From the NCBI RefSeq assembly GCF_001571045.1, contig NZ_BCSV01000006.1, forward strand, positions 1 to 64,000: 64,000 bases of DNA. The letters are read 5' to 3'. The notes beneath the pieces are model-generated. The model saw nothing but the letters and a program-made list of their open reading frames with translations. It was not told the DNA's origin and did no database searches. This DNA comes from Curtobacterium ammoniigenes NBRC 101786 (lineage in GTDB: Bacteria > Actinomycetota > Actinomycetes > Actinomycetales > Microbacteriaceae). How positions within the stretch are numbered: the first letter of the stretch is position 1; each line of letters begins with the position of its first letter. Shown here piece by piece: positions 1 through 64,000 of the stretch. The position numbers and the translations under genes are program-made.

Positions 1-203
1 CGCGCCGGGGCGGAGGCGCGGGGAGCCGCCTCGCGGCTTGCTCGCGGCATCCGTCCGCGACACGCCCGGCTCCGGTCGCGGGAACGCGAGAACTTGCTTC
101 GACCCGCGTCCGATGCGCAGGTTTCTGGCTGCGCGCCGAACGTGAGCGGCGTGTCCGCCCGGGGTCACACGTACGCTCGGCCAGCGCCAAGCCAAATCGT
201 CGT

Positions 204-218
204 ATGTATCTGATACAT
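204..218. promoter_or_regulatory. Perfect inverted repeat upstream of the response regulator
   Basis: ATGTATC-T-GATACAT is a perfect 7-bp inverted repeat with a one-base centre. It ends seven bases before the ATG at 226. The block is AT-rich against GC-rich flanks and there is no good Shine-Dalgarno sequence, so it probably overlaps the promoter and acts as an operator or transcription start site. Bases 1-203 show no ORF with convincing coding character. Confidence 0.5.
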
Positions 219-225
219 CTGATGG

Positions 226-891
226 ATGCGTGTTCTCGTAGCTGACGATGAGGCGCCGCTCGCGGAGCTCGTCGCGCGGGGGCTCCGGCGCCAGGGTATG
301 GCGGTCGACACTGTTTTTCGGGGCGATGACGCCGAAGAACTGCTCACGGTGACCCCCTATGACGTGGTCATCCTCGACCGCGACCTCCCCGGAATGCACG
401 GGGACGATGTCGCGCGTCGTGTGCACGAGCTCGGCACGCCGACTCGGATACTCATGCTGACGGCAGCGATCACCCTCACTGACCGCGTGACGGGTCTCGA
501 ACTCGGGGCAGACGACTACATGACGAAGCCCTTTGAATTCCCAGAGCTGGTCGCCAGGGTTCGAGCACTCGGACGACGTGCCAGCCCCGCCATTCCTCCG
601 ATTCTCGAGCGGCGCGGGATCCACCTCGACACGGGCCGCCGGATCGCGACGAGCGACGGAATGCCACTCGACCTGACCGCGAAGGAGCTGGGCGTGCTCG
701 AGGCGCTCCTCAGCGCAGGTGGCAGGGTCGTTTCGGCGGAAGAACTGCTGGAGCGTGTCTGGGACGCCAATATCGACCCGTTCACCGCAGCAGTGCGCGT
801 GACGATGTCGAAGCTTCGTGCCAAACTGCGCGCGACCGGCCGAGCGGACGATGTCATCACGACCCACCCCGGGCACGGGTATTCACTGTGA
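226..891 (+). CDS. OmpR-family response regulator
   Basis: This 221-residue DNA-binding response regulator is the cytoplasmic output of the two-component system it forms with the next gene. The N-terminal receiver domain shows the acidic pair in VADDEAP, the phospho-acceptor Asp51 in VILDRDLPG and the conserved lysine in DDYMTKPFEFP. The C-terminal winged helix (about residues 125-221) has the usual LTAKELGVLEALL and VRVTMSKLRAKL segments of the OmpR/PhoB class. The length is normal for the family. Its stop overlaps the kinase start (GTGA). The perfect palindrome just upstream suggests autoregulation, and the likely target is the efflux genes that follow. Confidence 0.95.
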   Translation: MRVLVADDEAPLAELVARGLRRQGMAVDTVFRGDDAEELLTVTPYDVVILDRDLPGMHGDDVARRVHELGTPTRILMLTAAITLTDRVTGLELGADDYMTKPFEFPELVARVRALGRRASPAIPPILERRGIHLDTGRRIATSDGMPLDLTAKELGVLEALLSAGGRVVSAEELLERVWDANIDPFTAAVRVTMSKLRAKLRATGRADDVITTHPGHGYSL

Positions 892-2054
892 GCCGGTGGA
901 GTATCCGAACCCAATCCGCCGTCGTGTTCGCCACCGCGGCAATGGCATTGACCACGCTCGTCGTCGTCTTCACGAACCTCGCATCGCAAGCGGGCCTTCG
1001 ACGCCAGCTGGGACCGACCACGGCCACATCCGCTGTTTCGCACACACCGAGGGCGAGCGCGGAAGCCCTACCGACCGTGGCGACTGGACCGGCCACAGCA
1101 ACCCGCGCCGATCACATTCCCGAGGGCGCGTCCAGCATCGTGATCGTCCGCGAAGTCGCCGCCCAGCAGTGGCAGTGGGCGCTCGTCGGCATCGTCGGTG
1201 CAGGCATCATCGCGGCGGTGTTGGGCTGGCTTGTCGCCCGGCGAGTTCTGGCACCGATCGACCGAGTCAGCACCACAGCCTCCCGGATCTCCGAGTCGAA
1301 CCTGCACGAGCGCATAGCGGTCTGCGGCCCGAACGACGAGTTGCGGCGGTTGGCAACCAGCTTCAACGCGCTCCTCGACCGCCTCGGGACAGCGTTTGAA
1401 CGTCAACGGCGGTTCGTCGGAATGGCGGCACACGAACTGCGCACACCGCTCGCGGTCCAGCGCGCCGCTGTACAGGTGGGGCTCGCAGATGGTGTCGAAA
1501 TCACCGAGATCGCTGCGATCCGGAACCAGCTCCTCGAGCAGAATCGGCGCACGGAGCGGCTTATCGAGAGTCTCCTGGCGCTCGCGGACGCAGAGCGTGA
1601 CCTCGACGGGCGCATTGAGTGGGTCGATCTGGCCGATGTCGTTCGTCAGGTGGTCGCAGAGCGCCGCGCGGACGCAACGACAGCTGAACGAACAGTGTTG
1701 ATTGACGCTCCCACGACCTCGATGATCAAGGCGGAGCCTCGCCTCGTTGCACAACTCGTCGCCAACCTCGTCGCCAACGCGATCGAGTACAACAAGCCGG
1801 GCGGCAGCGTCGAGGTGCGGGTTGGGGCGGACGGCCTCGTGGTGCAGAACGACGGCAGCCACCTGCACGCGGAGCACGTCACACGACTTGTCGAGCCGTT
1901 CTTCCGGGGTGAGTCCCCGGATGGCGCAGGACGGCATAGCGGGCTTGGGCTCGCGATCGTTGCGGCGATCGTCAGAGCCCACGGATGGACTCTCCGAATG
2001 GTGCCGCGACCGGCCGGTGGCCTGAGCGTGACCGTCTGTGTTTCGTCGTCGTAA
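888..2054 (+). CDS. HAMP-domain sensor histidine kinase
   Basis: This 388-residue membrane kinase is the partner of the preceding regulator. It has a transmembrane helix at about residues 11-33, a short extracytoplasmic loop of some 60 residues and a second helix at about 97-117. A HAMP linker follows, then the dimerisation and phosphotransfer region with the H-box AAHELRTPL (His182). The catalytic domain carries the N-box LVANLVANAIEYN and the G-box GLGLAIV. The start is GTG, overlapping the regulator stop. The small sensor loop fits kinases that sense membrane or envelope perturbation, but the stimulus cannot be read from the sequence. Confidence 0.94.
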   Translation: MSRWSIRTQSAVVFATAAMALTTLVVVFTNLASQAGLRRQLGPTTATSAVSHTPRASAEALPTVATGPATATRADHIPEGASSIVIVREVAAQQWQWALVGIVGAGIIAAVLGWLVARRVLAPIDRVSTTASRISESNLHERIAVCGPNDELRRLATSFNALLDRLGTAFERQRRFVGMAAHELRTPLAVQRAAVQVGLADGVEITEIAAIRNQLLEQNRRTERLIESLLALADAERDLDGRIEWVDLADVVRQVVAERRADATTAERTVLIDAPTTSMIKAEPRLVAQLVANLVANAIEYNKPGGSVEVRVGADGLVVQNDGSHLHAEHVTRLVEPFFRGESPDGAGRHSGLGLAIVAAIVRAHGWTLRMVPRPAGGLSVTVCVSSS

Positions 2055-2101
2055 CCGCCCGTAGCCGCTTGCCGAAACTCGACCTCTGGTGGTCTGGGGC
2101 C

Positions 2102-2563
2102 ATGAATGATTTTGCTACCACCGTGGTGCGCGGCCTCGTCGTCGTTGTGGCGTCGGTTCTGCTGCCGTTCGGATTGGCCGCCTGTTCGCCCGCCACCGCT
2201 GATCGGGCGTCCTCGTCGACATCCTCGCCGCCGCGCAGCGGCCTGCTGCAGTCGTGCTTGACAGAGCGGGGGTACTCCCTGCCGAGCGGGCAGGACGGCG
2301 GTGTCTCGACGCTGCAACGGCCGGAGGGTGTCCACGAGCAGCAGTGGCTTGACGACATTCGAGCCTGTTCCGACGGCAACGGGATCGACGTGGGATCGAC
2401 AGCCGACAACGCCGATCCGGGGCAAGCCGCAGCGATGGCGCGCTGCATGCGAGCGAACGGTGTCGACGAATTCCCGGACAACGCCGATGAACAGGTCGCG
2501 TTCAACCGATCGCACCCGGACCTGCGCCAGACGCTCACCGAGTGCATCAAAGAGGTCTACTGA
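2102..2563 (+). CDS. Small lipoprotein with a CMRANGV..FPD motif
   Basis: This 153-residue protein has a lipoprotein signal peptide with lipobox LAAC, giving lipid-anchored Cys28. The ATG at 2102 was chosen because it places the signal peptide at the N-terminus; a longer frame runs further upstream. The exported part has further cysteines and the motif ARCMRANGVDEFPD, which resembles a CMR-NGV-FPD signature that I associate with actinobacterial lipoproteins encoded beside efflux adaptor genes. The stop overlaps the start of the adaptor gene (TGATG), so the two are co-translated. Its role is unknown. A ligand-binding or sensor accessory of the ABC complex is an inference. Confidence 0.8.
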   Translation: MNDFATTVVRGLVVVVASVLLPFGLAACSPATADRASSSTSSPPRSGLLQSCLTERGYSLPSGQDGGVSTLQRPEGVHEQQWLDDIRACSDGNGIDVGSTADNADPGQAAAMARCMRANGVDEFPDNADEQVAFNRSHPDLRQTLTECIKEVY

Positions 2564-3600
2564 TGCGACGCCGAACGATCGGGATCGCGGCGATCGCGGC
2601 TCTTGTGGCGATCGGAGGAGGAGCAGGCGCGATCGGCCTCGTCGGTGACCCGGCAACGCGTACCGCGCCCTCCGCAACCGCTCCGCGCGCCAGTACCACG
2701 GCCAAGGTCGAGCGGGCAGACCTCAGCGAGATCAAACGGCTCGTCGGATCGCTTGGGTACGAGCAGCCCGTCGCAGTCACGAGCGGAACGCCCGGTACGG
2801 TCACGTGGCTTCCGAAGCCGGGAACCGTTCTCCAGCGCGATCAGCCCGCGTTTGCGATCGATGAGCAGCCCGTGCGTTCGATGCACGGCGCGGTGCCGGT
2901 GTGGCGCACGATCGCCCCGGGCATGCGTGGGGCCGACGTCCGCCAGCTCAACGAAAATCTCTCGGCGCTCGGCTACGACGTGGCCGTCGACAGCGTCTAC
3001 GGCCCGCGAACAGGACGAGCGGTGCGCCAATGGCAGCACGAGCGTGGGCTCGACCAAACCGGTCGGCTCGGTGCCGACAGTATCGTGTTCCTCCCGGGCG
3101 ACGTGCGCGTTGCATCTGTCAGCGCGAAGCTCGGAGGAGCGTCTGGTGGTGAGATGCTTCGCGTGACGGGAACGGGGCGCGTCGTCACTGCGAACGTCTC
3201 GGCCGCCGACGCCGACCGGCTCGGCATCGGGACGAGCGTGGCGCTCGACATTCTCGGTGTCGGCGAGTTCGAGGGAACTGTCGTCGACACGGCGCCGCGT
3301 GAGGGAGCCGCAGGCGCCGAAGAAGTTGTGATCGTGGTCGCCTTCGACCCGGGGGAGTCGGAGTTGCCGCCTTCGGGAGGTGCGCGCCTCGAGGTCCGCG
3401 GTGTCACGAAATCCAATGTCCTGACGGTGCCGCTCGCTGCGATCGTCGCCGGTTCGCGTCAGGACGATTTCGCCGTGGAACGTCGCGAACCGACCGGAGG
3501 CACGCATCGCGTCGCGGTTCACGTGACCTTCGTTGCAGACGGCCGGGCCGCGGTGGAGGGAGATCTCGCTGAGGGCGACACCGTGGTGGTTCCGTCATGA
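2563..3600 (+). CDS. Peptidoglycan-binding membrane-fusion (efflux adaptor) protein
   Basis: This 345-residue exported protein has an N-terminal signal anchor (about residues 5-27). A lipoyl/hairpin-like region follows (KVERADLSEIKRLV, then GTVTWLPKPGTVLQ). A PG_binding_1-type domain (about residues 118-170, GADVRQLNENLSALGY...YGPRTGRAVRQWQHERGL) sits inside it, and a beta-barrel C-terminal half resembles membrane-fusion proteins. In Gram-positive bacteria such adaptors work with MacB-type permeases and can tie the complex to the cell wall. The ATG at 2563 overlaps the previous stop. The next gene starts inside this stop codon, so the product is expected to assemble with the ABC transporter encoded downstream. 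Confidence 0.85.
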   Translation: MRRRTIGIAAIAALVAIGGGAGAIGLVGDPATRTAPSATAPRASTTAKVERADLSEIKRLVGSLGYEQPVAVTSGTPGTVTWLPKPGTVLQRDQPAFAIDEQPVRSMHGAVPVWRTIAPGMRGADVRQLNENLSALGYDVAVDSVYGPRTGRAVRQWQHERGLDQTGRLGADSIVFLPGDVRVASVSAKLGGASGGEMLRVTGTGRVVTANVSAADADRLGIGTSVALDILGVGEFEGTVVDTAPREGAAGAEEVVIVVAFDPGESELPPSGGARLEVRGVTKSNVLTVPLAAIVAGSRQDDFAVERREPTGGTHRVAVHVTFVADGRAAVEGDLAEGDTVVVPS

Positions 3601-4307
3601 CCGCGGCAGTTCGGCTGCGCCAGGTCAGCAAGACGTATGGAGGCGTGCGCGCACTGGATGGTGCATCGCTCGAAATCACGGCCGGTGAACTCGTCGCAGT
3701 GGTCGGGCCTTCGGGATCAGGCAAGTCGACGATGCTGAACATCATCGGCACGCTCGACCGTGCCAGTTCCGGAACGGTGGAGATCTCCGGGCTCAGCGTC
3801 GAGCGGATGTCGGACGACGAACTCTCGTTCTTGCGTGCGCAGCAGATCGGGTTCGTGTTCCAGCACTTCCACCTGCACAGCGGGGCGACGGCCGCCGAGA
3901 ACGTCGCCGACGGACTGCTCTACGCGGGGGTGGGCCGAGCAGAGCGGTTGCGACGGGCCGAGGAAGCGCTCAACCGCGTGGGATTGCCCCACCGTGTTGG
4001 CCATCGGCCGGGTCAACTGTCTGGCGGTGAGAAGCAGCGGGTCGCGATTGCCCGTGCCATCGTCGGTACGCCGTCGCTCGTGCTTGCCGACGAACCGACC
4101 GGCGCGCTCGACGCCGCATCCGGCGCCGCGACCGTCGATCTTCTTCGAGCGCTCAACGCTGCGGGAACCACTGTGATCGTGATCACGCACGACCTGGACC
4201 TCGCAGCGTCACTCCCGCGGCAAGTTCGGATGCGTGACGGCCGGATCTGCGCCGACGCTTCTGCCTCGCGGGCGGAGCTCGGAGCGGCGATCGGGGAGGC
4301 GCGATGA
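3597..4307 (+). CDS. ABC transporter ATP-binding protein, MacB/LolD type
   Basis: This 236-residue cytoplasmic ATPase energises the permease encoded next. All core motifs are present: Walker A GPSGSGKS (about residues 37-44), Q-loop VFQHFHLHSG, signature LSGGEKQRVAIARAI, Walker B LVLADEPTGALD and the switch histidine in VIVITHDLDLA. The arrangement and the TGALD sequence are typical of the MacB/LolD/FtsE subfamily. It overlaps the genes on both sides by ATGA junctions, consistent with translational coupling and fixed stoichiometry. Confidence 0.95.
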   Translation: MTAAVRLRQVSKTYGGVRALDGASLEITAGELVAVVGPSGSGKSTMLNIIGTLDRASSGTVEISGLSVERMSDDELSFLRAQQIGFVFQHFHLHSGATAAENVADGLLYAGVGRAERLRRAEEALNRVGLPHRVGHRPGQLSGGEKQRVAIARAIVGTPSLVLADEPTGALDAASGAATVDLLRALNAAGTTVIVITHDLDLAASLPRQVRMRDGRICADASASRAELGAAIGEAR

Positions 4308-5485
4308 GCGGGCGATCGTCGATCGGAGCATTCGATCTGCTGCGGCTCGGACTGTTCGGGCTCCGTACCCGGCCGACGCGCGTCGTTCTGTCGGCGCTGG
4401 GCATCGCGATCGGGATCGCAGCGATGGTCGCGGTTGTTGGGATCTCATCGTCGAGCAAGGCGAAACTCGACCAGGTGCTCGATCTGCTCGGCACGAACGT
4501 GCTCACGATCAGAGCATCCCAGCGCGCAGAATTGCCGATACCCGATACCGCGGTGCAATCGGTTCTCCGCCAAGACGGTGTGCTCGATGCCGCGGCCGTC
4601 GCGACCGCCGGCACAGGTCGGGTGTACCGGTCGCCGCTCGTCCCTGAGTATCAGTCGAGCGGCATCAATGTCATGGGGTCGTGGGGAGACGTCCCGGGCG
4701 TGCTCGGCGTCACGCCGACGTCCGGTCGATGGCTCCCCGACGGCGCTGAGGCGCTTCCGCAGATGGTGCTCGGCTCGGCCGCCGCACGCGCCCTCGGAAT
4801 CGGCGCGGTGAACGCGAATACCCGTGTCTGGGCGGGCGGCCAGTGGGTGCAAGTCGTCGGCGTGCTCCCTCCGGTGGAGCTTGACCCCGAACTCGACTAT
4901 GCGGCGTTCGTTCCACGATCGCTCGCGCGAACGATGGGGTTCTCGGGGAACCCGGAGCGCGTGCACGTGCGGGCCGACCCGAACCGCGTCGCATCGGTCG
5001 GGGCGCGTCTCGCGCGTGGAGTGAGCCCGCTCGATTCGCAGAATCTCGCCGTGTCGAAGCCGACGGACGCGCTCGCGGCGAAGAACGCGAGTGATGACTC
5101 CTTTGCCGGCCTGTTGGTTGGCGTCGGCGCAGTCGCCCTGCTCGTGGGTGGCATCGGGGTTGCCAACACCATGGTCATCACCGTGTTGGAGCGTCGCGCC
5201 GAGATCGGTGTTCGTCGCGCACTGGGGGCTCGACGTCGGCACATTCTTGACCAGTTCCTCGTCGAGTCGCTCCTGCTGTCATCCATTGGAGGCATTGCAG
5301 GTGTGGCGATCGGGATTGCGGTCACCGCGGCGTTCGCGGTCGCGCAAAGCGCTCCGATCGCGGTTCCCTTCTGGGTGGTCGGCGGGGCGGTTGTCGCAAC
5401 CGTCGTGATCGGCGGGGTGTCCGGACTGTATCCCTCGACACGGGCGGCACGGATCCCCCCAACGAGTGCGTTGGCAGCCGTTTGA
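4304..5485 (+). CDS. ABC transporter permease, MacB/FtsX type
   Basis: This 393-residue permease is the last gene of the sensor-efflux operon. One N-terminal helix (about residues 23-46) is followed by a large extracytoplasmic MacB-PCD-like domain of some 200 residues. Three C-terminal helices form the FtsX domain, with the conserved segment VLERRAEIGVRRALGA in the cytoplasmic loop. This is the mechanotransmission topology rather than a classical import or export channel. With its ATPase and wall-binding adaptor it probably expels or senses an envelope-active compound such as an antimicrobial peptide or antibiotic. The substrate is unknown. Confidence 0.93.
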   Translation: MSGRSSIGAFDLLRLGLFGLRTRPTRVVLSALGIAIGIAAMVAVVGISSSSKAKLDQVLDLLGTNVLTIRASQRAELPIPDTAVQSVLRQDGVLDAAAVATAGTGRVYRSPLVPEYQSSGINVMGSWGDVPGVLGVTPTSGRWLPDGAEALPQMVLGSAAARALGIGAVNANTRVWAGGQWVQVVGVLPPVELDPELDYAAFVPRSLARTMGFSGNPERVHVRADPNRVASVGARLARGVSPLDSQNLAVSKPTDALAAKNASDDSFAGLLVGVGAVALLVGGIGVANTMVITVLERRAEIGVRRALGARRRHILDQFLVESLLLSSIGGIAGVAIGIAVTAAFAVAQSAPIAVPFWVVGGAVVATVVIGGVSGLYPSTRAARIPPTSALAAV

Positions 5486-5572
5486 GCCAATCTTTGACTG
5501 TGTGAGGTTTTTGCTTGTGTTCATGTTGCAATGCATTTACACTTCTTCGAACACGACGAAGGAGCCTGCCGG
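5486..5572 (+). promoter_or_regulatory. Promoter/leader region of the fructose operon
   Basis: This 87-base gap is clearly AT-richer than its surroundings. It holds a TTGACT hexamer (5494-5499) and a TTTACACT block (5535-5542), but the spacing does not give a clean sigma-70 promoter. A strong Shine-Dalgarno AAGGAG at 5559-5564 lies eight bases before the ATG at 5573. DeoR-type regulators usually control their own operon, so the operator probably lies here. Confidence 0.45.
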
Positions 5573-6361
5573 ATGTACGCAACGGAGCGTCACGACGCGA
5601 TCGCAGCGCAACTGCTCGAGACCGGCCGTGTCTCGGTGGCTGGGCTCGCCGAGTACTTCGACGTCACCACCGAGACCGTCCGCCGCGATCTCGACGCGCT
5701 GGAAGCTGTCGGCGTCCTCCGCCGCGTGCATGGCGGCGCGGTCCCGGCGGCGCGAACGAGCGTTGCGGAGCTCAGCGTCGCCGAGCGCCAAACCCAGCAC
5801 GGCGAGGCGAAGCTCGCCATCGCCCACGCGGCGATGCGCCTCCTGCCCGCCACGTTCACGGGCTCGATCGCCCTCGACGCGGGCACCACGAGCGCGGCGG
5901 TCGCGGAGCAGCTCGCGCTCTGGACGCCGTCGAGTCCGGGCGACACGATCACCGTCATCACGAACTCCGTTCCCATCGCCGCGATCCTGCAGAGCAGCGA
6001 TCACATCGAACTGCACTTGCTCGGCGGTCGTGTCCGTGGGGTCACGAGCGCAGCGGTCGGCACGGCCACCGTCGAGCAGATCGGCGCGCTGCGGCCCGAT
6101 ATCGCGTTCATCGGCACGAACGGCATCTCCGCCGGGTTCGGCCTGTCCACGCCCGACGAATACGAGTCGGCGGTGAAAGCCGCCTACGTGCTCGCCGCGC
6201 GTCGTGCCGTGGTCCTCGCCGATCACACGAAGCACGGCCTGGAGGCGCTGATGCGGTTCGCCAGGCTGGACGAGATCGACACGCTGGTCACCGACCGCAT
6301 ACCTCCCGCCGACCTGGCGGGCGCGCTCGACGACGCCGACGTCGAGGTGGTCGTCGCATGA
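5573..6361 (+). CDS. DeoR-family transcriptional regulator of fructose utilisation
   Basis: This 262-residue regulator has the DeoR winged helix at its N-terminus (VSVAGLAEYFDVTTETVRRDL, then LEAVGVLRRVHGGAV). The sugar-phosphate-binding domain follows, with LDAGTTSAAVAEQL, VITNSVPIA and the GTNGISAGFGLSTPD motif. The ATG at 5573 is preferred to upstream starts because AAGGAG sits at the right distance. It overlaps the 1-phosphofructokinase gene (ATGA), so it most likely responds to fructose 1-phosphate or a related sugar phosphate and controls this operon, as FruR-type DeoR proteins do. Confidence 0.92.
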   Translation: MYATERHDAIAAQLLETGRVSVAGLAEYFDVTTETVRRDLDALEAVGVLRRVHGGAVPAARTSVAELSVAERQTQHGEAKLAIAHAAMRLLPATFTGSIALDAGTTSAAVAEQLALWTPSSPGDTITVITNSVPIAAILQSSDHIELHLLGGRVRGVTSAAVGTATVEQIGALRPDIAFIGTNGISAGFGLSTPDEYESAVKAAYVLAARRAVVLADHTKHGLEALMRFARLDEIDTLVTDRIPPADLAGALDDADVEVVVA

Positions 6362-7341
6362 GCGCCCGCATCGTGACGGTGACACCGAACCCGTCGTTCG
6401 ACCGGACCATCGACCTCGCCGGCGAACTGCAACGCGGCGCGGTGCAGCGCGCCGTCGCGACAACCGCAGAGCCCGGCGGCAAAGGTGTCAACGTCTCCCG
6501 TGCCATCGCCCGATCAGGCGGCGACACGCTCGCCGTCCTGCCCGGCGACCCCGCCGATCCCGTGATCGCCGCGCTCGCCGACCGCGGAATCCCCACGGCC
6601 ACCCTGCCCATCGGAGCGCCGCTCCGATCGAACGTCACCATCACCGAGCCGTCCGGCACCACGACGAAACTCAACGAGCCGGGTCCGTCGCTCGCCGGCC
6701 GTCAGGATGCGTTCGTCGACCTCATCGTGCGTGCCGCCGCTGGCGCGCGCTGGGTTGTGCTGGCGGGGTCGCTCCCGCCCGGTCTTGATGACAGCACGCT
6801 CGCGCTCATTGTCGCGGCCCTCCGTGCGCAGCCGAACCCGCCGCGCATCGCGGTGGATTCGTCGGGCGAGCCGTTCCTCGCCGTGCTGCGGGCGGGCCTC
6901 CCGATCGACCTGATCAAACCGAACGCGGAGGAGCTCGCCGAAGTTGTCGGCGGCGACGCGGACGCGTACGAGGAAGACCCGACGCTCGCGGCGGCCGCTG
7001 CCAGCCGCCTCGTCGCCGACGGTGTCGGTGCGGTACTGCTCACCCTGGGAGGCGCCGGTGCGGTTCTCGTCACCGCCGACGGTGCCTGGATGGCTGCTGC
7101 GCCGCGGATCGTGGCGCGCTCGACCGTCGGCGCCGGTGACTCGGCGCTCGCCGGGTATCTCCTCGCCGAATCGTCCGCTGCCGGTCCGGAGCGATGTCTT
7201 GCCCAGGCGGTCGCGTCCGGCTCGGCAGCCGCAGCGCTGCCGGGGAGCCTGGTGCCCGCACTCGACCAGACGGCTCCGGACGCGATCGCCGTCGTCCGGC
7301 TCGCGCCGTCCGTCGCCTCCGTTCCCCATCCGATCCCCTGA
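6358..7341 (+). CDS. fruK: 1-phosphofructokinase
   Basis: This 327-residue PfkB-family kinase converts fructose 1-phosphate from the PTS to fructose 1,6-bisphosphate using ATP. The family signatures are present: TPNPSFDRTIDL near the N-terminus, PGGKGVNVSRAI for sugar binding, and STVGAGDSALAGYL with the catalytic aspartate near the C-terminus. It sits between the DeoR regulator, with overlapping stop and start, and the fructose PTS permease. That position favours 1-phosphofructokinase over tagatose-6-phosphate kinase. Confidence 0.94.
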   Translation: MSARIVTVTPNPSFDRTIDLAGELQRGAVQRAVATTAEPGGKGVNVSRAIARSGGDTLAVLPGDPADPVIAALADRGIPTATLPIGAPLRSNVTITEPSGTTTKLNEPGPSLAGRQDAFVDLIVRAAAGARWVVLAGSLPPGLDDSTLALIVAALRAQPNPPRIAVDSSGEPFLAVLRAGLPIDLIKPNAEELAEVVGGDADAYEEDPTLAAAAASRLVADGVGAVLLTLGGAGAVLVTADGAWMAAAPRIVARSTVGAGDSALAGYLLAESSAAGPERCLAQAVASGSAAAALPGSLVPALDQTAPDAIAVVRLAPSVASVPHPIP

Positions 7342-7452
7342 CCGTTCCCCCACCGACGATTCCCCAGTCGCCGACCCCCCGCATATCCGACGCCTCAGCG
7401 TCCTTCCCCCACCTCAGTTCCGCGCACCTCGCGCGTTTGCAAAGGAGCAATC

Positions 7453-9591
7453 ATGTCCGCCGTGCACAGCGTGGGCACCGGCCCACGCCTCATCAGCACT
7501 GACCTCGTCGGCCTCGACGAGGATCTCGGTGCGACGTCGTCAGACGTCATCCGCGTTCTTGCCGACCGCGTCGCCGCCACCGGCCGTGCCGCGTCCGGCG
7601 CGACACTCGCCGAGGACGCGATCAAGCGCGAAGCATCGGTGGGCACCGGCGTGCCGGGTGGAATTGCGATCCCGCACGCCCGTTCGCAGTCGGTGACTGA
7701 GCCGACACTCGCAATGACGCGGCTCGCCCGGAAGGTCCCGTTCGGGGCGCCCGACGGTGACGCCGACCTCGTCTTCATGATCGCCGTCCCGGAAGGTGCC
7801 GACAAAGACCACCTGACCGTGCTCTCCACGCTCGCCCGCGCGCTGATCCGGGAGGACTTCACCGCGGCACTGCGGGCGGCGCGCACCCCCGACGAGATCG
7901 TCGCGCTCGTGGATCGCGAGGTGAGCGGAGCGGTCGCCGACGCCGGTGTCGGGTCGGTGAGCCGCGCCTCCCACCCGGGAGGCACGACGGGGCAGGCGGC
8001 GGATCCTGCCGCCGCCACGCCGGCCGACGGCGGGCAGGGCGACAGCGGCAAGCGTCGGGTGCTCGTCGGCGTCACCGCGTGCCCCACCGGGATCGCGCAC
8101 ACCTACATGGCCGCGGACGCCCTCGTCGCCGCTGCGAAGCGCGCCGGCGCGGAGATGCACGTCGAGACCCAGGGGTCGTCGTCGGTGGAGCCGCTCGACC
8201 CGGCGCTCATCGCTCGGGCCGACGCGGTCGTGTTCGCGGTGGACGTCGACGTGCGCGACCGTGGCCGATTCGCTGGCAAGCCGGTCGTCGAAGGTCCGGT
8301 CAAGCGCGGCGTCGACGAACCGGACGCCATGATCGCGGAGGCACTCCGTGCTGCGGAGAACCCGACCGGTGCGCGCGTCGTCGGGGGAGCGTCGGTCGCG
8401 TCCGGCCCGGTGATGGCCGGCGGCGGACAGCACCTCGGGCACCACCTGAAGCGATGGCTCCTCACCGGAGTGAGCTACATGATCCCGTTCGTCGCCGGCG
8501 GTGGCCTGCTGATCGCGCTCGGGTTCCTCCTCGCCGGGTACGGCATCGCGCTCACGCCCGCCGGTCACACCGTGAACAATGCGGTGTTCGCGCTGCAGAA
8601 CTACACCCTCGTGCACCTGCCCCCGCAGGGGCTCGGCTACTACCTCGGTGCGGCCGCGTTCGAAATCGGAGGCACGTCGCTGGGCTTCCTGGTCGCGGCA
8701 CTCGCCGGATACATCGCCTACGCGATCGCCGATCGTCCCGGGATCGCGCCCGGCTTCGTCGCCGGTGCCATCGCCGTGTTCATGAACGCCGGCTTCCTGG
8801 GTGGTCTCGTCGGCGGTCTGCTTGCCGGCGGAGCGGCCTACTGGATCGGGCGCATCCCGACGTGGCGGTGGCTGCGCGGCCTGATGCCGGTCGTGATCAT
8901 CCCGCTGCTGGCATCGATCATCGCGTCGGGTCTGATGCTGCTCGTCCTCGGCGGTCCTATCGCGTGGGTGATGAGCGAACTGTCGAAGTGGCTGAACTCG
9001 CTGACGGGCGCCTCCGCGATCGTGCTCGGGATCATCCTCGGGCTCATGATGGCGTTCGACCTCGGTGGCCCCGTGAACAAGGTCGCCTACGCGTTCGCGG
9101 TCGCGGGTCTGTCCGCGGGGTCGCCGACCCACCTTGCTCCATACGAGATCATGGCGGCGGTCATGGCGGCCGGAATGGTGCCGCCGCTCGCGATGGCGCT
9201 CGCCTCCACCGTGCTCTACCGGGGCGGATTCACGAAGCCGGAGCGCGAGAACGGCAAGGCCGCGTGGCTGCTCGGCGCGTCGTTCATCTCAGAAGGAGCC
9301 ATCCCGTTCGCCGCAGCCGATCCGCTTCGCGTGATCCCCGCCTCCATGGTCGGTGCGGCCGTGACCGGGGCGATCTCGATGGCGGCAGGTGTCACCTCCC
9401 GTGCCCCGCACGGCGGCATCTTCGTCTTCTTCGCGATCGGCAACCTCGGGATGTTCATCGTCGCGCTGCTCGCGGGCACCGTGGTCGCGGCGCTCGTCCT
9501 CGTCGGGCTCAAGCGGTTCGTGCGCCGCACTCCGGCTGAGGAGATCGTCGCCGAAGCATCTGCCGACCAGGGCGCGCTCGTCGCCGCCTGA
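7453..9591 (+). CDS. fruA: PTS fructose permease EIIABC
   Basis: This 712-residue permease takes up fructose and phosphorylates it at carbon 1. The EIIA domain lies at about residues 10-155 with the phospho-histidine in GIAIPHARS (His75). A Gly/Ala-rich linker leads to the EIIB domain with phospho-cysteine Cys210 in TACPTGIAHTYMAA. The multi-helix EIIC domain follows from about residue 330. The Shine-Dalgarno AAGGAG precedes the ATG by a few bases. The order A-B-C in one chain is the fructose-family arrangement. No HPr gene follows, so HPr must come from elsewhere in the genome. Confidence 0.95.
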   Translation: MSAVHSVGTGPRLISTDLVGLDEDLGATSSDVIRVLADRVAATGRAASGATLAEDAIKREASVGTGVPGGIAIPHARSQSVTEPTLAMTRLARKVPFGAPDGDADLVFMIAVPEGADKDHLTVLSTLARALIREDFTAALRAARTPDEIVALVDREVSGAVADAGVGSVSRASHPGGTTGQAADPAAATPADGGQGDSGKRRVLVGVTACPTGIAHTYMAADALVAAAKRAGAEMHVETQGSSSVEPLDPALIARADAVVFAVDVDVRDRGRFAGKPVVEGPVKRGVDEPDAMIAEALRAAENPTGARVVGGASVASGPVMAGGGQHLGHHLKRWLLTGVSYMIPFVAGGGLLIALGFLLAGYGIALTPAGHTVNNAVFALQNYTLVHLPPQGLGYYLGAAAFEIGGTSLGFLVAALAGYIAYAIADRPGIAPGFVAGAIAVFMNAGFLGGLVGGLLAGGAAYWIGRIPTWRWLRGLMPVVIIPLLASIIASGLMLLVLGGPIAWVMSELSKWLNSLTGASAIVLGIILGLMMAFDLGGPVNKVAYAFAVAGLSAGSPTHLAPYEIMAAVMAAGMVPPLAMALASTVLYRGGFTKPERENGKAAWLLGASFISEGAIPFAAADPLRVIPASMVGAAVTGAISMAAGVTSRAPHGGIFVFFAIGNLGMFIVALLAGTVVAALVLVGLKRFVRRTPAEEIVAEASADQGALVAA

Positions 9592-9671
9592 GGCCGGTGC
9601 TGCGCTCGGAGCCGCTCTCGTGGCCACGCTTGTGGCCGCTCCGTTTCGGGCCGTTGCGGCTCCGCTCGACC

Positions 9672-9715
9672 GCGCCTGCCGTACCGCTCCTGAGGGGGAG
9701 CCGTACGGCAGGCGC
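9672..9715 (+). terminator. Hairpin terminator after the fructose operon
   Basis: A perfect 13-bp stem (GCGCCTGCCGTAC, 9672-9684, pairing with 9703-9715) encloses a further 5-bp stem (GCTCC/GGAGC) and a six-base loop. It is followed by GTGTTCGTTT. It lies about 80 bases after the permease stop. Between this hairpin and the kinase start at 9919 the only other signal is TACCGT at 9853-9858, a possible -10 box for the kinase. Confidence 0.8.
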
Positions 9716-9918
9716 GTGTTCGTTTCACGGCCGCTGGATGCGCCCTGCCGCGGACACCGCGCTGTCCGGACAATCCGGCTCTGATCAGGCCAATCCAAGC
9801 CGGACCGGCGTCACGAATGGGTAACGCGCACGCCTGCAGACCGACCCCCGGGTACCGTGAGCCGTGCGCGACGAGAACCCCCGTCTCGCGCTCCGAACCC
9901 CTCAGAATCGACGTGCCC

Positions 9919-10980
9919 ATGAGCCTGGTCTCCACCACTGCGCAGACCGATACGGTCCTCGCTGGGCGCTACCGCCTGATGGAACTCATCGGGACGGGCG
10001 GCATGGGGTCGGTGTACGCGGCGAAGGACGAGCACACCTACCGCAACGTCGCCGTCAAGCTGTTCGCGGCCCCGCAGGCGATGACGCATGCTGACCGGGT
10101 CCGGCAGGAGCGGGAGATCCGACTGCTCAGCATGCTGTCGCACCCTGGGCTCATTCCGCTCTACGATGCCGGAACGCATCAGCTCCCGGATGGACCGCAT
10201 CGGTTCATCGTCATGGAGCTCATCTCGGATCCGACCCTGCTCCGGCGACTCGCCGACGGACCGCTGCACAGCTATGAGGTCGCCTCGCTGGGTGCGCAGC
10301 TCGCGGATGGGCTCGCGTACGTCCATTCGCGTGGCATCGTGCACCGCGATGTGAAGCCCGCGAACATCCTGATCAGCGATCAGGGATCCGCCGGCTTCAG
10401 CCGGACGGTCAAGCTGACCGACTTCGGCGTCGCGCACTTCGTCGACGGCACGCGGCTCACCGGCGATGGCACCATCATCGGCACGGCCGCCTATCTGAGC
10501 CCGGAGCAGGTCGCCGGCGAGCCCATCACGTTCGCAACGGACGTGTATTCGCTCGGTCTGGTCCTGCTGGAGGCGCTGACCGGCGTTCAAGAGTTCAACG
10601 GCACGCTGGTGGAGGCTGCGCTCGCCCGCCTGCAGCGCGACCCGGTGATTCCCGACACCGTCGCCCCCGAGTGGCGGGAGCTCCTCAGTGCGATGACGGA
10701 CCGCGAGCCGGCGAAGCGGCCGAGCGCGATATCGGTGTCCCGCGTCCTCCGCGGCGGCTCCAGCACGATCACCGGCCCGATTCCGCTCGGCCCGGAACGC
10801 GAGGAGCACCGGCGCGACCACCGTCTGCACCGGCGCGCGCATCGCCACGCGAAGCGCGGGACGTTCTCCGCGGTTCGACGCTGGCGGCGCCGGAACGTCA
10901 TCCTGGGTTCGGTGGGGAGCGTCGCTGTCGGCGCGCTGTGCTGGGGCAGCTATCTGCTCGGTGTGCTGCAGGCGCACTGA
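9919..10980 (+). CDS. Serine/threonine protein kinase with one membrane helix
   Basis: This 353-residue Hanks-type kinase has the glycine loop GTGGMGSVYA, ATP-binding Lys47 in NVAVKLF, the catalytic loop HRDVKPANIL (Asp144), DFG (Asp168) and the GTAAYLSPEQ P+1 segment. After the kinase domain (about residues 18-275) come a basic Arg/His-rich juxtamembrane stretch and one C-terminal helix. Almost nothing lies outside the membrane, and there are no PASTA repeats as in PknB. The ATG at 9919 was chosen because the frame upstream lacks kinase character and a -10-like TACCGT lies at 9853-9858. No good Shine-Dalgarno sequence is visible. The neighbours do not reveal its substrate. Confidence 0.9.
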   Translation: MSLVSTTAQTDTVLAGRYRLMELIGTGGMGSVYAAKDEHTYRNVAVKLFAAPQAMTHADRVRQEREIRLLSMLSHPGLIPLYDAGTHQLPDGPHRFIVMELISDPTLLRRLADGPLHSYEVASLGAQLADGLAYVHSRGIVHRDVKPANILISDQGSAGFSRTVKLTDFGVAHFVDGTRLTGDGTIIGTAAYLSPEQVAGEPITFATDVYSLGLVLLEALTGVQEFNGTLVEAALARLQRDPVIPDTVAPEWRELLSAMTDREPAKRPSAISVSRVLRGGSSTITGPIPLGPEREEHRRDHRLHRRAHRHAKRGTFSAVRRWRRRNVILGSVGSVAVGALCWGSYLLGVLQAH

Positions 10981-11048
10981 CCGCACCGCAGCGCGCGGAT
11001 TTCTCGCGCGAGTGTGACACGACCCGCCTTGCCGGACAGGATGGACGC

Positions 11049-11675
11049 ATGAGCGACCAGCGGTGGATCAAGATCTGCGGTCTCTCCACCGAGGAAACGG
11101 TGGAGGCCGCTATCGATGCTGGGGCGGATGCCGTCGGCTTCGTCTTCGCGGAGGGCAGCCCGCGCACGATCGAGCCCGAGCGGGCGAAGGAGCTTGTCGC
11201 CGGGGTACCTGATGACATCGATGCTGTCGGTGTGTTCCGCGGGCAGGAGATCGACGAGATCATCGGCATCGCCTCCATGGTCGGGTTGACCACGCTCCAA
11301 CTGCACGACCGCGAAAGAGCGGCGGACTTCTCGCGAGCGCGGGACGCCGGGTTCTTCACGATCCGAGCGCTGTCGGCGAGCACGTATATCCGAGAATCCG
11401 TGGATCAGCGGGCGCAGTTCGACCACGATCTGCTCCTGCTGGACGCCGCGGAGCCCGGAAGCGGCATGACCATCGATCCAGCGGTACTCACGGACGCGGT
11501 CGACGAAGCGTGGATCCTCGCCGGCGGACTGACCCCCGCCAACGTCGTCGAGATGATTCAGCGGCTCGAGCCGGATGGTGTCGATGTTTCGAGCGGCGTC
11601 GAGTCCGAGCGTGGCGTGAAGGACGTGGGCAAGATCCGCGCGTTCATCGAAGCGGTGCGGAGCGCTCCGGCCTGA
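11049..11675 (+). CDS. trpF: Phosphoribosylanthranilate isomerase
   Basis: This 208-residue TIM-barrel enzyme performs the third committed step of tryptophan synthesis, converting N-(5-phosphoribosyl)anthranilate to CdRP. Typical motifs are KICGLSTEETVEAA at the N-terminus (catalytic cysteine), DAVGFVFAEGSPR, LQLHD, LAGGLTPANV and the phosphate-binding DVSSGVES. It stands alone, away from any trp operon. Its 3' end overlaps the opposite-strand HAD gene by 32 bases. The alternative family, PriA, has a different (HisA-like) sequence, so TrpF is the better call. Confidence 0.88.
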   Translation: MSDQRWIKICGLSTEETVEAAIDAGADAVGFVFAEGSPRTIEPERAKELVAGVPDDIDAVGVFRGQEIDEIIGIASMVGLTTLQLHDRERAADFSRARDAGFFTIRALSASTYIRESVDQRAQFDHDLLLLDAAEPGSGMTIDPAVLTDAVDEAWILAGGLTPANVVEMIQRLEPDGVDVSSGVESERGVKDVGKIRAFIEAVRSAPA

Positions 11676-12426
11676 GTGTCGGGATGAGGGCGCGGAGGAA
11701 CTCGTCGGTGTCCTCCCAGCCGCGGACCGCGTGGCACGGAACGCCCAGAGCCTTCACCGGGTAGTCGTTGCCGTCCGGATCGAGGCGGTCGCCGACGAAG
11801 AGCATGTCGGCGAGCGCGATGCCCGTGTGCTCGGACAGCTTCTGCATGCCGTACGCCTTGTCGATACCCTTCCGCGTGATGTCGACGCTCGTCGACCCGC
11901 CGGAGCGCACCTCGAGATCGGGGAGCTCGCTCTGGACGATTGCGCGGAGCCGGTCCTTCTTCGCACCGGTCGGGTCCCACGCCTTCTTCCGGTCGACGGG
12001 CGCGGCCTGCCCGAGGGCGGAGAACGTGATCTGCGACCCACGGTCCTCGAGGATCGGCCCCCAGGTCTCGGTCTCCCAGAGCCCAGCAGCTTTCGCCTGT
12101 GTCTCGACTGCGGCAAGCGCGCGCGCCTTCTCGTCGTCCGTGAGGTCCTCTGCGTAGAGCAGCGACCAGTCGGAGCCCGACCACCGGTAGTAGCGGGTTC
12201 CGCAGGTCGGGAGCAGATGCAGGTCGTCGACCGCGACGTCGTCGCGAGCGCGGAGGGCGCGAACGAGCTGCTCGTCGAACTGCTGGAACTGGCCGCCGGA
12301 GATCACCGCGACCGGGACCTCGGCGAGCAGCGCCGCGAGGGTGTCCACCATGCGGGGATCGAGGGGCGACTTCGACGGAGCGAGCGTGTCGTCGAGATCG
12401 AACGCGACGAGGCGGGGCGTAGTCAT
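11644..12426 (-). CDS. HAD-IIB family phosphatase
   Basis: This 260-residue cytosolic hydrolase has HAD motif I FDLDDTL (nucleophile and acid Asp), motif II in AVISGG and motif IV in FVGDRLDPDGND. A cap domain sits between motifs II and III, as in the Cof-like and phosphomannomutase-like HAD-IIB proteins. The ATG at 12426 puts motif I at residues 8-14, the usual position. It converges on and overlaps trpF by 32 bases. The substrate is probably a sugar phosphate, which cannot be fixed from the sequence. Confidence 0.87.
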   Translation of the reverse strand: MTTPRLVAFDLDDTLAPSKSPLDPRMVDTLAALLAEVPVAVISGGQFQQFDEQLVRALRARDDVAVDDLHLLPTCGTRYYRWSGSDWSLLYAEDLTDDEKARALAAVETQAKAAGLWETETWGPILEDRGSQITFSALGQAAPVDRKKAWDPTGAKKDRLRAIVQSELPDLEVRSGGSTSVDITRKGIDKAYGMQKLSEHTGIALADMLFVGDRLDPDGNDYPVKALGVPCHAVRGWEDTDEFLRALIPTLRPERSAPLR

Positions 12427-12436
12427 GGCGACAGTC

Positions 12437-12465
12437 TGCCAGGGTCGCGGGACCCGACCCTGGCA
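12437..12465 (-). terminator. Hairpin after the nitroreductase gene
   Basis: TGCCAGGGTCG (12437-12447) pairs perfectly with 12455-12465 over 11 bp around a seven-base loop. It lies 14 bases after the nitroreductase stop (read on the minus strand) and just upstream of the HAD gene start. There is no T-tract, so termination may depend on stem strength alone. Confidence 0.6.
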
Positions 12466-12478
12466 GCGGCCGTCGCGG

Positions 12479-13066
12479 CTACTCCTTGACGAGGACGATT
12501 TCGTCGAGCGGCAGGCGGGTGCGCGGTGCGGTCTCCCGAGCGGCGGCCTGCTCGTCGAGCACGGACGGGTCGGCAACCGTCCCGATTGCGCTCACGGTGA
12601 CGGGCACGAACCGGTCGGGCAGTCCGAATGCGTCGCGCAGGCCGTCGACCTCGAAGCCGCCCATCTGGTGGACGTGCAGCCCTTCGGCGTGCGCCTGGAC
12701 CGCGAGCGCGGCGATCGACTGTCCGAGGTCGTACTCGGCCCAGCGACGCGCGTCGCCGTCTGCTGTCGCGACCTCGGCGATCGCGACGATCAGGGCGCTC
12801 GCGCGGAACGCCCACGCACGGTTGAACCCGACGAGGTGCGACTCGATGGCGCGGAACGTCTCGGTGCCGCGACGGCCGACGATAAACCGACGCGGCTGCA
12901 GGTTCGCGGCCGATGGGGCCCAGCGAGCCGCCTCGAGCAGCGCGTCCAGCGCGTCGTCGTCGATGGTGGCCTCCGGGTCGAAGGCGCGGGGACTCCAGCG
13001 TTCCTCGAGCAAGTCGACGAGCGGCTGGCTGGAGTCGGTGTTCCGGGTCAGTGTGGCTGTGCTCAT
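12479..13066 (-). CDS. Nitroreductase-family oxidoreductase
   Basis: This 195-residue protein is an FMN-dependent nitroreductase-like enzyme that reduces nitro compounds, quinones or flavins with NAD(P)H. Family features are the N-terminal ERWSPRAFDPEATID segment, ARWAPSAANLQPRRFIVG (FMN-phosphate binding) and the central QMGGFEVDG region. The ATG at 13066 was preferred to a start nine codons upstream because that start lies inside a palindrome likely to be an operator. A -10-like TAGCGT on the minus strand (13097-13092) would place transcription start in the palindrome. The exact substrate is unknown. Confidence 0.87.
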   Translation of the reverse strand: MSTATLTRNTDSSQPLVDLLEERWSPRAFDPEATIDDDALDALLEAARWAPSAANLQPRRFIVGRRGTETFRAIESHLVGFNRAWAFRASALIVAIAEVATADGDARRWAEYDLGQSIAALAVQAHAEGLHVHQMGGFEVDGLRDAFGLPDRFVPVTVSAIGTVADPSVLDEQAAARETAPRTRLPLDEIVLVKE

Positions 13067-13079
13067 GGTTGCGCGAACA

Positions 13080-13092
13080 TGCCGTGACGGCA
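13080..13092 (-). promoter_or_regulatory. Palindrome upstream of the nitroreductase gene
   Basis: TGCCGT-G-ACGGCA is a perfect 13-bp palindrome ending 13 bases before the nitroreductase ATG. A possible -10 box TAGCGT (minus strand, 13097-13092) abuts it, so a bound repressor would cover the transcription start site. Confidence 0.4.
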
Positions 13093-13128
13093 CGCTATTC
13101 CTTGTCGTTGCAAGTATTTCTGTCGCGG

Positions 13129-13965
13129 TCAGAAGATCATCGGGCGGTCGTCGTCGAGCGCCGTGTCGACGTCGAGGTCGACCGAGACCGGCACGTGGTC
13201 GCTCGGGCCGTCGCCCTTGCGCTCATTGCGGTGGATCGCGGCGTCGGTCACCGTGTCGGCGAAGGCGCTCGACGCCATGATGAAGTCGATCCGCATGCCT
13301 TCGTTGCGTGGGAACCGGAGTTGCTTGTAGTCCCAGTACGTGTAGCCCGTGGGGACGAGGGGTCGGACGACATCCCGGAGGCCGCGCTCCTCGAACGCGT
13401 GGAACGCGGCGCGCTCCGGCGGCGTCACGTGCGTGTGGCCGGCGAAGACCGATACGTCCCACACGTCGTCGTCGCGTGGCGCGACGTTCCAGTCGCCCAT
13501 GAGCGCGAGCGGCAGCGTCGGGTCGGCGTCGAGCCACTCGCTCGTGTGGTCGGCAAGGCGGCGGAGCCAGTCGAGCTTGTATGTGTAGTGCGGGTCGCCG
13601 ACCTCGCGGCCGTTCGGCACATACAGGCTCCACAACCGGACGCCCTCAACGGTGACCCCGATCGCCCGCGCCTCCACCGGCAGGTCGTCGCCCTCGTGCC
13701 CCTTGAGGAAGCCCGGCTGGCCGGGGAAATCCCGCTCCACGTCCTGCATCGGCAGCCGACTCGCGAACGCGACCCCGTTCCATTGGTTGTGTCCGTGCGC
13801 CTCGACCTGGTACCCGGCCTCCTCGAACAGGTCGGTTGGGAACTGATCCGGTCGACACTTGATCTCCTGCATTGCGAGCACGTCGACGTCGGTGCGAACC
13901 AGCCAATCCACGATTCTGGAGGCGCGGGACCGGACCGAGTTCACATTCCAGGTGGCGACACGCAT
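13129..13965 (-). CDS. xthA: Exodeoxyribonuclease III / AP endonuclease
   Basis: This 278-residue DNA-repair nuclease cleaves 5' to abasic sites and removes 3' blocking groups in base-excision repair. Its family motifs are ATWNVNSVRSR at the N-terminus, MQEIKCRPDQFP (metal-binding Glu), YVPNGREVGD, MGDWNVAPRD, and the catalytic SDHVPVSVDL at the C-terminus. Length and motif order match ExoIII. The ATG sits six bases after a TAAGTT box and lacks a Shine-Dalgarno sequence, so the transcript is probably leaderless. Confidence 0.95.
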   Translation of the reverse strand: MRVATWNVNSVRSRASRIVDWLVRTDVDVLAMQEIKCRPDQFPTDLFEEAGYQVEAHGHNQWNGVAFASRLPMQDVERDFPGQPGFLKGHEGDDLPVEARAIGVTVEGVRLWSLYVPNGREVGDPHYTYKLDWLRRLADHTSEWLDADPTLPLALMGDWNVAPRDDDVWDVSVFAGHTHVTPPERAAFHAFEERGLRDVVRPLVPTGYTYWDYKQLRFPRNEGMRIDFIMASSAFADTVTDAAIHRNERKGDGPSDHVPVSVDLDVDTALDDDRPMIF

Positions 13966-13971
13966 GCGTCG

Positions 13972-13977
13972 AACTTA
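13972..13977 (-). promoter_or_regulatory. -10 box TAAGTT, leaderless xthA
   Basis: On the minus strand TAAGTT lies six bases upstream of the xthA ATG. This spacing puts transcription start at the start codon. Confidence 0.55.
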
Positions 13978-14158
13978 TCGAACCGGGGCGGTTCCACGCG
14001 GCGGATGCCGGGCCGGGATGGACGCTGCGCCGACGACCAGTGGAGGCCAGGCCTCGCCGGCGAGGCGCGCGTCCGTACGAGCGATGCACGGCTGAAAGGT
14101 GCACTGTGTCTGTATCGGCGCCGGAAGCGCGCCAGCGGGATGAGGAAAGGTATCGGCG

Positions 14159-14626
14159 ATGGCAGGCGCGACGAACAGCAATCGCAATTCGACCACTGCG
14201 ACGGCGTTTCCGGAGGGGTCCGGAGCGCAGCCGCGATCAGCGGCTCCGGCGATGACGCGCGGTCGGACGATCGTCGAGGACGCCGTCGTCGCGAAGGTTG
14301 CCGGTATCGCGGCTCGAGAGGTTCCGGGCGTCTTCGCGCTCGGCGGTAACGCCGCGCGCGCGTTCGGAGCGCTCCGCGACGCCATCGGATCGAGCGACTT
14401 CGGTCAGGGTGTCCGTGTCGAGGTCGGGGAGACGCAGGCAGCGGTCGACCTGACGATCGTCGTGGACTACCCCGTTCCGATGCTCGAAGTCGCGTCGGCG
14501 GTTCGTGAGGCCGTTGCGCGGGCCGTCACGGAGCTCGTCGGGCTCGAGGTGACCGAGGTGAATGTCGCCATCCATGACGTGAACATTCCCCACCAGAACG
14601 ATGCGCTCGAAGGACGACGGCTGTGA
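14159..14626 (+). CDS. Asp23/Gls24 family envelope stress protein
   Basis: This 155-residue protein belongs to the Asp23/Gls24 (DUF322) family of abundant, membrane-recruited alkaline-shock proteins. A disordered N-terminal 30 residues precede the domain RTIVEDAVVAKVAGIAAREVPG, and the core ends with VTELVGLEVTEVNVAIHDVNI. The Shine-Dalgarno GAGGAAAGG precedes the start. It is the first gene of a tightly overlapping five-gene operon of family-typical partners. In Staphylococcus the homologue is tethered by AmaP and its loss triggers cell-wall stress. The same role here is inferred. Confidence 0.9.
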   Translation: MAGATNSNRNSTTATAFPEGSGAQPRSAAPAMTRGRTIVEDAVVAKVAGIAAREVPGVFALGGNAARAFGALRDAIGSSDFGQGVRVEVGETQAAVDLTIVVDYPVPMLEVASAVREAVARAVTELVGLEVTEVNVAIHDVNIPHQNDALEGRRL

Positions 14627-14814
14627 ACGGCACCCTCATCGGCGCCGCGATCGGAGCACTGCTGGGCATCGTGGCGGTGGCGTTCGGCTTCTGGCCGATG
14701 GTGCTCGTCGCCGCGTTGATGGCGATCGGTGCGCTGGTCGGCCGCGTCGTCACCGGCGCGATCGACCTCGGCCGACTGGTCGACGTGCTCCGCGGGCGTC
14801 GGAGCTCATCGTGA
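14623..14814 (+). CDS. Small two-helix membrane protein, DUF2273-like
   Basis: This 63-residue protein has two hydrophobic helices (about residues 4-21 and 24-43) and a basic C-terminal tail. Such small integral membrane proteins (DUF2273) regularly accompany Asp23 genes and are thought to help anchor them. Translation starts at GTG inside the preceding stop region, and the next gene starts in its stop codon, so it is translationally coupled on both sides. Confidence 0.75.
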   Translation: MNGTLIGAAIGALLGIVAVAFGFWPMVLVAALMAIGALVGRVVTGAIDLGRLVDVLRGRRSSS

Positions 14815-15230
14815 GCGGGGGCTCGGGCCAACGGGCGTCGGTAAGCGGGTGGGAGCGGATCGACGCTCCCGCACTGATCCGCACCGCGCAGGCCGTGGCG
14901 GCGGAAGCGATGTCTGTGCCGAGTGACGCAGTGAGCGCTCGCGTGATCGACGACGGGCGTGGAGCCCTCGCGATCGTGATCGACGCTCCGCTGATCGCAC
15001 CGATGCTCGGCGCGCCGTCCGCATCGTGGTCCGGAGGACGTGCCTTCTCGACGAGGGCGCTCGCGGGGCCTGATCGGGGTGGAGCGGGCGATTCCTCGGC
15101 CATCGTTCGCGCCCACCGGTCCCGGTCCGAGATCGCGGAGCGTGTGCAACGCATCACCGGGCGCCGCGTGCACCGCGTGGATATCGACTTCACGGCTGCC
15201 GTCATCGACGCGGGCCGGCGGGTTCGATGA
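14811..15230 (+). CDS. Hypothetical protein of the Asp23 operon
   Basis: This 139-residue soluble protein has no family I can name with certainty. The last 30 residues (EIAERVQRITGRRVHRVDI) read like the C-terminal helix-strand unit of Asp23 domains, so it may be a diverged or truncated Asp23 relative. The GTG at 14811 overlaps the preceding stop and ATG 15227 overlaps its own stop. Its fixed place between membrane partners argues that it is part of the same complex. Confidence 0.6.
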   Translation: MSGGSGQRASVSGWERIDAPALIRTAQAVAAEAMSVPSDAVSARVIDDGRGALAIVIDAPLIAPMLGAPSASWSGGRAFSTRALAGPDRGGAGDSSAIVRAHRSRSEIAERVQRITGRRVHRVDIDFTAAVIDAGRRVR

Positions 15231-15892
15231 GTGCGGGCCCGACGGAGCGTCTCGCGAAGGACCGGGTGTCTCCGGGGGACGTGCGCGATGGTGGCGACCG
15301 CGATGATCGGGCCGCCCGGGCAGCGGTGGAACGGCGCGTCCTGCGTCGGGAGGGTTCGGTGTCGCGATCGGGTGCGGCGGCCGTGGTCGCGGTGATCGCG
15401 CTCCTCGTCGCGCTCGGCGTCCTCGCGGCGGGCGTCGCAGGGCTCCTGGGTGAGCGGATCGGTGTGTTCGATCCGCGAGCGGCAGCAGCCGCCGTCCCTG
15501 TGCTGCCACAGCAGACCATGCCGTGGGTGCTCGCCGTGATCGGCGTCGCCGCCATGGTCGTCGGGGTGTTCGTGCTCGCGCTCGGCGTGCTGCCGAAGCG
15601 TCGCCCACGGCACGTTGCCCGGGCGGAGCGACTGGCTGTGATCATCGACGACGAGGTGATCGCCTCGGCGCTGGCACGAGCGGCACGATCGCGGACCCGG
15701 CTCGGTCCGGAGGCGTCGGTCGCCTCCGTCGGTCGATCCACCGCGGACGTCGTGCTCCGTCCACCGGCCGGGCTGGATGTCCCCGCCGTCGCCGCGACCG
15801 GTGCCGTCGAGGACGAGCTGACCTCGATCGGTGCTGAACCGCCGATCACCGCGCGCCTTCGCGTCCTGCCCACGGGGCGGGTGGGCGGATGA
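15227..15892 (+). CDS. Membrane protein of the Asp23 operon, DUF6286-like
   Basis: This 221-residue protein has a charged cytoplasmic N-terminus of about 45 residues and two membrane helices (about 47-70 and 98-122). The C-terminal soluble domain of some 95 residues includes ERLAVIIDDEVIASALARAA. Domain order and position match the DUF6286 proteins of actinobacterial Asp23 clusters. Its biochemical role is unknown. It overlaps both neighbours by a few bases. Confidence 0.65.
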   Translation: MSAGPTERLAKDRVSPGDVRDGGDRDDRAARAAVERRVLRREGSVSRSGAAAVVAVIALLVALGVLAAGVAGLLGERIGVFDPRAAAAAVPVLPQQTMPWVLAVIGVAAMVVGVFVLALGVLPKRRPRHVARAERLAVIIDDEVIASALARAARSRTRLGPEASVASVGRSTADVVLRPPAGLDVPAVAATGAVEDELTSIGAEPPITARLRVLPTGRVGG

Positions 15893-16500
15893 ACCGCGGC
15901 AATCGAGCCCTCGGCCGCGGAGCGCTGATCGTTGCCGGGTTGGCGCTCATCATCGCCGGCGTGGAGGCGCTGCTCCTGGCCCTCACGCCGTCAGCGCGCC
16001 AGATGTGGCGGACGGCAACGGCAGGGGCCGCGCGGGCGCTCGCGTCGGCAACCCGCGGGCCGAGCGGCGGCGCCGCGGCTGGCCCCGTTTCGGCCTGGTG
16101 GGTCGTGATCGGCGTGTCGACGGCGGTGGCGATCCTCGCAATCGTCGTCCTCGCGACGCGTGGTGGTGGGCGAACCGACGAGGTGATCGTCGACGAAGAC
16201 CGATCTGGCCGGATCCCGGGGGTGGTCCGCGTGTCCACCCCCGCGGTTCAGCGGGCGCTGTCCACTGCGATCGATGCGCTTCCCGAGGTGCAGTCGCTCG
16301 CCGTCGACGTCTACGCGGTGCGGAGAGTCCCGACGATCCGGGTCCGGGTGCGGCCGCATCGAGGCGTCGCGCCTCGACGACTCATTGACGACGTCACGAC
16401 GATCGTCGAGGGGCTCGATGATCTGCTTGGGACCCACCTCCCGGTGCTGCTGCATGTCGCGCGGAGCAGCGGCAACGATCGGGCACCCCGCGTTCGCTGA
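15889..16500 (+). CDS. AmaP-like membrane anchor for Asp23
   Basis: This 203-residue protein has an N-terminal helix (about residues 10-33), a short loop, a second helix (about 66-88) and a C-terminal domain with RVSTPAVQRALSTAIDALPEVQSL. The topology and place at the end of the operon match the alkaline-shock response membrane anchor AmaP, which recruits Asp23 to the membrane. The sequence identity is not obvious by eye, so the call rests on topology and context. Confidence 0.65.
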   Translation: MNRGNRALGRGALIVAGLALIIAGVEALLLALTPSARQMWRTATAGAARALASATRGPSGGAAAGPVSAWWVVIGVSTAVAILAIVVLATRGGGRTDEVIVDEDRSGRIPGVVRVSTPAVQRALSTAIDALPEVQSLAVDVYAVRRVPTIRVRVRPHRGVAPRRLIDDVTTIVEGLDDLLGTHLPVLLHVARSSGNDRAPRVR

Positions 16501-16558
16501 GCTGCGAGGCGGCCGGTGACCGCAGCCGTCCGATCGGTGCGAAAGTGCTGGGGCGGCC

Positions 16559-17884
16559 TCAGAAGTGCACGCCGTGTGATGCCATGAACGGGACCGGATC
16601 CACCGTCGTGCTGCCCCGACGCGTCTCGAAGTGCAGGTGGCACCCGGTCGAGTTCCCTGTCGAGCCGACCAGCGCGACGACCTGACCGGCATTGACGTGC
16701 TGGCCGACGCGGACGCGGATGCCCCCGTCGACGATGTGTCCGTAGGCGGTGGCGGTTCCGTCGGCATGGTCAATGCGCACGAAGTTGCCGTATCCGCCGA
16801 ACCACCCCGTGTACCCGACGGTCCCGCCGGTGGCGGCGACGATGTCCGAGCGGCAGGCGCTCCCGAGGTCGATCCCGTCGTGCTTCGTCGCGACGCCGGT
16901 GATCGGGTGGACGCGCCACCCGTAGGGGCTGGTGATGCTCCCGCCGGCCGGGCGGACCCATCCGGACGGGGTGCCGCCTCCGGCGCCGCTGCCCGGGTCA
17001 CCCCCGCTTCCAGCGCCGCCGCCCGCGCCTGGATTCGGACGATTCGCTGCAGCCGCCGCAGCGGCTGCGGCCGCCCGCGCGGCTTCCCCCGCACGGAATT
17101 CGGCTTCTGTCCGGATGCGACCCGATGTCAAGGTGGCGAGCTGGGCCTGCAGTGTCGCTTGCTGCTGCTCTTGCTCGGCGAGCGCCTTCGCCGCTCGGTC
17201 GGAAGCAGCCTGTGCTTGCTCCATTCGCCGCTGCGCCTCGGCGCGCTGCGCGGCGAGCGCCTGCGTTGCCCGTGCGGCCTGCCGTTGCAGCGCACCAGCG
17301 GACCGAGCGGCCGAGCGTGCAGCGGATTCGATATCAGCGGCCCGGCGGCCGAGTTGTGCGGCAGTGCCGAGCTGGAACAGCAGACCCTCAGTGTCGGTCG
17401 GTGTGCTGATCGCGGCGGCAGCGAGGTCGCGTGCGCCGGATTGGGCACTCCGTGCTGCGAGTGCTCCGGCGAGTGCCGCGTGCGCTTCAGCGCGGAGCTT
17501 CTGCTCGTCGGCGGCATGGTGGAGACGGGCCTCCTCGTCCGCGGCGAGGTCCGCGGCGCGCTGCGCTGCGAAATAGGCGTCACCCTCGCTGCGCGCGACG
17601 CGCTGTGCGTCCGCCGCCGCGCCTTCCAGTTCGGCAAGCGACGTGCGGAGGCGATCGATCGTCGAACGCGTGGAAGCTTCGTTGCCGCGCGCGGCAAGCA
17701 CGTCGGCCCACGAGGGGAACGCCCGGTCGGCGGCGACCGCGGGTTCGGGCGCGGCGATGGCGGCGACCACGGCGGCGACCAGCGCGGCTGCTCGGAGCAC
17801 TCGGCTTTGCCGGTGCGCATGTCGCGCTCCGCGCGGGAGATCGGAGGAGCCGATGCGTGCAAGGCGGACGCGGTAGGAGGGCAC
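16559..17884 (-). CDS. Secreted M23 metallopeptidase with coiled-coil region
   Basis: This 441-residue exported peptidoglycan hydrolase has a signal peptide (about residues 28-52, ending near AVAADRA). A long Ala/Arg/Glu-rich coiled coil (about 60-275) and a Gly/Pro/Ser linker come next. The LytM/M23 domain has zinc ligands in KHDGIDLG and HLHFE. This EnvC/NlpD-like layout is common in cell-division or growth-related hydrolases and their activators. Both zinc motifs are intact, so it is probably active. The GTG start has the Shine-Dalgarno GAAGGA eight bases upstream. Confidence 0.92.
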   Translation of the reverse strand: MPSYRVRLARIGSSDLPRGARHAHRQSRVLRAAALVAAVVAAIAAPEPAVAADRAFPSWADVLAARGNEASTRSTIDRLRTSLAELEGAAADAQRVARSEGDAYFAAQRAADLAADEEARLHHAADEQKLRAEAHAALAGALAARSAQSGARDLAAAAISTPTDTEGLLFQLGTAAQLGRRAADIESAARSAARSAGALQRQAARATQALAAQRAEAQRRMEQAQAASDRAAKALAEQEQQQATLQAQLATLTSGRIRTEAEFRAGEAARAAAAAAAAAANRPNPGAGGGAGSGGDPGSGAGGGTPSGWVRPAGGSITSPYGWRVHPITGVATKHDGIDLGSACRSDIVAATGGTVGYTGWFGGYGNFVRIDHADGTATAYGHIVDGGIRVRVGQHVNAGQVVALVGSTGNSTGCHLHFETRRGSTTVDPVPFMASHGVHF

Positions 17885-17955
17885 GAGACAGTCCTTCAGT
17901 CAGGGTGTCCGGAAATATTACAGAATGCGGCATATCTGCCCAACGTGACAGGATG

Positions 17956-19632
17956 TCACTGGGGAAAGCCGCGCCTCCTGAGTTCGGCGATCCCGGACGA
18001 GCGCACCGCCGAGGCGAGCGTGTGCGCGCCGGCTGTTCCGGCGTAGTCCCAGATGTCGTACCCGGTGCAGTGCGTCACGCGTGCCGGCTTCCCGAGGCGG
18101 TCCTCGACCGGCACCGACCAGACATCGCCCGCACCGACGACGACGTACGTCGGATGCGCCCACCGATAGGCGCCGAGATCGTTCAACCACGGGTAGACGT
18201 GGAAGTTCGAGCGAACCTGCAGGAGGTCGACGCTCGGATCCCCGTACGCGGCGAGCGGCCTGACCGTCCAGTACTGCCCGACCCCCTGCACCGATCGCGA
18301 CCCCACCCATCGGTCGAGGCACTGCGCCGGGTCGTAGGCGGCCGCGCGGACCGTGGCCACGGCCGGCGGCGCGAGCGTCGCCCCGAGCGCGAGGGCGATC
18401 ACCGCGCCGACCGTGGTGAGTACTCGGCCGAGCCGGAAGCGTCGCGCCACCCGCGTCGGGCGAACCGTCGTCCGGACGAGCTCGGCGACGGCAATGAAGC
18501 CGACGAGCAGCATCACGACGATCGGCTCCAGGTAACGAGGCGTGTTCGAGCCCGAGACGATCACACCGACCGAGAGTGCGGCGACGGTGACGACGGAGAG
18601 GCTCGACGCGACGAGCACCGGGAGTGCGGTGCGAACGCGCCACGACCAGACCATTCCGCCGACGCCGAGGAGGACGCCCGCGAAGAGGAGCACCAGCTCA
18701 GCAGCGCTCGCGGGGGTTCCGGTCATGCTGTCCGTGACTTGCGCGAAGAACTCGACCGTCGCGGCGGCCCGCTCCGGCTTGACGTACGAGCCGGGGGTGA
18801 GGGTGACGAATCGGGCGAACGGGATCCGCCCGAGATAGCCGAGCGACGCGCCGATGCCGACCGAGGCCGTCACCAGGACGCCGGCACGGATCGGAACGCG
18901 GCGAAGAACCACCAGCAGCCACATAGTGACGATCGCAGGGCCTGCGGACCATGGCACGTACAGCGGATTGGACAGCGTGACTGCCGCGGCAACGACCGCG
19001 AGGACGATCATCGGCAGGAGCGGGACGCGCTCCGGCACGAGGAGGGTCGAGCGCAGGATCCTCAGGACGAGCGCGACGCTGCCCAGCGTGGCGAGCAGCG
19101 CGCCGTAGTAATACGTCGTCGTCAACAGCAGGGAGGCCAACTCCAGATTCGTCGGCGAGCTGTCGGACTCGAGGAACACCAGGAGCGTCAGCAGAGCCAG
19201 CGCGGCGGCGGCGACGGCGATCCGGTCGCGCTGTCGTGCCGCGGGCATGAGCTGCGCGGCGACCGCACGAAGGAGCGGATACACGGCCAGCAGAATGAGG
19301 AAGCCGTTCAATGCCAATGCTTGCTGCGGGGTCGCCGTCACCGCCGCGCAGGCGAGGTAGACCGGGATCTCCGGGATCACGAAGAGCGTCGGCGACATGG
19401 CCCACTCGATCGGCAGACCTGCTTGCATCGCTCGTCGGATGAGCGGGAGGAGCACCGAGTCCGCGTTGTACCAGAGCAGTGCAACACGAGGAGTGACGAG
19501 AACGTGCCAGAGGGCCGCGATGGTGAGCGCGACAGCCGTCGCAGCACCGAGCACCTCGGCGGCGAGCGCTCCGCGGCGACGGTCATCGGCCTGCCGTGGT
19601 CCGGCAGGATCCATCCGCCGGAGATCACTCAT
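17956..19632 (-). CDS. Polytopic membrane protein, possible GT-C glycosyltransferase
   Basis: This 558-residue protein has roughly ten to twelve membrane helices and a C-terminal extracytoplasmic domain of about 110 residues. An acidic motif in the first loop (WYNADSVLLP) and the overall topology resemble GT-C glycosyltransferases that use lipid-linked sugars, but no family signature proves it. The ATG at 19632 lies seven bases after TACGCT with no Shine-Dalgarno sequence. It is divergent from pyrE. A cell-wall polysaccharide function is an inference. Confidence 0.75.
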   Translation of the reverse strand: MSDLRRMDPAGPRQADDRRRGALAAEVLGAATAVALTIAALWHVLVTPRVALLWYNADSVLLPLIRRAMQAGLPIEWAMSPTLFVIPEIPVYLACAAVTATPQQALALNGFLILLAVYPLLRAVAAQLMPAARQRDRIAVAAAALALLTLLVFLESDSSPTNLELASLLLTTTYYYGALLATLGSVALVLRILRSTLLVPERVPLLPMIVLAVVAAAVTLSNPLYVPWSAGPAIVTMWLLVVLRRVPIRAGVLVTASVGIGASLGYLGRIPFARFVTLTPGSYVKPERAAATVEFFAQVTDSMTGTPASAAELVLLFAGVLLGVGGMVWSWRVRTALPVLVASSLSVVTVAALSVGVIVSGSNTPRYLEPIVVMLLVGFIAVAELVRTTVRPTRVARRFRLGRVLTTVGAVIALALGATLAPPAVATVRAAAYDPAQCLDRWVGSRSVQGVGQYWTVRPLAAYGDPSVDLLQVRSNFHVYPWLNDLGAYRWAHPTYVVVGAGDVWSVPVEDRLGKPARVTHCTGYDIWDYAGTAGAHTLASAVRSSGIAELRRRGFPQ

Positions 19633-19639
19633 GGAGGGG

Positions 19640-19645
19640 AGCGTA
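19640..19645 (-). promoter_or_regulatory. -10 box TACGCT, leaderless membrane-protein gene
   Basis: TACGCT on the minus strand lies seven bases before the ATG at 19632, so transcription should begin at or beside the start codon. Confidence 0.5.
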
Positions 19646-19690
19646 CCTGTCCCGGTTCCGGGCTGACTGTCGTGCGCAGGGACGCCGCGA

Positions 19691-19696
19691 TACCCT
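19691..19696 (+). promoter_or_regulatory. -10 box TACCCT, pyrE
   Basis: TACCCT lies eight bases before the GTG of pyrE at 19705. No Shine-Dalgarno sequence is present, which fits a leaderless transcript. Confidence 0.45.
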
Positions 19697-19704
19697 GGGT
19701 CGTT

Positions 19705-20256
19705 GTGAATGACGCACGCGCGAAGCTGATCGACCACATCACCGCTGAAGCGGTGTTCCACGGCGACTTCACGCTCACCAGCGGCAAGAAGGCGTCGTAC
19801 TACATCGATCTTCGCAAGGTCAGCCTGGATCACCGTGTGGCGCCGCTCATCGGTCAGGTGATGACCGATCTGATCGCGCCGATCCCCGACGTCGCCGCCG
19901 TCGGCGGATTGACCATGGGTGCCGATCCGATCGCCACGGCCGTGCTGCATCAAGCCGCGGCGCGTGGGCTCACGTACGACGCCTTCGTCGTTCGGAAAGA
20001 GCCCAAAGACCACGGTCGCGGACGGCAGGTCGAAGGACCGGATGTCGCGGGTCGGCGCGTTGTCGTGCTCGAGGACACGTCGACGACGGGGGGCTCACCG
20101 CTGAAAGCGGCAGCCGCACTCGAGCGTGAGGGCGCGATCATCGCAGCGGTCGCCGTTGTCGTCGACCGCGCGACGGGCGCGCGGGAGACGATCGAAGCAG
20201 CCGGATACCCGTACTTCGCCGCGATCGGACTCGCTGACCTGGGGCTGGCCCCGTGA
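19705..20256 (+). CDS. pyrE: Orotate phosphoribosyltransferase
   Basis: This 183-residue enzyme joins orotate to PRPP to give OMP in pyrimidine synthesis. The PRPP-binding motif is VVVLEDTSTTGGSPLKAA. Other family segments are FTLTSGKKASYYIDLR, GGLTMGADPIA and VVRKEPKDHGRGRQVEG. The start is GTG, and the true N-terminus is much shorter than the open frame. The stop overlaps the start of the next gene (GTGA), so an unrelated-looking Pro-rich membrane protein is translationally coupled to it. Confidence 0.94.
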   Translation: MNDARAKLIDHITAEAVFHGDFTLTSGKKASYYIDLRKVSLDHRVAPLIGQVMTDLIAPIPDVAAVGGLTMGADPIATAVLHQAAARGLTYDAFVVRKEPKDHGRGRQVEGPDVAGRRVVVLEDTSTTGGSPLKAAAALEREGAIIAAVAVVVDRATGARETIEAAGYPYFAAIGLADLGLAP

Positions 20257-21989
20257 CGGGACCAGACGAGCGCGCTGGCCAGGGCTCGGACGAGCATCGC
20301 GGGACCGGCGGCGAACGAGACGGGGCTCCTGACGACGACCGGACCGCCGCGTTCCCGGTGCTGCCGTCCGCCTCGTCCATCTTCGGCGAGGCACCGACCA
20401 GGGAACAGTGGGCCACCCGCCGGGAGCGGCGCGCGGCCGAGCGCTTCCGGAATGCAGATGGCGTTCCGAGGGAGGAGCCGACGCCGCCCGCAGCGCCCGA
20501 GCCGCCTGTTGCGCCCGGGCCGCCTGTTGCGCCTGAGCCTCCCTCGGTGCCCGCTCCACCTGCTGCGCCGGTGCCACCTGTCTCGTCTGCTTCACGCCCT
20601 CCGCTCGTCATTCCTGAACCCGCTGCGACGCCGCCCGAGCCGCGGAGCGCGCATCCGCTGGCGATCGAGCTGCCCACTGCGAGAGCGCATCGCGACGAGC
20701 GGCGTTCGCTCTCGCAGCAGGTGGACGCTGTCCGACGGGCGGCGGATCCGAACGGCGACGGGCGCACGGACGTCGACTGGCTCGGTCGAGCTCGCGCCGA
20801 CGCGGAGCAGACGCCAGCTGCTCCGGAGGTGCTTCCGCCGGCAGCACAGCCGAGCCCTCCCGATGGGGCGCACGCGGCGATACACGACGCGCCGACCGAT
20901 GACATTCCGGTCGTGACCGGTCCGATGCTGCCGGTGCCGCCGACGATCGCCGACCGATCCGCGGTCGACGAACCGCCGAGCTTCACCGATCTCCTCCGAC
21001 AACCCGTTCCGCCGCCCGTGCGACATCGGGTCCCGCCACAGCTCCCGCCGCTTGGCGCTCCCGCGCCCGAGGCGGAGGCCCACCTCCCTGCCGAGGAAGC
21101 GTCGGTGGCCGCGAAGGCCGCGCGAGTGCCTTCCGAGGAAGTGCCGGTGGTCGCCGAGGCCGCGCCAGTGCCTCCCGAGGCATCGCCGGCTGTCCCAGAG
21201 CGCGCTCCGACGTTCGGCGAGGCGCCGGAGGACGTACGAACCCAGGCGTTCACGCTCCCGCCGTCGACGTCTGCTCCTCCTCGCCCAGAGGAATCCGCGC
21301 CGAGCATCGACGAGATACTCGGCCTCAGCGCTCCGCCCGCGCCCAACCCGCCCGCGCCGATCCCACCGGCGAGCCGTCCGTCGCGGACCGCGCCACTGGA
21401 TACTCCCGCGCCGTCGCCGTTCGTCCCCCCGTCAGCGCGTCCGGGCGCTTCACAGTCGTGGGCCGCCCCTGGGGACTCCGACACAGCCTCCGCGGCCGAC
21501 ATCGACCAGTCCGAGTGGGATGGCCGTGAGACGAGCGACACGAGCGCCATCCGCGCAGTGTTCGGCACCGGCGCTCTACACACGGTCGACGCGCCGGAAC
21601 GGGACCCGTTCGACAATCAGACGCGAATGATGCCCGTGGTCGACCGGGCCCCCGGCTCGCTCCCGCCCGAGGCCGCACCGAGACCGGTGCAGTTCATGAA
21701 CGACGGGTTCGCGCGCCTGCAGTCCGAAGGCCGCCGCGGGAAGCAGCTGCTCGTGTGGGGTGCGATCGTCATCATCGTCGTCATGATCGTCGCGGTGTTC
21801 CTCCTCACGCGGTGGATCATCGGCGGCGACATCAGCAACCACCAGTCGCCGTCGCCGTCGCCGTCGTCGTCGTCGCAATCAGCGACCCCGAAGGCGGCCG
21901 GGGTCTGGAATCAGAGCTCGGACTCGACCGGGCCGCTCGCGACGAGCTCGTGGACACCCTCGATGATCTCGCTCGGACGGAACGGATAG
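20253..21989 (+). CDS. Proline-rich single-pass membrane protein of unknown function
   Basis: This 578-residue protein is mostly low-complexity. The cytoplasmic part is rich in Pro, Ala and Glu, with PEPPVAPGPP-type repeats near residues 75-105 and again from about 270. One membrane helix (about residues 495-520, LLVWGAIVIIVVMIVAVFLL) precedes a Ser/Pro-rich outer tail of some 55 residues. I recognise no domain. The N-terminal TREQWATRRERRAAERFR is the only strongly basic segment. The GTG start is coupled to the pyrE stop. The last 79 bases overlap the opposite-strand HAD gene. Confidence 0.75.
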   Translation: MTGPDERAGQGSDEHRGTGGERDGAPDDDRTAAFPVLPSASSIFGEAPTREQWATRRERRAAERFRNADGVPREEPTPPAAPEPPVAPGPPVAPEPPSVPAPPAAPVPPVSSASRPPLVIPEPAATPPEPRSAHPLAIELPTARAHRDERRSLSQQVDAVRRAADPNGDGRTDVDWLGRARADAEQTPAAPEVLPPAAQPSPPDGAHAAIHDAPTDDIPVVTGPMLPVPPTIADRSAVDEPPSFTDLLRQPVPPPVRHRVPPQLPPLGAPAPEAEAHLPAEEASVAAKAARVPSEEVPVVAEAAPVPPEASPAVPERAPTFGEAPEDVRTQAFTLPPSTSAPPRPEESAPSIDEILGLSAPPAPNPPAPIPPASRPSRTAPLDTPAPSPFVPPSARPGASQSWAAPGDSDTASAADIDQSEWDGRETSDTSAIRAVFGTGALHTVDAPERDPFDNQTRMMPVVDRAPGSLPPEAAPRPVQFMNDGFARLQSEGRRGKQLLVWGAIVIIVVMIVAVFLLTRWIIGGDISNHQSPSPSPSSSSQSATPKAAGVWNQSSDSTGPLATSSWTPSMISLGRNG

Positions 21990-22711
21990 CGTTCGACCTC
22001 GGTCATGTCGCTGATGCCGGTCATGACGAGCACCGTGTGCAGGCCCGCCTCGATTCCGGCCTGGACGTCGGTGTCCATTCGGTCCCCGATCATGCCGGTG
22101 TTCTCCGAGTGCGCCCCGATGCGGTTCATGGCCGATCGGAACATCATCGGATTCGGTTTCCCGACCACGTAGGGTTGTTTGCCGGTCGCTTTCTCGATCA
22201 GCGCCGCGATGGCTCCGGTGGCGGGCAGAATGCCTTCTGTGCTCGGTCCGGTCGCGTCCGGGTTCGTCACAATGAACCGCGCGCCGTCACGGATCAGACG
22301 GATCGCCTTTGTGATTGCTTCGAACGAGTAATTCCTGGTCTCGCCGACCACGACGTAGTCCGGGTCGGTCTCCGTCATGATGAACCCGGCCTCGTGGAGC
22401 GCAGTCGTCATGCCGGCCTCACCGATGACGAACGCGGAACCACCTGGCATCTGCGATGCGCAGAAGTCGGCGGTGGCGAGCGCGGAGGTCCAGATGCGGT
22501 CCTCCGGGACGTCGAGCCCCGAATACCGCAGTCGCGCGCTGAGATCTCTCGGCGTGAAGATCGAGTTGTTGGTCAGCACCAGGAACGGGGTTCCGGTGTC
22601 GAGCCACTGTCGAATGAGCTCTGGCGCTCCTTTGAGCGCGGTGTTCTCATGGACGAGAACCCCGTCCATGTCCGTGAGCCAGCATTCGACCTCGTCCCGT
22701 CGTGCCACCAT
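21911..22711 (-). CDS. HAD-IIA phosphatase, NagD-like
   Basis: This 266-residue enzyme shows the HAD-IIA pattern: motif I LTDMDGVLVHEN, motif II VLTNNS, Lys in VGKPNPMMF and motif IV GDRMDTDVQAG. NagD-type proteins dephosphorylate nucleotides or sugar phosphates. The substrate here is not evident. The ATG at 22711 places motif I near residue 14. A TATGGT box lies six bases upstream, with no Shine-Dalgarno sequence. Its 3' end overlaps the Pro-rich protein gene by 79 bases in convergent orientation. Confidence 0.92.
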   Translation of the reverse strand: MVARRDEVECWLTDMDGVLVHENTALKGAPELIRQWLDTGTPFLVLTNNSIFTPRDLSARLRYSGLDVPEDRIWTSALATADFCASQMPGGSAFVIGEAGMTTALHEAGFIMTETDPDYVVVGETRNYSFEAITKAIRLIRDGARFIVTNPDATGPSTEGILPATGAIAALIEKATGKQPYVVGKPNPMMFRSAMNRIGAHSENTGMIGDRMDTDVQAGIEAGLHTVLVMTGISDMTEVERYPFRPSEIIEGVHELVASGPVESEL

Positions 22712-22717
22712 GCGCTC

Positions 22718-22723
22718 ACCATA
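22718..22723 (-). promoter_or_regulatory. -10 box TATGGT, leaderless NagD-like gene
   Basis: TATGGT on the minus strand lies six bases upstream of the ATG at 22711. Confidence 0.55.
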
Positions 22724-22740
22724 TCGGCCGGGCGTCGCCG

Positions 22741-22746
22741 TACGCT
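22741..22746 (+). promoter_or_regulatory. -10 box TACGCT, leaderless SpoU methyltransferase gene
   Basis: TACGCT lies six bases upstream of the GTG at 22753. A GGAGG sequence abuts the GTG too closely to act as a ribosome site, which supports a leaderless start. The two opposing -10 boxes of this divergent pair are only 17 bp apart. Confidence 0.5.
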
Positions 22747-22752
22747 CGGAGG

Positions 22753-23424
22753 GTGACCGACCGCCTCCCGTCCGACCCGCAGCGAGTCGCAACCATGCCG
22801 CCGCCGTCCCCAGAGCAGACGACCCACGGCGTCGGACCGCATCCGCGGCCGTGGCCCGTCGGTCCGCAGTGGGACCCCGATCTCCTCGAGCATGGCGACA
22901 GCCGGAACGTTGTCGACGCCTACCGGTACTGGACGATGGAGGCCATCGTGGCGGACCTGGATACGCGTCGGCACCGCTTCGACGTGGCGATCGAGAACTG
23001 GCAGCATGACCTGAACATCGGATCGATCGTTCGGACCGCGAACGCGTTCCTGGCGGGAACCGTGCACATCGTCGGTCGACGCCGGTGGAACAAGCGGGGC
23101 GCCATGGTGACCGATCGCTATCAACACGTGCGGTACCACGCGGACATCGACACATTCGTCGCTGCCATGCGCGAGGACGCGCGTCCGATCATTGCGATCG
23201 ACAACCTGCCCGGTGCGCAATTCGTTGAGCGCGTGACGGTACCGGAACGCTGCGTGTTTCTCTTCGGTCAGGAGGGGCCCGGTCTGTCCGACGCTGCCCT
23301 CGCGGCCGCCGATACGCATCTGGCGATCGCGCAGTTCGGTTCGACGCGGAGCATCAACGCCTCAGCCGCCGCAGCGATCGTCATGCACGCCTGGGTCCGG
23401 GAGCATGCGTCGTTGCCCGAATAA
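22753..23424 (+). CDS. SpoU/TrmH-family RNA 2'-O-methyltransferase
   Basis: This 223-residue enzyme is predicted to methylate a ribose in tRNA or rRNA using SAM. The three SpoU motifs are visible: LNIGSIVRTANAF (motif 1), FLFGQEGPGLS (motif 2) and SINASAAAAIVMHAW (motif 3), with the knotted SAM site formed by the last two. The N-terminal 50 residues are Pro-rich and may be partly untranslated if the ATG at 22795 is used. The target nucleotide is unknown. Confidence 0.88.
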   Translation: MTDRLPSDPQRVATMPPPSPEQTTHGVGPHPRPWPVGPQWDPDLLEHGDSRNVVDAYRYWTMEAIVADLDTRRHRFDVAIENWQHDLNIGSIVRTANAFLAGTVHIVGRRRWNKRGAMVTDRYQHVRYHADIDTFVAAMREDARPIIAIDNLPGAQFVERVTVPERCVFLFGQEGPGLSDAALAAADTHLAIAQFGSTRSINASAAAAIVMHAWVREHASLPE

Positions 23425-23485
23425 TCTTGGTTGCGCTAGAAGGATAAGTATTTAGCCAAACTAGCGATCGTGCGATCATGAGGTC

Positions 23486-23653
23486 ATGCACGATCGGAAG
23501 AATCTCGCTCTCCTCCGTCAGAACCCGATGGAATGGCGCCGCCACGGCCTCACGCCACCCGCTGCCCTGCAGGCGATGGTCGAGGCGCGCGTGCGCAGCT
23601 ACGACCCGGCCCCGAGCACCGAACCGAGCTACGCGGACTTCTTCGCCGCCTGA
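23486..23653 (+). CDS. Small ORF, 55 residues, unknown
   Basis: This ORF is shorter than usual annotation limits but looks real. It begins MHDRKNLALLRQNPMEWRRH and ends PSYADFFAA. Third codon positions are strongly G/C, like its neighbours, and the protein has an amphipathic basic first half and an acidic C-terminus. Upstream is an unusually AT-rich stretch (23421-23480) with TATTTAGCCAAACTA-like dyad symmetry and a CGCTAG/CTAGCG repeat, suggesting its own regulated promoter. GAGG lies three bases before the ATG. It precedes purA by about 100 bases. I cannot assign a function. Confidence 0.55.
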   Translation: MHDRKNLALLRQNPMEWRRHGLTPPAALQAMVEARVRSYDPAPSTEPSYADFFAA

Positions 23654-23671
23654 CCTCCCGACACCGCCCCT

Positions 23672-23738
23672 CCTTGGCGAGTCGATAGACTCGGGTGGAC
23701 CACCGGCCGGCCCGGTCGTGTGCGGTCCTCCGCCAAGG
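23672..23738 (+). promoter_or_regulatory. purA promoter and leader inverted repeat
   Basis: A -10-like TAGACT (23686-23691) precedes purA. CCTTGGCG (23672-23679) is perfectly complementary to CGCCAAGG (23731-23738), whose end touches the Shine-Dalgarno region (AGGAG, 23740-23744). A second pair, GGACC and GGTCC, lies inside. The repeat could be an operator or, in read-through RNA from the small ORF, a structure masking the ribosome site. Confidence 0.35.
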
Positions 23739-23752
23739 TGAGGAGAACCACC

Positions 23753-25039
23753 ATGCCCGCAGTCGTCATCGTCGGAGCCCAGTGGGGCGACGAAGGAAAG
23801 GGCAAGGCCACCGACCTGCTCGGCAGCCGGATCGACTTCGTCGTGAAGTTCAACGGGGGCAACAACGCCGGACACACCGTGGTGGTCGGCGATGAGAAGT
23901 ACGCGCTCCACCTGCTCCCGTCCGGCATCCTGACGCCGGGCGTCACGCCGATCATCGGCAACGGCGTCGTCGTCGACATCGAGGTGCTGTTCCAGGAGCT
24001 GGAGGCGCTGAGCGCCCGCGGCGTCGACGTCTCCCGCTTGCGCGTGTCCGCCAACGCGCACGTCATCACGCACTACCACCGGACCATCGACCGGGTCACT
24101 GAACGATTCCTCGGCAAGCGGCAGATCGGGACGACCGGTCGCGGCATCGGTCCGACCTACGCGGACAAGATCAATCGCGTCGGCATCCGGATCCAGGACA
24201 TCTTCGACGAGAACATCCTGCGGCAGAAGGTCGAGGCCGCGCTCGACCAGAAGAACCACCTGCTCGTCAAGATCTACAACCGACGTGCGATCTCCGTGGA
24301 CGAGATCGTCGACTCCCTGCTTGCCTACGCCGACCGGCTCCGTCCCATGGTCGCCGACACCGCGCTCGAGATCCACCATGCCCTCGAAGGCGGCAAGACG
24401 GTCTTGTTCGAAGGCGGCCAGGCGACGATGCTCGACGTCGATCACGGCACGTATCCGTTCGTCACGTCCTCGAATGCCACTGCCGGAGGCGCGTCCACCG
24501 GCTCCGGGATCGGTCCGGGCCGCATCGACCGCGTCATCGGCATCGTGAAGGCGTACACGACTCGTGTGGGGGCCGGGCCGTTCCCGACCGAGCTGTTCGA
24601 TGCCTCTGGGGACTTCCTGCGTGCGAACGGCTTCGAGTTCGGCACGACCACGGGGCGCCCGCGCCGGTGCGGCTGGTACGACGCGCCGATCGCGCGATAC
24701 TCGGCGCGCATCAACGGCGTCACCGACTTCGTCCTCACGAAGCTCGACGTGCTCACCGGGCTCGACGAGATTCCGGTGTGCGTCGCCTACGAGGTCGACG
24801 GCGTTCGCGTCGACGAGGTCCCGGTGTCGCAGACCGACTTCCACCACGCGAAGCCGATCTACGAGCGGTTCCCTGGGTGGAGCGAGGACATCACGGGCGT
24901 TCGCCGGTTCGAGGACCTGCCGAAGAACGCGCAGGACTATGTCCTCGCGCTCGAGGCGATGTCCGGCTCGCGGATCTCGGTGATCGGCGTCGGACCCGGC
25001 CGCGATGCAGCGGTCGTGCGTCACGACCTCCTCGGATAG
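23753..25039 (+). CDS. purA: Adenylosuccinate synthetase
   Basis: This 428-residue enzyme joins IMP and aspartate with GTP to form adenylosuccinate, the first step from IMP to AMP. The P-loop [10 protein letters not shown] lies at residues 12-21. [13 protein letters not shown], the IMP loop [15 protein letters not shown] and the C-terminal VGVGPGRD are all intact, and the length is normal. The ATG at 23753 has AGGAG nine bases upstream. A longer frame upstream lacks similarity. It stands apart from the other pur genes in the window. Confidence 0.97.
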
Positions 25040-25232
25040 CCGCCAAGCGAAGCCCGGCTTGTACCCCTGTACCCCGGAGGCGCCGCCGTCGACCGGCGAG
25101 AATCCGCCAAGAAATCAATGGATAGCGCTTGAAGAACCTTGAGAACGCGCGGATCCTCTAGCAACGGGCGTCGCGCCTCCGTACCGTAAGAGGTACACAA
25201 CGTCGTACCCCGAACGGAGAAGGAGCGCAGCC

Positions 25233-25553
25233 ATGAGCACCATTGCACCCCGCCCCGAGGTCACCCTCGACACGGAGACCATCGAGACGATCGCAGCGAT
25301 CGAGGCCGAGGTGTCGGTCACCGTTCCCCCGACGCGCGCCGTGATCAGTTGGACCGAGACCGACGAGGGCCTGTGGGCAGCGAACTACGGCGGCTACTTC
25401 GGCGGCACCGTGGACAAGCAGGGCCGGCACTACTTCGTGTCCGATACCTTCGGGTCCTACGTCGGCGACTTCGCCTCCCTGGAGGAGGCGCAGGCACAGT
25501 TGGCGTCGCGCTTGCACGTGATGCTGCCGAACGTCATTCACCCCATCGACTGA
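25233..25553 (+). CDS. Hypothetical protein, 106 residues
   Basis: This small soluble acidic protein has no family I recognise. Residues 45-95 are well structured, with alternating aromatic and glycine residues (NYGGYFGGTVDKQG, then VSDTFGSYVGDFASLEEAQ). It has no signal peptide or membrane helix. The Shine-Dalgarno GAAGGAG is strong and close to consensus, implying good expression. In the 193-base leader GTACC (25181-25185) and GGTAC (25192-25196) form an inverted repeat. It is likely monocistronic. Confidence 0.7.
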   Translation: MSTIAPRPEVTLDTETIETIAAIEAEVSVTVPPTRAVISWTETDEGLWAANYGGYFGGTVDKQGRHYFVSDTFGSYVGDFASLEEAQAQLASRLHVMLPNVIHPID

Positions 25554-25598
25554 GCGTCGCGTTCGGGTCGCCGCTCCCGGCGTCGCCCGCTCGCCTCG

Positions 25599-26345
25599 CT
25601 AGCCCTCCTGCACCGGCTCGATCAACATCGGGCCGGTGCTTTTGGCATTGTTGACGGCGCGCGAGACCTCGTACTGGTCCAGTTCGCCCGCCACGGAGCG
25701 CGACTCGCTGTCCAGCATGGCGAGGAGCTCATCGGAGGATGGGCCGGCCTCCGAACAATCGAGCCACGCATCGTACGAAGCCGGCGTCAGGAACGCAGGC
25801 ATCCGATCGTGCACCTCGCCCGGTGCCACGTGCGCGTCGCGGGTCACGATCGCGAGCGACAGGCGCCACCGCTCAGGATCCGCCCGGTCCTTCGTCGGAT
25901 CGGGCCACGCGCTGACGACCGCGGCCATGGCGATCGCGCCGCTCGGGCGGAAGATGTAGTGCGGCTCCTTGCCGTCCTCGCGGACCACCCACTCGTAGTA
26001 GCCCTGCGCCGGCACGATGCATCGGTTGCTCTGGAAGGCTCTGCGGAACATGCCCGACGTGGCGACCGTCTCCATCCGTGCGTTGATCGGCTGCGGCCGC
26101 TGCCGCCGGAAGTCCTTCGCCCAGGAGGGGACAAACCCCCACTGGATGTCGGTCAGCGCACGCTCGCCCCGGAATTCACGCACCGTCTGGATCGGCGTGG
26201 ACGGCGCGACGTTGTAGTTCGGGACGAGACCCGTGACGATCTCGCCCGTGTCCGCATCGACGTGCTCCGTACGATCCGCGAGCTCGCCGACCAACTCCGG
26301 GAGCAGGTCGGCGGTTCGATCCGACACAACGAAGCGACCGCACAT
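25599..26345 (-). CDS. SRAP protein, YedK/HMCES-like abasic-site crosslinker
   Basis: This 248-residue SOS-response-associated peptidase-family protein begins MCGRFVV, so after Met removal Cys2 can form the stable thiazolidine crosslink to abasic sites in single-stranded DNA. Other family residues are NYNVAPSTPI, WGFVPSWAKD, INARMETV, the catalytic Glu in GYYEWV and the His in VHDRMPAFL. The start is fixed by Cys2. It lies four bases after the aroE stop and is probably co-transcribed with it. Confidence 0.93.
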   Translation of the reverse strand: MCGRFVVSDRTADLLPELVGELADRTEHVDADTGEIVTGLVPNYNVAPSTPIQTVREFRGERALTDIQWGFVPSWAKDFRRQRPQPINARMETVATSGMFRRAFQSNRCIVPAQGYYEWVVREDGKEPHYIFRPSGAIAMAAVVSAWPDPTKDRADPERWRLSLAIVTRDAHVAPGEVHDRMPAFLTPASYDAWLDCSEAGPSSDELLAMLDSESRSVAGELDQYEVSRAVNNAKSTGPMLIEPVQEG

Positions 26346-26349
26346 GCGT

Positions 26350-27237
26350 TCAGTCTGCCGTCTCGGGTGCGCCGATGCGCTCGGGAAGTCCCACGCTCAC
26401 CCGCATCGCGCGGCGGACTGCGGATTCGTCGGGGAGTGGGCTCTCGACGTCGCCGCCGACGAACACCCGAATCTGCCCGATCGCCTGCTCCGTGAGCATG
26501 TCGAGTCCGTTGAGGACCCGACCACCTGCCTGTCCCCACGAGCGTGCGATCGCGGTGGGCCAGGGGTCGTAGGCAACGTCGAACAGGACCGCGTCGGGCC
26601 CGGATGGATGCAGCGGCAGGCCGTCCGCCGCTCCTCCCGGCAGGGTCGAGATCACAAAGCCGAGCGGACCGGCATCGTCGAGGGCCGACAGGGACTGCAC
26701 GTCGAGGGACACACCGAGCCGAACGGCGAGCTCGATGAGCTCGGACGCGCGACGCGGGTCACGAAGGTAGACGCGCACAAGCTCGGCGCCGAGGCGGTGA
26801 CTCGCGACGAGCGCGCTCGTTGCGGTCGCACCCCCTCCGATGATCGTCGCCGCACCCGGCACGTGCCCAAGCGCCTCGACCGGACGGACGAGGCCGTCGA
26901 CATCGGTGTTCACGCCGTACCGCACGGGCCCCGCGGCGTCGTCGACGAAGACGAGCGTGTTCGCCACGCCGAGCTCGTCGACGAGCGAGGTGGACCGGTC
27001 GAGGAGGGGGATGACCGCTCGCTTCAGCGGCATCGTGAGGCTGAGTCCACGCCAATCCGGGCCGAGGTGTTCGAGGAACTCGGGAAGCGTGCGCTCGGTG
27101 ATTTCGTGACGCTCGTAGACGAACGGGAGGCCGAGAACCTCGTACGCGGCGCGATGCATCGTCGGGGACAGCGAGTGTGCGATGGGGGATCCGAGCACCG
27201 CGAGGCGCGTGCGAGCGGGAGCGATCGTGTTCGGCAC
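26350..27237 (-). CDS. aroE: Shikimate dehydrogenase
   Basis: This 295-residue NADPH-dependent enzyme reduces 3-dehydroshikimate to shikimate. The shikimate site is seen in SPIAHSLSPTMHRAAY, the catalytic lysine in TMPLKRAV and the aspartate in VNTDVDGLV. The nucleotide fold has IIGGGATATSALVA rather than the classical GxGG(A/S)GxA form, an Ala/Thr-rich variant common in actinobacterial AroE paralogues, so a quinate/shikimate relative is possible. The GTG start lies six bases after TAGGGT and is probably leaderless. Confidence 0.9.
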   Translation of the reverse strand: MPNTIAPARTRLAVLGSPIAHSLSPTMHRAAYEVLGLPFVYERHEITERTLPEFLEHLGPDWRGLSLTMPLKRAVIPLLDRSTSLVDELGVANTLVFVDDAAGPVRYGVNTDVDGLVRPVEALGHVPGAATIIGGGATATSALVASHRLGAELVRVYLRDPRRASELIELAVRLGVSLDVQSLSALDDAGPLGFVISTLPGGAADGLPLHPSGPDAVLFDVAYDPWPTAIARSWGQAGGRVLNGLDMLTEQAIGQIRVFVGGDVESPLPDESAVRRAMRVSVGLPERIGAPETAD

Positions 27238-27243
27238 ACACCG

Positions 27244-27249
27244 ACCCTA
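27244..27249 (-). promoter_or_regulatory. -10 box TAGGGT, leaderless aroE
   Basis: TAGGGT on the minus strand lies six bases upstream of the aroE GTG at 27237. Confidence 0.55.
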
Positions 27250-27304
27250 TCCGCGGGCAGCGACAGCCAGAGGGACGCGCCATCGGGGCGCCGTGCGTTC
27301 AGAG

Positions 27305-27323
27305 TTAGGTTAGCCTTACCTAC
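27305..27323 (+). promoter_or_regulatory. IdeR/DtxR iron box touching the start codon
   Basis: TTAGGTTAGCCTTACCTAC matches the DtxR/IdeR consensus TTAGGTTAGGCTAACCTAA at 16 of 19 positions and ends at the base before the ATG at 27324. It contains TAGCCT (27312-27317), a -10 box six bases upstream of the ATG. Fe-loaded repressor bound here would cover the -10 box and the start site of a leaderless transcript. Confidence 0.85.
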
Positions 27324-28319
27324 ATGATCCGATTCCCTCTTCGTCGTCTCTTGGCAGGGGTCAGCGTCGCGCTCGCCGCCGCCGTGGCCCTCGCGGGCTG
27401 CGCACCGTCCTCCTCATCAGCGAACAGAACCACCGACGCTGCGCCCTCGGCCGGCTTCCCGACATCGATCACGACCGCATTCGGGACGACCACGATCCCG
27501 TCCAAACCAGAACGCGTGGTCGCGCTCGGGTGGGGCGATGCGGAGGTCGCGCTCGAACTCGGCGTCCAGCCCATTGGAGCGAGCGACTGGCTCGGCTTCG
27601 GCGGTGACGGGGTAGGACCGTGGCTGAAGGACGCATATCGAACCCGCCCGACGATTGTCGGCACGCTTGAGCCGAACTACGAGCAGATCGTGCGACTCCG
27701 GCCCGATGTGATCCTCGACGTCCGGTCCTCAGGTGACGCCGGCCGATACCAGAAGCTCTCCGCCATCGCGCCGACGGTTGCGATCCCGCCGAAGGGGGCG
27801 AACTACCGGACGACGAGCGAGCAGCAGGTCACGATGATCGCGAAGGCCCTCGGACGCGAGCAACGCGGAGCGGCACTGCTCGCCTCGGTGTCCTCAGCCT
27901 TCGACGCCGCCCGCGCCGCCCACCCGGAGTTCGCCGATACTTCGGCGGTCATCGGCTCCTACAGCTCGCAAGGGTTCGGTGCGTATGCCACCGGCGACGC
28001 ACGGGTGTCGTTTATGAAGCGCCTCGGGTTCACACAGCCACGGGCCGTCGACCAGGCCGCGGGGAACGGGTTCTCCGTGGCGCTGTCCGAGGAGAATCTG
28101 GGCCTGCTGAGCGCGGATCTCACTGTTATCCTGCCGATCTTCACATCGGCAGCGAAGGCTGAGGCGGATCCGTTGTTCCAGCGAGTGCCGTCCGTGGCGG
28201 AGGGGCATGCGCTCGTCGTCGACGACGCGCGGCTCGCCGACGCCTTCTCGATCGGAACGCCCGCGGCGACGATCTGGGCCCTGGACCGACTTCCGAGCCA
28301 GTTCGCGAACGCACTCTGA
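27324..28319 (+). CDS. Iron-siderophore ABC transporter substrate-binding lipoprotein
   Basis: This 331-residue lipoprotein has a signal peptide and lipobox ALAGC. It belongs to the FepB/FhuD-like class III binding proteins. Residues PERVVALGWGDAEVALELGVQPIG and LRPDVILDV are typical of the N-terminal lobe, and a long linking helix (QVTMIAKALGREQ) joins the lobes. It captures ferric siderophores for import. No permease or ATPase gene is adjacent, so it must borrow a transporter encoded elsewhere. Iron-dependent repression is strongly suggested by the iron box abutting the start codon. Confidence 0.93.
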   Translation: MIRFPLRRLLAGVSVALAAAVALAGCAPSSSSANRTTDAAPSAGFPTSITTAFGTTTIPSKPERVVALGWGDAEVALELGVQPIGASDWLGFGGDGVGPWLKDAYRTRPTIVGTLEPNYEQIVRLRPDVILDVRSSGDAGRYQKLSAIAPTVAIPPKGANYRTTSEQQVTMIAKALGREQRGAALLASVSSAFDAARAAHPEFADTSAVIGSYSSQGFGAYATGDARVSFMKRLGFTQPRAVDQAAGNGFSVALSEENLGLLSADLTVILPIFTSAAKAEADPLFQRVPSVAEGHALVVDDARLADAFSIGTPAATIWALDRLPSQFANAL

Positions 28320-28333
28320 TCGCCGGCACCTGT

Positions 28334-28370
28334 CCGAGGGGCGTCGGGGAGTAACACGCACGCCCCTCGG
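28334..28370 (+). terminator. Hairpin after the iron-binding protein gene
   Basis: CCGAGGGGCGT (28334-28344) pairs perfectly with 28360-28370 over 11 bp with a 15-base loop, 14 bases after the stop codon. No T-tract follows. It separates the iron-regulated gene from the chorismate mutase gene. Confidence 0.65.
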
Positions 28371-28382
28371 ATGGAGGCTCGC

Positions 28383-28388
28383 TAGGCT
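28383..28388 (+). promoter_or_regulatory. -10 box TAGGCT, leaderless chorismate mutase gene
   Basis: TAGGCT lies six bases before the ATG at 28395, with no Shine-Dalgarno sequence between. Confidence 0.55.
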
Positions 28389-28394
28389 TCCCGC

Positions 28395-28763
28395 ATGACC
28401 GCCGACCAGCCGCTGCCGCCGGACGGCGCCCCAGATTCCAGCGCCGGCACGACCGCGCATCCGCCGTACGATGCCTCCGCCCTGGCAGAACTTGCGAGCA
28501 TTCGCCAGAGCATCGACAACATCGACGCGGCCGTCGTGCACATGCTCGCCGAGCGGTTCAAGTACACGCAGCGGGTGGGCTACCTCAAAGCAGCCGCGGG
28601 GATGCCGCCCGCCGACCCCGACCGCGAGCACATCCAGGTCGCGCGACTCCGATCGTTGGCGGCGGAATCGCACCTTGACCCAGCGTTCGCGGAGAAGTTC
28701 CTGAACTTCATCATCGCCGAGGTCATCCACCACCACGAGCGGATCGCGACCGGAGACGAATGA
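28395..28763 (+). CDS. AroQ-class chorismate mutase
   Basis: This 122-residue protein rearranges chorismate to prephenate for phenylalanine and tyrosine. After a disordered N-terminus of about 28 residues, the all-helical domain runs LASIRQSIDNIDAAVVHMLAERFKY (with a break in the active-site arginine and lysine pattern typical of AroQ). It continues with QRVGYLKAAAGMP and FLNFIIAEVIHHHERIA. Actinobacterial AroQ enzymes often need DAHP synthase for full activity. It overlaps the next gene by ATGA, although that product is not obviously connected. Confidence 0.88.
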   Translation: MTADQPLPPDGAPDSSAGTTAHPPYDASALAELASIRQSIDNIDAAVVHMLAERFKYTQRVGYLKAAAGMPPADPDREHIQVARLRSLAAESHLDPAFAEKFLNFIIAEVIHHHERIATGDE

Positions 28764-29884
28764 TGTCTGCGGCGCCGCTCACCATGCTCGTCGGCTCCTA
28801 CACGGCGAGCAGCGGGGGGCACGCCGCGGGCATCTCGCTCGTGCGGAGCGTGCCGCACGATGCCGACGCGGACGCTGGGCACGGCGAAGATGCATACACG
28901 GTCACCACGGCTGCCGTGATCGATGACCCATCGTTCCTCGCCCTCGACGGCGACCGGCTCTACGCCGTGTCCGAAGCGTCCGCCGGCAGCGTGCACGCGT
29001 TCCGATTCGATGGCGCCCACCTCGAACATCTCTGGGACATCACGAGCGGCGGGGACTCCCCGTGCCACCTCGCTGTGCGCAGCGACGGATCCGTCCTCGT
29101 CGCGAACTACGTCAGCGGGTCGGTGGCGCTGCTCTCGGCGGCCGGCGCGATCTCGGACGGTGACCGCGTTCGCGCGGCTCTCCTGACCGCTGCGGCAGAC
29201 GAGCCGCACGGGGCGGAGACGGTGACGCGCCTCCAGGCCGATCTGATCCGTCTGCATCCATTGCCACCGGCGACCGGTCCGGTGAGCGATCGGCAGGAGG
29301 GGCCGCACGCGCATCAGACGCTCGAGACCGACCGCGGAACCGTCCTCGTCGCCGATCTTGGGGGCGATGCGCTGCACGAGTTGCGCATCGAGTCCGATGG
29401 GTCGATCGCCCCACTGCACGTGCATCCGCTCGCGCCAGGAACGGGGCCGCGCCACATGGTCTGGCACGACGGTTCGCTCTTCGTGACGGGCGAGCTCGAC
29501 GGCCGCGTGCATCGGCTCGAGCGCGACGAGCATGGGCGTCTCGTCGAGCGGCGCTCCGCATCTGCGGTCGAGGGTCCGAGCGCGGAGGCGCTCCTCAGCC
29601 ACATCGACGTGGACGAGTCCGGGCGCCTGTACGCCGCGGTCCGGGGTCCCGACACCATCGCCGTCTTCGACACCGCGAACGGCGGCCTGCGCAGGCTCGC
29701 GTCCGTGCCGACTGGAGGCGCGTGGCCGCGTCATTTCGCACGCGTCGACGGATTCCTCCTGGTTGCGAATGAGCGATCCGATGCGATCACGGTGCTCCCG
29801 CTCGACGCTGACGGGATTCCAGGCCAGCCGATCGCGAGGATCCCCGTCGGCAGCCCGACCTGCGTCCTACCGGTCGGACGCTGA
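28760..29884 (+). CDS. Lactonase-family seven-bladed propeller protein
   Basis: This 374-residue cytosolic protein belongs to the 6-phosphogluconolactonase (Pgl, YbhE-type) propeller family. Characteristic segments are LVGSYTASSGGHAAGI near the start, HLAVRSDGSVLVANYVSGSVALL, GPHAHQTLE, APGTGPRHMVWHD and GAWPRHFARVDGFLLVANERSD. The substrate may be 6-phosphogluconolactone or another sugar lactone. ATG 28760 and ATG 28763 are adjacent, so the start is uncertain by one codon. The 3' end overlaps the convergent dehydrogenase gene by 18 bases. Confidence 0.9.
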   Translation: MMSAAPLTMLVGSYTASSGGHAAGISLVRSVPHDADADAGHGEDAYTVTTAAVIDDPSFLALDGDRLYAVSEASAGSVHAFRFDGAHLEHLWDITSGGDSPCHLAVRSDGSVLVANYVSGSVALLSAAGAISDGDRVRAALLTAAADEPHGAETVTRLQADLIRLHPLPPATGPVSDRQEGPHAHQTLETDRGTVLVADLGGDALHELRIESDGSIAPLHVHPLAPGTGPRHMVWHDGSLFVTGELDGRVHRLERDEHGRLVERRSASAVEGPSAEALLSHIDVDESGRLYAAVRGPDTIAVFDTANGGLRRLASVPTGGAWPRHFARVDGFLLVANERSDAITVLPLDADGIPGQPIARIPVGSPTCVLPVGR

Positions 29885-30811
29885 AACCGTCGGCTCGACG
29901 ACGACGTTCTCGAAGGGCTCGCCCTGCGCAAGCGCTCGCACCTGTGCGCGCATGAGGTCGAGGGTGCGCGGAACCGTGAGATCGGTGAAGCCGCCGACAT
30001 GCGGGGTCAGCACGGTGTTCGGTGTGCTCCAGAGCGGGTGGCCGGCCGGGAGCGGCTCCGGGTCGGTGACGTCGAGGGCCGCGCCGATCCGGCCCGACGT
30101 GAGTTCCGCGACCAGTGCCTCCGTGTCGATGACGCGACCGCGAGCGACGTTCACGACAAGGGCGCCGTCTGGCAACGCGGCGAGCAGGCCAGCATCGACG
30201 AGCCGATCGGTCTCCGGTGTCAGCGGCGTGATGAGAACCATGACGTCGGCGGCCCGGGCGAGGTCGTGCAGCTCGTCGAAGCCGTGCACCTGCCGTCCGT
30301 CCTGCACACGAGCGGAGCGGGCGACCACCGTGACAGCCGTGCGGAAGGCCTCGAACCGGGTCGCGATCGCTGTCCCGATCGCCCCGTATCCCACGATGAG
30401 CACGCGCCGATCCGCGAGGGCGCGTGTCTGCCGGGGGGCCCAACGCCCAGCGGTGCGATCCCGCTGGAAGCCGTCGATGTCGCGCAGAGCGGTCAGGGTG
30501 AGTCCGACGGCCAACTCGGCGGTCTCGTCGTCGTGGATCCCTCGGCCGTTCGCGAGTGCGGCATGTGCCGGGGCGCGCCCGAGCGCATACTCGTACCCGG
30601 CGCTCGGAAGCTGCAGCAGGCGCAGGTTCGGCAGCGACTCCAGGTAGGCCCACCGGTGGCCGCCCGCGAAGTAGAACGGGGTGAGCACCACGGCCGGCGC
30701 CTCGGGCTCAGGGAACGGTGCTTCGAGGTCCCAGACGGCGAGTTCGATTCCATCCGGGACCGGACCGAAGCGATCGACGAGCTCTTGGAACGGCAGGGTG
30801 ACGATCGGCAT
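29867..30811 (-). CDS. D-isomer 2-hydroxyacid dehydrogenase, NAD-binding
   Basis: This 314-residue oxidoreductase has the Rossmann motif LIVGYGAIGTAIATRFEA and the catalytic arginine in VNVARGRVIDTEAL. The Glu-equivalent region is DVTDPEPLPAGHPLW and the catalytic histidine lies in LTPHVGGFTD. The usual DVFEPEPLP is DVTDPEPLP here. It most resembles the short glyoxylate/hydroxypyruvate-type members. The ATG at 30811 shares one base with the purL stop (TGATG), so it is the terminal gene of the purSQL unit even though its role in purine synthesis is unclear. Confidence 0.88.
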   Translation of the reverse strand: MPIVTLPFQELVDRFGPVPDGIELAVWDLEAPFPEPEAPAVVLTPFYFAGGHRWAYLESLPNLRLLQLPSAGYEYALGRAPAHAALANGRGIHDDETAELAVGLTLTALRDIDGFQRDRTAGRWAPRQTRALADRRVLIVGYGAIGTAIATRFEAFRTAVTVVARSARVQDGRQVHGFDELHDLARAADVMVLITPLTPETDRLVDAGLLAALPDGALVVNVARGRVIDTEALVAELTSGRIGAALDVTDPEPLPAGHPLWSTPNTVLTPHVGGFTDLTVPRTLDLMRAQVRALAQGEPFENVVVEPTVSASDR

Positions 30812-33243
30812 CAGTCGGCCAGCAGCCCACCGCCGAGAACGCCCTCGGTCATCGTCTCCTCGACGATGTGCCCGAAGTGCTCTGGGAGTGTGGCGCCCCA
30901 GACCTGGCGCAACTCGTCGACGGACACCTCGAACTGGTCCTGCACGGCGAGGGACCCGGATGTCCGGTCGGTGACACCGATGCGGAGGACCGGATAGCCG
31001 CGCGCCTCGCACATGCCCTGGAATCGGACATCGTCTTCACGGCGCACCGTCACGATGACCCGACCCGTCGACTCCGAGAACAGAGCGGTCGCGGCGTCGA
31101 TGCCGTCGCGCTCCTCGACGCCGTCGAGGACGATGCGTGCCCCCACTCCGAAGCGGAGGACGCCCTCTGCGAGCGCTTGGCCGAGGCCGCCATCCGCGAG
31201 GTCGTGCGCCGACGTGAGCAACTGCTCATCGGCAGCGCCGTGCAGCAGGTCCGCGAGGGCGCGCTCTCGGCCGAGATCGAGCGCCGGCGGCCGGCCGCCG
31301 AGATGCCCGTGCACCGTACCGGCCCACGCAGAGCCATCGAGTTCGAGCGAGGTCGTGCCAAGTAGGTAGATGTTCTGGCCGTCGTCCTGCCACCCCGACG
31401 GGATGCGCTTGGCGACATCGTCGATGATGCCGAGCACGCCGACGACCGGAGTCGGATGGATCGGTGTGGATCCGGTCTGATTGTAGAAGGAGACGTTGCC
31501 GCCGGTGACGGGCACACCCAGTTCCATGCAGGCGTCGCCGAGACCGTCGACCGCCTCGGCGAACTGCCACATCACCTCTGGGTCTTCGGGGGAACCGAAG
31601 TTGAGGCAGTCCGTGACGGCCGCGGGAACGGCACCCGTCACCGCCACGTTCCGGTATGCCTCCGCCAGGGCGAGGCGTGCGCCGGCGCGCGGGTCGAGGT
31701 AGCAGTACCGCCCGTTCGCATCGGTCGCGATCGCGACCCCGAGGCCTGTGGTCTCGTCGACGCGGATCATGCCGCCGTCGTCCGGGAAGGAGAGCGCAGT
31801 GTTCCCGAGGACATACGTGTCGTACTGATTCGTGACCCAACGCTTGTCGGCGAGGTTCGGCGACCCGAGCAACTGGAGCAACTGGGCGCGCAGACCGGCG
31901 CCGTCATCGGGGCGATCGAGCGCCGCGGCGGAATCGGACTGCACAGCGTCGAGCCAGTCCGGGTACCGCACCGGGCGGTCGTACACGGGGCCGTCGATCG
32001 CGACGGTTCGCGGGTCGACGTTGACGATCTCCTGCCCGTGCCAGTCGATCACGAGGCGTCCGTCCTCCGTGACCTCGCCGAGCACGCTGGTCTCGACGTC
32101 CCACTTGCCGGTGACGGCGAGGAACGCGTCGAGTTTCCCGGGCTCCACGACCGCCATCATGCGCTCCTGGCTCTCCGACATCAGGATCTCTTCGGCGGTC
32201 AGGGTCGGGTCGCGCAGGAGCACGTTGTCGAGCGAGATGTGCATGCCGCCATCGCCGTTGGACGCGAGTTCGCTCGTCGCGCAGGAGATCCCTGCGGCGC
32301 CGAGGTCCTGGATGCCTTCCACGAGGTTCTGGTGGAAGAGCTCGAGGCAGCACTCGATGAGCACCTTCTCGGCAAACGGGTCGCCGACCTGCACCGCGGG
32401 CCGCTTCGTCGGGCCGCCCGCCGTGAACGTGTCGGACGCGAGGATCGAGGCGCCTCCGATGCCGTCGCCGCCGGTCCGCGCGCCGAACAGCACGATCTTG
32501 TTGCCGGCGCCGGACGCATTCGCCGTGTGCAGGTCCTCATGGCGGAGGACGCCGACAGCGAGCGCGTTGACGAGCGGATTGCCCTGGTACACCGGGTCGA
32601 AGTAGGTCTCGCCGCCGATGTTCGGCAGTCCGAGACAGTTGCCGTAGAACGAGATCCCGCCGACGACGCCGTGGACGACGCGCGCCGTGTCCTCGTGATC
32701 GATCGCGCCGAACCGGAGCTGATCCATCACCGCCACCGGCCGTGCGCCCATCGAGATGATGTCGCGAACGATGCCGCCGACACCGGTTGCAGCACCCTGA
32801 TATGGCTCGACGAACGAGGGATGGTTATGCGACTCGACCTTGAACGTGACCGCCCAGCCGTCGCCGACGTCCACGACGCCGGCGTTCTCACCCATGCCGA
32901 CCAGCAGGTTCTTCGTCATCTCCGGGGTGACTTTCCTGCCGAAACTCCGGAGATAGTTCTTGCTCGACTTGTACGAGCAGTGCTCCGACCACATGACGGA
33001 ATACATCGCCAGCTCGCCCGAGGTGGGGCGGCGGCCGAGGATCGCCTTGATGCGGGCGTACTCGTCGGGCTTGAGCCCGAGGGCCTCGTACGGCTGCTCC
33101 TTGTCGGGCGTCGCGGCGGCGTCCTGGACGGTGTCCGGGTGGGGGACGGAGCCGGTCGCTTGATCGTGCGGCGAGTCGGGCTGCGCTGTGGTGTTCTGCG
33201 CTGGCGTCACGTGCGGAGTGCTCCCGTGGTCGGTGGCCGTCAT
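30811..33243 (-). CDS. purL: Phosphoribosylformylglycinamidine synthase subunit PurL
   Basis: This 810-residue large subunit uses ATP and ammonia to convert FGAR to FGAM. The N-terminal domain begins after a low-complexity stretch of about 45 residues ([14 protein letters not shown]). Other motifs are [50 protein letters not shown] and the C-terminal [15 protein letters not shown]. It is the small-type PurL that needs separate PurQ and PurS. The purQ gene overlaps it by four bases. Confidence 0.97.
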
Positions 33244-33944
33244 CGGGCGAGCGCGTGCTCGACGACGGATGTGAAGAAGGTGAGGCCGTCTGTTCCCGAC
33301 GCCATCGCAGCGTCGGTGTCCGGCCCGAAGCCGGGCTCTGTCGCATGCTCCGGGTGGGGCATGAGGCCGAGCACGTTTCCGCGCTCGTTGATCACCCCGG
33401 CGATGTCATCGATGGACCCGTTCGGGTTCACGCCGACGTACCGGAAGGCCACCTGCCCGTTGTCTTCGATCCGCTTGATCGTGTCCGCGCCGGCGACGAA
33501 TCGGCCGTCCGCGTTCTTGAGCGGGATCACGATCTCCTGCTCGGGAGCGAATCCTGTCGTCCAGTCGGAGGCGGCGTTCTCGACGCGGAGGCGCTGGTCA
33601 CGCCGGATGAACTGCTGGTGGGCGTTGCGGGTGAGCGCGCCAGGCACGAGGTGCGCCTCCGCGAGCATCTGGAACCCATTGCAGATGCCAAGCACGGGCA
33701 CGCCCTTGGCCGCCGCGTCGATGACCTCCGCCATGATCGGCGCCTTCGCCGCGATCGCTCCGGCACGGAGGTAGTCGCCGTACGAGAACCCGCCCGGCAG
33801 GATGACGGCATCGACGCCCTGGAGGTCGTGGTCACCATGCCAGAGCGCGACGGCTTCCGCGCCGGCGAGGCGCACCGCGCGCGCAGCGTCCCGGTCGTCC
33901 AGCGACCCCGGAAAGGTGATGACGCCGATCCGCACCGCGGTCAC
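33240..33944 (-). CDS. purQ: Phosphoribosylformylglycinamidine synthase glutaminase PurQ
   Basis: This 234-residue class I glutamine amidotransferase supplies ammonia to PurL. The triad is visible: Cys88 in [11 protein letters not shown], plus His and Glu in [23 protein letters not shown] forms the oxyanion region. It overlaps purS and purL by four bases each, consistent with stoichiometric synthesis of the PurS-Q-L complex. Confidence 0.97.
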
Positions 33945-34192
33945 TGCCCTTCGACGGTGACCGAGACCACGTCCTCGATCACGGCGTTCGAGAAGACATC
34001 CGCGGCGATCGCGCGCACCGCGTCGAGGCGGGCCTCGTCGACCGCTCCATCGACGCTGATCTCGAACCGCTTACCGATGCGGACGTTCGCGAGGTCGGCA
34101 TTGCCGAGCCGGACGAGCGCCCCGCCGACTGCCTTGCCCTGGGGGTCGAGGATCTCAGCCTTCGGCATGACCTCGACGACGATCGTTGGCAC
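33941..34192 (-). CDS. purS: Phosphoribosylformylglycinamidine synthase subunit PurS
   Basis: This 83-residue small subunit bridges PurL and PurQ. The family pattern is [25 protein letters not shown] followed by [12 protein letters not shown] and ending near [13 protein letters not shown]; the first of these runs is broken only by normal substitutions. The start is GTG with GGAG eight bases upstream. A -10 box TAGACT on the minus strand (34237-34232) probably drives the purS-purQ-purL-dehydrogenase unit. Confidence 0.94.
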
Positions 34193-34231
34193 GTGTTCAC
34201 TCCAGCACGGTGGACGGGTCGGGACGGCTCC

Positions 34232-34237
34232 AGTCTA
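34232..34237 (-). promoter_or_regulatory. -10 box TAGACT of the purSQL operon
   Basis: TAGACT on the minus strand lies about 40 bases upstream of the purS GTG, leaving a short leader with its own Shine-Dalgarno sequence. The same hexamer occurs upstream of purA. Confidence 0.45.
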
Positions 34238-34307
34238 GGGGCGTCCCGGGCTCCGGATGTCGCTCGCTCATGCCATGCTGAGCGCACGATCCCGGAGGAA
34301 CTGAACG

Positions 34308-36014
34308 ATGTCAACAACGATTGCGCCTGCGCAGGCCAGCCACCAGGAGCGTCGGCCGTGGCCCGCGCTCTGGGCGCTTGTCGTGGGCTTCTTCATGATT
34401 CTGGTCGACTCGACGATCGTGTCCGTCGCCACGCCGACCATCGCCGAGAAGCTGCACGCCGATATCAACGCGGTGATCTGGGTGACGAGCGCATACCTCT
34501 TGTCCTATGCGGTTCCACTGCTCATCACGGGCCGGCTCGGCGACCGCTTCGGACCCAAAGTGCTGTACCAGATCGGTCTCGTCGTCTTCACGCTCTCGAG
34601 TCTCTGGTGCGGACTCTCGACCTCGATCTCCATGCTGATCGTCGCCAGGGTCGTGCAAGGCCTCGGGGCTGCGCTGATGACTCCGCAGACGATGTCGGTC
34701 ATCACACGCATGTTCCCGCCGCACCAGCGTGGCTCCGCGATGGGACTGTGGGGGGCGACGGCCGGGGTTGCATCGCTCGTCGGGCCGATCGCCGGCGGTC
34801 TGCTCGTCGACGGGCTCGGCTGGCAGTGGATCTTCTTCGTCAACGTCCCCGTCGGCGTCGTCGGCTTCGTGCTCGCCCAGCGTCTCGTGCCTCGCTTCGA
34901 AACGCACCCGCACCGCTTCGATGTGCTCGGCATTCTGCTGTCCTCGGTTGGCATGTTCCTGCTCGTCTTCGGCATTCAGGAAGGCGAGACGTACAGCTGG
35001 GGCACGATCGCGGGCCCGATCACGGTGTGGTCGCTGATCGTCACCGGGCTCGTCGTGCTCGCGGCGTTCGTGGTCTGGCAAGGGGTGCAGAAGCGCGGCG
35101 AACCGCTCTTGCCACTGGGTCTCTTCCGTGACCGCAACTTCACCCTCGCCAATCTCGCGATCACGGCCGTCGGTGTCGCCATCGCGTCCTTCGCGCTCCC
35201 GCTCATGCTGTGGGCGCAAGACGTCAAGGCGTTCTCGCCGACGCAGGCCGCGCTGCTGCTCATCCCCATGGCTGTCCTCTCCGCAGGGCTCGCGCCGGTC
35301 GTCGGTCGGAACATGCACCGAATCAATCCCCGGTGGATTGCCGCATTCGGTCTCGCGTGTTTCTCCGCGGGGCTGTTCTGGTTCGGCAAGCTCGTCGCCG
35401 GCAACAGCGATTGGCAGCTCATTCTCCTTCCAAGCGCGATGCTCGGCCTTGCCAACGCGTGCATGTGGGGGCCGCTCTCGGTCTCGGCAACGCGAAACCT
35501 TCCGCCGCGGATGGCCGGGGCGGGGTCGGGTGTCTACAACACGACCCGCCAGATCGGTGCTGTGCTCGGCTCCGCGGGTATCGCGGCGCTGATCGAGGCG
35601 CGCATCACGGCGAACTTTCCGTCGCACGCCGGAAGCGCGGGTGGCGCTACGGGAGCGTCCGCGCAGAGCGGGATTCTGCCCGAGTTTCTCAAGCTGCCGT
35701 TCTCGGCAGCGATGGGGCAATCACTCGTCCTTCCGGCGGCCGTCGTCGTCATCGCCGTGGTCGCCGCGTTGTTCCTGGCCAAGCCGAATCAGACCGTTGC
35801 GTGGACGCAGACGAGTTCGACTCCGACGCAGGAGGGGAAGCAGCCGAGCGCACCGCAGGACCCGAACGGTGTTCGGACGACACACGGACGACACGCGGCA
35901 CCCGTCGCCATCGACCGTCCGCTGGCTGACGAGGGGGCTCCCGGCGAGCAGTCACGCGATCACCGTCATCTGGAGCAGTCTGATCCCGTTCCGACACCGA
36001 CAGCGGTCGACTGA
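34308..36014 (+). CDS. DHA2-family MFS drug exporter
   Basis: This 568-residue transporter has about 14 membrane helices, typical of the DHA2 (EmrB/QacA) family of proton-driven multidrug exporters. Motif A in loop 2-3 is TGRLGDRFGPKVLY, and motif C-like glycines are in GPIAGGLLVDGLGW. A hydrophilic C-terminal tail of about 75 residues ends PVPTPTAVD; its last codons already lie in a run of 19-base tandem repeats that continues past the stop. The Shine-Dalgarno CGGAGGA precedes the ATG. The substrate is unknown. Confidence 0.93.
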   Translation: MSTTIAPAQASHQERRPWPALWALVVGFFMILVDSTIVSVATPTIAEKLHADINAVIWVTSAYLLSYAVPLLITGRLGDRFGPKVLYQIGLVVFTLSSLWCGLSTSISMLIVARVVQGLGAALMTPQTMSVITRMFPPHQRGSAMGLWGATAGVASLVGPIAGGLLVDGLGWQWIFFVNVPVGVVGFVLAQRLVPRFETHPHRFDVLGILLSSVGMFLLVFGIQEGETYSWGTIAGPITVWSLIVTGLVVLAAFVVWQGVQKRGEPLLPLGLFRDRNFTLANLAITAVGVAIASFALPLMLWAQDVKAFSPTQAALLLIPMAVLSAGLAPVVGRNMHRINPRWIAAFGLACFSAGLFWFGKLVAGNSDWQLILLPSAMLGLANACMWGPLSVSATRNLPPRMAGAGSGVYNTTRQIGAVLGSAGIAALIEARITANFPSHAGSAGGATGASAQSGILPEFLKLPFSAAMGQSLVLPAAVVVIAVVAALFLAKPNQTVAWTQTSSTPTQEGKQPSAPQDPNGVRTTHGRHAAPVAIDRPLADEGAPGEQSRDHRHLEQSDPVPTPTAVD

Positions 36015-36110
36015 GCCGAAAGCAGTCGACAGAACCGACAGCTGTCGAGCGCGCCGACACCGGTGGACGGCGCCGACAGCGGTCGACTGAACCGACAGCT
36101 GTCGACTGCG
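35997..36110. repeat. Six tandem 19-bp repeats across the MFS gene stop
   Basis: Six contiguous units of consensus CCGACAGCGGTCGACTGAA start at 35997, 36016, 36035, 36054, 36073 and 36092. Units 3 and 6 contain the perfect 12-bp palindrome CGACAGCTGTCG; the others are partly palindromic. The first unit and the stop codon (36012-36014) belong to the MFS gene, and the remainder fills the gap to the convergent CtaG-like gene. Since 19 is not a multiple of three, this is a DNA-level or RNA-level repeat and not a protein repeat. Confidence 0.92.
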
Positions 36111-36136
36111 CCAGCTCGAGGGCTGTCCGGGAGCGG

Positions 36137-36964
36137 TCACCGCTCGCGGAAGCGCTCCAAGTGCGCCCGCGAAAGCGCCTCGACCTCCTCGTCGGAGAGG
36201 TCATCGATCGACTGCGCCTCGCGGCGATCGGTCCGCTGCCAGCGAATGAACAGCGCGATGAGCACGGGAATATCGGCGATCTCCGCGATGAACCAGAGGA
36301 CATCTCCGGCAAGCTGCTGATCCCGCAGGGGCGTCGGGAACCAGCTCGGGCCGATCGCCGCCGTGGTCGCGCCGTCGAGCACGCTGCCGCTGATCCGCAA
36401 CACAATGCCCGGGATCGCGTCGATCATGAGTTCGACGAACGCGAGCAGGAACTCCGCCGTCACGAACGTCGACGATCGCAGGACGTCGGGCTCCGCAATC
36501 GGCGCAAGCAGCAGGAACCCCAGGAGTGGAACCAGCACGGTGATTGCCACCGCCGCGACGACCGACGTGCGCAGCCCGGCGGACAGTGGCGTCAGGAGGA
36601 GGCTGAAGAGCACCAGGCCGATGATCGGCGAAACGATCGCGTTCCCCAGGATGCGGACAGCGCGGGAGTGCAGCGCACGCTCGGCGATCTCGGAGACGCG
36701 GGGCGGGCCTCCCAACCGGAGGAGCGCAATCGGCGCACCGAGCGCCGCGAACGTTGGCACGGCGAAGAACAGCAGCGCGAGCCGCAGCGTGAACGCCCAG
36801 CGCAGCTCCCGGCTGTAGAGCCCGACGATGCCGAATTGCAGCAGTCCGAAGAGCACGAGCGCAGCCAGGAACGCGAGCGAACGGTACCAGGGCCAACGCG
36901 CACCTCGGCGCCCGGCACTCACGACCCAGACGCCATACGCGGCGGCCGCGAGCACGATCATCAC
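36137..36964 (-). CDS. CtaG/Caa3-type cytochrome oxidase assembly-like membrane protein
   Basis: This 275-residue protein has seven or so membrane helices and matches the CtaG_caa3 pattern (copper delivery to cytochrome oxidase). YRSLAFLAALVLFGLLQFG lies in the second segment, LGGPPRVSEIAERALHS in a cytoplasmic loop, and the C-terminal helix ends in a charged tail (RWQRTDRREAQSIDDL). The GTG at 36964 is the only canonical start. However, the in-frame codons just upstream read FWSIWHFDPLAA, like the normal N-terminus of the family, before an in-frame TAG. The N-terminus is therefore doubtful. Confidence 0.8.
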   Translation of the reverse strand: MMIVLAAAAYGVWVVSAGRRGARWPWYRSLAFLAALVLFGLLQFGIVGLYSRELRWAFTLRLALLFFAVPTFAALGAPIALLRLGGPPRVSEIAERALHSRAVRILGNAIVSPIIGLVLFSLLLTPLSAGLRTSVVAAVAITVLVPLLGFLLLAPIAEPDVLRSSTFVTAEFLLAFVELMIDAIPGIVLRISGSVLDGATTAAIGPSWFPTPLRDQQLAGDVLWFIAEIADIPVLIALFIRWQRTDRREAQSIDDLSDEEVEALSRAHLERFRER

Positions 36965-37207
36965 CGCGGCCAGCGGGTCGAAGTGCCAGATGCTCCAGAA
37001 GACGGGGGGAGTGGGCGTGGCGGCCTCCTCGGTCGATGTCGTCCTCTATTGTCCGCCTTTCCGCAAGGGTTCCTGACCGTTCTCCGCACCGTCGATATTC
37101 GTCAAGCCGAGCGTGGTTGACTCCAGCCAAGGGGGCCCGCGTCATCCGGCGCGCATTGGCTCGGAGCGCCACGAACGCGCTCGACACACAACCGAAGGGA
37201 ACGATTC

Positions 37208-38734
37208 GTGACCGAAGAAAGCTTCCAAGACGATCGTCCGATCGCGACCGCGAACAACGGTGCACCCATCGCCAGCGACGAGCACTCGCTCTCGGTCGGA
37301 GCTGACGGTGCCATCGCCCTCCACGACCACTACCTCCTCGAGAAGCTCGCGCAGTTCAACCGCGAACGGATCCCCGAGCGCATCGTGCATGCGAAGGGCG
37401 GCGGCGCGTTCGGCACCTTCACCGTCACCGGCGACGTATCCGCGTACACCCGGGCTGCATTCCTGCAGCCTGGTCAGAAGACCGAGATGCTCGCGCGGTT
37501 CTCGACGGTGGCCGGTGAGCAGGGATCGCCCGACACCTGGCGCGACCCGCGCGGCTTCGCGCTGAAGTTCTACACGTCTGAGGGCAACTACGACCTCGTC
37601 GGCAACAACACCCCCGTGTTCTTCATTCGGGACGGGATCAAGTTCCCCGACTTCATCCGGTCGCAGAAGCGCCTGCCGGGCTCGCACCTCCGCGACCACA
37701 ACATGCAGTGGGACTTCTGGACGCTCTCTCCTGAGTCAGCGCACCAGGTCACCTGGCTCATGGGCGACCGCGGTCTCCCCGCCAGCTGGCGCCACATGAA
37801 CGGCTACGGGTCGCACACCTACCAGTGGATCAACGCCGACGGTGAGCGGTTCTGGATCAAGTACCACTTCATCTCGCAGCAAGGCATCGACATCCTCAAG
37901 CAGGAAGACGCCGACCGCATCGCCGGCGAGGACGCCGACTTCCACCTCCGCGACCTCGGCGCGGCGATCGACCGCGGCGACTACCCGCGGTGGACGCTCA
38001 AGGTGCAGGTCATGCCCTTCGACGACGCAAAGCAGTACCGGTTCAACCCGTTCGACCTCACCAAGGTGTGGCCGCACAGCGACTATCCGCTGACCGAGGT
38101 CGGCACGATGGAACTGAACCGGAACCCGGAGAACTACTTCGCGCAGATCGAGCAGGCAACCTTCGAGCCGTCGAACTTCGTGCCGGGGATTGCTGCGAGT
38201 CCGGACAAGATGCTGCTCACGCGAATCTTCAGCTATGCGGACGCGCACCGCTACCGTGTCGGCACCAACTACGCGCAGCTTCCGGTCAACGCCGCACGCG
38301 TGCCCGTGCATTCGTCGGCGCGCGACGGAGCGATGCGATACGACTTCCAGCCGCAGGACGTTCCGGTGTATCGACCCGATTCAGTCGGCGGTCCGGTGGC
38401 GAACCCGGCCGCGGCCGGCGAGGTCTCCGGGTGGGAGTCCGACGGCGAGCTCGTGCGAACCGCTGCGACGCTCCACGCCGAGGATGACGACTTCGGTCAA
38501 GCGGGATCGCTCGTTCGCGACGTGATGGACGACGAGCAGCGCGATCGGCTGGTCGCGAACATCGTCGGGCACGTATCGAAGGTCACTCGTCAGGACCTGT
38601 TCGAGCGGATCTTCGAGTACTGGTCGAAGGTCGACGCGGAGCTTGGTCGTCGGGTCCGCGAGGGCGTGCAGCCTGAGGCTCCCGGAGCACAGGAGCAGCC
38701 CGAAGCCGTTGGCGTCGGTGTTCCCGGCGCCTGA
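37208..38734 (+). CDS. Monofunctional haem catalase
   Basis: This 508-residue small-subunit catalase decomposes hydrogen peroxide. Essential residues are present: distal His61 in [12 protein letters not shown], Asn134 in [10 protein letters not shown] and the proximal haem-ligand Tyr343 in [24 protein letters not shown] and the NADPH-region residues fit clade-3 enzymes. GTG start with the Shine-Dalgarno AAGGGAA. A strong terminator follows, so it is monocistronic. No adjacent Fur or OxyR-type regulator is seen. Confidence 0.96.
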
Positions 38735-38748
38735 ATCAGCGCAACGAC

Positions 38749-38786
38749 AGCGCCCCGGACGAGCATGAGCGCTCGCCCGGGGCGCT
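38749..38786 (+). terminator. Terminator after the catalase gene
   Basis: AGCGCCCCGG (38749-38758) pairs perfectly with 38777-38786 over 10 bp, with an inner GAGC/GCTC pairing, and is followed by TTCGT. It lies 15 bases after the stop codon. Confidence 0.8.
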
Positions 38787-38814
38787 TCGTCATGAGGTCG
38801 GATCCTGCGTCCGA

Positions 38815-38820
38815 TATTCT
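38815..38820 (+). promoter_or_regulatory. -10 box TATTCT, DsbA-like gene
   Basis: TATTCT lies eight bases upstream of the ATG at 38829 and only two bases upstream of the ATG at 38823. This favours the second ATG as a leaderless start. Confidence 0.5.
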
Positions 38821-38828
38821 GCATGCTC

Positions 38829-39698
38829 ATGTACGTATCACAGCCCCGCGCGAGCCGTAGCGAACGACGAATCCAGGCGCGGAACGCCGCACGAGCACGC
38901 CGCGAGGCGATACGTCGACGGGCCCATCGACGGCGATTGCTCGGGTGGTCCGGTGCGCTGCTCGGGGGCATGGCCGCATCCGTCGTGCTCGTCCTGATCC
39001 TGACGCAGGCGCCCGCCCCTCCCGTCGCCGGTCCCCGCAACATGCCCTCTGGCGGTCTCCGCCTCATCGGATCGGAAGGGGCCGCTGTTCCCGTGCGGGC
39101 GCGCGCAGCTGCGACCCACGAGATGATCCAGCCCGTGTCCGCCCCGGATGGCGCGGTCGGAGTGGTCATCTACGAAGATCTGCTCTGCCCAGCGTGCCGC
39201 GTGTTCGAGGAGGTCAACCTGCCGTATCTGCAGCGACTGGTCGCTGACGGTGAGGCTGAACTCGAGATCCATCCGATCGCGATCCTCGACAGGATGTCCG
39301 CCGGGTCACGCTATTCGACGCGCGCGGCGTCGGCGCTCGCGTGCGTCGCGGATCGACAGCCGGACGCGTTCCTCCCGGCCAACGTCGCCCTGTTCGCTCG
39401 ACAGCCGTCTGAAGGGAGCCGCGGACTCTCGAATCGCCAGATCGCGGACGTCCTGTCCGAGGCTGGCGCCGATGACCCGACCACGGCCTCCTGCGTGCGG
39501 TCCGGTGCGTTCACCGACTGGGTCGGCGCGGTGACGACCATCCGAACGAACACGCCCGCTCCCGGAACCGGTGGCGAGCGCATCACCGGGACACCGACGG
39601 TGCTCGTCGACGGTGAGCGCTTCGACGGCTCGATCTCCGACTCTGCCGCGTTCCAGCGCTTCGTCGAGTCGGCGCGCGACCGGCGCGGCAGCCGCTGA
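38829..39698 (+). CDS. Membrane-anchored DsbA-like thiol oxidoreductase
   Basis: This 289-residue protein has a very basic cytoplasmic N-terminus (about 38 residues, many Arg) and one membrane helix (about 40-59). The external thioredoxin-fold domain has active site CPAC (Cys120, Cys123) and cis-proline in ITGTPTVLVDG. It resembles the Thioredoxin_4/DsbA-like proteins that oxidise exported proteins in actinobacteria. No VKOR-type partner is adjacent. The ATG at 38829 is preferred to 38823 by its distance from TATTCT. Confidence 0.88.
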   Translation: MYVSQPRASRSERRIQARNAARARREAIRRRAHRRRLLGWSGALLGGMAASVVLVLILTQAPAPPVAGPRNMPSGGLRLIGSEGAAVPVRARAAATHEMIQPVSAPDGAVGVVIYEDLLCPACRVFEEVNLPYLQRLVADGEAELEIHPIAILDRMSAGSRYSTRAASALACVADRQPDAFLPANVALFARQPSEGSRGLSNRQIADVLSEAGADDPTTASCVRSGAFTDWVGAVTTIRTNTPAPGTGGERITGTPTVLVDGERFDGSISDSAAFQRFVESARDRRGSR

Positions 39699-39735
39699 CC
39701 GGAGCGCGTGCGCGGAGCGCGACCAGGTGATGCGA

Positions 39736-40320
39736 TCAGACGAGCTGACCATCCCACGAGATCGCTCCACGAAATCGCTCCGCGGTGTCGCCGAGCGGCA
39801 GGACGCGCCATCCGCTGTCGTCGGTGACCGTCACACCGGCGCCGTTGACGGAGTAGTCGACGTACGTGACGGTCGCCTCGTCGGCCGCGGCCCAGCCGCA
39901 CGCGCCGAAGAAGGCCGCTGACTCTTCACCCGCCTGCACGACCGCGAGCGGAACGTCGAGTGTACGCAGCGTCGTCTCGAGTCGTCGCATGAGTGCGCTG
40001 CCCACGCCCGCTTCGCGCGCCTCCGGGCTGACCGCGATCAGCCCGACGGCGGCGACGAGCAGCGGACCGTCCGGCGCACGCACGAACATCCGACGAAATC
40101 CGGCGTGCGCAACGATCGCTCTGGAGGCCGTGGTCGCCAGCACGCGCGCCTCCGGTTCGATCCCGGCCCAGCTCCGGCCGCCGACGAACCAAAACGACCA
40201 ATCATCGAAGGAGCGTGCGAGCATCGCCGCAATCGCTTCGTGCTCATCGAGTGACAGGTCTGACTCGGCCGCGACGCGCCAGCGGAGGGCGCGATCGCTG
40301 TCATCGTCGGTGGTCGGCAT
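39736..40320 (-). CDS. NodA-like N-acyltransferase (GNAT fold)
   Basis: This 194-residue protein resembles the rhizobial Nod-factor acyltransferase NodA over most of its length. As I recall NodA, the alike blocks are LRWRVAAESDLSLDEHEAI, GGRSWAGIEPEARVLA followed by IVAHAGFRRMFV, LLVAAVGLIAVSPEAREAGVG, and a C-terminal part ending ISWDGQLV. NodA transfers a fatty acyl chain to the free amine of a chitin oligosaccharide. No nodB or nodC homologue is adjacent, so the natural acceptor is probably different. A general GNAT acetyltransferase is the conservative alternative. The ATG at 40320 has no clear Shine-Dalgarno sequence. Confidence 0.75.
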   Translation of the reverse strand: MPTTDDDSDRALRWRVAAESDLSLDEHEAIAAMLARSFDDWSFWFVGGRSWAGIEPEARVLATTASRAIVAHAGFRRMFVRAPDGPLLVAAVGLIAVSPEAREAGVGSALMRRLETTLRTLDVPLAVVQAGEESAAFFGACGWAAADEATVTYVDYSVNGAGVTVTDDSGWRVLPLGDTAERFRGAISWDGQLV

Positions 40321-40388
40321 CGCTCCATTCAACGCTCCGAACGCGGGCATCCAGCGTTCGGACGAGCGATTCCCGCCAGGATAGGTGC

Positions 40389-41006
40389 ATGGCATCTTCC
40401 GGTCAGACCGCTCGGCGCCGCGGTGGCAGCCTTCGACTGCTGCGCGACATCGCGATCATCATCGTGGCGGCGCTGATCGCCTCGTTCCTGGTGCGGTCAT
40501 ACCTGGTCCGGTCGTTCTACATCCCGTCAGCTTCGATGGAGAACACGCTGTTGATCGGCGACCGTGTCGTCGTGAACGAACTCGTGCCCGGCGTTGTGCC
40601 CCTGCAGCGCGGCGACGTGATCGTGTTCAAGGACCCCGGCGGCTGGCTGAGCGCCGGAGAAGGCAACGATCTCATCAAACGGGTGATCGGCCTCCCTGGC
40701 GACCACGTGTCATGCTGCGGAACCACAGGGCAGCTGTCGGTGAACGGCCACACGGTGCCGGAGCCCTACGTCGTCGTGCCGGCCGGCACGAACCGTGTGT
40801 CGTCCACGAACTTCCAGGTGACGGTGCCCCAGGGCAAGCTCTGGGTGATGGGCGACAACCGATACGATTCCGCGGACTCCCGCATGCACGGGTTCGTGCC
40901 GGTGTCCGACGTGGTCGGCCGAGCGTTCGTGATCACCTGGCCGGTCAGCCGGTGGAACCTGCTGTCCCGGTATCCCGCGTCCTGGGACGCCGTGCCGAAG
41001 CCGTGA
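40389..41006 (+). CDS. lepB: Signal peptidase I
   Basis: This 205-residue membrane serine protease removes signal peptides from exported proteins. An N-terminal anchor (about residues 19-38) precedes the catalytic Ser49 in YIPSASMENTL. The general base is Lys97 in LIKRVIGLPGD, and the C-terminal box GDNRYDSADSR is intact. It is the single-anchor Gram-positive type. Its stop codon is back-to-back with that of the convergent glycosyltransferase gene (TGATCA), leaving no intergenic base. Confidence 0.95.
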   Translation: MASSGQTARRRGGSLRLLRDIAIIIVAALIASFLVRSYLVRSFYIPSASMENTLLIGDRVVVNELVPGVVPLQRGDVIVFKDPGGWLSAGEGNDLIKRVIGLPGDHVSCCGTTGQLSVNGHTVPEPYVVVPAGTNRVSSTNFQVTVPQGKLWVMGDNRYDSADSRMHGFVPVSDVVGRAFVITWPVSRWNLLSRYPASWDAVPKP

Positions 41007-42050
41007 TCAGTTGGCGTGCTGCGCCGGTGCGGGCGATGCGGGGGCTGGGTCTGCGGTTCCCGCCGGAGCGGGATGCTCGAGTGGCAGCCGCTTGATCGGT
41101 TGGCCCGGTGCCGAGTATGTGAGGTAGTTCAGTCGGCTCGTCTCGCGCCGCAAACGCGTGATCCCCTCGAGGACGAACCCGAGCACCCAGGTGAGGATCG
41201 CGATCACCATGAGCGATGCTGCGAGCACTGCGGTCGGGAACCGGGGGACCAGCCCGGTGTGCGCGTACTCGACGAACAGCGGGATCGCCAAGACGATGGC
41301 GATGAGCGCGAAGATCGCTCCGATGAGGCCGTGAAAGAGGACCGGGCGCTCGAAGCGGATGAGGTGGCCGATGAGCGACAGGATCTTCAGACCGTCGCTC
41401 ACCGTGTTCAGCTTCGACTCCGTGCCCTCAGCACGATCTTTGAACGCCGTCGGGATCTCGATCTGCGGAACCCGCAGGTTCATCGAGTGAACGGTGATCT
41501 CGGTCTCCGTCTCGAACTCGCGCGAGAGGGCCGGGAACGACTTCACGAAGCGCCGTGACATCACGCGGTACCCGCTGAGCATGTCCGTCACAGGGAGGCC
41601 GAACAGTCGGCCGACGATCCGATTGAAGATCTTGTTGCCGGTGGCATGACCGGGTCGGTACGCACTGGCATTCGGGTCGTCCACGCGCGTCCCGAGCACG
41701 TGGTCGTAGGGGCCGTCGAGCAGGGTCTGGATCATTCGCGGCGCCGCGGACGCGTCATACGTGTCGTCACCGTCAATCAGGACGTACACGTCCGCATCGA
41801 TGTCGCCGAACGCGCGACGGAGCACGTTCCCCTTGCCCTTCATGCGCTCGTAGCGCACCTCCGCGCCGGCCGCACGCGCGACCTCCGCGGTGCCGTCCGT
41901 GCTGTTGTTGTCGTACACGTAGACGTCGATTCCGGGGACCGCCCGCTGCAGGTCGCGGACCACCTTCGCGATCGCCGGCGCCTCGTTGTAGCACGGGACG
42001 ATCGCGGCGATAACGAGGTCGGGAGCAGTCACGGGTAGGGTCCTTTTCAT
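41007..42050 (-). CDS. GT2 glycosyltransferase with C-terminal membrane helices
   Basis: This 347-residue enzyme is a DPM1/GtrB-like transferase that probably moves a sugar to undecaprenyl phosphate. The GT-A domain begins AAIVPCYNEA and has the metal-binding LIDGDDTYDA (DxD-like). DMLSGYRVMSRRF follows, and two membrane helices (about residues 250-275 and 285-310) come before a Pro/Ala-rich tail. The ATG at 42050 is used; an in-frame GTG at 42095 would add 15 residues. A divergent GtrA gene follows the shared intergenic region, supporting a polyprenyl-linked sugar pathway. Confidence 0.88.
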   Translation of the reverse strand: MKRTLPVTAPDLVIAAIVPCYNEAPAIAKVVRDLQRAVPGIDVYVYDNNSTDGTAEVARAAGAEVRYERMKGKGNVLRRAFGDIDADVYVLIDGDDTYDASAAPRMIQTLLDGPYDHVLGTRVDDPNASAYRPGHATGNKIFNRIVGRLFGLPVTDMLSGYRVMSRRFVKSFPALSREFETETEITVHSMNLRVPQIEIPTAFKDRAEGTESKLNTVSDGLKILSLIGHLIRFERPVLFHGLIGAIFALIAIVLAIPLFVEYAHTGLVPRFPTAVLAASLMVIAILTWVLGFVLEGITRLRRETSRLNYLTYSAPGQPIKRLPLEHPAPAGTADPAPASPAPAQHAN

Positions 42051-42155
42051 GCGCGGCGCAACGAAGCGGGGCAGCGGAGACGCGGCCTCGGACACCGGCA
42101 GCGACGATTCGCTGCTGTCCCGTTGCCGTGGGGAATCCTACGGGGAGCGGGGGAG

Positions 42156-42653
42156 ATGACGCGAGCGAGCACCTGGATCGTCGGGCACCTCAGGCGCGGC
42201 GGGTCGTTTCTCGTCGTCGGCGGGGTCGGGTTCGTCGTCGACGCCGCGATCTACAACGTCCTCGTCTTCTGGGGCGGGCATGGCGTGCTCTCGTCCCTCC
42301 CGCTCGTCGCGAAGGTCATCTCGATCGCCGCGGCCAGCGTGGTGACGTATATCGGGAGCCGCCTGTGGACGTATCGGGATCGGAACGCGGAGCCGTCCCT
42401 TGCGCGGTTCTCACTGTTCGCGCTGCTCAATCTGGTCGCTATCGCGCTGCAGCTCGGGTGCCTCGGCTTCTCGAGATACGTGCTCCACCTGCACTCGCCG
42501 CTCTCGGACAACGTCTCGGGAACGCTCATCGGGCAAGCGGTCGCGACCCTGTTCCGCTACTACGCGTACGGGCGCTGGGTGTTTCCGGCGCAGTCAGAGG
42601 CGCGGAACGCGGCGCTGCTCGGCGGGGGCGAGCCGGTTCGGCGCGAGCCGTGA
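42156..42653 (+). CDS. GtrA-family membrane protein
   Basis: This 165-residue protein has four membrane helices and the GtrA pattern GGSFLVVGGVGFVVDAAIYN, VTYIGSRLWTYRDR and FRYYAYGRWVFP. GtrA proteins are thought to flip polyprenyl-linked sugars to the outer membrane face. The divergent GT2 gene is a natural partner (GtrB-like). ATG 42156 has GGGGAG eight bases upstream. Confidence 0.88.
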   Translation: MTRASTWIVGHLRRGGSFLVVGGVGFVVDAAIYNVLVFWGGHGVLSSLPLVAKVISIAAASVVTYIGSRLWTYRDRNAEPSLARFSLFALLNLVAIALQLGCLGFSRYVLHLHSPLSDNVSGTLIGQAVATLFRYYAYGRWVFPAQSEARNAALLGGGEPVRREP

Positions 42654-42769
42654 ATGCACGCCGACATGCGGGGCCGACCACACGTGCGGCATTGGTGCCC
42701 TGACGCGTGAGCGAGGCACCCGAGGAGGCAGCGCTCGTTCTGGGGTGAGAAGCGGCACGCTGCAGCGAT

Positions 42770-42775
42770 TACCGT
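42770..42775 (+). promoter_or_regulatory. -10 box TACCGT, leaderless phosphatase gene
   Basis: TACCGT lies seven bases before the ATG at 42783, and no Shine-Dalgarno sequence is present. Confidence 0.5.
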
Positions 42776-42782
42776 TGTTGGT

Positions 42783-44006
42783 ATGAGCTTGGACGCGTCG
42801 AGCACAGTGGATTCCCCGTCGGCTGGATCGGGCACCGAATCGAGTGCCGGGGCACGTCGCGCAGCCCTCCTCGAGGCGCTCGATGTGGTCGACGTCGGCC
42901 CTGAGGAACGCTTCGAGCGCATCACGCGCATCGCGCGGGAGGTATTCGGCGTCAGCGGCTCATTCCTGAACCTCGCGGGGACAGACACGCTCACCATCAA
43001 GTCGCAGCAGATCGACGAGCCCCTGGAGCGGGAGTGGCGGCTCGCTGACACGTTCTGCGGCCGCACGCTCGACCAGGACGCGCCCGTGATCATCCCGGAC
43101 GCGCGCGCGGACGAGCGGTATGCCGATCTCGGATTCGTGACCGGTGACCTCCAGATCCGGTTCTATGCCGGCGCGCCGCTCCGTCTTGGGGATGCCGGTG
43201 AGAAAGTGGGCACACTCTGCCTGATCGACCCGCAGCCGCGGACGCTCCGTGAGGACGAGGTGGAGTTGCTCGAGGATCTCGCGCGATGGGCGCAGCGAGA
43301 GCTGGAGAGCGGCGCCGATCACGACCGCCTCCGAGCGGTCGTCGACGGCATGGCCCCGTCCGGCGAGCAGGTGTCCGGCTACGAGATCGCCGCACTGTCG
43401 ATTCCCCATGGGGTCGTGTCGGGCGACTACTACGACTGGAGGCGCACCACCGACGGCGCCGTCGTCACCCTCGCGGACGTGATGGGCAAGGGCATGGCGG
43501 CAGGCTTGCTCGCGTCGAGCCTCCGCGGCGCCTTGCGCGCTCGGGCGGAGCTCGCGCCCGACGACGCGGTCGGCGCGCTGGAGGCGCAGATGGCGCCGGA
43601 GCTCGCCCGATCCGAGGCGTTCGCCACCCTGTTCCATGGGCAGTTGTTCGCGGAGACGGGGCGGCTCGACTTCGTCGATGCCGGGCACGGGCTCGTCCTG
43701 CATCTCGCAGCGAACGGTCGAGCAAGCATCCTTCGATCGCTGGACCTGCCGATCGGTCTGCACCCGACGGGAGCTCCCCGTGCGTCGAGCTCTCTGCTCC
43801 TCGGGAGGGGTGACGCCCTCCTCGTCGTGTCGGACGGCGTCCTCGAGCTCTGGGATTCGACACTCGACTCGCTTCGCACGCTCGGTGCGATCTACCGGGA
43901 GGCCGGCTCGATCGCCGCGTTCTTCGATGCGGTTCGCGCCCGCGCGCGCAGCCAGGATGCCGGCGACGACGTCACCGTGCTCGCGATCGCCCGAGCGGGT
44001 TCATGA
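42783..44006 (+). CDS. GAF-domain PP2C/SpoIIE phosphatase
   Basis: This 407-residue cytosolic protein joins a GAF sensor domain (about residues 40-175, with DTFCGRTLDQDAPVIIPDAR and RFYAGAPLRLG) to a SpoIIE/RsbU-type phosphatase domain (about 195-405). Metal-binding motifs are SGDYYDWRR, LADVMGKGMAAGLLASSLRG, DAGHGL, VVSDGVLE and DAGDDVTVL. Such enzymes dephosphorylate anti-anti-sigma factors and so control a sigma factor in response to a ligand or redox signal. No RsbV/W partner is adjacent. It overlaps the next gene (ATGA). Confidence 0.92.
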   Translation: MSLDASSTVDSPSAGSGTESSAGARRAALLEALDVVDVGPEERFERITRIAREVFGVSGSFLNLAGTDTLTIKSQQIDEPLEREWRLADTFCGRTLDQDAPVIIPDARADERYADLGFVTGDLQIRFYAGAPLRLGDAGEKVGTLCLIDPQPRTLREDEVELLEDLARWAQRELESGADHDRLRAVVDGMAPSGEQVSGYEIAALSIPHGVVSGDYYDWRRTTDGAVVTLADVMGKGMAAGLLASSLRGALRARAELAPDDAVGALEAQMAPELARSEAFATLFHGQLFAETGRLDFVDAGHGLVLHLAANGRASILRSLDLPIGLHPTGAPRASSSLLLGRGDALLVVSDGVLELWDSTLDSLRTLGAIYREAGSIAAFFDAVRARARSQDAGDDVTVLAIARAGS

Positions 44007-44683
44007 CCCAGCCGACGCCGGCAGCAGCCGCGCCGTCACTGCGTGCGCTCGTCGTCGCACCGCATCCGGACGACGCCGAACTGGGCTGTCCGGCGCTCAT
44101 CGAAGCGACCGAGGCCGACATCCTCGTCCTGTGCGGGAGTAGCCCTGAACGCGTCGCCGAGGCGAAGAACGCGGCGCAATCGCTGTCCCGGGGTGCCCTC
44201 CGGATCCTCAGGTATCAGGACGGATCACTGCAGCCGACGCAGGACCTGATCCGTTCGCTCGACGCACTCCTGCCCGGCTACGACATCGTCGCCGGTCCGC
44301 CGCAGCTCGATTCGCACCAGGACCACCGCGCGACGGCACAGGCCCTCCGGAGTGCCGTGCGGCGCAGTGCGACGACCCTGCTCGAGTACGAGACGCCATC
44401 GACGCTCGCGGAATGGGCGCCGACCGCCTACCTGCCGATCGACGCTGGCCATGTCGAGCGCTGGACCGCATCCGCCCGGGAGCACGTGTCGCAGAGCGGC
44501 GCCTCCTACTTCGACGTGGAGTACCGCCTGTCCCGTGCGCGAGTGCACGGGTACGCAGTGGGCCACGACAACGCCGAGGCCTATCGCGTGGTGCGGACCG
44601 ATGCGCGTCTCCTGCTCGGGACGGAGGAGCGCACGTGGTCGCCGGTTCGAACCCCGGTGGTCAGGCCCCGAGTCGCTCGATGA
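44003..44683 (+). CDS. PIG-L/LmbE-family deacetylase
   Basis: This 226-residue zinc enzyme has the metal motif VVAPHPDDAELG and the distal HQDHRATAQAL. It belongs to the GlcNAc-deacetylase family (MshB, BshB, PIG-L). The substrate may be an N-acetylated sugar or mycothiol-related conjugate; the sequence alone does not say which. It is coupled to the phosphatase gene by ATGA and overlaps the 3' end of purC by 23 bases in convergent orientation. Confidence 0.88.
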   Translation: MTQPTPAAAAPSLRALVVAPHPDDAELGCPALIEATEADILVLCGSSPERVAEAKNAAQSLSRGALRILRYQDGSLQPTQDLIRSLDALLPGYDIVAGPPQLDSHQDHRATAQALRSAVRRSATTLLEYETPSTLAEWAPTAYLPIDAGHVERWTASAREHVSQSGASYFDVEYRLSRARVHGYAVGHDNAEAYRVVRTDARLLLGTEERTWSPVRTPVVRPRVAR

Positions 44684-45551
44684 GTTCGCGGTAGCGCTCC
44701 GCGGTGCGCTCGACGATCTCGTCGGGCAGGCGCGGCGGTACGCCGCGGCTGTCCCAGTTGTCCCGCAACCAGTTCCGGACGATCTGCTTGTCGAACGAGA
44801 CCATGCTGCGTGAGCCGCCCTCGGCAGCGGCGTCCCAGTATCGGCTGGAGTCGCTCGTCAGGACCTCGTCTGCGAGACGGATCACGCCGGCGTCGTCACG
44901 ACCGAACTCGAACTTGGTGTCGGCGATGATCACATCGTGCTGGCGCGCGAGGTCGGCAGCGGTTCGATAGGCGTCGAGTGCGACGTCGCGAAGCACGGTG
45001 GCGGCATCCGCGCCAACGAGCTCAACGGTGCGGTCGAAGGTGATGTTCTCGTCGTGCTCGCCCTGCGGCGCCTTGAATGCGGGGGTGTAGATCGGCTCCG
45101 GAAGCGGATCGCCGGCCTCCAAACCAGCGGGCAGCGGGACGCCGCAGACGCTCCCGGTCTCCTGGTACTCGATCCAGCCGCTGCCGGCCAGATATCCCCG
45201 AACGACGCATTCGATGGGGAACATCTCGAGTTCGAGCACGAGCATCGAGCGGTCCGCGATACTCGCGGGCACCGTGGGCGCGTCCGTGTCCGCGGACAGG
45301 AGGTGGTTCGGGATGTCGGCGAGCTGCGCGAACCAGAACCGTGACAGGCGAGTCAGGAGCGCACCCTTCTCAGGGATCGCCGGTTCGAGCATGTGGTCGA
45401 ATGCGCTCACGCGATCTGAGGCGACGAGCAGCACGGGTCGCGCGCGGGCGTCCGGCGTGTCGGACGGTACGTAGAGGTCTCGCACCTTGCCGGAATATCG
45501 ATGCGTCCAGCCGGGGAGGCTCGGCGCGGCCGTGTCGGTCGTCTCACTCAT
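44661..45551 (-). CDS. purC: SAICAR synthase
   Basis: This 296-residue enzyme joins CAIR and aspartate with ATP in the seventh step of IMP synthesis. Family segments are HRYSGKVRDLYV, VASDRVSAFDHML, IECVVRGYLAGSGWIEY, DTKFEFGRD and DEVLTSDSSRYWD. It overlaps purD by four bases. The two genes form a purD-purC unit. Confidence 0.96.
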   Translation of the reverse strand: MSETTDTAAPSLPGWTHRYSGKVRDLYVPSDTPDARARPVLLVASDRVSAFDHMLEPAIPEKGALLTRLSRFWFAQLADIPNHLLSADTDAPTVPASIADRSMLVLELEMFPIECVVRGYLAGSGWIEYQETGSVCGVPLPAGLEAGDPLPEPIYTPAFKAPQGEHDENITFDRTVELVGADAATVLRDVALDAYRTAADLARQHDVIIADTKFEFGRDDAGVIRLADEVLTSDSSRYWDAAAEGGSRSMVSFDKQIVRNWLRDNWDSRGVPPRLPDEIVERTAERYRELIERLGA

Positions 45552-46816
45552 GCGGACACCTTCTTCGCGATATCGGTTCGATGCTGGCCGCCGTGCAGCG
45601 AGATGCGCGCGATGCCGTCGTATGCACGCGCTCGCGCCGTCCGCAGGTCGGGGCCGACGCCGACGACGCTGAGGACGCGGCCTCCGGTTGCGACGAGCTC
45701 GCCGTCGAGGATGCCGGTCGCGGCGTGCAGCACGCTGACCCCGTCGAGCGATGCGGCGTCATCGACGCCGTGGAGGACGCGGCCGGTGTGTGGGTTCTCC
45801 GGGTACCCCTCGCTCGCGAGCACCACGGTGACAGCGGCCTCCGCGCGGAACGTGAGCGCCGGCGCTTCGGCCAGACGTCCGGTCGCAGCAGCAAGCATGA
45901 CCTCGCTCAACGGAGTCTCGAGCCTGGGGAGGACGACCTGCGTCTCGGGGTCGCCGAATCTCGCGTTGAACTCGATGACCCGGACGCCCTGCTCGGTGAC
46001 GATCAGACCGCAGTAAAGCAGGCCGACGAACGGCGTGCCCTCGTGTTCGAGCTGTCGGACCGTGGGCAGAGCGACGAGCTCTTCGACCTCGCGGACGAAT
46101 GCCGCCTCGGAGCCCCAGCGCTCGTCGAGCCACGGCAGCGGTGAGTAGGCGCCCATGCCCCCGGTGTTCGGCCCGGCATCGCCATCGAGGAGCCGCTTCG
46201 CGTCCTGCGCAGGGCTGAGCGCACGGACGTCATGCCCGTCGCTGACGAAGAACAGGGAGACCTCCTCGCCGTCGAGGTATTCCTCGACGACGACGCCGCC
46301 GTACTGCAGCCAATAGGCGGCGTGATCGAGTGCTGCTTGCCGATCGTCGGTGACGAGAACACCCTTGCCCGCTGCGAGGCCATCCGCTTTCACGACGTGG
46401 GGCGCGCCGAGGTCGTCGAGCGCGCGCGTCGCGTCGGCGAGGGTGGCCGCGAAGACCGGTCGGCCGGTCGGGACTCCGGCCTCGTGCATGATCCGCTTCG
46501 CGAAGGATTTCGATCCTTCGAGCTGCGCGGCCGCTTTGCTCGGTCCGAACACCGGGATGCCGCGCGTGCGCACGGGGTCTGCGACGCCCTCGATCAGCGG
46601 CGCCTCGGGGCCGACGACGACAAGATCGATGGCGTTCTCGAGCGCGTACTCCGCGACGAGCGCGCCGTTCGTGGGATCGATCGAGACGACCGGGACGTCT
46701 GCGGCGATTCCGGCGTTGCCGGGCGCCACCGTGATCGCATGGCCGGCATCTTCGGCGAGCAGCGCGGTGACGATCGCGTGTTCGCGCGCTCCGGATCCGA
46801 GAACGAGGATTCGCAC
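45548..46816 (-). CDS. purD: Phosphoribosylamine-glycine ligase
   Basis: This 422-residue ATP-grasp enzyme makes GAR from phosphoribosylamine and glycine. Motifs are ILVLGSGAREHAI at the N-terminus, VVVGPEAPLIEGV, FGPSKAAAQLEGSKSFAK, the ATP-grasp segments VVEEYLDGEEVSLFF and VIEFNARFGDPETQ, and GYPENPHTGR near the C-terminus. The GTG start sits six bases after TAGGGT, with no Shine-Dalgarno sequence. The divergent promoter for the next gene lies within 38 bases. Confidence 0.97.
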   Translation of the reverse strand: MRILVLGSGAREHAIVTALLAEDAGHAITVAPGNAGIAADVPVVSIDPTNGALVAEYALENAIDLVVVGPEAPLIEGVADPVRTRGIPVFGPSKAAAQLEGSKSFAKRIMHEAGVPTGRPVFAATLADATRALDDLGAPHVVKADGLAAGKGVLVTDDRQAALDHAAYWLQYGGVVVEEYLDGEEVSLFFVSDGHDVRALSPAQDAKRLLDGDAGPNTGGMGAYSPLPWLDERWGSEAAFVREVEELVALPTVRQLEHEGTPFVGLLYCGLIVTEQGVRVIEFNARFGDPETQVVLPRLETPLSEVMLAAATGRLAEAPALTFRAEAAVTVVLASEGYPENPHTGRVLHGVDDAASLDGVSVLHAATGILDGELVATGGRVLSVVGVGPDLRTARARAYDGIARISLHGGQHRTDIAKKVSA

Positions 46817-46822
46817 GCGACA

Positions 46823-46828
46823 ACCCTA
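46823..46828 (-). promoter_or_regulatory. -10 box TAGGGT, leaderless purDC
   Basis: TAGGGT on the minus strand lies six bases upstream of the purD GTG at 46816. Only 13 bases separate it from the opposing -10 box. Confidence 0.55.
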
Positions 46829-46841
46829 TCGAGCGCCGCGG

Positions 46842-46847
46842 TAGCGT
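46842..46847 (+). promoter_or_regulatory. -10 box TAGCGT, leaderless SCP-like gene
   Basis: TAGCGT lies six bases upstream of the GTG at 46854. Its expected -35 region would overlap the opposing purD -10 box. Confidence 0.5.
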
Positions 46848-46853
46848 GAGGCG

Positions 46854-47216
46854 GTGGCAGTCAAGCGGATCGAGAACGAGGCTGGCGCCTCTGCGCTCGC
46901 CGCTGTCCGAACCGGCACCGCGCAGCGGCCGCAGACCGCGACGGCCGTGCGGTGGTTGCTGCAGCTCCTGGCTGACGCCGTGCCCGGCAACAGCGTTGAA
47001 GTTCGCGTCCCGCCGTTCGGGGCGGTGCAGGCCGTTCCGGGTCCACGTCATACGCGGGGCACGCCGCCGAACGTCGTCGAGATGGACGCCGGAACGTGGC
47101 TGGCGGTCGCGACGGGCGACACGTCGTGGGGAGATGCGGTCCGGTCGGGGTCGGTGCACGCATCCGGGTCGCGCGCCGACCTGACGGCGTTCCTGCCGGT
47201 GCGGATGCCGATTTAG
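46854..47216 (+). CDS. Sterol-carrier-like small protein
   Basis: This 120-residue soluble protein has the pattern of actinobacterial sterol-carrier (SCP-like) proteins. An N-terminal helix [21 protein letters not shown] precedes a beta-rich half with [12 protein letters not shown] and [19 protein letters not shown]. It is regularly found next to purD in this group. Its ligand is unknown. The start is GTG, apparently leaderless. Confidence 0.8.
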
Positions 47217-47375
47217 GTATCCATTACCGATGCCGCATCAAGGGTGCGATCAGTACGGTAATGAGGTGCCGCCGGGATTCGGGCCCGACCCGAACGGGCC
47301 CGAACCCGACGACGACCCCAATGTACGGGAACATCTCGCGCGCGGCGAATGCGCCGCGCAGTCTCGTGCCGCGCG

Positions 47376-49949
47376 TCAGAGCAGCTCGCGCAATTCGGAT
47401 CGCGTGTGCAGTCCCCATTTCGCGAAGACCCGGGCCAGATGTGCATCGATCGTCCGCACCGAGACACTGAGACGTGCTGCGATCTCGCGATTGCTCGCTC
47501 CCTTGGCCGCCAGGGTTGCGACCTCGTGCTCGCGTTTGGTGAGCGGCGGGCGAATCGCCGTCGAGATGCTTCTCGGGAACCCGGCCCGAGCGAGCGCTGC
47601 GCGCGCGGCTCGCATCGCCGGGAGGTCGTCGGTGGCTTCGGCGTCGAGCATGGCGATGACGGCTTCTGCGACCGGAGTTTGAACGCGTGTCGCGAGGTCG
47701 CGGGCGCGCTTGGTGATTCGTGTCACGTTCTGACCGAGCTCTTCAGTGATGCGCATTTGGAGCAGCACGCCGAAGAGGGCCGGCAGCCACGATTCGGTGG
47801 CGATCGACCGCTCGGTGATCTCGACGGCGTGTGGAAGCGCGGCGGGGCGCCCGAGCACCATCTGGGTGAACGCGTTGGTGCTCGGCACCTCTTCCGCTGT
47901 GATCCGCATTCCGCGAAGTGGGGTGGCCTGTGCGCGGTCGAGGGCGGCCGAAGCCTGAGTGGTATCGCCGAGCATTGCGAGCGCGAGGGCGAGCCGCGAC
48001 CAGGCATACGCGCTGAAGCCGCCGTGGTCGCTGATCGCGAATCGATCGGCGGCCGCCGAGAACGCGGCGCGCGCATCCTCCCAACGCCGCTGGGCGATCG
48101 CCACGTTGCCCTCGGCGAGCAGCTCGAGGGTGAAGTCGTATTTGAAGAACGGGTTGGGCCGGAACGGCGACACGTGCGTCGGGATGTCGTCGATCAGTCC
48201 CGCCCACATGTGGACCTGATGGGTCACGCTCATGATTTCGCCGACACTCCAGGGGGCGACCTCGACGTTCGCAGACGCAGTCGCGAGCGCGAATGCGGCG
48301 AGGCGGAGCGCATCGGGCACGCGTCCTGCCACGGCGAGCGCGACGATCGAGCACGGCACGAGTGCCAGCGCGGCGACCGGCACCGAACCGTCGAGCATCC
48401 CCGAACGATCGGTCTCGACGAGCACCCCTTGAAAGCGGCCGCCCCACCCTTCGTGGGCGAGACGCAGGATGCGGAGCCGCGCCCTGCCCTGCTCGTCGAG
48501 CAGGGGTTCCGCGGCGTCGACGATCGCGAGCGCGCCGTCGACGTCGTCGTCGTGGAACTGCACGAGGTTCGCCATCGTCTCGGCGGCTTCGATCAGCAGT
48601 GCCGGTGGGAGCGCGTGCGCATGTTCGCGCGCTTCCTCCCACGCGGTGCTGGCGTCACATCGGGCCGCTTCGCGGCCACGGAGGAACGTTGTGGCGGTGG
48701 CTCTGAGCACGCGCGCGGCGACGGTCGCAGCGGGCTCTGCGGGTGGTGTGCCGAGCACCGCGGTGGTCAACTCGATCGCGCTCTCGTACTCCTGGAGGCT
48801 GATGGCAGCCTCCGCCGCGTCGAGGAGGTCGTCCGCTGGAGGGACGATCCCGCACTCGAGCGACCAGAGGCACGCGCGCAGGCGTCCGGCCGGTGTCGCT
48901 GCGGCCGAGGTATCGGCGCGAAACGCGTTCGATCGCGCGAACAGCGCTGTTCGGCGGGCGACCGGCACGAGGTCGCGGACGGCCTCGCCGAGCAGCGGGT
49001 TCGCGGGGCGAGCGACCGGCGTGCCGTCCGGGGCGCCGCGACTCTCGAGTCGGATGAGACCCGTCGCGACCGACTGGTCCAGGTCGGAGTCGTTCACGAG
49101 TTCGCGGAGGTGTGCGAGGGGCAGCGGATCTGCGAGCGCGACGATGTCCACGGTCTCGCGGATCGGATCCGGGAGACCGCGCAACGTGGTCCGGTACATG
49201 TCGATGAGACTCGACGCGGCCGTGATGCGCCCGCGCCAGAACCACCCGGACGCGGTTCGTTCGAGCGCTCCGGACGCGAGACCGTCGCGAACGACCTCGC
49301 GAAGGTACAGGGGGTTCCCCTCGGTCGCTCGGTGGAGACGGTTGACGGATGCGGCGTCGAGCGGCTGTCCGAGCACGTCGGCCAAGAGCCGATCGACGCT
49401 GTCGAGGGAGAGTGGCTGAAGCGCTACCCGGTGCAGCAGATCGTCGTTCCAGAGTCCCTGCAACGGCTCGGGGACCCGCGCGAAGTCACGACAGGTCAGG
49501 ACGATTCGCGCACCCCGCTCGCGAACCAGCCACGCGAGGTATCGCGCCGTGAGGCCGTCGATTCGATCGCCGCCGTCGAGGTGGAAGATCACGTCGGCGT
49601 CCGTGATCGCCGCGGCGTCCCGAATCGCTCGATCCGCGTCCAACGGGTGACTGTTGGCGCCCGCGGGGAGGTCGGCGAGTGCGTCGGCACCCGCGGCGAA
49701 CGGCTTGGACGACTCGTGCGGACCGGGCTCGATCGGGACGACTCGGACCGCGCTGGTCGTCGCGGCCCGGTCGATGACGGCACGGGCGAGCACCGTCTTG
49801 CCGATCCCCGGGCCGCCCACGATGGCGACGCTGCGCCTGTCGTCGATGACGAGTCGGGCGATGGTCAGCTCCTCGGGGCGGGAGAGGACCGGCCAGGGGC
49901 GACGGATCGACGACTCGCGGGCGCCGCCGGTGTTGGCGCTCCTGGACAT
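47376..49949 (-). CDS. Large ATP-binding LuxR-family regulator
   Basis: This 857-residue regulator has an N-terminal ATPase domain with Walker A VGGPGIGKT (about residue 45) and a Walker-B-like IFHLDGGDR. A long helical, TPR-like middle region of about 500 residues and a C-terminal LuxR/FixJ helix-turn-helix (TKREHEVATLAAKGASNREI, then VRTIDAHLARVFAKWG) complete it. This is the LAL/MalT-like layout. The inducer is unknown and no target operon is obvious. The ATG at 49949 has a good Shine-Dalgarno GGGAGG. A longer frame upstream is not supported. Confidence 0.9.
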   Translation of the reverse strand: MSRSANTGGARESSIRRPWPVLSRPEELTIARLVIDDRRSVAIVGGPGIGKTVLARAVIDRAATTSAVRVVPIEPGPHESSKPFAAGADALADLPAGANSHPLDADRAIRDAAAITDADVIFHLDGGDRIDGLTARYLAWLVRERGARIVLTCRDFARVPEPLQGLWNDDLLHRVALQPLSLDSVDRLLADVLGQPLDAASVNRLHRATEGNPLYLREVVRDGLASGALERTASGWFWRGRITAASSLIDMYRTTLRGLPDPIRETVDIVALADPLPLAHLRELVNDSDLDQSVATGLIRLESRGAPDGTPVARPANPLLGEAVRDLVPVARRTALFARSNAFRADTSAAATPAGRLRACLWSLECGIVPPADDLLDAAEAAISLQEYESAIELTTAVLGTPPAEPAATVAARVLRATATTFLRGREAARCDASTAWEEAREHAHALPPALLIEAAETMANLVQFHDDDVDGALAIVDAAEPLLDEQGRARLRILRLAHEGWGGRFQGVLVETDRSGMLDGSVPVAALALVPCSIVALAVAGRVPDALRLAAFALATASANVEVAPWSVGEIMSVTHQVHMWAGLIDDIPTHVSPFRPNPFFKYDFTLELLAEGNVAIAQRRWEDARAAFSAAADRFAISDHGGFSAYAWSRLALALAMLGDTTQASAALDRAQATPLRGMRITAEEVPSTNAFTQMVLGRPAALPHAVEITERSIATESWLPALFGVLLQMRITEELGQNVTRITKRARDLATRVQTPVAEAVIAMLDAEATDDLPAMRAARAALARAGFPRSISTAIRPPLTKREHEVATLAAKGASNREIAARLSVSVRTIDAHLARVFAKWGLHTRSELRELL

Positions 49950-50085
49950 GTGCGCCTCCCATCGGTGCTGCATCGCGCACCAATCCTGACAACTGTGCCC
50001 GGTGGTTCGGACGTCCCAACCCGGGGGGCAGATGAACGATGCGGGCCGGATCAAGGGTGTCGGCGGACTGGGGGAGAATGGTGCT

Positions 50086-50478
50086 GTGAGCACCACCCCA
50101 CCAGACAGCTACCGCGAGGCGGACGTCACTATCCGTCGTGCGCCGAAGTTCGGCGTCTTCATCGTCGGCGGAGCGATCGCCGGCTTCGTGGTGTCGTTCA
50201 TCGTCGTCGCTCTCACCCAGAATCTCGGGCAGGGCGCGAACGTCGTCGACACGACGGGAACCTCAGCCTCGGCCGTCGGCTTCTGGGGGCAGGTAGGCTA
50301 TTTTTCGCTCTGGGGCATCACCGCGGGACTCATCATCGGTGCGGTGGTTGCGGTGCTGCTCGATGCCGTTCTGCGTCGCCGGTCAGCGCGGCTCGTCGCA
50401 CAGCGGCGCGTCGTGGAACCGGAGCCGGAGACCGTTGAGGGTGAGCTCGACGCCGACGCCGACGCGGACCGGTCGTAG
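50086..50478 (+). CDS. Small two-helix membrane protein beside purF
   Basis: This 130-residue protein has two hydrophobic segments (about residues 23-43 and 70-93) and an acidic C-terminal tail rich in Asp and Ala. I recognise no catalytic motif. The GTG at 50086 has both a GGGGGAGA sequence nine bases upstream and a GAGAAT -10-like box six bases upstream, so its mode of initiation is unclear. Similar proteins are, as I recall, common beside purF in related actinobacteria, but the function is unknown. Confidence 0.65.
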   Translation: MSTTPPDSYREADVTIRRAPKFGVFIVGGAIAGFVVSFIVVALTQNLGQGANVVDTTGTSASAVGFWGQVGYFSLWGITAGLIIGAVVAVLLDAVLRRRSARLVAQRRVVEPEPETVEGELDADADADRS

Positions 50479-50505
50479 CCCGCTGTCGAGCGGACGATTG
50501 CGGCG

Positions 50506-51966
50506 TCAGCTGAGCTGGTTCGCCTCGACCCAGCTGAGATACTCGCCAGTCACGGTCCCTGTCACGTAGTCGCCGGTGAAGCAGCTCATCTCCAGGTCGG
50601 TGACGTGGGAGCCCTCGATGATCGCATCGCGCATGTCGTCGACCTCCTGGTAGATGAGGTGGTCGCTGCCCAGTACGGCATTGATCTCGGGAATCTTCCG
50701 GTCGTGCGCGATCAGCTCGAGCCGTGTCGGCATGTTGATCCCGTAGACGTGCGGGTACCGAACGGGAGGCGCGGCTGAGGTGAACGTCACCTCGTTCGCC
50801 CCGGCGGCCCTCGCCATCTCGACGATCTCCTTGCTGGTCGTGCCGCGCACGATGGAGTCGTCGACGATCAGAATGTTCTTGCCCTTGAATTCGGACGACA
50901 TCGCGTTGAGCTTCTGCCGAACAGAGCGCTTGCGTTCCGCCTGGCCCGGCATGATGAACGTGCGTCCGACGTACCGGTTCTTGTAGAACCCCTCGCGATA
51001 CTCGATCCCGAGCTTCTGCGCGACCTGCATCGCAGCTGGTCGCGAGGAGTCCGGGATCGGCATCACGACGTCGATGTCGCCGGCGGGGGCGTGTCGGGCG
51101 ATCGTGTCTGCGAGTCGGTTGCCGAGTCGGAGCCGTGCGTCGTACACGGAGATGCCGTTCATGATCGAGTCGGGACGTGCCAAGTACACGTATTCGAACG
51201 AGCACGGGACGAGGCGAGGGTCGGCCGCGCATTGGCGCGCGGACATCTGTCCGCCCATGTCGATGAACACGGCTTCGCCGGGGGCGACGTCGCGGACGAT
51301 GTCGTAACCGCCGGACTCGAGAACGAGTGACTCGCTGGCGACGACCCACTCGCTTCGGCCGGCGTCGTCGAAGCGGTGGCCGAGGATGAGCGGCCGGATG
51401 CCGAACGGGTCCCGGAACGCCAGGAGGCCGTGCCCGGCGATCATGGCGATCGTTGCGTAGGACCCTTCCACACGCTCGTGAACCCGCGCTACGGCGTCGA
51501 AGATCTGACCGGGGTCGAGCTCGGTGCCGCCGCGCACCTGCGCCTGCAGCTCATGCGCAAGCACGTTGACGAGGAGCTCCGTGTCGGAGCTCGTGTTCAA
51601 GTGCCGCCGATCGACGTCGAAGAGCTCGCGCGTCAGCTCCCGGGTGTTCGTGAGGTTGCCGTTGTGGACCAGGACGATCCCGTACGGGGCGTTCACATAG
51701 AACGGTTGCGCCTCTTCTTCGTTGCTCGCCGCGCCTTTGGTGGCGTAGCGGACGTGTCCGAGTCCCATCGTGCCGAGGAGGGAGCGCATGTCCCGGGTGC
51801 GGAACGCCTCCCGGACGTGGCCCTTCGTCTTGTGCTGGTGGAACACGTGGCCCTCGCACGTGGCGATGCCGGTCGAGTCCTGACCCCGATGCTGCAGGAG
51901 CAGGAGCGCGTCGTACACGGATTGATTGACAGGTCCGTGCGAGACAAGACCGACGATGCCGCACAT
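50506..51966 (-). CDS. purF: Amidophosphoribosyltransferase
   Basis: This 486-residue enzyme carries out the first committed step of purine synthesis, making phosphoribosylamine from PRPP and glutamine. The start at 51966 leaves Cys2 (MCGIVGLVSHG) as the N-terminal nucleophile after Met removal. Glutaminase residues follow in GHVRYATKGAASNEE and LVHNGNLTN. The PRPP motif is ILIVDDSIVRGTTSKEIV. SEFKGKN and FYKNRYVGRTF are also diagnostic. It is divergent from purM, with 71 bases between the starts. Confidence 0.97.
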   Translation of the reverse strand: MCGIVGLVSHGPVNQSVYDALLLLQHRGQDSTGIATCEGHVFHQHKTKGHVREAFRTRDMRSLLGTMGLGHVRYATKGAASNEEEAQPFYVNAPYGIVLVHNGNLTNTRELTRELFDVDRRHLNTSSDTELLVNVLAHELQAQVRGGTELDPGQIFDAVARVHERVEGSYATIAMIAGHGLLAFRDPFGIRPLILGHRFDDAGRSEWVVASESLVLESGGYDIVRDVAPGEAVFIDMGGQMSARQCAADPRLVPCSFEYVYLARPDSIMNGISVYDARLRLGNRLADTIARHAPAGDIDVVMPIPDSSRPAAMQVAQKLGIEYREGFYKNRYVGRTFIMPGQAERKRSVRQKLNAMSSEFKGKNILIVDDSIVRGTTSKEIVEMARAAGANEVTFTSAAPPVRYPHVYGINMPTRLELIAHDRKIPEINAVLGSDHLIYQEVDDMRDAIIEGSHVTDLEMSCFTGDYVTGTVTGEYLSWVEANQLS

Positions 51967-52037
51967 GCGCAGCACTCTCCAGACCGTAGAATCGGGTGGT
52001 ACCGAATAAGTCTGCCATGTGTGCGGAGGATGAACGA

Positions 52038-53135
52038 ATGGCGAATCCCTACGCCGCGGCAGGTGTGGACACGGCGGCCGGTGATCGCGCGGTCGAACTC
52101 ATGAAGGCGGCGGTCTCCGCGACGCATCATGCGGGGGTGCTCGGCGGTGTCGGCGGATTCGCCGGGCTCGTCGACGCGACCGCGCTGAAGTCGTATGACC
52201 GTCCGCTGCTCGCGACGTCGACAGATGGTGTCGGTACGAAGGTCGCGATCGCCCAGGCGCTCGACAAGCACGACACCATCGGACAGGACCTCGTCGGCAT
52301 GGTCGTCGACGACATCGTCGTCGTCGGGGCACGCCCGCTGTTCATGACGGACTACATCGCGTGCGGCCGGGTCGTTCCGGCTCGGATCGCCGCCATCGTC
52401 GAAGGCATCGCTCGCGCGTGCGCCGCAACCGGTACGGCGCTCGTCGGCGGGGAGACAGCCGAGCACCCGGGGCTGCTCGGACCGGATGACTACGACGTCG
52501 CCGGCGCCGCGGTCGGCGTTGTCGAGTTCGAGCGCCAGCTCGGCCCCCATCGTGTCGTCGAGGGGGACGCGGTCGTAGCGATCGCCTCGTCTGGTCTCCA
52601 CTCCAACGGGTTCTCGCTGGTGCGGCACATTCTCGCCGAACGCGGCATCGGCCTCTCGGAGCGTGTTGACGGCCTCCCCGATCCGATCGGCGAGGCGCTG
52701 CTCGAACCGACCCGTCTCTACACGGCGCCGCTGCTCGACGTGCTCGACGATCCGGATCTCGACGGGGCGGTGCACGCGCTTTCGCATGTCACCGGCGGCG
52801 GCATCGCCGCGAACCTGGCACGCGTGCTGCCGACCGGATCCTGGGTCGAGGTGGACCGTGCGACCTGGAGCCCGAACGATATTTTCCGCGTCCTCGCCGA
52901 CCTCGGTGGGCTCGACCTCACTGAGACCGAGAGCACCTGGAACCTCGGCGTCGGCATGTTCGCCGTCGTCGCGGCCGGATCTGTGCCGACAGTGCTTCGG
53001 CGTCTCAGCAGTGCCGGACTGCCCGCGTGGACGGCCGGGACCGTCTCACGCGAGGTCCGCTCGCTCGAAGGCTTCGAGCAGGGTGCGAAGGGCGTCAACG
53101 GGGGCGCCGTGCGGCTGATCGGCGACTACCGCTGA
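52038..53135 (+). CDS. purM: Phosphoribosylformylglycinamidine cyclo-ligase
   Basis: This 365-residue AIR synthase closes the imidazole ring from FGAM with ATP. Motifs are STDGVGTKVAIAQAL, VDDIVVVGARPLFMTDYI, GGETAEHPG, IASSGLHSNGFSLVR and HVTGGGIAANLARVLP. The ATG at 52038 has GGAGG eight bases upstream. Its 3' end is followed eight bases later by a hexanucleotide microsatellite. Confidence 0.97.
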   Translation: MANPYAAAGVDTAAGDRAVELMKAAVSATHHAGVLGGVGGFAGLVDATALKSYDRPLLATSTDGVGTKVAIAQALDKHDTIGQDLVGMVVDDIVVVGARPLFMTDYIACGRVVPARIAAIVEGIARACAATGTALVGGETAEHPGLLGPDDYDVAGAAVGVVEFERQLGPHRVVEGDAVVAIASSGLHSNGFSLVRHILAERGIGLSERVDGLPDPIGEALLEPTRLYTAPLLDVLDDPDLDGAVHALSHVTGGGIAANLARVLPTGSWVEVDRATWSPNDIFRVLADLGGLDLTETESTWNLGVGMFAVVAAGSVPTVLRRLSSAGLPAWTAGTVSREVRSLEGFEQGAKGVNGGAVRLIGDYR

Positions 53136-53141
53136 TCCTCG

Positions 53142-53192
<51 letters not shown>

Positions 53193-53374
53193 TACCGCCG
53201 CCGTTGCCGCGTGCTGCATCGTCCGACCCCCCACGTCGGCGGATCACCGCGCTCCGACACGCATCCGTCCGACGAGGCGCGCGGCTGCGCATCCCTGGTG
53301 AACCGGTATGGCAGCCGGAATCGCACGAAAATGCCGCGCACCCGGTCAGGGGCGCGCGGCACGGGACTGCCGAA

Positions 53375-53584
53375 TCAGGCGGTCTTGTTCTGGTCCTGCT
53401 CCTGCGGTTCGAACTCGTCGTCGTCGGCGTACTCATCCGCCCAACGGTCGACGTAGTCGTTCTCGTCGGAGTGTTGCGCTGCAGACAGCTCACGCTCAAG
53501 TGCACCGTAGTTGGTCTCCGGGCTGAAGTACTTCAGCTCCCGGGCTACCTTGGTGTGCTTTGCCTTTTGACGGCCGCGCCCCAT
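53375..53584 (-). CDS. DUF3073 protein
   Basis: This 69-residue protein begins MGRGRQKAKHTKVARELKYF and has an acidic C-terminal half. It matches DUF3073, a small family conserved across Actinobacteria and typically next to purM. The basic N-terminus and acidic tail suggest RNA or ribosome association, but no function is known. The ATG at 53584 has GAGGGGG a few bases upstream. Confidence 0.92.
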   Translation of the reverse strand: MGRGRQKAKHTKVARELKYFSPETNYGALERELSAAQHSDENDYVDRWADEYADDDEFEPQEQDQNKTA

Positions 53585-53745
53585 GCGTGACCCCCTCATA
53601 TTCGGCTCGGCGCCCGGGGGGATGTCTCGCTGGAGAAATCGGGTGAGACCACCGGACGGTACTGGTTGGAAATCTCCGGCCACTTTACCATGTACCCCGA
53701 TTCGAACCTGGTGGATGCAGAGGTACGCGCGCCACAATCGGTGCA

Positions 53746-55002
53746 ATGGATTCGCTCGCTCGCGTCGGCACCGCCGACAGTGCTTCTGTCGTGATCGTCG
53801 GTGCCGGTCAGGCGGGCCTCTCCGTGGCGTACTTCCTGCAGCGCATGGGCGTCCAGAGCGACGATCGCCTCCGCATCGTCGATCGCGCGCCCAGCCCGGG
53901 AGGCGCGTGGCAATTCCGCTGGGAAGCCCTGCGGCTCGGCGTGGCGCACCGCGTCAACGACCTGCCGGGCATGCCCGAGATGGGCCTCCGTTTCGAAGAT
54001 GCCGACCAGTCGCGGCCCGCACGCGATGTCGTCACCGCCTATTACGGGCGGTATGAGGCGCACTACGGGATTCGCGTGCATCGGCCGCTCGAGGTGCTGT
54101 CCGTCGAGGATGCGGGGGAGCGGCTCGCGATCCGCACGCGTCGCGCGGACGGCGGGGGCGCCTCAGGCTCGAGTGCGAGTGCGAGTGCGAGTGCGAGTGC
54201 GAGTGCGAGTGCGAGTGCGAGTGCGAGTGCGAGTTCACGTGCCGGTTCGCGTGCCAGTGCAGGCGCGGATGCACGGACCGAGACCATCGTGGCTGACCTG
54301 CTCGTCAACGCGACGGGAACCTGGGGCACGCCGTTCGTGCCGTGGTACCCGGGTCGCGACCTGTTCCGCGGGCGACAGGTCTCCACTGCGAGCTATCGAT
54401 CGGCAACCGACTTCCTGGGCGCCGATGTCGTCGTGGTCGGTGGGGGAACGTCCGCTGTCGGGTTCCTCCTCGAACTCGAGGGAATCGCATGGTCGACGTA
54501 CTGGTGTGCGCGCCATCCCGTCGATTGGCGCGACACGACCGAACTCGACGTCGAGTCAGCGCAGGCAGCCGTCGCAGTGCAGGACGCGGCCGCGCGGGAT
54601 GGCGCTCGCCTTCCGTCGATCGTCAGCGGCACCGGGATCCCGAAGAGCCGCCGGATTCAGGGCGGCATCGATCGGGGCGTTCTCGCGCCGAACCCGATGT
54701 TCGTTCGACTGGACGCTGATGGCATCGTCCTCGCCGACGGCTCGCACCGACACGCGGACGCCGTGATCTGGGCGACGGGGTTCCGTCCGGACATCGCGCA
54801 TCTCGCGCCGCTGCATCTCCGTGAGCCCGGAGGCGGGGTGCGGGTTCTGGACGGGCAGTCGGCCCGCGACCCGCGGGTCTTCTTCGCCGGATACGGTCCG
54901 AGCGCATCGACGATCGGCGCGAACCGCGCGGGTCGTCGGATCGCCCGGGCCGTCGTCGATGCGCTCCGGGCGATCGATGACCGCGTGAGCGCGCCGGCGT
55001 GA
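53746..55002 (+). CDS. FAD-dependent oxidoreductase with Ser-Ala repeat insert
   Basis: This 418-residue flavoprotein has an N-terminal FAD fold VVIVGAGQAGLSVAYFL and a central NAD(P) fold VVVGGGTSAVGFLLELEG. Its C-terminal ATGFRPDIAHLAPL matches the FMO/thioredoxin-reductase-like class of flavin monooxygenases. Between the two folds (about residues 142-162) is a run of alternating Ser and Ala coded by ten GAGTGC copies, continued by a Ser/Arg/Ala-rich stretch. This looks like an expanding surface loop in an otherwise intact enzyme. A CACAAT box lies seven bases before the ATG. The substrate is unknown. Confidence 0.87.
   Translation: MDSLARVGTADSASVVIVGAGQAGLSVAYFLQRMGVQSDDRLRIVDRAPSPGGAWQFRWEALRLGVAHRVNDLPGMPEMGLRFEDADQSRPARDVVTAYYGRYEAHYGIRVHRPLEVLSVEDAGERLAIRTRRADGGGASGSSASASASASASASASASASASSRAGSRASAGADARTETIVADLLVNATGTWGTPFVPWYPGRDLFRGRQVSTASYRSATDFLGADVVVVGGGTSAVGFLLELEGIAWSTYWCARHPVDWRDTTELDVESAQAAVAVQDAAARDGARLPSIVSGTGIPKSRRIQGGIDRGVLAPNPMFVRLDADGIVLADGSHRHADAVIWATGFRPDIAHLAPLHLREPGGGVRVLDGQSARDPRVFFAGYGPSASTIGANRAGRRIARAVVDALRAIDDRVSAPA
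54171..54230. repeat. Hexanucleotide microsatellite (GAGTGC)10 inside the flavoprotein gene
   Basis: Ten perfect copies of GAGTGC encode alternating Ser and Ala. Six-base units keep the reading frame, so copy-number change would alter loop length but not abolish the gene. The following bases are imperfect derivatives. Confidence 0.95.
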
Positions 55003-55057
55003 GCCAGGCGTGGATCCGAGCCGGACTCCTGCTCGGCGAGCACGGCGTCGGATCGAG

Positions 55058-55846
55058 TCAGGCCGGCTCCGCGGAATAGCGGACCAGATCGGGGCCGAAC
55101 GCCGAGACCGCGAACGGCACGGCGCGACCGTCACGATGCACCCACATCGTGTGGGCCTGTTCATCCACGCGATCGACCTCGTGTCGCGTGCCGTCGACGA
55201 TGACGAAGGCGCGAATACGGACGGATCGCGATGCGGGCCGGGCGGAGGTCCCCGGGAGGTCTCCCGCATGATCCGGGTAGACGCCCGGTGACAGCACATG
55301 GAGGACGGGTCGGCTCACGAGCGCGACCATCCCATCGCCGTCGTCCGCCAGTTCGACGGAGACCAGGCGAACGGCTTCCTCGCGCGGGAGCGGCGTGTCG
55401 AGCGTCGGGGTCTCGACTGGACCGGTCAGCGCTCGAAATGCTGGTCGCCCGTCGGGACCGAGGTGGCCCTCCGGATCTGCGACGCGAACTCTGCCGCGCG
55501 TGCGGGTGTCTGCGTAGAGGCCCGGGTCGAGCCCCGCTGCGACCGCGTCAGCCTCGGACACCACCAGCCGGTCAGGTCGGTACCAGTCGCGAAGCGACTC
55601 GGGCGCAACCCAACCGACCGCCGGCACACCGCGCTCGAGAGCATCGGACGGGTCGTCCGGATGCTCGTCGGCGGCATCGAGCGGATGTCGTCCGCGGACC
55701 GCAACGAGCCCGGCCCGCGGGTCAGGAGCGTCGACGAGGACCTCGACCCGTTGCGAGACCTTGCCACCATGCGTGTCGAGCGTCGCGAATACGCGAAGGT
55801 CCGCGGCCACCGCTGACATTCGCGCGTCCGTCGGCTCGTTCGTCAT
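55058..55846 (-). CDS. Hypothetical protein, 262 residues
   Basis: This soluble, acidic protein has no family I recognise. It has no signal peptide or membrane helix. Segments such as SQRVEVLVDAPDPRAGLVAV, AVRLVSVELADDGDGMVALV and TMWVHRDGRAVPFAVSAFG suggest a beta-rich fold. The ATG at 55846 lies eight bases after TAAGTT, the same hexamer as at xthA, so it is probably leaderless. It lies convergent with the flavoprotein gene. Confidence 0.7.
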   Translation of the reverse strand: MTNEPTDARMSAVAADLRVFATLDTHGGKVSQRVEVLVDAPDPRAGLVAVRGRHPLDAADEHPDDPSDALERGVPAVGWVAPESLRDWYRPDRLVVSEADAVAAGLDPGLYADTRTRGRVRVADPEGHLGPDGRPAFRALTGPVETPTLDTPLPREEAVRLVSVELADDGDGMVALVSRPVLHVLSPGVYPDHAGDLPGTSARPASRSVRIRAFVIVDGTRHEVDRVDEQAHTMWVHRDGRAVPFAVSAFGPDLVRYSAEPA

Positions 55847-55854
55847 GTCGCGCT

Positions 55855-55860
55855 AACTTA
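55855..55860 (-). promoter_or_regulatory. -10 box TAAGTT, leaderless hypothetical gene
   Basis: TAAGTT on the minus strand lies eight bases before the ATG at 55846. Confidence 0.45.
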
Positions 55861-55964
55861 CTCGGCAGCGCCGACATCGCAACCCGCGGCCGCCTTGCTC
55901 CGGCTCACGACGCTCGCGCCCGCGCGGCGCGTGCGCCGGCTCGCCGCGGCGAGAGCGCCGCGCG

Positions 55965-56555
55965 CTACTCCTGCTCGACGATGCGGCGCACGTCGTCCAG
56001 TGCGGCGTGGAGGCGCTGCACTGTGGCGCTGTCCAGGGTCCCGCGGGTGGCCTTCCTGCGCAGCGCGCCGTGAATGTCCTGTCGGAACGTCGTGAGGAGC
56101 ATCTCGGCTTCGCGCAGTGCGCGCGCGGACTCCGGGATGGTTGTGGTCTCGGTGGCCGGCCGCCCGGTCTTCGCATGTTGCGCGGACGCGGCGAGTTCGG
56201 CGCGAAGCGACTTCATCGCCTCCGACACGGAGGCGCGCACCCCGTCCGCCAAACTCCGCACCGTGTCGGCGACTCCGGCCTCCACATCGGCGACCTCGTC
56301 CTCGCGAGCCGCGAGCTCCGCGCGACCGTCCTCGGTGATCGCATAGACCGTCTTCCGGCCGTCGCTCGAGGAGGTGACCAACCCTTCGGTCTCGAGCTTC
56401 GCGAGGCGGGGATAGACGGTGCCGGCGCTCGGAACGTAGGTGCCGCCGAAGCGTTCCCCGAGCGCTTGGATCAGTTCGTATCCGTGCATCGGGCGCTCGG
56501 AGAGCAGCACGAGCAGGTAGAGGCGGAGGTGGCCATGTGCGAACACGGGGCTCAT
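55965..56555 (-). CDS. PadR-family transcriptional regulator
   Basis: This 196-residue regulator has the PadR winged helix LRLYLLVLLSERPMHGYELI, VPSAGTVYPRLAKLETEGLV and DGRKTVYAITEDGRAEL. A C-terminal helical dimerisation region completes it. It overlaps the DUF4097 gene by four bases and is transcribed after it. PadR proteins usually repress their own operon and adjacent export genes, so the DUF4097 gene and the divergent RND pump are likely targets. The inverted repeats at 57389-57429 are candidate operators. Confidence 0.93.
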   Translation of the reverse strand: MSPVFAHGHLRLYLLVLLSERPMHGYELIQALGERFGGTYVPSAGTVYPRLAKLETEGLVTSSSDGRKTVYAITEDGRAELAAREDEVADVEAGVADTVRSLADGVRASVSEAMKSLRAELAASAQHAKTGRPATETTTIPESARALREAEMLLTTFRQDIHGALRRKATRGTLDSATVQRLHAALDDVRRIVEQE

Positions 56556-57370
56556 GCCGGCACCTCCTCGGAGGCGGGCGCCGCATGCAGGACCGCGACA
56601 TTGCCCGACACCGTGTTCACGCGCATGTCGAGCCATTGCCCGGACAGGTCGCCACTCCGCTTCGTGTAGGAGCCGTGGATGCCGCGGATTTCTTCGCCAT
56701 CGAACTGCAGCGTGCCGGAGGCGGTCGCGACCGAGCACGCGAACGGGACGCCGTGCTGCAGCCGCAGCCGGATGTCCCCGGAGACGGTGTTGATCCGGGC
56801 GATGTCGGGCACCCCGTGGATGTCGAGGAGGACGTCGCCGGAGACACCGTCGCAGGTGAAGCGGGAGATCGCCCCGGTTGCCGCGACAGCGCCGGAGACG
56901 GTGCGCACAGTGACCTGCCCGTCGTGCTCGCGGACCGCGACCTCGCCGGAGACAGCATTGACCTGCAGGTCGCCGCCGATCCCTTGCGCGACGACATCGC
57001 CCGAGACCGTGTGCAGGGTTGCCCCGTGGTTGACGCCGCTCACGAGCGCACCGGCCGAGACGACGCCGACCGTGACGGAGGCGTCACGCGGGACGAGGAT
57101 GCTGACGTCCGCGACGGCCTTGCCGCGGAACGAGCGGAGAAAGCCGATGGGGTCGTCCCAGCGGACCTGCGGGTGGTCGACGGTCAGGGTGTCGCCATCG
57201 ATCTCGACCTTCAGCGGTTTGCCGCTCACGCTGTGGATCTCGATGCGAGCCGTCGGTTCGTCGTGCGCGATGACGTCGACCTGGCCGGCGACGAGTCCGA
57301 CCCGTAGCCGTCGGACGATGCCGGTGTCGATGACCTTCGGCTCGTCGACGAGCCATTTCTCCTGAGCCAT
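56552..57370 (-). CDS. DUF4097-family repetitive beta protein
   Basis: This 272-residue protein is made of repeated short beta strands with recurrent TVSGDV, AVSGEV, TVSGAV and GVSGDV units, the hallmark of DUF4097 (beta-helix adhesin-like) proteins. It has no signal peptide. The ATG at 57370 has a GAGGAGG Shine-Dalgarno sequence. It is the first gene of a pair with padR. The function is unknown; this combination is common in actinobacteria and is usually linked to envelope stress. Confidence 0.88.
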   Translation of the reverse strand: MAQEKWLVDEPKVIDTGIVRRLRVGLVAGQVDVIAHDEPTARIEIHSVSGKPLKVEIDGDTLTVDHPQVRWDDPIGFLRSFRGKAVADVSILVPRDASVTVGVVSAGALVSGVNHGATLHTVSGDVVAQGIGGDLQVNAVSGEVAVREHDGQVTVRTVSGAVAATGAISRFTCDGVSGDVLLDIHGVPDIARINTVSGDIRLRLQHGVPFACSVATASGTLQFDGEEIRGIHGSYTKRSGDLSGQWLDMRVNTVSGNVAVLHAAPASEEVPA

Positions 57371-57388
57371 GGTGCGCCTCCTCATGTT

Positions 57389-57429
57389 TCGCGCTATATC
57401 GCGACTTCGAGACACACGGTATATCGCGA
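57389..57429. promoter_or_regulatory. Candidate PadR operator repeats
   Basis: TCGCGCTATATCGCGA (57389-57404) is a near-perfect palindrome, and TATATCGCGA recurs at 57395-57404 and 57420-57429, 25 bases apart. They lie between the divergent DUF4097-padR and RND genes and just upstream of the DUF4097 Shine-Dalgarno sequence. Confidence 0.6.
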
Positions 57430-57487
57430 ATCGGAGGGCTGCAACCGGATACCGGCAAACCCGCAGGAAGCCTCCACTGCCCTCGCG

Positions 57488-57493
57488 TACGGT
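57488..57493 (+). promoter_or_regulatory. -10 box TACGGT, leaderless RND gene
   Basis: TACGGT lies six bases upstream of the GTG at 57500, with no Shine-Dalgarno sequence. Confidence 0.55.
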
Positions 57494-57499
57494 CGCAGC

Positions 57500-60400
57500 G
57501 TGCACCTGCTGTCCCTGTTCAGCCTCCGGAATCGCGCGCTCATCGCGCTCATCACCGTGGTCGTTGCCGTGTTCGGCGTGGTAGCACTCACCAACCTCAA
57601 GCAGGAGCTCATCCCGAACGTCGACTTCCCGCAGGTCGCGATCGTCAGCGTCTATCCGGGGGCGACGCCCCAGGTGGTGTCGAACGACGTGTCGACCAAG
57701 ATCGAGCAGGGCATCCAGGCGGTCCCGGATCTCAAGCAGACCACCGCCACCTCCTCGACAAGCCAGAGCGTGGTGTCCGCGCAGTTCAACTACGGCACGA
57801 ATCTCGCCAGCGCCGAGGACAAGATCCAGACCGTCATCAATGCGCTTTCCCTGCCGAGCTCGGTTCAGACGCAGATCGTGACCGGCTCCTTCAGCGATAT
57901 CCCGGTCCTCCAGGTGGCCGTCTCGGATCCTGGCGTGAACACCGAGGTGCTCGCCGACCGCCTCACCGCGACCGCTGTCCCCGACCTGCAGAAGCTCACC
58001 GGCGTACGATCCGCCAGCGTCTATGGGAACCCGGGTCGTCGCATCGTCATCGAACCGGACCAGCAGAAGCTGGCGGCGCGCGGACTCTCGGAATCGGCGA
58101 TCAGCACGGCGCTCGACAACAACGGAACGCTGATACCCGGTGGCACGATCACGCAGAACGGCTCGACCCTGTCGATCCAGACGGGCAAGCAGATCACCGG
58201 CACGTCGGACATCGCGGCGATCCCGCTTGCCGGAGGCTCATCCCCCACCACGATCGGTCAGGTCGCCTCGGTCCGTCTCACGGAATCACCCGCGACGTCG
58301 ATCAGCCGAGTGAACGGCAAGCCGGCGCTCACCATCGCCATCACGAAGACGCAGTCGGCGAACACCGTCGACGTCTCCAACACGGTGCGTGCTGCGCTCC
58401 CCGGCATCGAGGCGAAGGTCCAGGGGTCGCCGCACTTCACGGTCGTGTTCGACCAGGCGCCGTACATTCAGCAGTCAATCCGGTCGCTCGCCGAGGAGGG
58501 ACTGCTCGGCCTCGGGTTCGCGGTGATCGTGATCCTGATCTTCCTGCTGTCGGTTCGATCGACGATCGTGACGGCCATCTCGATCCCGACGAGCGTGCTC
58601 CTCGCAGCCATCGGCATGCAGGCCGCCGGCTACACCCTGAACATCATCACGCTGGCAGGCCTGACCATCGCGATCGGGCGTGTCGTCGACGATTCCATCG
58701 TCGTGATCGAGAACATCAAACGACATCTCGGGTCGGGTGTCTCGCGCGAACGCGCCGTCATCGACGGTGTGCGCGAGGTTGCGGGCGCGGTGACCGCGTC
58801 GACGATCACCACGGTGGTGGTGTTCCTCCCGGTTGCGTTCGTGCAGGAGCTCGTCGGCGAGCTGTTCCGGCCGTTTGCGCTGACCGTGACGATGGCGCTC
58901 GCCGCATCGCTCCTCGTCGCGTTGACGATCGTGCCGGTGCTCGCCTATTGGTTCCTTCGGGCGCCGGCCGGATCGATGCTGCCCGACCGCACGCCGCGCG
59001 CCGGCGTCGCCGTGGGGGATGCGGCCGCACCCGCGCGCCTCCGTCGCGGCTATCTGCCGGTGCTGCGGTGGGCGCTCCGGTTCCCGGCGATCGTCCTTGT
59101 CGCCGCGGCGGTGGTGCTCGGAGGCACGGCCGCGGCGCTCCCGCTCATCACGACGAACTACCTCGGCGATTCCGGCCAGAACACGTTCACGGTGACGCAG
59201 CAGCTGCCTGCGGCGACGAGCCTCGACAAGCAGGCGACCGACGCGGCGCCGGTCGAACGCGCCGTGAAGAGCGTGCCTGGCGTGCAGGTCGTGCAGACCA
59301 CGATCGGCACCAGCGGCAATGCGCTCCAGGCTGCATTCGGGGGCGGAGGCTCGGGCTCCATCACCTATTCGGTCACCACCGCGCAGAACGGCGACCAGAC
59401 CCAAATCCAAGCGGCTGTCCGGAAGCGCCTGAACGCGCTGCAGCACGAGGGGACGCTCTCGGTGTCGTCGGCGTCGAGCTTCGGGTCGGATACGAACATC
59501 GAGGTCGATGTCACCGCTCCCACCCAGAGCGGCCTCACGAGTGCCGCGAAGACGGTCCTCGCACGAATGCAGCACGTCCCGAACACGACGGGCGCGACGA
59601 GCAACCTCGCCGCGGCGCAGCCGTACCTCGCGGTGCAGGTCGACCGCAGCAAGGCGGCCGCGATCGGACTCACCGAGGGTCAGGTCGGCGGTCTCGTCGC
59701 TGCATCGGTGTCGCCGCAGCAGAAGGGCACCGTGCAGCTCGACGGGACGACGCTCGACATCTATCTGCAGAACCCGAACCCGCCAACCACGGTCGACGCG
59801 TTGAAGAACCTGGCGATCCCGGCCGGCCGAGGGACCGTCCCGCTCTCGAGCATCGCAACCGTGGCGCGATCGAACGGGCCGACGAGCGTCACGACGCTCA
59901 ACGCGGTACGCACGGCAACGATCACGGTCACTCCGTCGGCGACGAATCTGGGCGCTGCGACCCAATCGGTCACCGCGGCCGTGAAGGCGCTGCACCTGCC
60001 GCACGGCGCTTCCGCATCGATCGGCGGCGTCGCGGCGAGCCAGTCGACCGCGTTCTCCGAGCTGCTTCTCGCCGCACTCATCGCGGTGCTCATCGTCTAC
60101 GTGGTGATGGTCGCCACCTTCCGAAGCCTCCTGCAGCCGCTGCTGCTGCTGGTCGCGATCCCGTTCGCGGCGACGGGTGCGATCGCCCTGCAGATCATCA
60201 CGGGAATTCCGATCGGCGTCGCCTCGCTCATCGGGGTGCTGATGCTCGTGGGCATCGTCGTCACGAACGCGATCGTGCTCATCGACCTCGTCAACCAGTA
60301 CCGGCGTCGAGGCCTCGCGGTCACGGAAGCGCTCATCGAGGGAGCGACCCGTCGCCTCCGCCCGATCCTCATGACCGCGCTCGCGACGATCTTCGCCCTG

Positions 60401-60664
60401 ATCCCGATGGCCGCGGGCCTCACCGGGAAGAACGGATTCATCTCGCAGCCGTTGGCGCTGGTCGTGATCGGCGGCCTCGTCTCGTCGACGCTGCTGACGC
60501 TCGTCGTCCTCCCGGCGCTGTACGCGGTCGTGGAGCGCCCACGGGAGCGCCGCGCGGCCCGGCTCGGGCGGACGCTCGACCGTGACCCGTTCGACGCGGT
60601 GTCGCTCAGTGCCAGCCGCGACGGCGCTGTTCGACCGGATCAGGCGGCTCGGCCAGCAGGTTGA
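57500..60664 (+). CDS. RND-superfamily efflux transporter (HAE1/AcrB type)
   Basis: This 1054-residue pump has the duplicated RND layout of twelve helices with two large external loops. The N-terminus reads LFSLRNRALIALITVVVAVF and FPQVAIVSVYPGATPQ. The fourth helix carries the proton-relay acidic residues in IGRVVDDSIVVIENIKRHL. The C-terminal half has VDLVNQYRRRGL and RLRPILMTALATIFALIPM. This is the AcrB/CzcA subclass rather than MmpL, yet no adaptor or outer-membrane gene is adjacent, as usual in Gram-positive hosts. GTG start, probably leaderless. It ends inside the antisense small gene at 60606. Confidence 0.93.
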   Translation: MHLLSLFSLRNRALIALITVVVAVFGVVALTNLKQELIPNVDFPQVAIVSVYPGATPQVVSNDVSTKIEQGIQAVPDLKQTTATSSTSQSVVSAQFNYGTNLASAEDKIQTVINALSLPSSVQTQIVTGSFSDIPVLQVAVSDPGVNTEVLADRLTATAVPDLQKLTGVRSASVYGNPGRRIVIEPDQQKLAARGLSESAISTALDNNGTLIPGGTITQNGSTLSIQTGKQITGTSDIAAIPLAGGSSPTTIGQVASVRLTESPATSISRVNGKPALTIAITKTQSANTVDVSNTVRAALPGIEAKVQGSPHFTVVFDQAPYIQQSIRSLAEEGLLGLGFAVIVILIFLLSVRSTIVTAISIPTSVLLAAIGMQAAGYTLNIITLAGLTIAIGRVVDDSIVVIENIKRHLGSGVSRERAVIDGVREVAGAVTASTITTVVVFLPVAFVQELVGELFRPFALTVTMALAASLLVALTIVPVLAYWFLRAPAGSMLPDRTPRAGVAVGDAAAPARLRRGYLPVLRWALRFPAIVLVAAAVVLGGTAAALPLITTNYLGDSGQNTFTVTQQLPAATSLDKQATDAAPVERAVKSVPGVQVVQTTIGTSGNALQAAFGGGGSGSITYSVTTAQNGDQTQIQAAVRKRLNALQHEGTLSVSSASSFGSDTNIEVDVTAPTQSGLTSAAKTVLARMQHVPNTTGATSNLAAAQPYLAVQVDRSKAAAIGLTEGQVGGLVAASVSPQQKGTVQLDGTTLDIYLQNPNPPTTVDALKNLAIPAGRGTVPLSSIATVARSNGPTSVTTLNAVRTATITVTPSATNLGAATQSVTAAVKALHLPHGASASIGGVAASQSTAFSELLLAALIAVLIVYVVMVATFRSLLQPLLLLVAIPFAATGAIALQIITGIPIGVASLIGVLMLVGIVVTNAIVLIDLVNQYRRRGLAVTEALIEGATRRLRPILMTALATIFALIPMAAGLTGKNGFISQPLALVVIGGLVSSTLLTLVVLPALYAVVERPRERRAARLGRTLDRDPFDAVSLSASRDGAVRPDQAARPAG

Positions 60665-60827
60665 CGATGACGCCGGCGGCGGCGCAGCAGCACACCACCA
60701 GCGCGACCTCGGCGGGGAGCTCGTGTCGTCGCAGGGCCCCGACGCCGCCGAGCGCGACGGTTCCGAGGATCGACAGGGCGAAGAGCACCTCGCATGCGGT
60801 GCGGATCACCGTCATCGTGCGCGCCAT
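60606..60827 (-). CDS. Small membrane protein, 73 residues
   Basis: This short protein has two predicted helices (about residues 9-26 and 35-55, the second with CCC) and a Pro/Arg-rich tail. No family is recognised. It overlaps the 3' end of the RND gene by 59 bases. ATG 60827 is used; an in-frame GTG at 60866 is the alternative. No Shine-Dalgarno sequence is evident. Confidence 0.5.
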   Translation of the reverse strand: MARTMTVIRTACEVLFALSILGTVALGGVGALRRHELPAEVALVVCCCAAAGVIVNLLAEPPDPVEQRRRGWH

Positions 60828-61114
60828 CGACGGTCTGGAAGCGCGACCCGGCTCCTCGAACAACACGACCGCAGTCTGATGGCACGTCCGATGCGCTCGG
60901 GGGCGGCGCGCCGCAGGGCTCGCGCTTTTGCGCGCGGTCGCGTAGGGTAGGTCGGTCGGCCTTCGACGCTGCAGCGTGATGCTGCGGTTTGGGTGTGTGT
61001 GTTTCGAGGGCTGGAATCACGTCGAATCGCGACGGGATGAACCCCCTCCGCAACCTGCCCCCGCCGATGTCGCTGCCGGGTGAATGCGGCCTGTTCGCAC
61101 CCTGGAAGAAGCAA

Positions 61115-63223
61115 ATGCCCCATTTCGAGAAGGGCGCGTCGTCGCGCGCCGACAACAGGACCCGACACGCCAACGGAACGCCGGCCTCCCGGAGCCCGAA
61201 GCACCGCGGCTACCGCGCAGAAGACCCGGCATCCCCGCGCCGGAAGCAGCGCTGGGACGCTGAGGATCGCCGGAACCGGACGTCGAACGGCGAGCGCTCC
61301 GCGCGCCCCAACTGGGAACCACGCGACCCCGACGCGAACCGTGGACGCGGCCGCTTCGAGCGCGACGATCGCCGCGCTGACCGCGGCGGGCGTAACGGCG
61401 AGCGCGACGCTTCCCGCAACGATCGCTTCGGCCGTGACGAGCGTCCGCAGCGTCGGTTTGATCGCGATGACGCTTCGCGCGGCGGTCGTTTTGACCGTGA
61501 TGACCGGCCGCAGCGTCGGTTTGATCGCGATGACGCTTCGCGCGGTGGTCGTTTTGACCGTGATGACCGGCCGCAGCGTCGTTTCGATCGTGATGACCGG
61601 CCGCAGCGTCGGTTCGATCGCGATGATGCTTCGCGTGGCGGTCGCTTCGATCGTGACGAGCGGCCGCAGCGCCGCTTCGACCGTGATGACCGTCCGCAGC
61701 GTCGGTTTGATCGTGACGACGCGCCCCGGGGCGGACGCTTCGATCGTGATGACCGTCCGCAGCGCCGCTTCGACCGTGATGACCGTCCGCAGCGTCGCTT
61801 TGACGGAGACGACCGCGCTCCCCGCGGGGACCGCTTCGGACAGCGCGATCGCGACGACCGGGGCCGCGGATATCAACGCGACCGCAATGACCGTCCGCAG
61901 CGTCGCGACGCGGACGCACCACGCGCCTCCCGCCAGTGGGAGCAGAGCGCGGGCGACGCGGACCGCACGCCGTTCGTGCCGCAGGAGGACGTCAAGCTCG
62001 AGAAGCTGCAGGCTGAAGCGATCGTCGCCGAAGACGTCGAGGGTGTGACCTTCGCGGACCTCGGAATCGGTGCGAACATCAGCCGCGTTCTCGCTGAAAT
62101 GGGCGCCTCGAGCCCGTTCCCGATCCAAGCCGCGACAATCCCCGACGTCCTTGCCGGCAAGGACGTGCTCGGTCGAGGCCGCACCGGATCCGGGAAGACG
62201 ATCGCGTTCGGTGCACCGCTCGTCGAGAAGCTCATGGAGAACAGCGGCGGCAAGAACCGGCGCATGGGCCGCAACCCCCGCGCGCTGATCCTCGCTCCGA
62301 CGCGTGAACTCGCGCTGCAGATCGACCGCACCGTCCAGCCGATCGCTCGCGCCGTCGGTCTCTTCACCACCCAGATCTACGGTGGCGTGCCGCAGGGCCG
62401 GCAGGTCGGGGCGCTGCAGCGCGGCGTCGACATCGTCGTGGGGACTCCCGGTCGCATCGAGGACCTCATGGAGCAGGGTCGGCTCGACCTGAGCGAGGTC
62501 GTCGTGACGGTCCTCGACGAGGCCGACCACATGTGCGACCTGGGCTTCCTCGAGCCCGTGCAGCGCATCCTCAAGGCCACGGCCGAGGTGACGCCGACCG
62601 GTGCGCGTGCGCAGAAGCTGCTCTTCAGTGCCACGCTCGACACGCAGGTTGCTGCGCTCGTGGACGAGTTCCTCGTCGAGCCGGCGGTGCACGAGGTCCT
62701 CGGTGAGGACCAGTCATCCTCGACCATCGACCACCGCGTGCTCGTCGTCGACCAGCGCGAGAAGGATCAGATTCTCGAGGAGCTCGTCGCAGGACCGGGC
62801 AAGACGGTCGTGTTCGCGCGGACTCGCGCCTACGCCGAGCGGCTCGCCGACCAGTTCGAAGACGCCGGTATCCGCGCCACGTCGCTCCACGGCGACCTGA
62901 ACCAGTCGCGGCGGACCCGGAACCTCTCGCTGCTCACCAGCGGACGGGTGAACGTCCTGGTTGCGACGGACGTGGCGGCTCGCGGCATCCACGTCGACGA
63001 CGTTTCGCTCGTCGTGCAGGCGGACGCGCCGGACGACTACAAGACGTACATGCACCGTTCTGGCCGCACCGGGCGTGCGGGCAAGGAAGGCACTGTCGTC
63101 ACGATCGTCCCCCGAAACCGTCGGCGGAAGATCGAAGGCATCCTCGACCGCGCGGAGATCGACGCGGACCTGGTGCCGGCTGCTCCCGGCGAGGATCTGA
63201 TCGGCGAGCTCGCCGCGCGCTGA
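61115..63223 (+). CDS. DEAD-box RNA helicase with RFDRDD-repeat N-terminus
   Basis: This 702-residue ATP-dependent RNA helicase has a basic, disordered N-terminus of some 310 residues with tandem 10- to 12-residue repeats, followed by a full helicase core. Motifs are Q-motif FPIQAATIPD, motif I GRTGSGKT, PTRELALQ, TPGR, DEAD (about 468-471), SAT, LHGDLNQSRR, VATDVAARGIH and HRSGRTGRAG. ATG 61115 has GGAAG upstream. The frame is open a further 42 codons without helicase similarity. The leader from 60867 to 61114 has a GCTGCAGC-GCTGCGG fold and no other gene. Confidence 0.92.
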   Translation: MPHFEKGASSRADNRTRHANGTPASRSPKHRGYRAEDPASPRRKQRWDAEDRRNRTSNGERSARPNWEPRDPDANRGRGRFERDDRRADRGGRNGERDASRNDRFGRDERPQRRFDRDDASRGGRFDRDDRPQRRFDRDDASRGGRFDRDDRPQRRFDRDDRPQRRFDRDDASRGGRFDRDERPQRRFDRDDRPQRRFDRDDAPRGGRFDRDDRPQRRFDRDDRPQRRFDGDDRAPRGDRFGQRDRDDRGRGYQRDRNDRPQRRDADAPRASRQWEQSAGDADRTPFVPQEDVKLEKLQAEAIVAEDVEGVTFADLGIGANISRVLAEMGASSPFPIQAATIPDVLAGKDVLGRGRTGSGKTIAFGAPLVEKLMENSGGKNRRMGRNPRALILAPTRELALQIDRTVQPIARAVGLFTTQIYGGVPQGRQVGALQRGVDIVVGTPGRIEDLMEQGRLDLSEVVVTVLDEADHMCDLGFLEPVQRILKATAEVTPTGARAQKLLFSATLDTQVAALVDEFLVEPAVHEVLGEDQSSSTIDHRVLVVDQREKDQILEELVAGPGKTVVFARTRAYAERLADQFEDAGIRATSLHGDLNQSRRTRNLSLLTSGRVNVLVATDVAARGIHVDDVSLVVQADAPDDYKTYMHRSGRTGRAGKEGTVVTIVPRNRRRKIEGILDRAEIDADLVPAAPGEDLIGELAAR
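61424..61834 (+). repeat. Tandem RFDRDD-repeat region of the helicase
   Basis: Thirteen imperfect 30- to 36-base units encode RFDRDDRPQR (10 residues) or RFDRDDASRGG (11 residues) in mixed order. Near-identical codons in neighbouring units show recent duplication. The repeats are in frame and contiguous, without spacers. Confidence 0.95.
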
Positions 63224-63253
63224 TTCGGCACTGCGCTGACTCTGCACTGCGCT

Positions 63254-63289
63254 GACGATGGGCGTCTCCTTCGGGAGGCGCCCATCGTC
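63254..63289. terminator. Terminator with UUCG tetraloop
   Basis: GACGATGGGCG (63254-63264) pairs with 63279-63289. Inner pairs extend the stem to 16 bp, with one T-G wobble, closed by a TTCG tetraloop. It lies between the convergent helicase and DinB-like genes and can serve both strands. A 13-bp direct repeat (GCACTGCGCTGAC) lies at 63228-63240 and 63244-63256. Confidence 0.8.
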
Positions 63290-63305
63290 GTCCGTGCGTT
63301 CCGGG

Positions 63306-63812
63306 CTACGCGAAGAACAGCAACCCGCGGACGTAGCCCGCTTGACCGGCGTGCTGTACGTCGTCATCGAGGATGCTGATGATGCGCACGCCGCGCGTGA
63401 CGGGCGGGTCCCAGGAGTCGTCGACGACCTCGTCGAACTCGTCGGGCTCCAGCCCACGCACGTATTCGACCGTCCGTGCGGTCACTGCGCGCAGGTAGTC
63501 GAGCAGGAGGTCCGCCGAGGCACGGACCCGCCCCACCTCGTCCGACGACATCCCATACCCGAGCGCATCCGCCGGGAAGGGAAGGTCGAATCGCTCGTAC
63601 CAGCCGTCCGCAGTCCACAACTGCTCCGACCCCTGCAATGCCGCGATCTGGGCGTCCTGGCCCCGCGCGATGTGCCAGGCGAGCCACGCAAGCGTATTCG
63701 CTCCCGCGGCGGGTCGAGATGCGAGCTGGTCCTCGGAAAGTCCGCGCACGGCGCGTTCGACGGTTTCCGGGACACGGGAGAATGCTTCAACGAGCAGGTC
63801 CGATGGCGTCAT
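63306..63812 (-). CDS. DinB-like (DUF664/mycothiol-dependent) protein
   Basis: This 168-residue protein has the DinB/DUF664 four-helix fold, with metal-type His in LAWLAWHIARGQDAQ and HAGQAGYVRGL near the C-terminus. Actinobacterial members include mycothiol-dependent thiol transferases, but activity here is inferred. The ATG at 63812 lies seven bases after TACCGT, consistent with a leaderless message. A longer frame exists upstream but has no similarity. Confidence 0.85.
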   Translation of the reverse strand: MTPSDLLVEAFSRVPETVERAVRGLSEDQLASRPAAGANTLAWLAWHIARGQDAQIAALQGSEQLWTADGWYERFDLPFPADALGYGMSSDEVGRVRASADLLLDYLRAVTARTVEYVRGLEPDEFDEVVDDSWDPPVTRGVRIISILDDDVQHAGQAGYVRGLLFFA

Positions 63813-63819
63813 ACGGTCG

Positions 63820-63825
63820 ACGGTA
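63820..63825 (-). promoter_or_regulatory. -10 box TACCGT, leaderless DinB-like gene
   Basis: TACCGT on the minus strand lies seven bases before the ATG at 63812. Confidence 0.5.
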
Positions 63826-63903
63826 CGCCTGGCGGTGTCCGAGGTCGCCGCTAGCGTTGCTGCCGATCGGGCCCCGCCGGAGCTCGGTCGGAAAGGACAA
63901 GCG

Positions 63904-64000
63904 GTGCGAATCCTGCACACTGGCGATTGGCACCTCGGCCGCACGCTCCTCGGTACGGACCTGCTCGAGCACCAGGCGGCGTTCCTCCGGTTCCTCACCG
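63904..64000 (+). CDS. sbcD: Exonuclease SbcCD subunit D, 5' part
   Basis: Only the first 32 codons are in the window. The sequence begins MRILHTGDWHLGRTL, the metallophosphoesterase motif of the Mre11/SbcD family that processes DNA hairpins and double-strand breaks. GTG start with GGAAAGG about eight bases upstream. The gene runs past the right edge; sbcC is expected to follow. Confidence 0.88.
   Translation, partial: MRILHTGDWHLGRTLLGTDLLEHQAAFLRFLT

Follow-up and report, generated by a model that had tools for sequence, protein, structure and literature searches.

Canonical NodA is an active enzyme family with which rhizobia attach a fatty acyl chain to their nodulation signal, a de-N-acetylated chitin oligomer, and it thus uses a 2-amino-hexose acceptor. 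NodA homologs of non-nodulating Actinobacteria have been described by Persson et al. (2015, PMC4447401) as more diverse than rhizobial NodA and as branching outside of it, their role being left open there, with a link to the cell wall tentatively suggested; the names Clavibacter, Curtobacterium, Leifsonia and Microbacterium are absent from its main text. AAC(2') likewise uses a 2-amino-hexose acceptor (PMC4964394), and PMC6363676 ascribes to the mycobacterial AAC(2') enzymes main roles other than resistance. With regard to catalysis, Eis is described as using its C-terminal carboxylate for the remote base (PMC8556138) and N-myristoyltransferase as likewise employing it as a base (PMC4964394), and for AAC(2')-Ic either E82 or W181 has been proposed (PMC4964394). 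NodA-like actinobacterial acyltransferases are hence already known, and what is of most interest here is the link of this family to AAC(2') and the proposal that its C-terminal carboxylate is catalytic.

A NodA-like gene in Curtobacterium ammoniigenes

The window, meaning the whole stretch of 64,000 nucleotides that was analysed (contig NZ_BCSV01000006.1 of Curtobacterium ammoniigenes NBRC 101786), contains on its minus strand an open reading frame that runs from an ATG at 40320 to a stop at 39736-39738 and encodes a product of 194 residues, which on ORF, Pfam and tblastn evidence is a NodA-like GNAT acyltransferase. The plus strand of 39736-40320 has three stops in frame 1, and the earlier note on this DNA, which had claimed a gene here and named no strand, gave its coordinates correctly. 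An alternative in-frame ATG upstream at 40395 would yield 219 residues, and most relatives begin near the shorter form, their starts having been chosen by script. The GC content by codon position is 0.72/0.55/0.81, an order likewise found in the neighbouring genes.

Pfam NodA (PF02474) is the best Pfam family for the protein (E 2.5e-24, 86.4 bits, cut-off 22) as compared to 33.1 bits for the best generic GNAT model, Acetyltransf_9, with other GNAT models lower still; the comparison by which the NodA-family claim of the earlier note could have failed, namely a generic GNAT model scoring higher, therefore came out in favour of that claim. The NodA blocks it had claimed are likewise present, as R49-SWAG-IE-PE-A-R59 and AH72-AGF-RRMF, and alignment with five rhizobial NodA and NodA-like rows places the R49-SWAGIEPEA-R59 codons, corresponding to the NodA signature RSWAG..PE.R, at 40144..40176 and those of A71-H72-A-G-F-R-R-M-F79 at 40084..40110, both on the minus strand. 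The acyl-CoA pyrophosphate loop of GNAT proteins is defined by the motif [QR]xxGx[GA], and together with the predicted GNAT fold the residues R102-E-A-G-V-G107, which align with this loop (40000..40017, minus strand), place the protein in the GNAT superfamily. The Tyr general acid that is common, albeit not universal, among GNATs is by contrast replaced in the window copy, where the alignment has Phe138 at this position (39907..39909, minus strand).

PF02474 is matched by all 39 family members scanned, the window protein included, and by none of 14 control genomes, and one AAC(2') protein gave no match to this model at E 0.001. Searching 72,556 plasmid records with the window protein (tblastn) gave matches in 230 records, of genera which, going by the first word of each name, we take all to include nodulating bacteria; among the matches listed, 58 of 60 fall within a feature that bears the name NodA and the other two within no listed feature, and in none of the 230 records does the match cover at least 80% of the query. 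A profile-profile comparison of the NodA-like family with five rhizobial NodA furthermore aligned 179 columns at 99.7% and E 5e-26. The protein nevertheless reaches just 65 bits with the canonical NodA model TIGR04245 (NCBIfam), whose cut-off is 175. For scale, NodA from Sinorhizobium fredii NGR234 reaches 326 bits with Pfam NodA. With canonical NodA the window protein shares RSWAG..PE.R, AH.G..RR, the C-terminal WP.G..I..NG..L, of which WP is lost in the window copy, and the fixed C-terminal end, but it differs in its lower score and in the lack of a linked nodB or nodC. Judged by its sequence the window protein is thus NodA-like and not a canonical NodA, and, being a NodA homolog of an actinobacterium that falls outside the canonical NodA clade, it belongs to the actinobacterial NodA-like acyltransferases as these are described in PMC4447401.

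Relationship to AAC(2') and to canonical NodA

Structure prediction, which the earlier note had proposed as a check, yielded an AlphaFold2 model (built with 38 named orthologs; pLDDT 85, pTM 0.82) whose best 29 chains in a Foldseek search of the PDB are all AAC(2'). After structural re-alignment ranks 1-13 are AAC(2') without exception, with Z of 17.7-20.5 over 169-175 residues and an rmsd of 2.5-3.5, the next entry having a Z of 15.4, and a model of the C. luteum ortholog again placed AAC(2') first (Z 17.3-19.5), with a smaller gap to the next at 16.1. The AAC(2')-I fold is thus the closest one over the full length, a statement that pertains to predicted models only. In searches of PDB sequences the family profile likewise found AAC(2')-Ia first (3e-10), with the mycobacterial AAC(2') enzymes at 3e-4 to 7e-4, behind another GNAT (2q0y, 8.7e-7), and a wider alignment of 19 rows that includes two rhizobial NodA found AAC(2')-Ia at 1.9e-11; the family profile compared to that of nine AAC(2') sequences gave 98.2% and E 2.7e-14 over 157 columns. 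The window sequence alone, on the other hand, has an Eis protein as its best PDB match (5.6e-4) and reaches AAC(2') only at E 0.19, and the NCBIfam Eis-type models score 28-30 bits on it as against 19 for AAC(2')-Ib. The curated AAC(2')-I models are indeed far from being reached, AAC_2p_Ib giving 19 bits and AAC_2p_Id 17.3 where the cut-off is 400.

Compared directly, the profiles of NodA and AAC(2') gave a mere 1.3%, and rhizobial NodA found no relative among PDB sequences, the best hits being unrelated proteins at E 0.36 for one NodA and 0.47 for the profile of five. Going by these comparisons the NodA-like group forms a bridge between NodA and AAC(2') that is visible only through this middle group, and a literature search, largely confined to journals that are readable without subscription, found no published link between the two. 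Shared with AAC(2')-I are the best full-length fold match, the best PDB profile match (AAC(2')-Ia) and His72, as well as a Tyr in 30 NodA-like rows, whereas the NodA-like family has SW.G..PE.R where AAC(2') has its DWEH..GG.H segment. The significance of this tie is that structures of AAC(2') with CoA and sugars are solved.

The tree was made from 26 of 59 genome-search proteins, 4 of 60 named loci and 7 of 12 AAC(2') loci, the final version also taking in 2 of 3 actinobacterial NodA matches above cut-off. When it is rooted on AAC(2'), its earliest branches are two weak members and a group from another class, followed by two sister groups, one of which is the window clade (22 rows, 100/99) and the other of which joins the seven canonical NodA (five rhizobial and two actinobacterial, 100/100) with four Microbacteriaceae proteins at a support of 91/86 only. 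The window protein accordingly does not group with rhizobial NodA. For these four, the joining of L031 with L049/L053/L055 drew a long-branch warning from the tree program. An actinobacterial origin of nodA is argued for in PMC4447401, and the tree agrees with it.

Distribution and genomic setting

Full-length orthologs are found in 34 of 36 Curtobacterium genomes, its own counted, and those of the 33 other carriers are 41-46% identical to the window protein. In other families of the order an ortholog was found in 0 of 23 genomes; within the family PF02474 matches above cut-off in 29 of 249 genomes, again including its own, and at E 0.001 in 12 of 85 genera, and in a phylum-wide sample 7 of 396 genomes, own included, match at 1e-5. 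A first scan of genome contigs with the window protein as single query found no relative. Named carriers are Curtobacterium, Frigoribacterium, Frondihabitans, Clavibacter and Planctomonas, and many of these genera live on plants. That the gene is chromosomal, as had been claimed, is borne out by relatives that carry the same locus in a single contig of about 3.7-3.8 Mb (G010 and G031), and the gene is an ordinary resident of Curtobacterium, found at one chromosomal place in the main clade.

For conserved neighbours, a search for which had also been proposed, tblastn (E 1e-6) was run on 40 loci, each spanning about 20 kb around a PF02474 match, 20 from Curtobacterium and 20 from other genera, in three of which latter the window protein itself gave no match by tblastn. 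The same pur/catalase locus is found in the 20 other Curtobacterium genomes examined. A catalase, in the window a convergent neighbour at 37208..38734 on the plus strand, is present in 29 of the 40 loci, i.e. 19 of 20 in Curtobacterium, the sole exception being cut by a contig end with lepB and pur genes present, and 10 of 20 in other genera; it is a marker of synteny, and functional partnership is not implied. Furthermore lepB occurs in 18 of the 20 Curtobacterium loci and purC or purD in 11 of the 20 from other genera. This conserved synteny does not extend to the sugar genes that the earlier note had put forward as partners, namely PIG-L, GT2 and GtrA, which are found in 0 of the 40 loci and are local to the window genome, and no conserved neighbour pointing to sugar chemistry was found in these 40 loci. 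In comparison with the homologs described by Persson et al. (2015, PMC4447401), the gene occupies in Curtobacterium and some further genera a catalase/pur locus in which we recognise no cell-wall partner. The catalase, a glyoxalase (L066) and neighbouring GNATs (L083, L095) were also considered as partners and rejected, being either convergent or different between genera, the neighbour ORF lists behind the glyoxalase and GNAT comparison being heuristic.

Other features of the surroundings may be mentioned as well. Between the catalase and the NodA-like gene lies a thioredoxin_4/DsbA-like protein (38823-39698), for which the 40 loci gave a single weak match, of 31%, in L094 at a distance of about 5 kb from the NodA-like gene there. 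The PIG-L start at 44003 overlaps by 4 bases with the stop of a GAF/SpoIIE phosphatase gene (44006; region 42783-44683), and owing to this overlap the two genes are likely coupled. A 906-residue protein, read from its sequence as a LuxR-type regulator, is encoded between purD and purF (47376-50096) and has homologs in L073 and L078 among the 40 related loci, many of which are too short to reach it. A defence system was likewise considered and rejected, there being no PADLOC match at E 0.01.

The gene does lie outside any nodulation cluster, as had been stated, since none of seven window neighbours scanned with Pfam is of NodB or NodC type. The further statement that no nodC-like synthase is visible fits the 30-52 kb part of the window. 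Elsewhere the genome encodes a GT2 with 30% identity to NodC, which is its one NodC match, and has one polysaccharide deacetylase (PF01522) match, both on other contigs. This GT2 adjoins two beta-helix proteins and a UDP-sugar dehydrogenase (L182, C1:22000-38000, there at 6768-13015), and the region is perhaps, as its gene content would have it, an alginate/hyaluronate-type polysaccharide locus. The Microbacteriaceae copy that scores best with NodA (L081, genome G199) was likewise considered as part of a proto-nod cluster, which was rejected as none of ten neighbours scanned is of nodB or nodC type. Its neighbours (6664-17842) are two integrase-core proteins, a GNAT, a 770-residue haem peroxidase, an APH-type phosphotransferase and a subtilase, a setting which suggests that the region is mobile.

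Active-site residues and possible function

His72 is kept in all 43 rows compared, i.e. the window protein, 5 rhizobial NodA, 30 NodA-like and 7 AAC(2') sequences, and the CoA loop is kept in the window protein and in at least 28 of the 30 NodA-like rows. At the first position of this loop the NodA-like rows have Q in 25 cases, R in 4 and H in 1, the window protein has R, the two actinobacterial NodA have Gln and all five rhizobial ones have Glu. Every one of the 30 NodA-like and 7 AAC(2') rows carries the general-acid Tyr, but it is missing in the window copy (Phe138) and in all seven canonical NodA, whose alignment has an insertion here and is less sure. A Trp that is likewise found in all 30 NodA-like rows is lost together with the Tyr in the seven canonical NodA, whereas the window copy has kept it. 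The column of AAC(2') Glu82, finally, holds Glu in 7 of 7 AAC(2') and Gly in all 36 rows of window, rhizobial NodA and NodA-like proteins.

In contrast to the N-termini of the family, which are of variable length, the C-terminal end is fixed. Of 125 sequences, 124 stop exactly three residues past an [NDR][GA] pair and have a hydrophobic last residue, the exception being L058; in the window protein the corresponding motif is G185-AISWDGQL-V194, encoded with the stop at 39736..39768 on the minus strand. The count covers 59 genome-search proteins, 60 named loci, 5 rhizobial NodA and the window protein, leaves out two window copies (L001, L048) and three weak or fragmentary PF02474 matches (L059, L060, L109), and contains the same gene twice for some genomes; the number of distinct 12-residue tails is 57. 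Given the absence of Glu82 and the fixed C-terminal end, the carboxylate becomes the natural candidate base, and the pattern suggests, by analogy with Eis and N-myristoyltransferase, that it may be catalytic. Alignments with M. tuberculosis Eis stop at residue 193-194 of the model and, for most rows, at residue 402 of Eis, but Eis has three domains, unlike the NodA-like protein. It counts against the carboxylate that the C-terminus of AAC(2') lies about six residues before the NodA-family end in sequence alignments, whereas structural alignments run through to the final residues of AAC(2') and the NodA-like model alike, and the two C-termini are hence only tentatively equivalent.

Our preferred explanation, to which we would give somewhat less than an even chance, is that the protein is a GNAT-fold N-acyltransferase. 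As the loop motif suggests, its donor would be an acyl-CoA, acetyl or longer, from which the acyl group would pass directly within a ternary complex to a primary amine; this would probably be the amino group at position 2 of a glucosamine-type sugar, belonging either to the cell envelope or to a small metabolite. The remote base would be the enzyme's own C-terminal carboxylate, as the fixed C-terminus suggests, and there would be no part in Nod factor synthesis. An amino sugar is favoured as acceptor because the nitrogen acylated by NodA, and likewise that acylated by AAC(2'), is that of a 2-amino-hexose. The proposal of the earlier note that an amino sugar is modified stays a fair guess by virtue of the fold and profile relation to AAC(2'), while its original basis in PIG-L, GT2 and GtrA fails. 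Both substrate and mechanism are what we infer for the modelled enzyme, as the fold alone does not give the substrate, and our confidence is lowered by the single sequence favouring Eis in the PDB and by the weak profile match of the mycobacterial AAC(2') enzymes. The carboxylate mechanism, likewise inferred, has the merit of being a testable claim.

Among other explanations, a role in intrinsic resistance as an AAC(2')-type acetyltransferase inactivating aminoglycosides or other amino-sugar antibiotics would be in keeping with AAC(2') being the closest fold and the closest match of the family profile, but the Gly that takes the place of the proposed remote base Glu82, the 19 bits with the AAC(2')-Ib model and the replaced DWEH..GG.H segment make it distinctly unlikely; in view of the non-resistance main roles given for the mycobacterial enzymes in PMC6363676, it moreover shades into our preferred explanation. 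Somewhat better founded, if still unlikely, is the notion of a GNAT acting on another amine, such as a protein N-terminus, a polyamine or a small metabolite, with no amino-sugar role at all and a NodA likeness that would reflect descent only. GNAT acceptors do vary widely, generic GNAT models also match, the single window sequence finds Eis first and no conserved sugar gene is linked in the 40 loci, but it would then be odd that the two best relatives, NodA and AAC(2'), both use 2-amino-hexose acceptors. Hardly credible, by comparison, is that the protein acts as a genuine NodA in lipo-chitooligosaccharide synthesis, together with a NodB and a NodC from other parts of the genome, even though the family match and the deacetylase and NodC matches on other contigs could be cited in its favour. 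The protein scores 65 of 175 bits against the curated NodA cut-off and its clade is separate from that of the rhizobial and actinobacterial NodA; among 14 genomes with a NodA-like gene PF01522, the NodB-type deacetylase domain, is absent from 4, a NodC query matches in 12 with 22-41% identity, and in none of the 14 do the coordinates put a PF01522 or NodC match close to the NodA-like gene, the nearest on one contig being about 215 kb away. These unlinked matches and the setting of the own GT2, next to beta-helix proteins and a UDP-sugar dehydrogenase, led us to reject such a synthesis with distant partners.

A change or loss of the original function in the window copy, with the family being active elsewhere, is compatible with the other readings of the family and appears unlikely. 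The end branch of the window copy (0.77-0.81) is among the three longest in the tree, and the copy departs from 15 of 56 family-conserved columns (kept in at least 92% of the 38 relatives), including by Y138F, N190D and the loss of the Pro of the WP.G motif, as compared to 9, 6, 4 and 3 for four of these relatives and 0-2 for the remaining 34. The identity of 41-46% within the genus likewise stands against well conserved neighbours, with 78-81% for catalase and 83-94% for parts of PurL. Conversely, the reading frame is intact, the predicted fold is confident, the codon-position GC is ordered as in the neighbouring genes, the CoA loop, His72 and the C-terminal length are retained, and the Tyr is absent too from all seven canonical NodA, members of an active family. 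In Curtobacterium the gene is under purifying selection, with a median dN/dS of 0.23 for 494 of 496 pairs of 32 genes, a figure for the genus and not for the window lineage. The window copy is accordingly unusually diverged in sequence and its activity may be altered.

A wider scenario, which we regard as doubtful though somewhat less so than the non-sugar amine reading, is that NodA had a pre-symbiotic ancestor of which the NodA-like enzymes in Curtobacterium and its kin are living relatives; these enzymes would be CoA-dependent 2-amino-sugar N-acyltransferases of AAC(2') stock with a carboxylate base; NodA would then have lost the Tyr/Trp pair, and in rhizobia the CoA loop as well, perhaps as the donor became acyl carrier protein. 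In any case the conserved chromosomal system offers a place to seek the substrate that NodA-type enzymes originally had, which PMC4447401 leaves open.

Canonical NodA itself is found above cut-off in 2 of 394 genomes of the class. One actinobacterial genome has two such matches about 6 kb apart (L184 and L188), one of them with an internal stop, an arrangement that recalls the one described for Frankia in PMC4447401.
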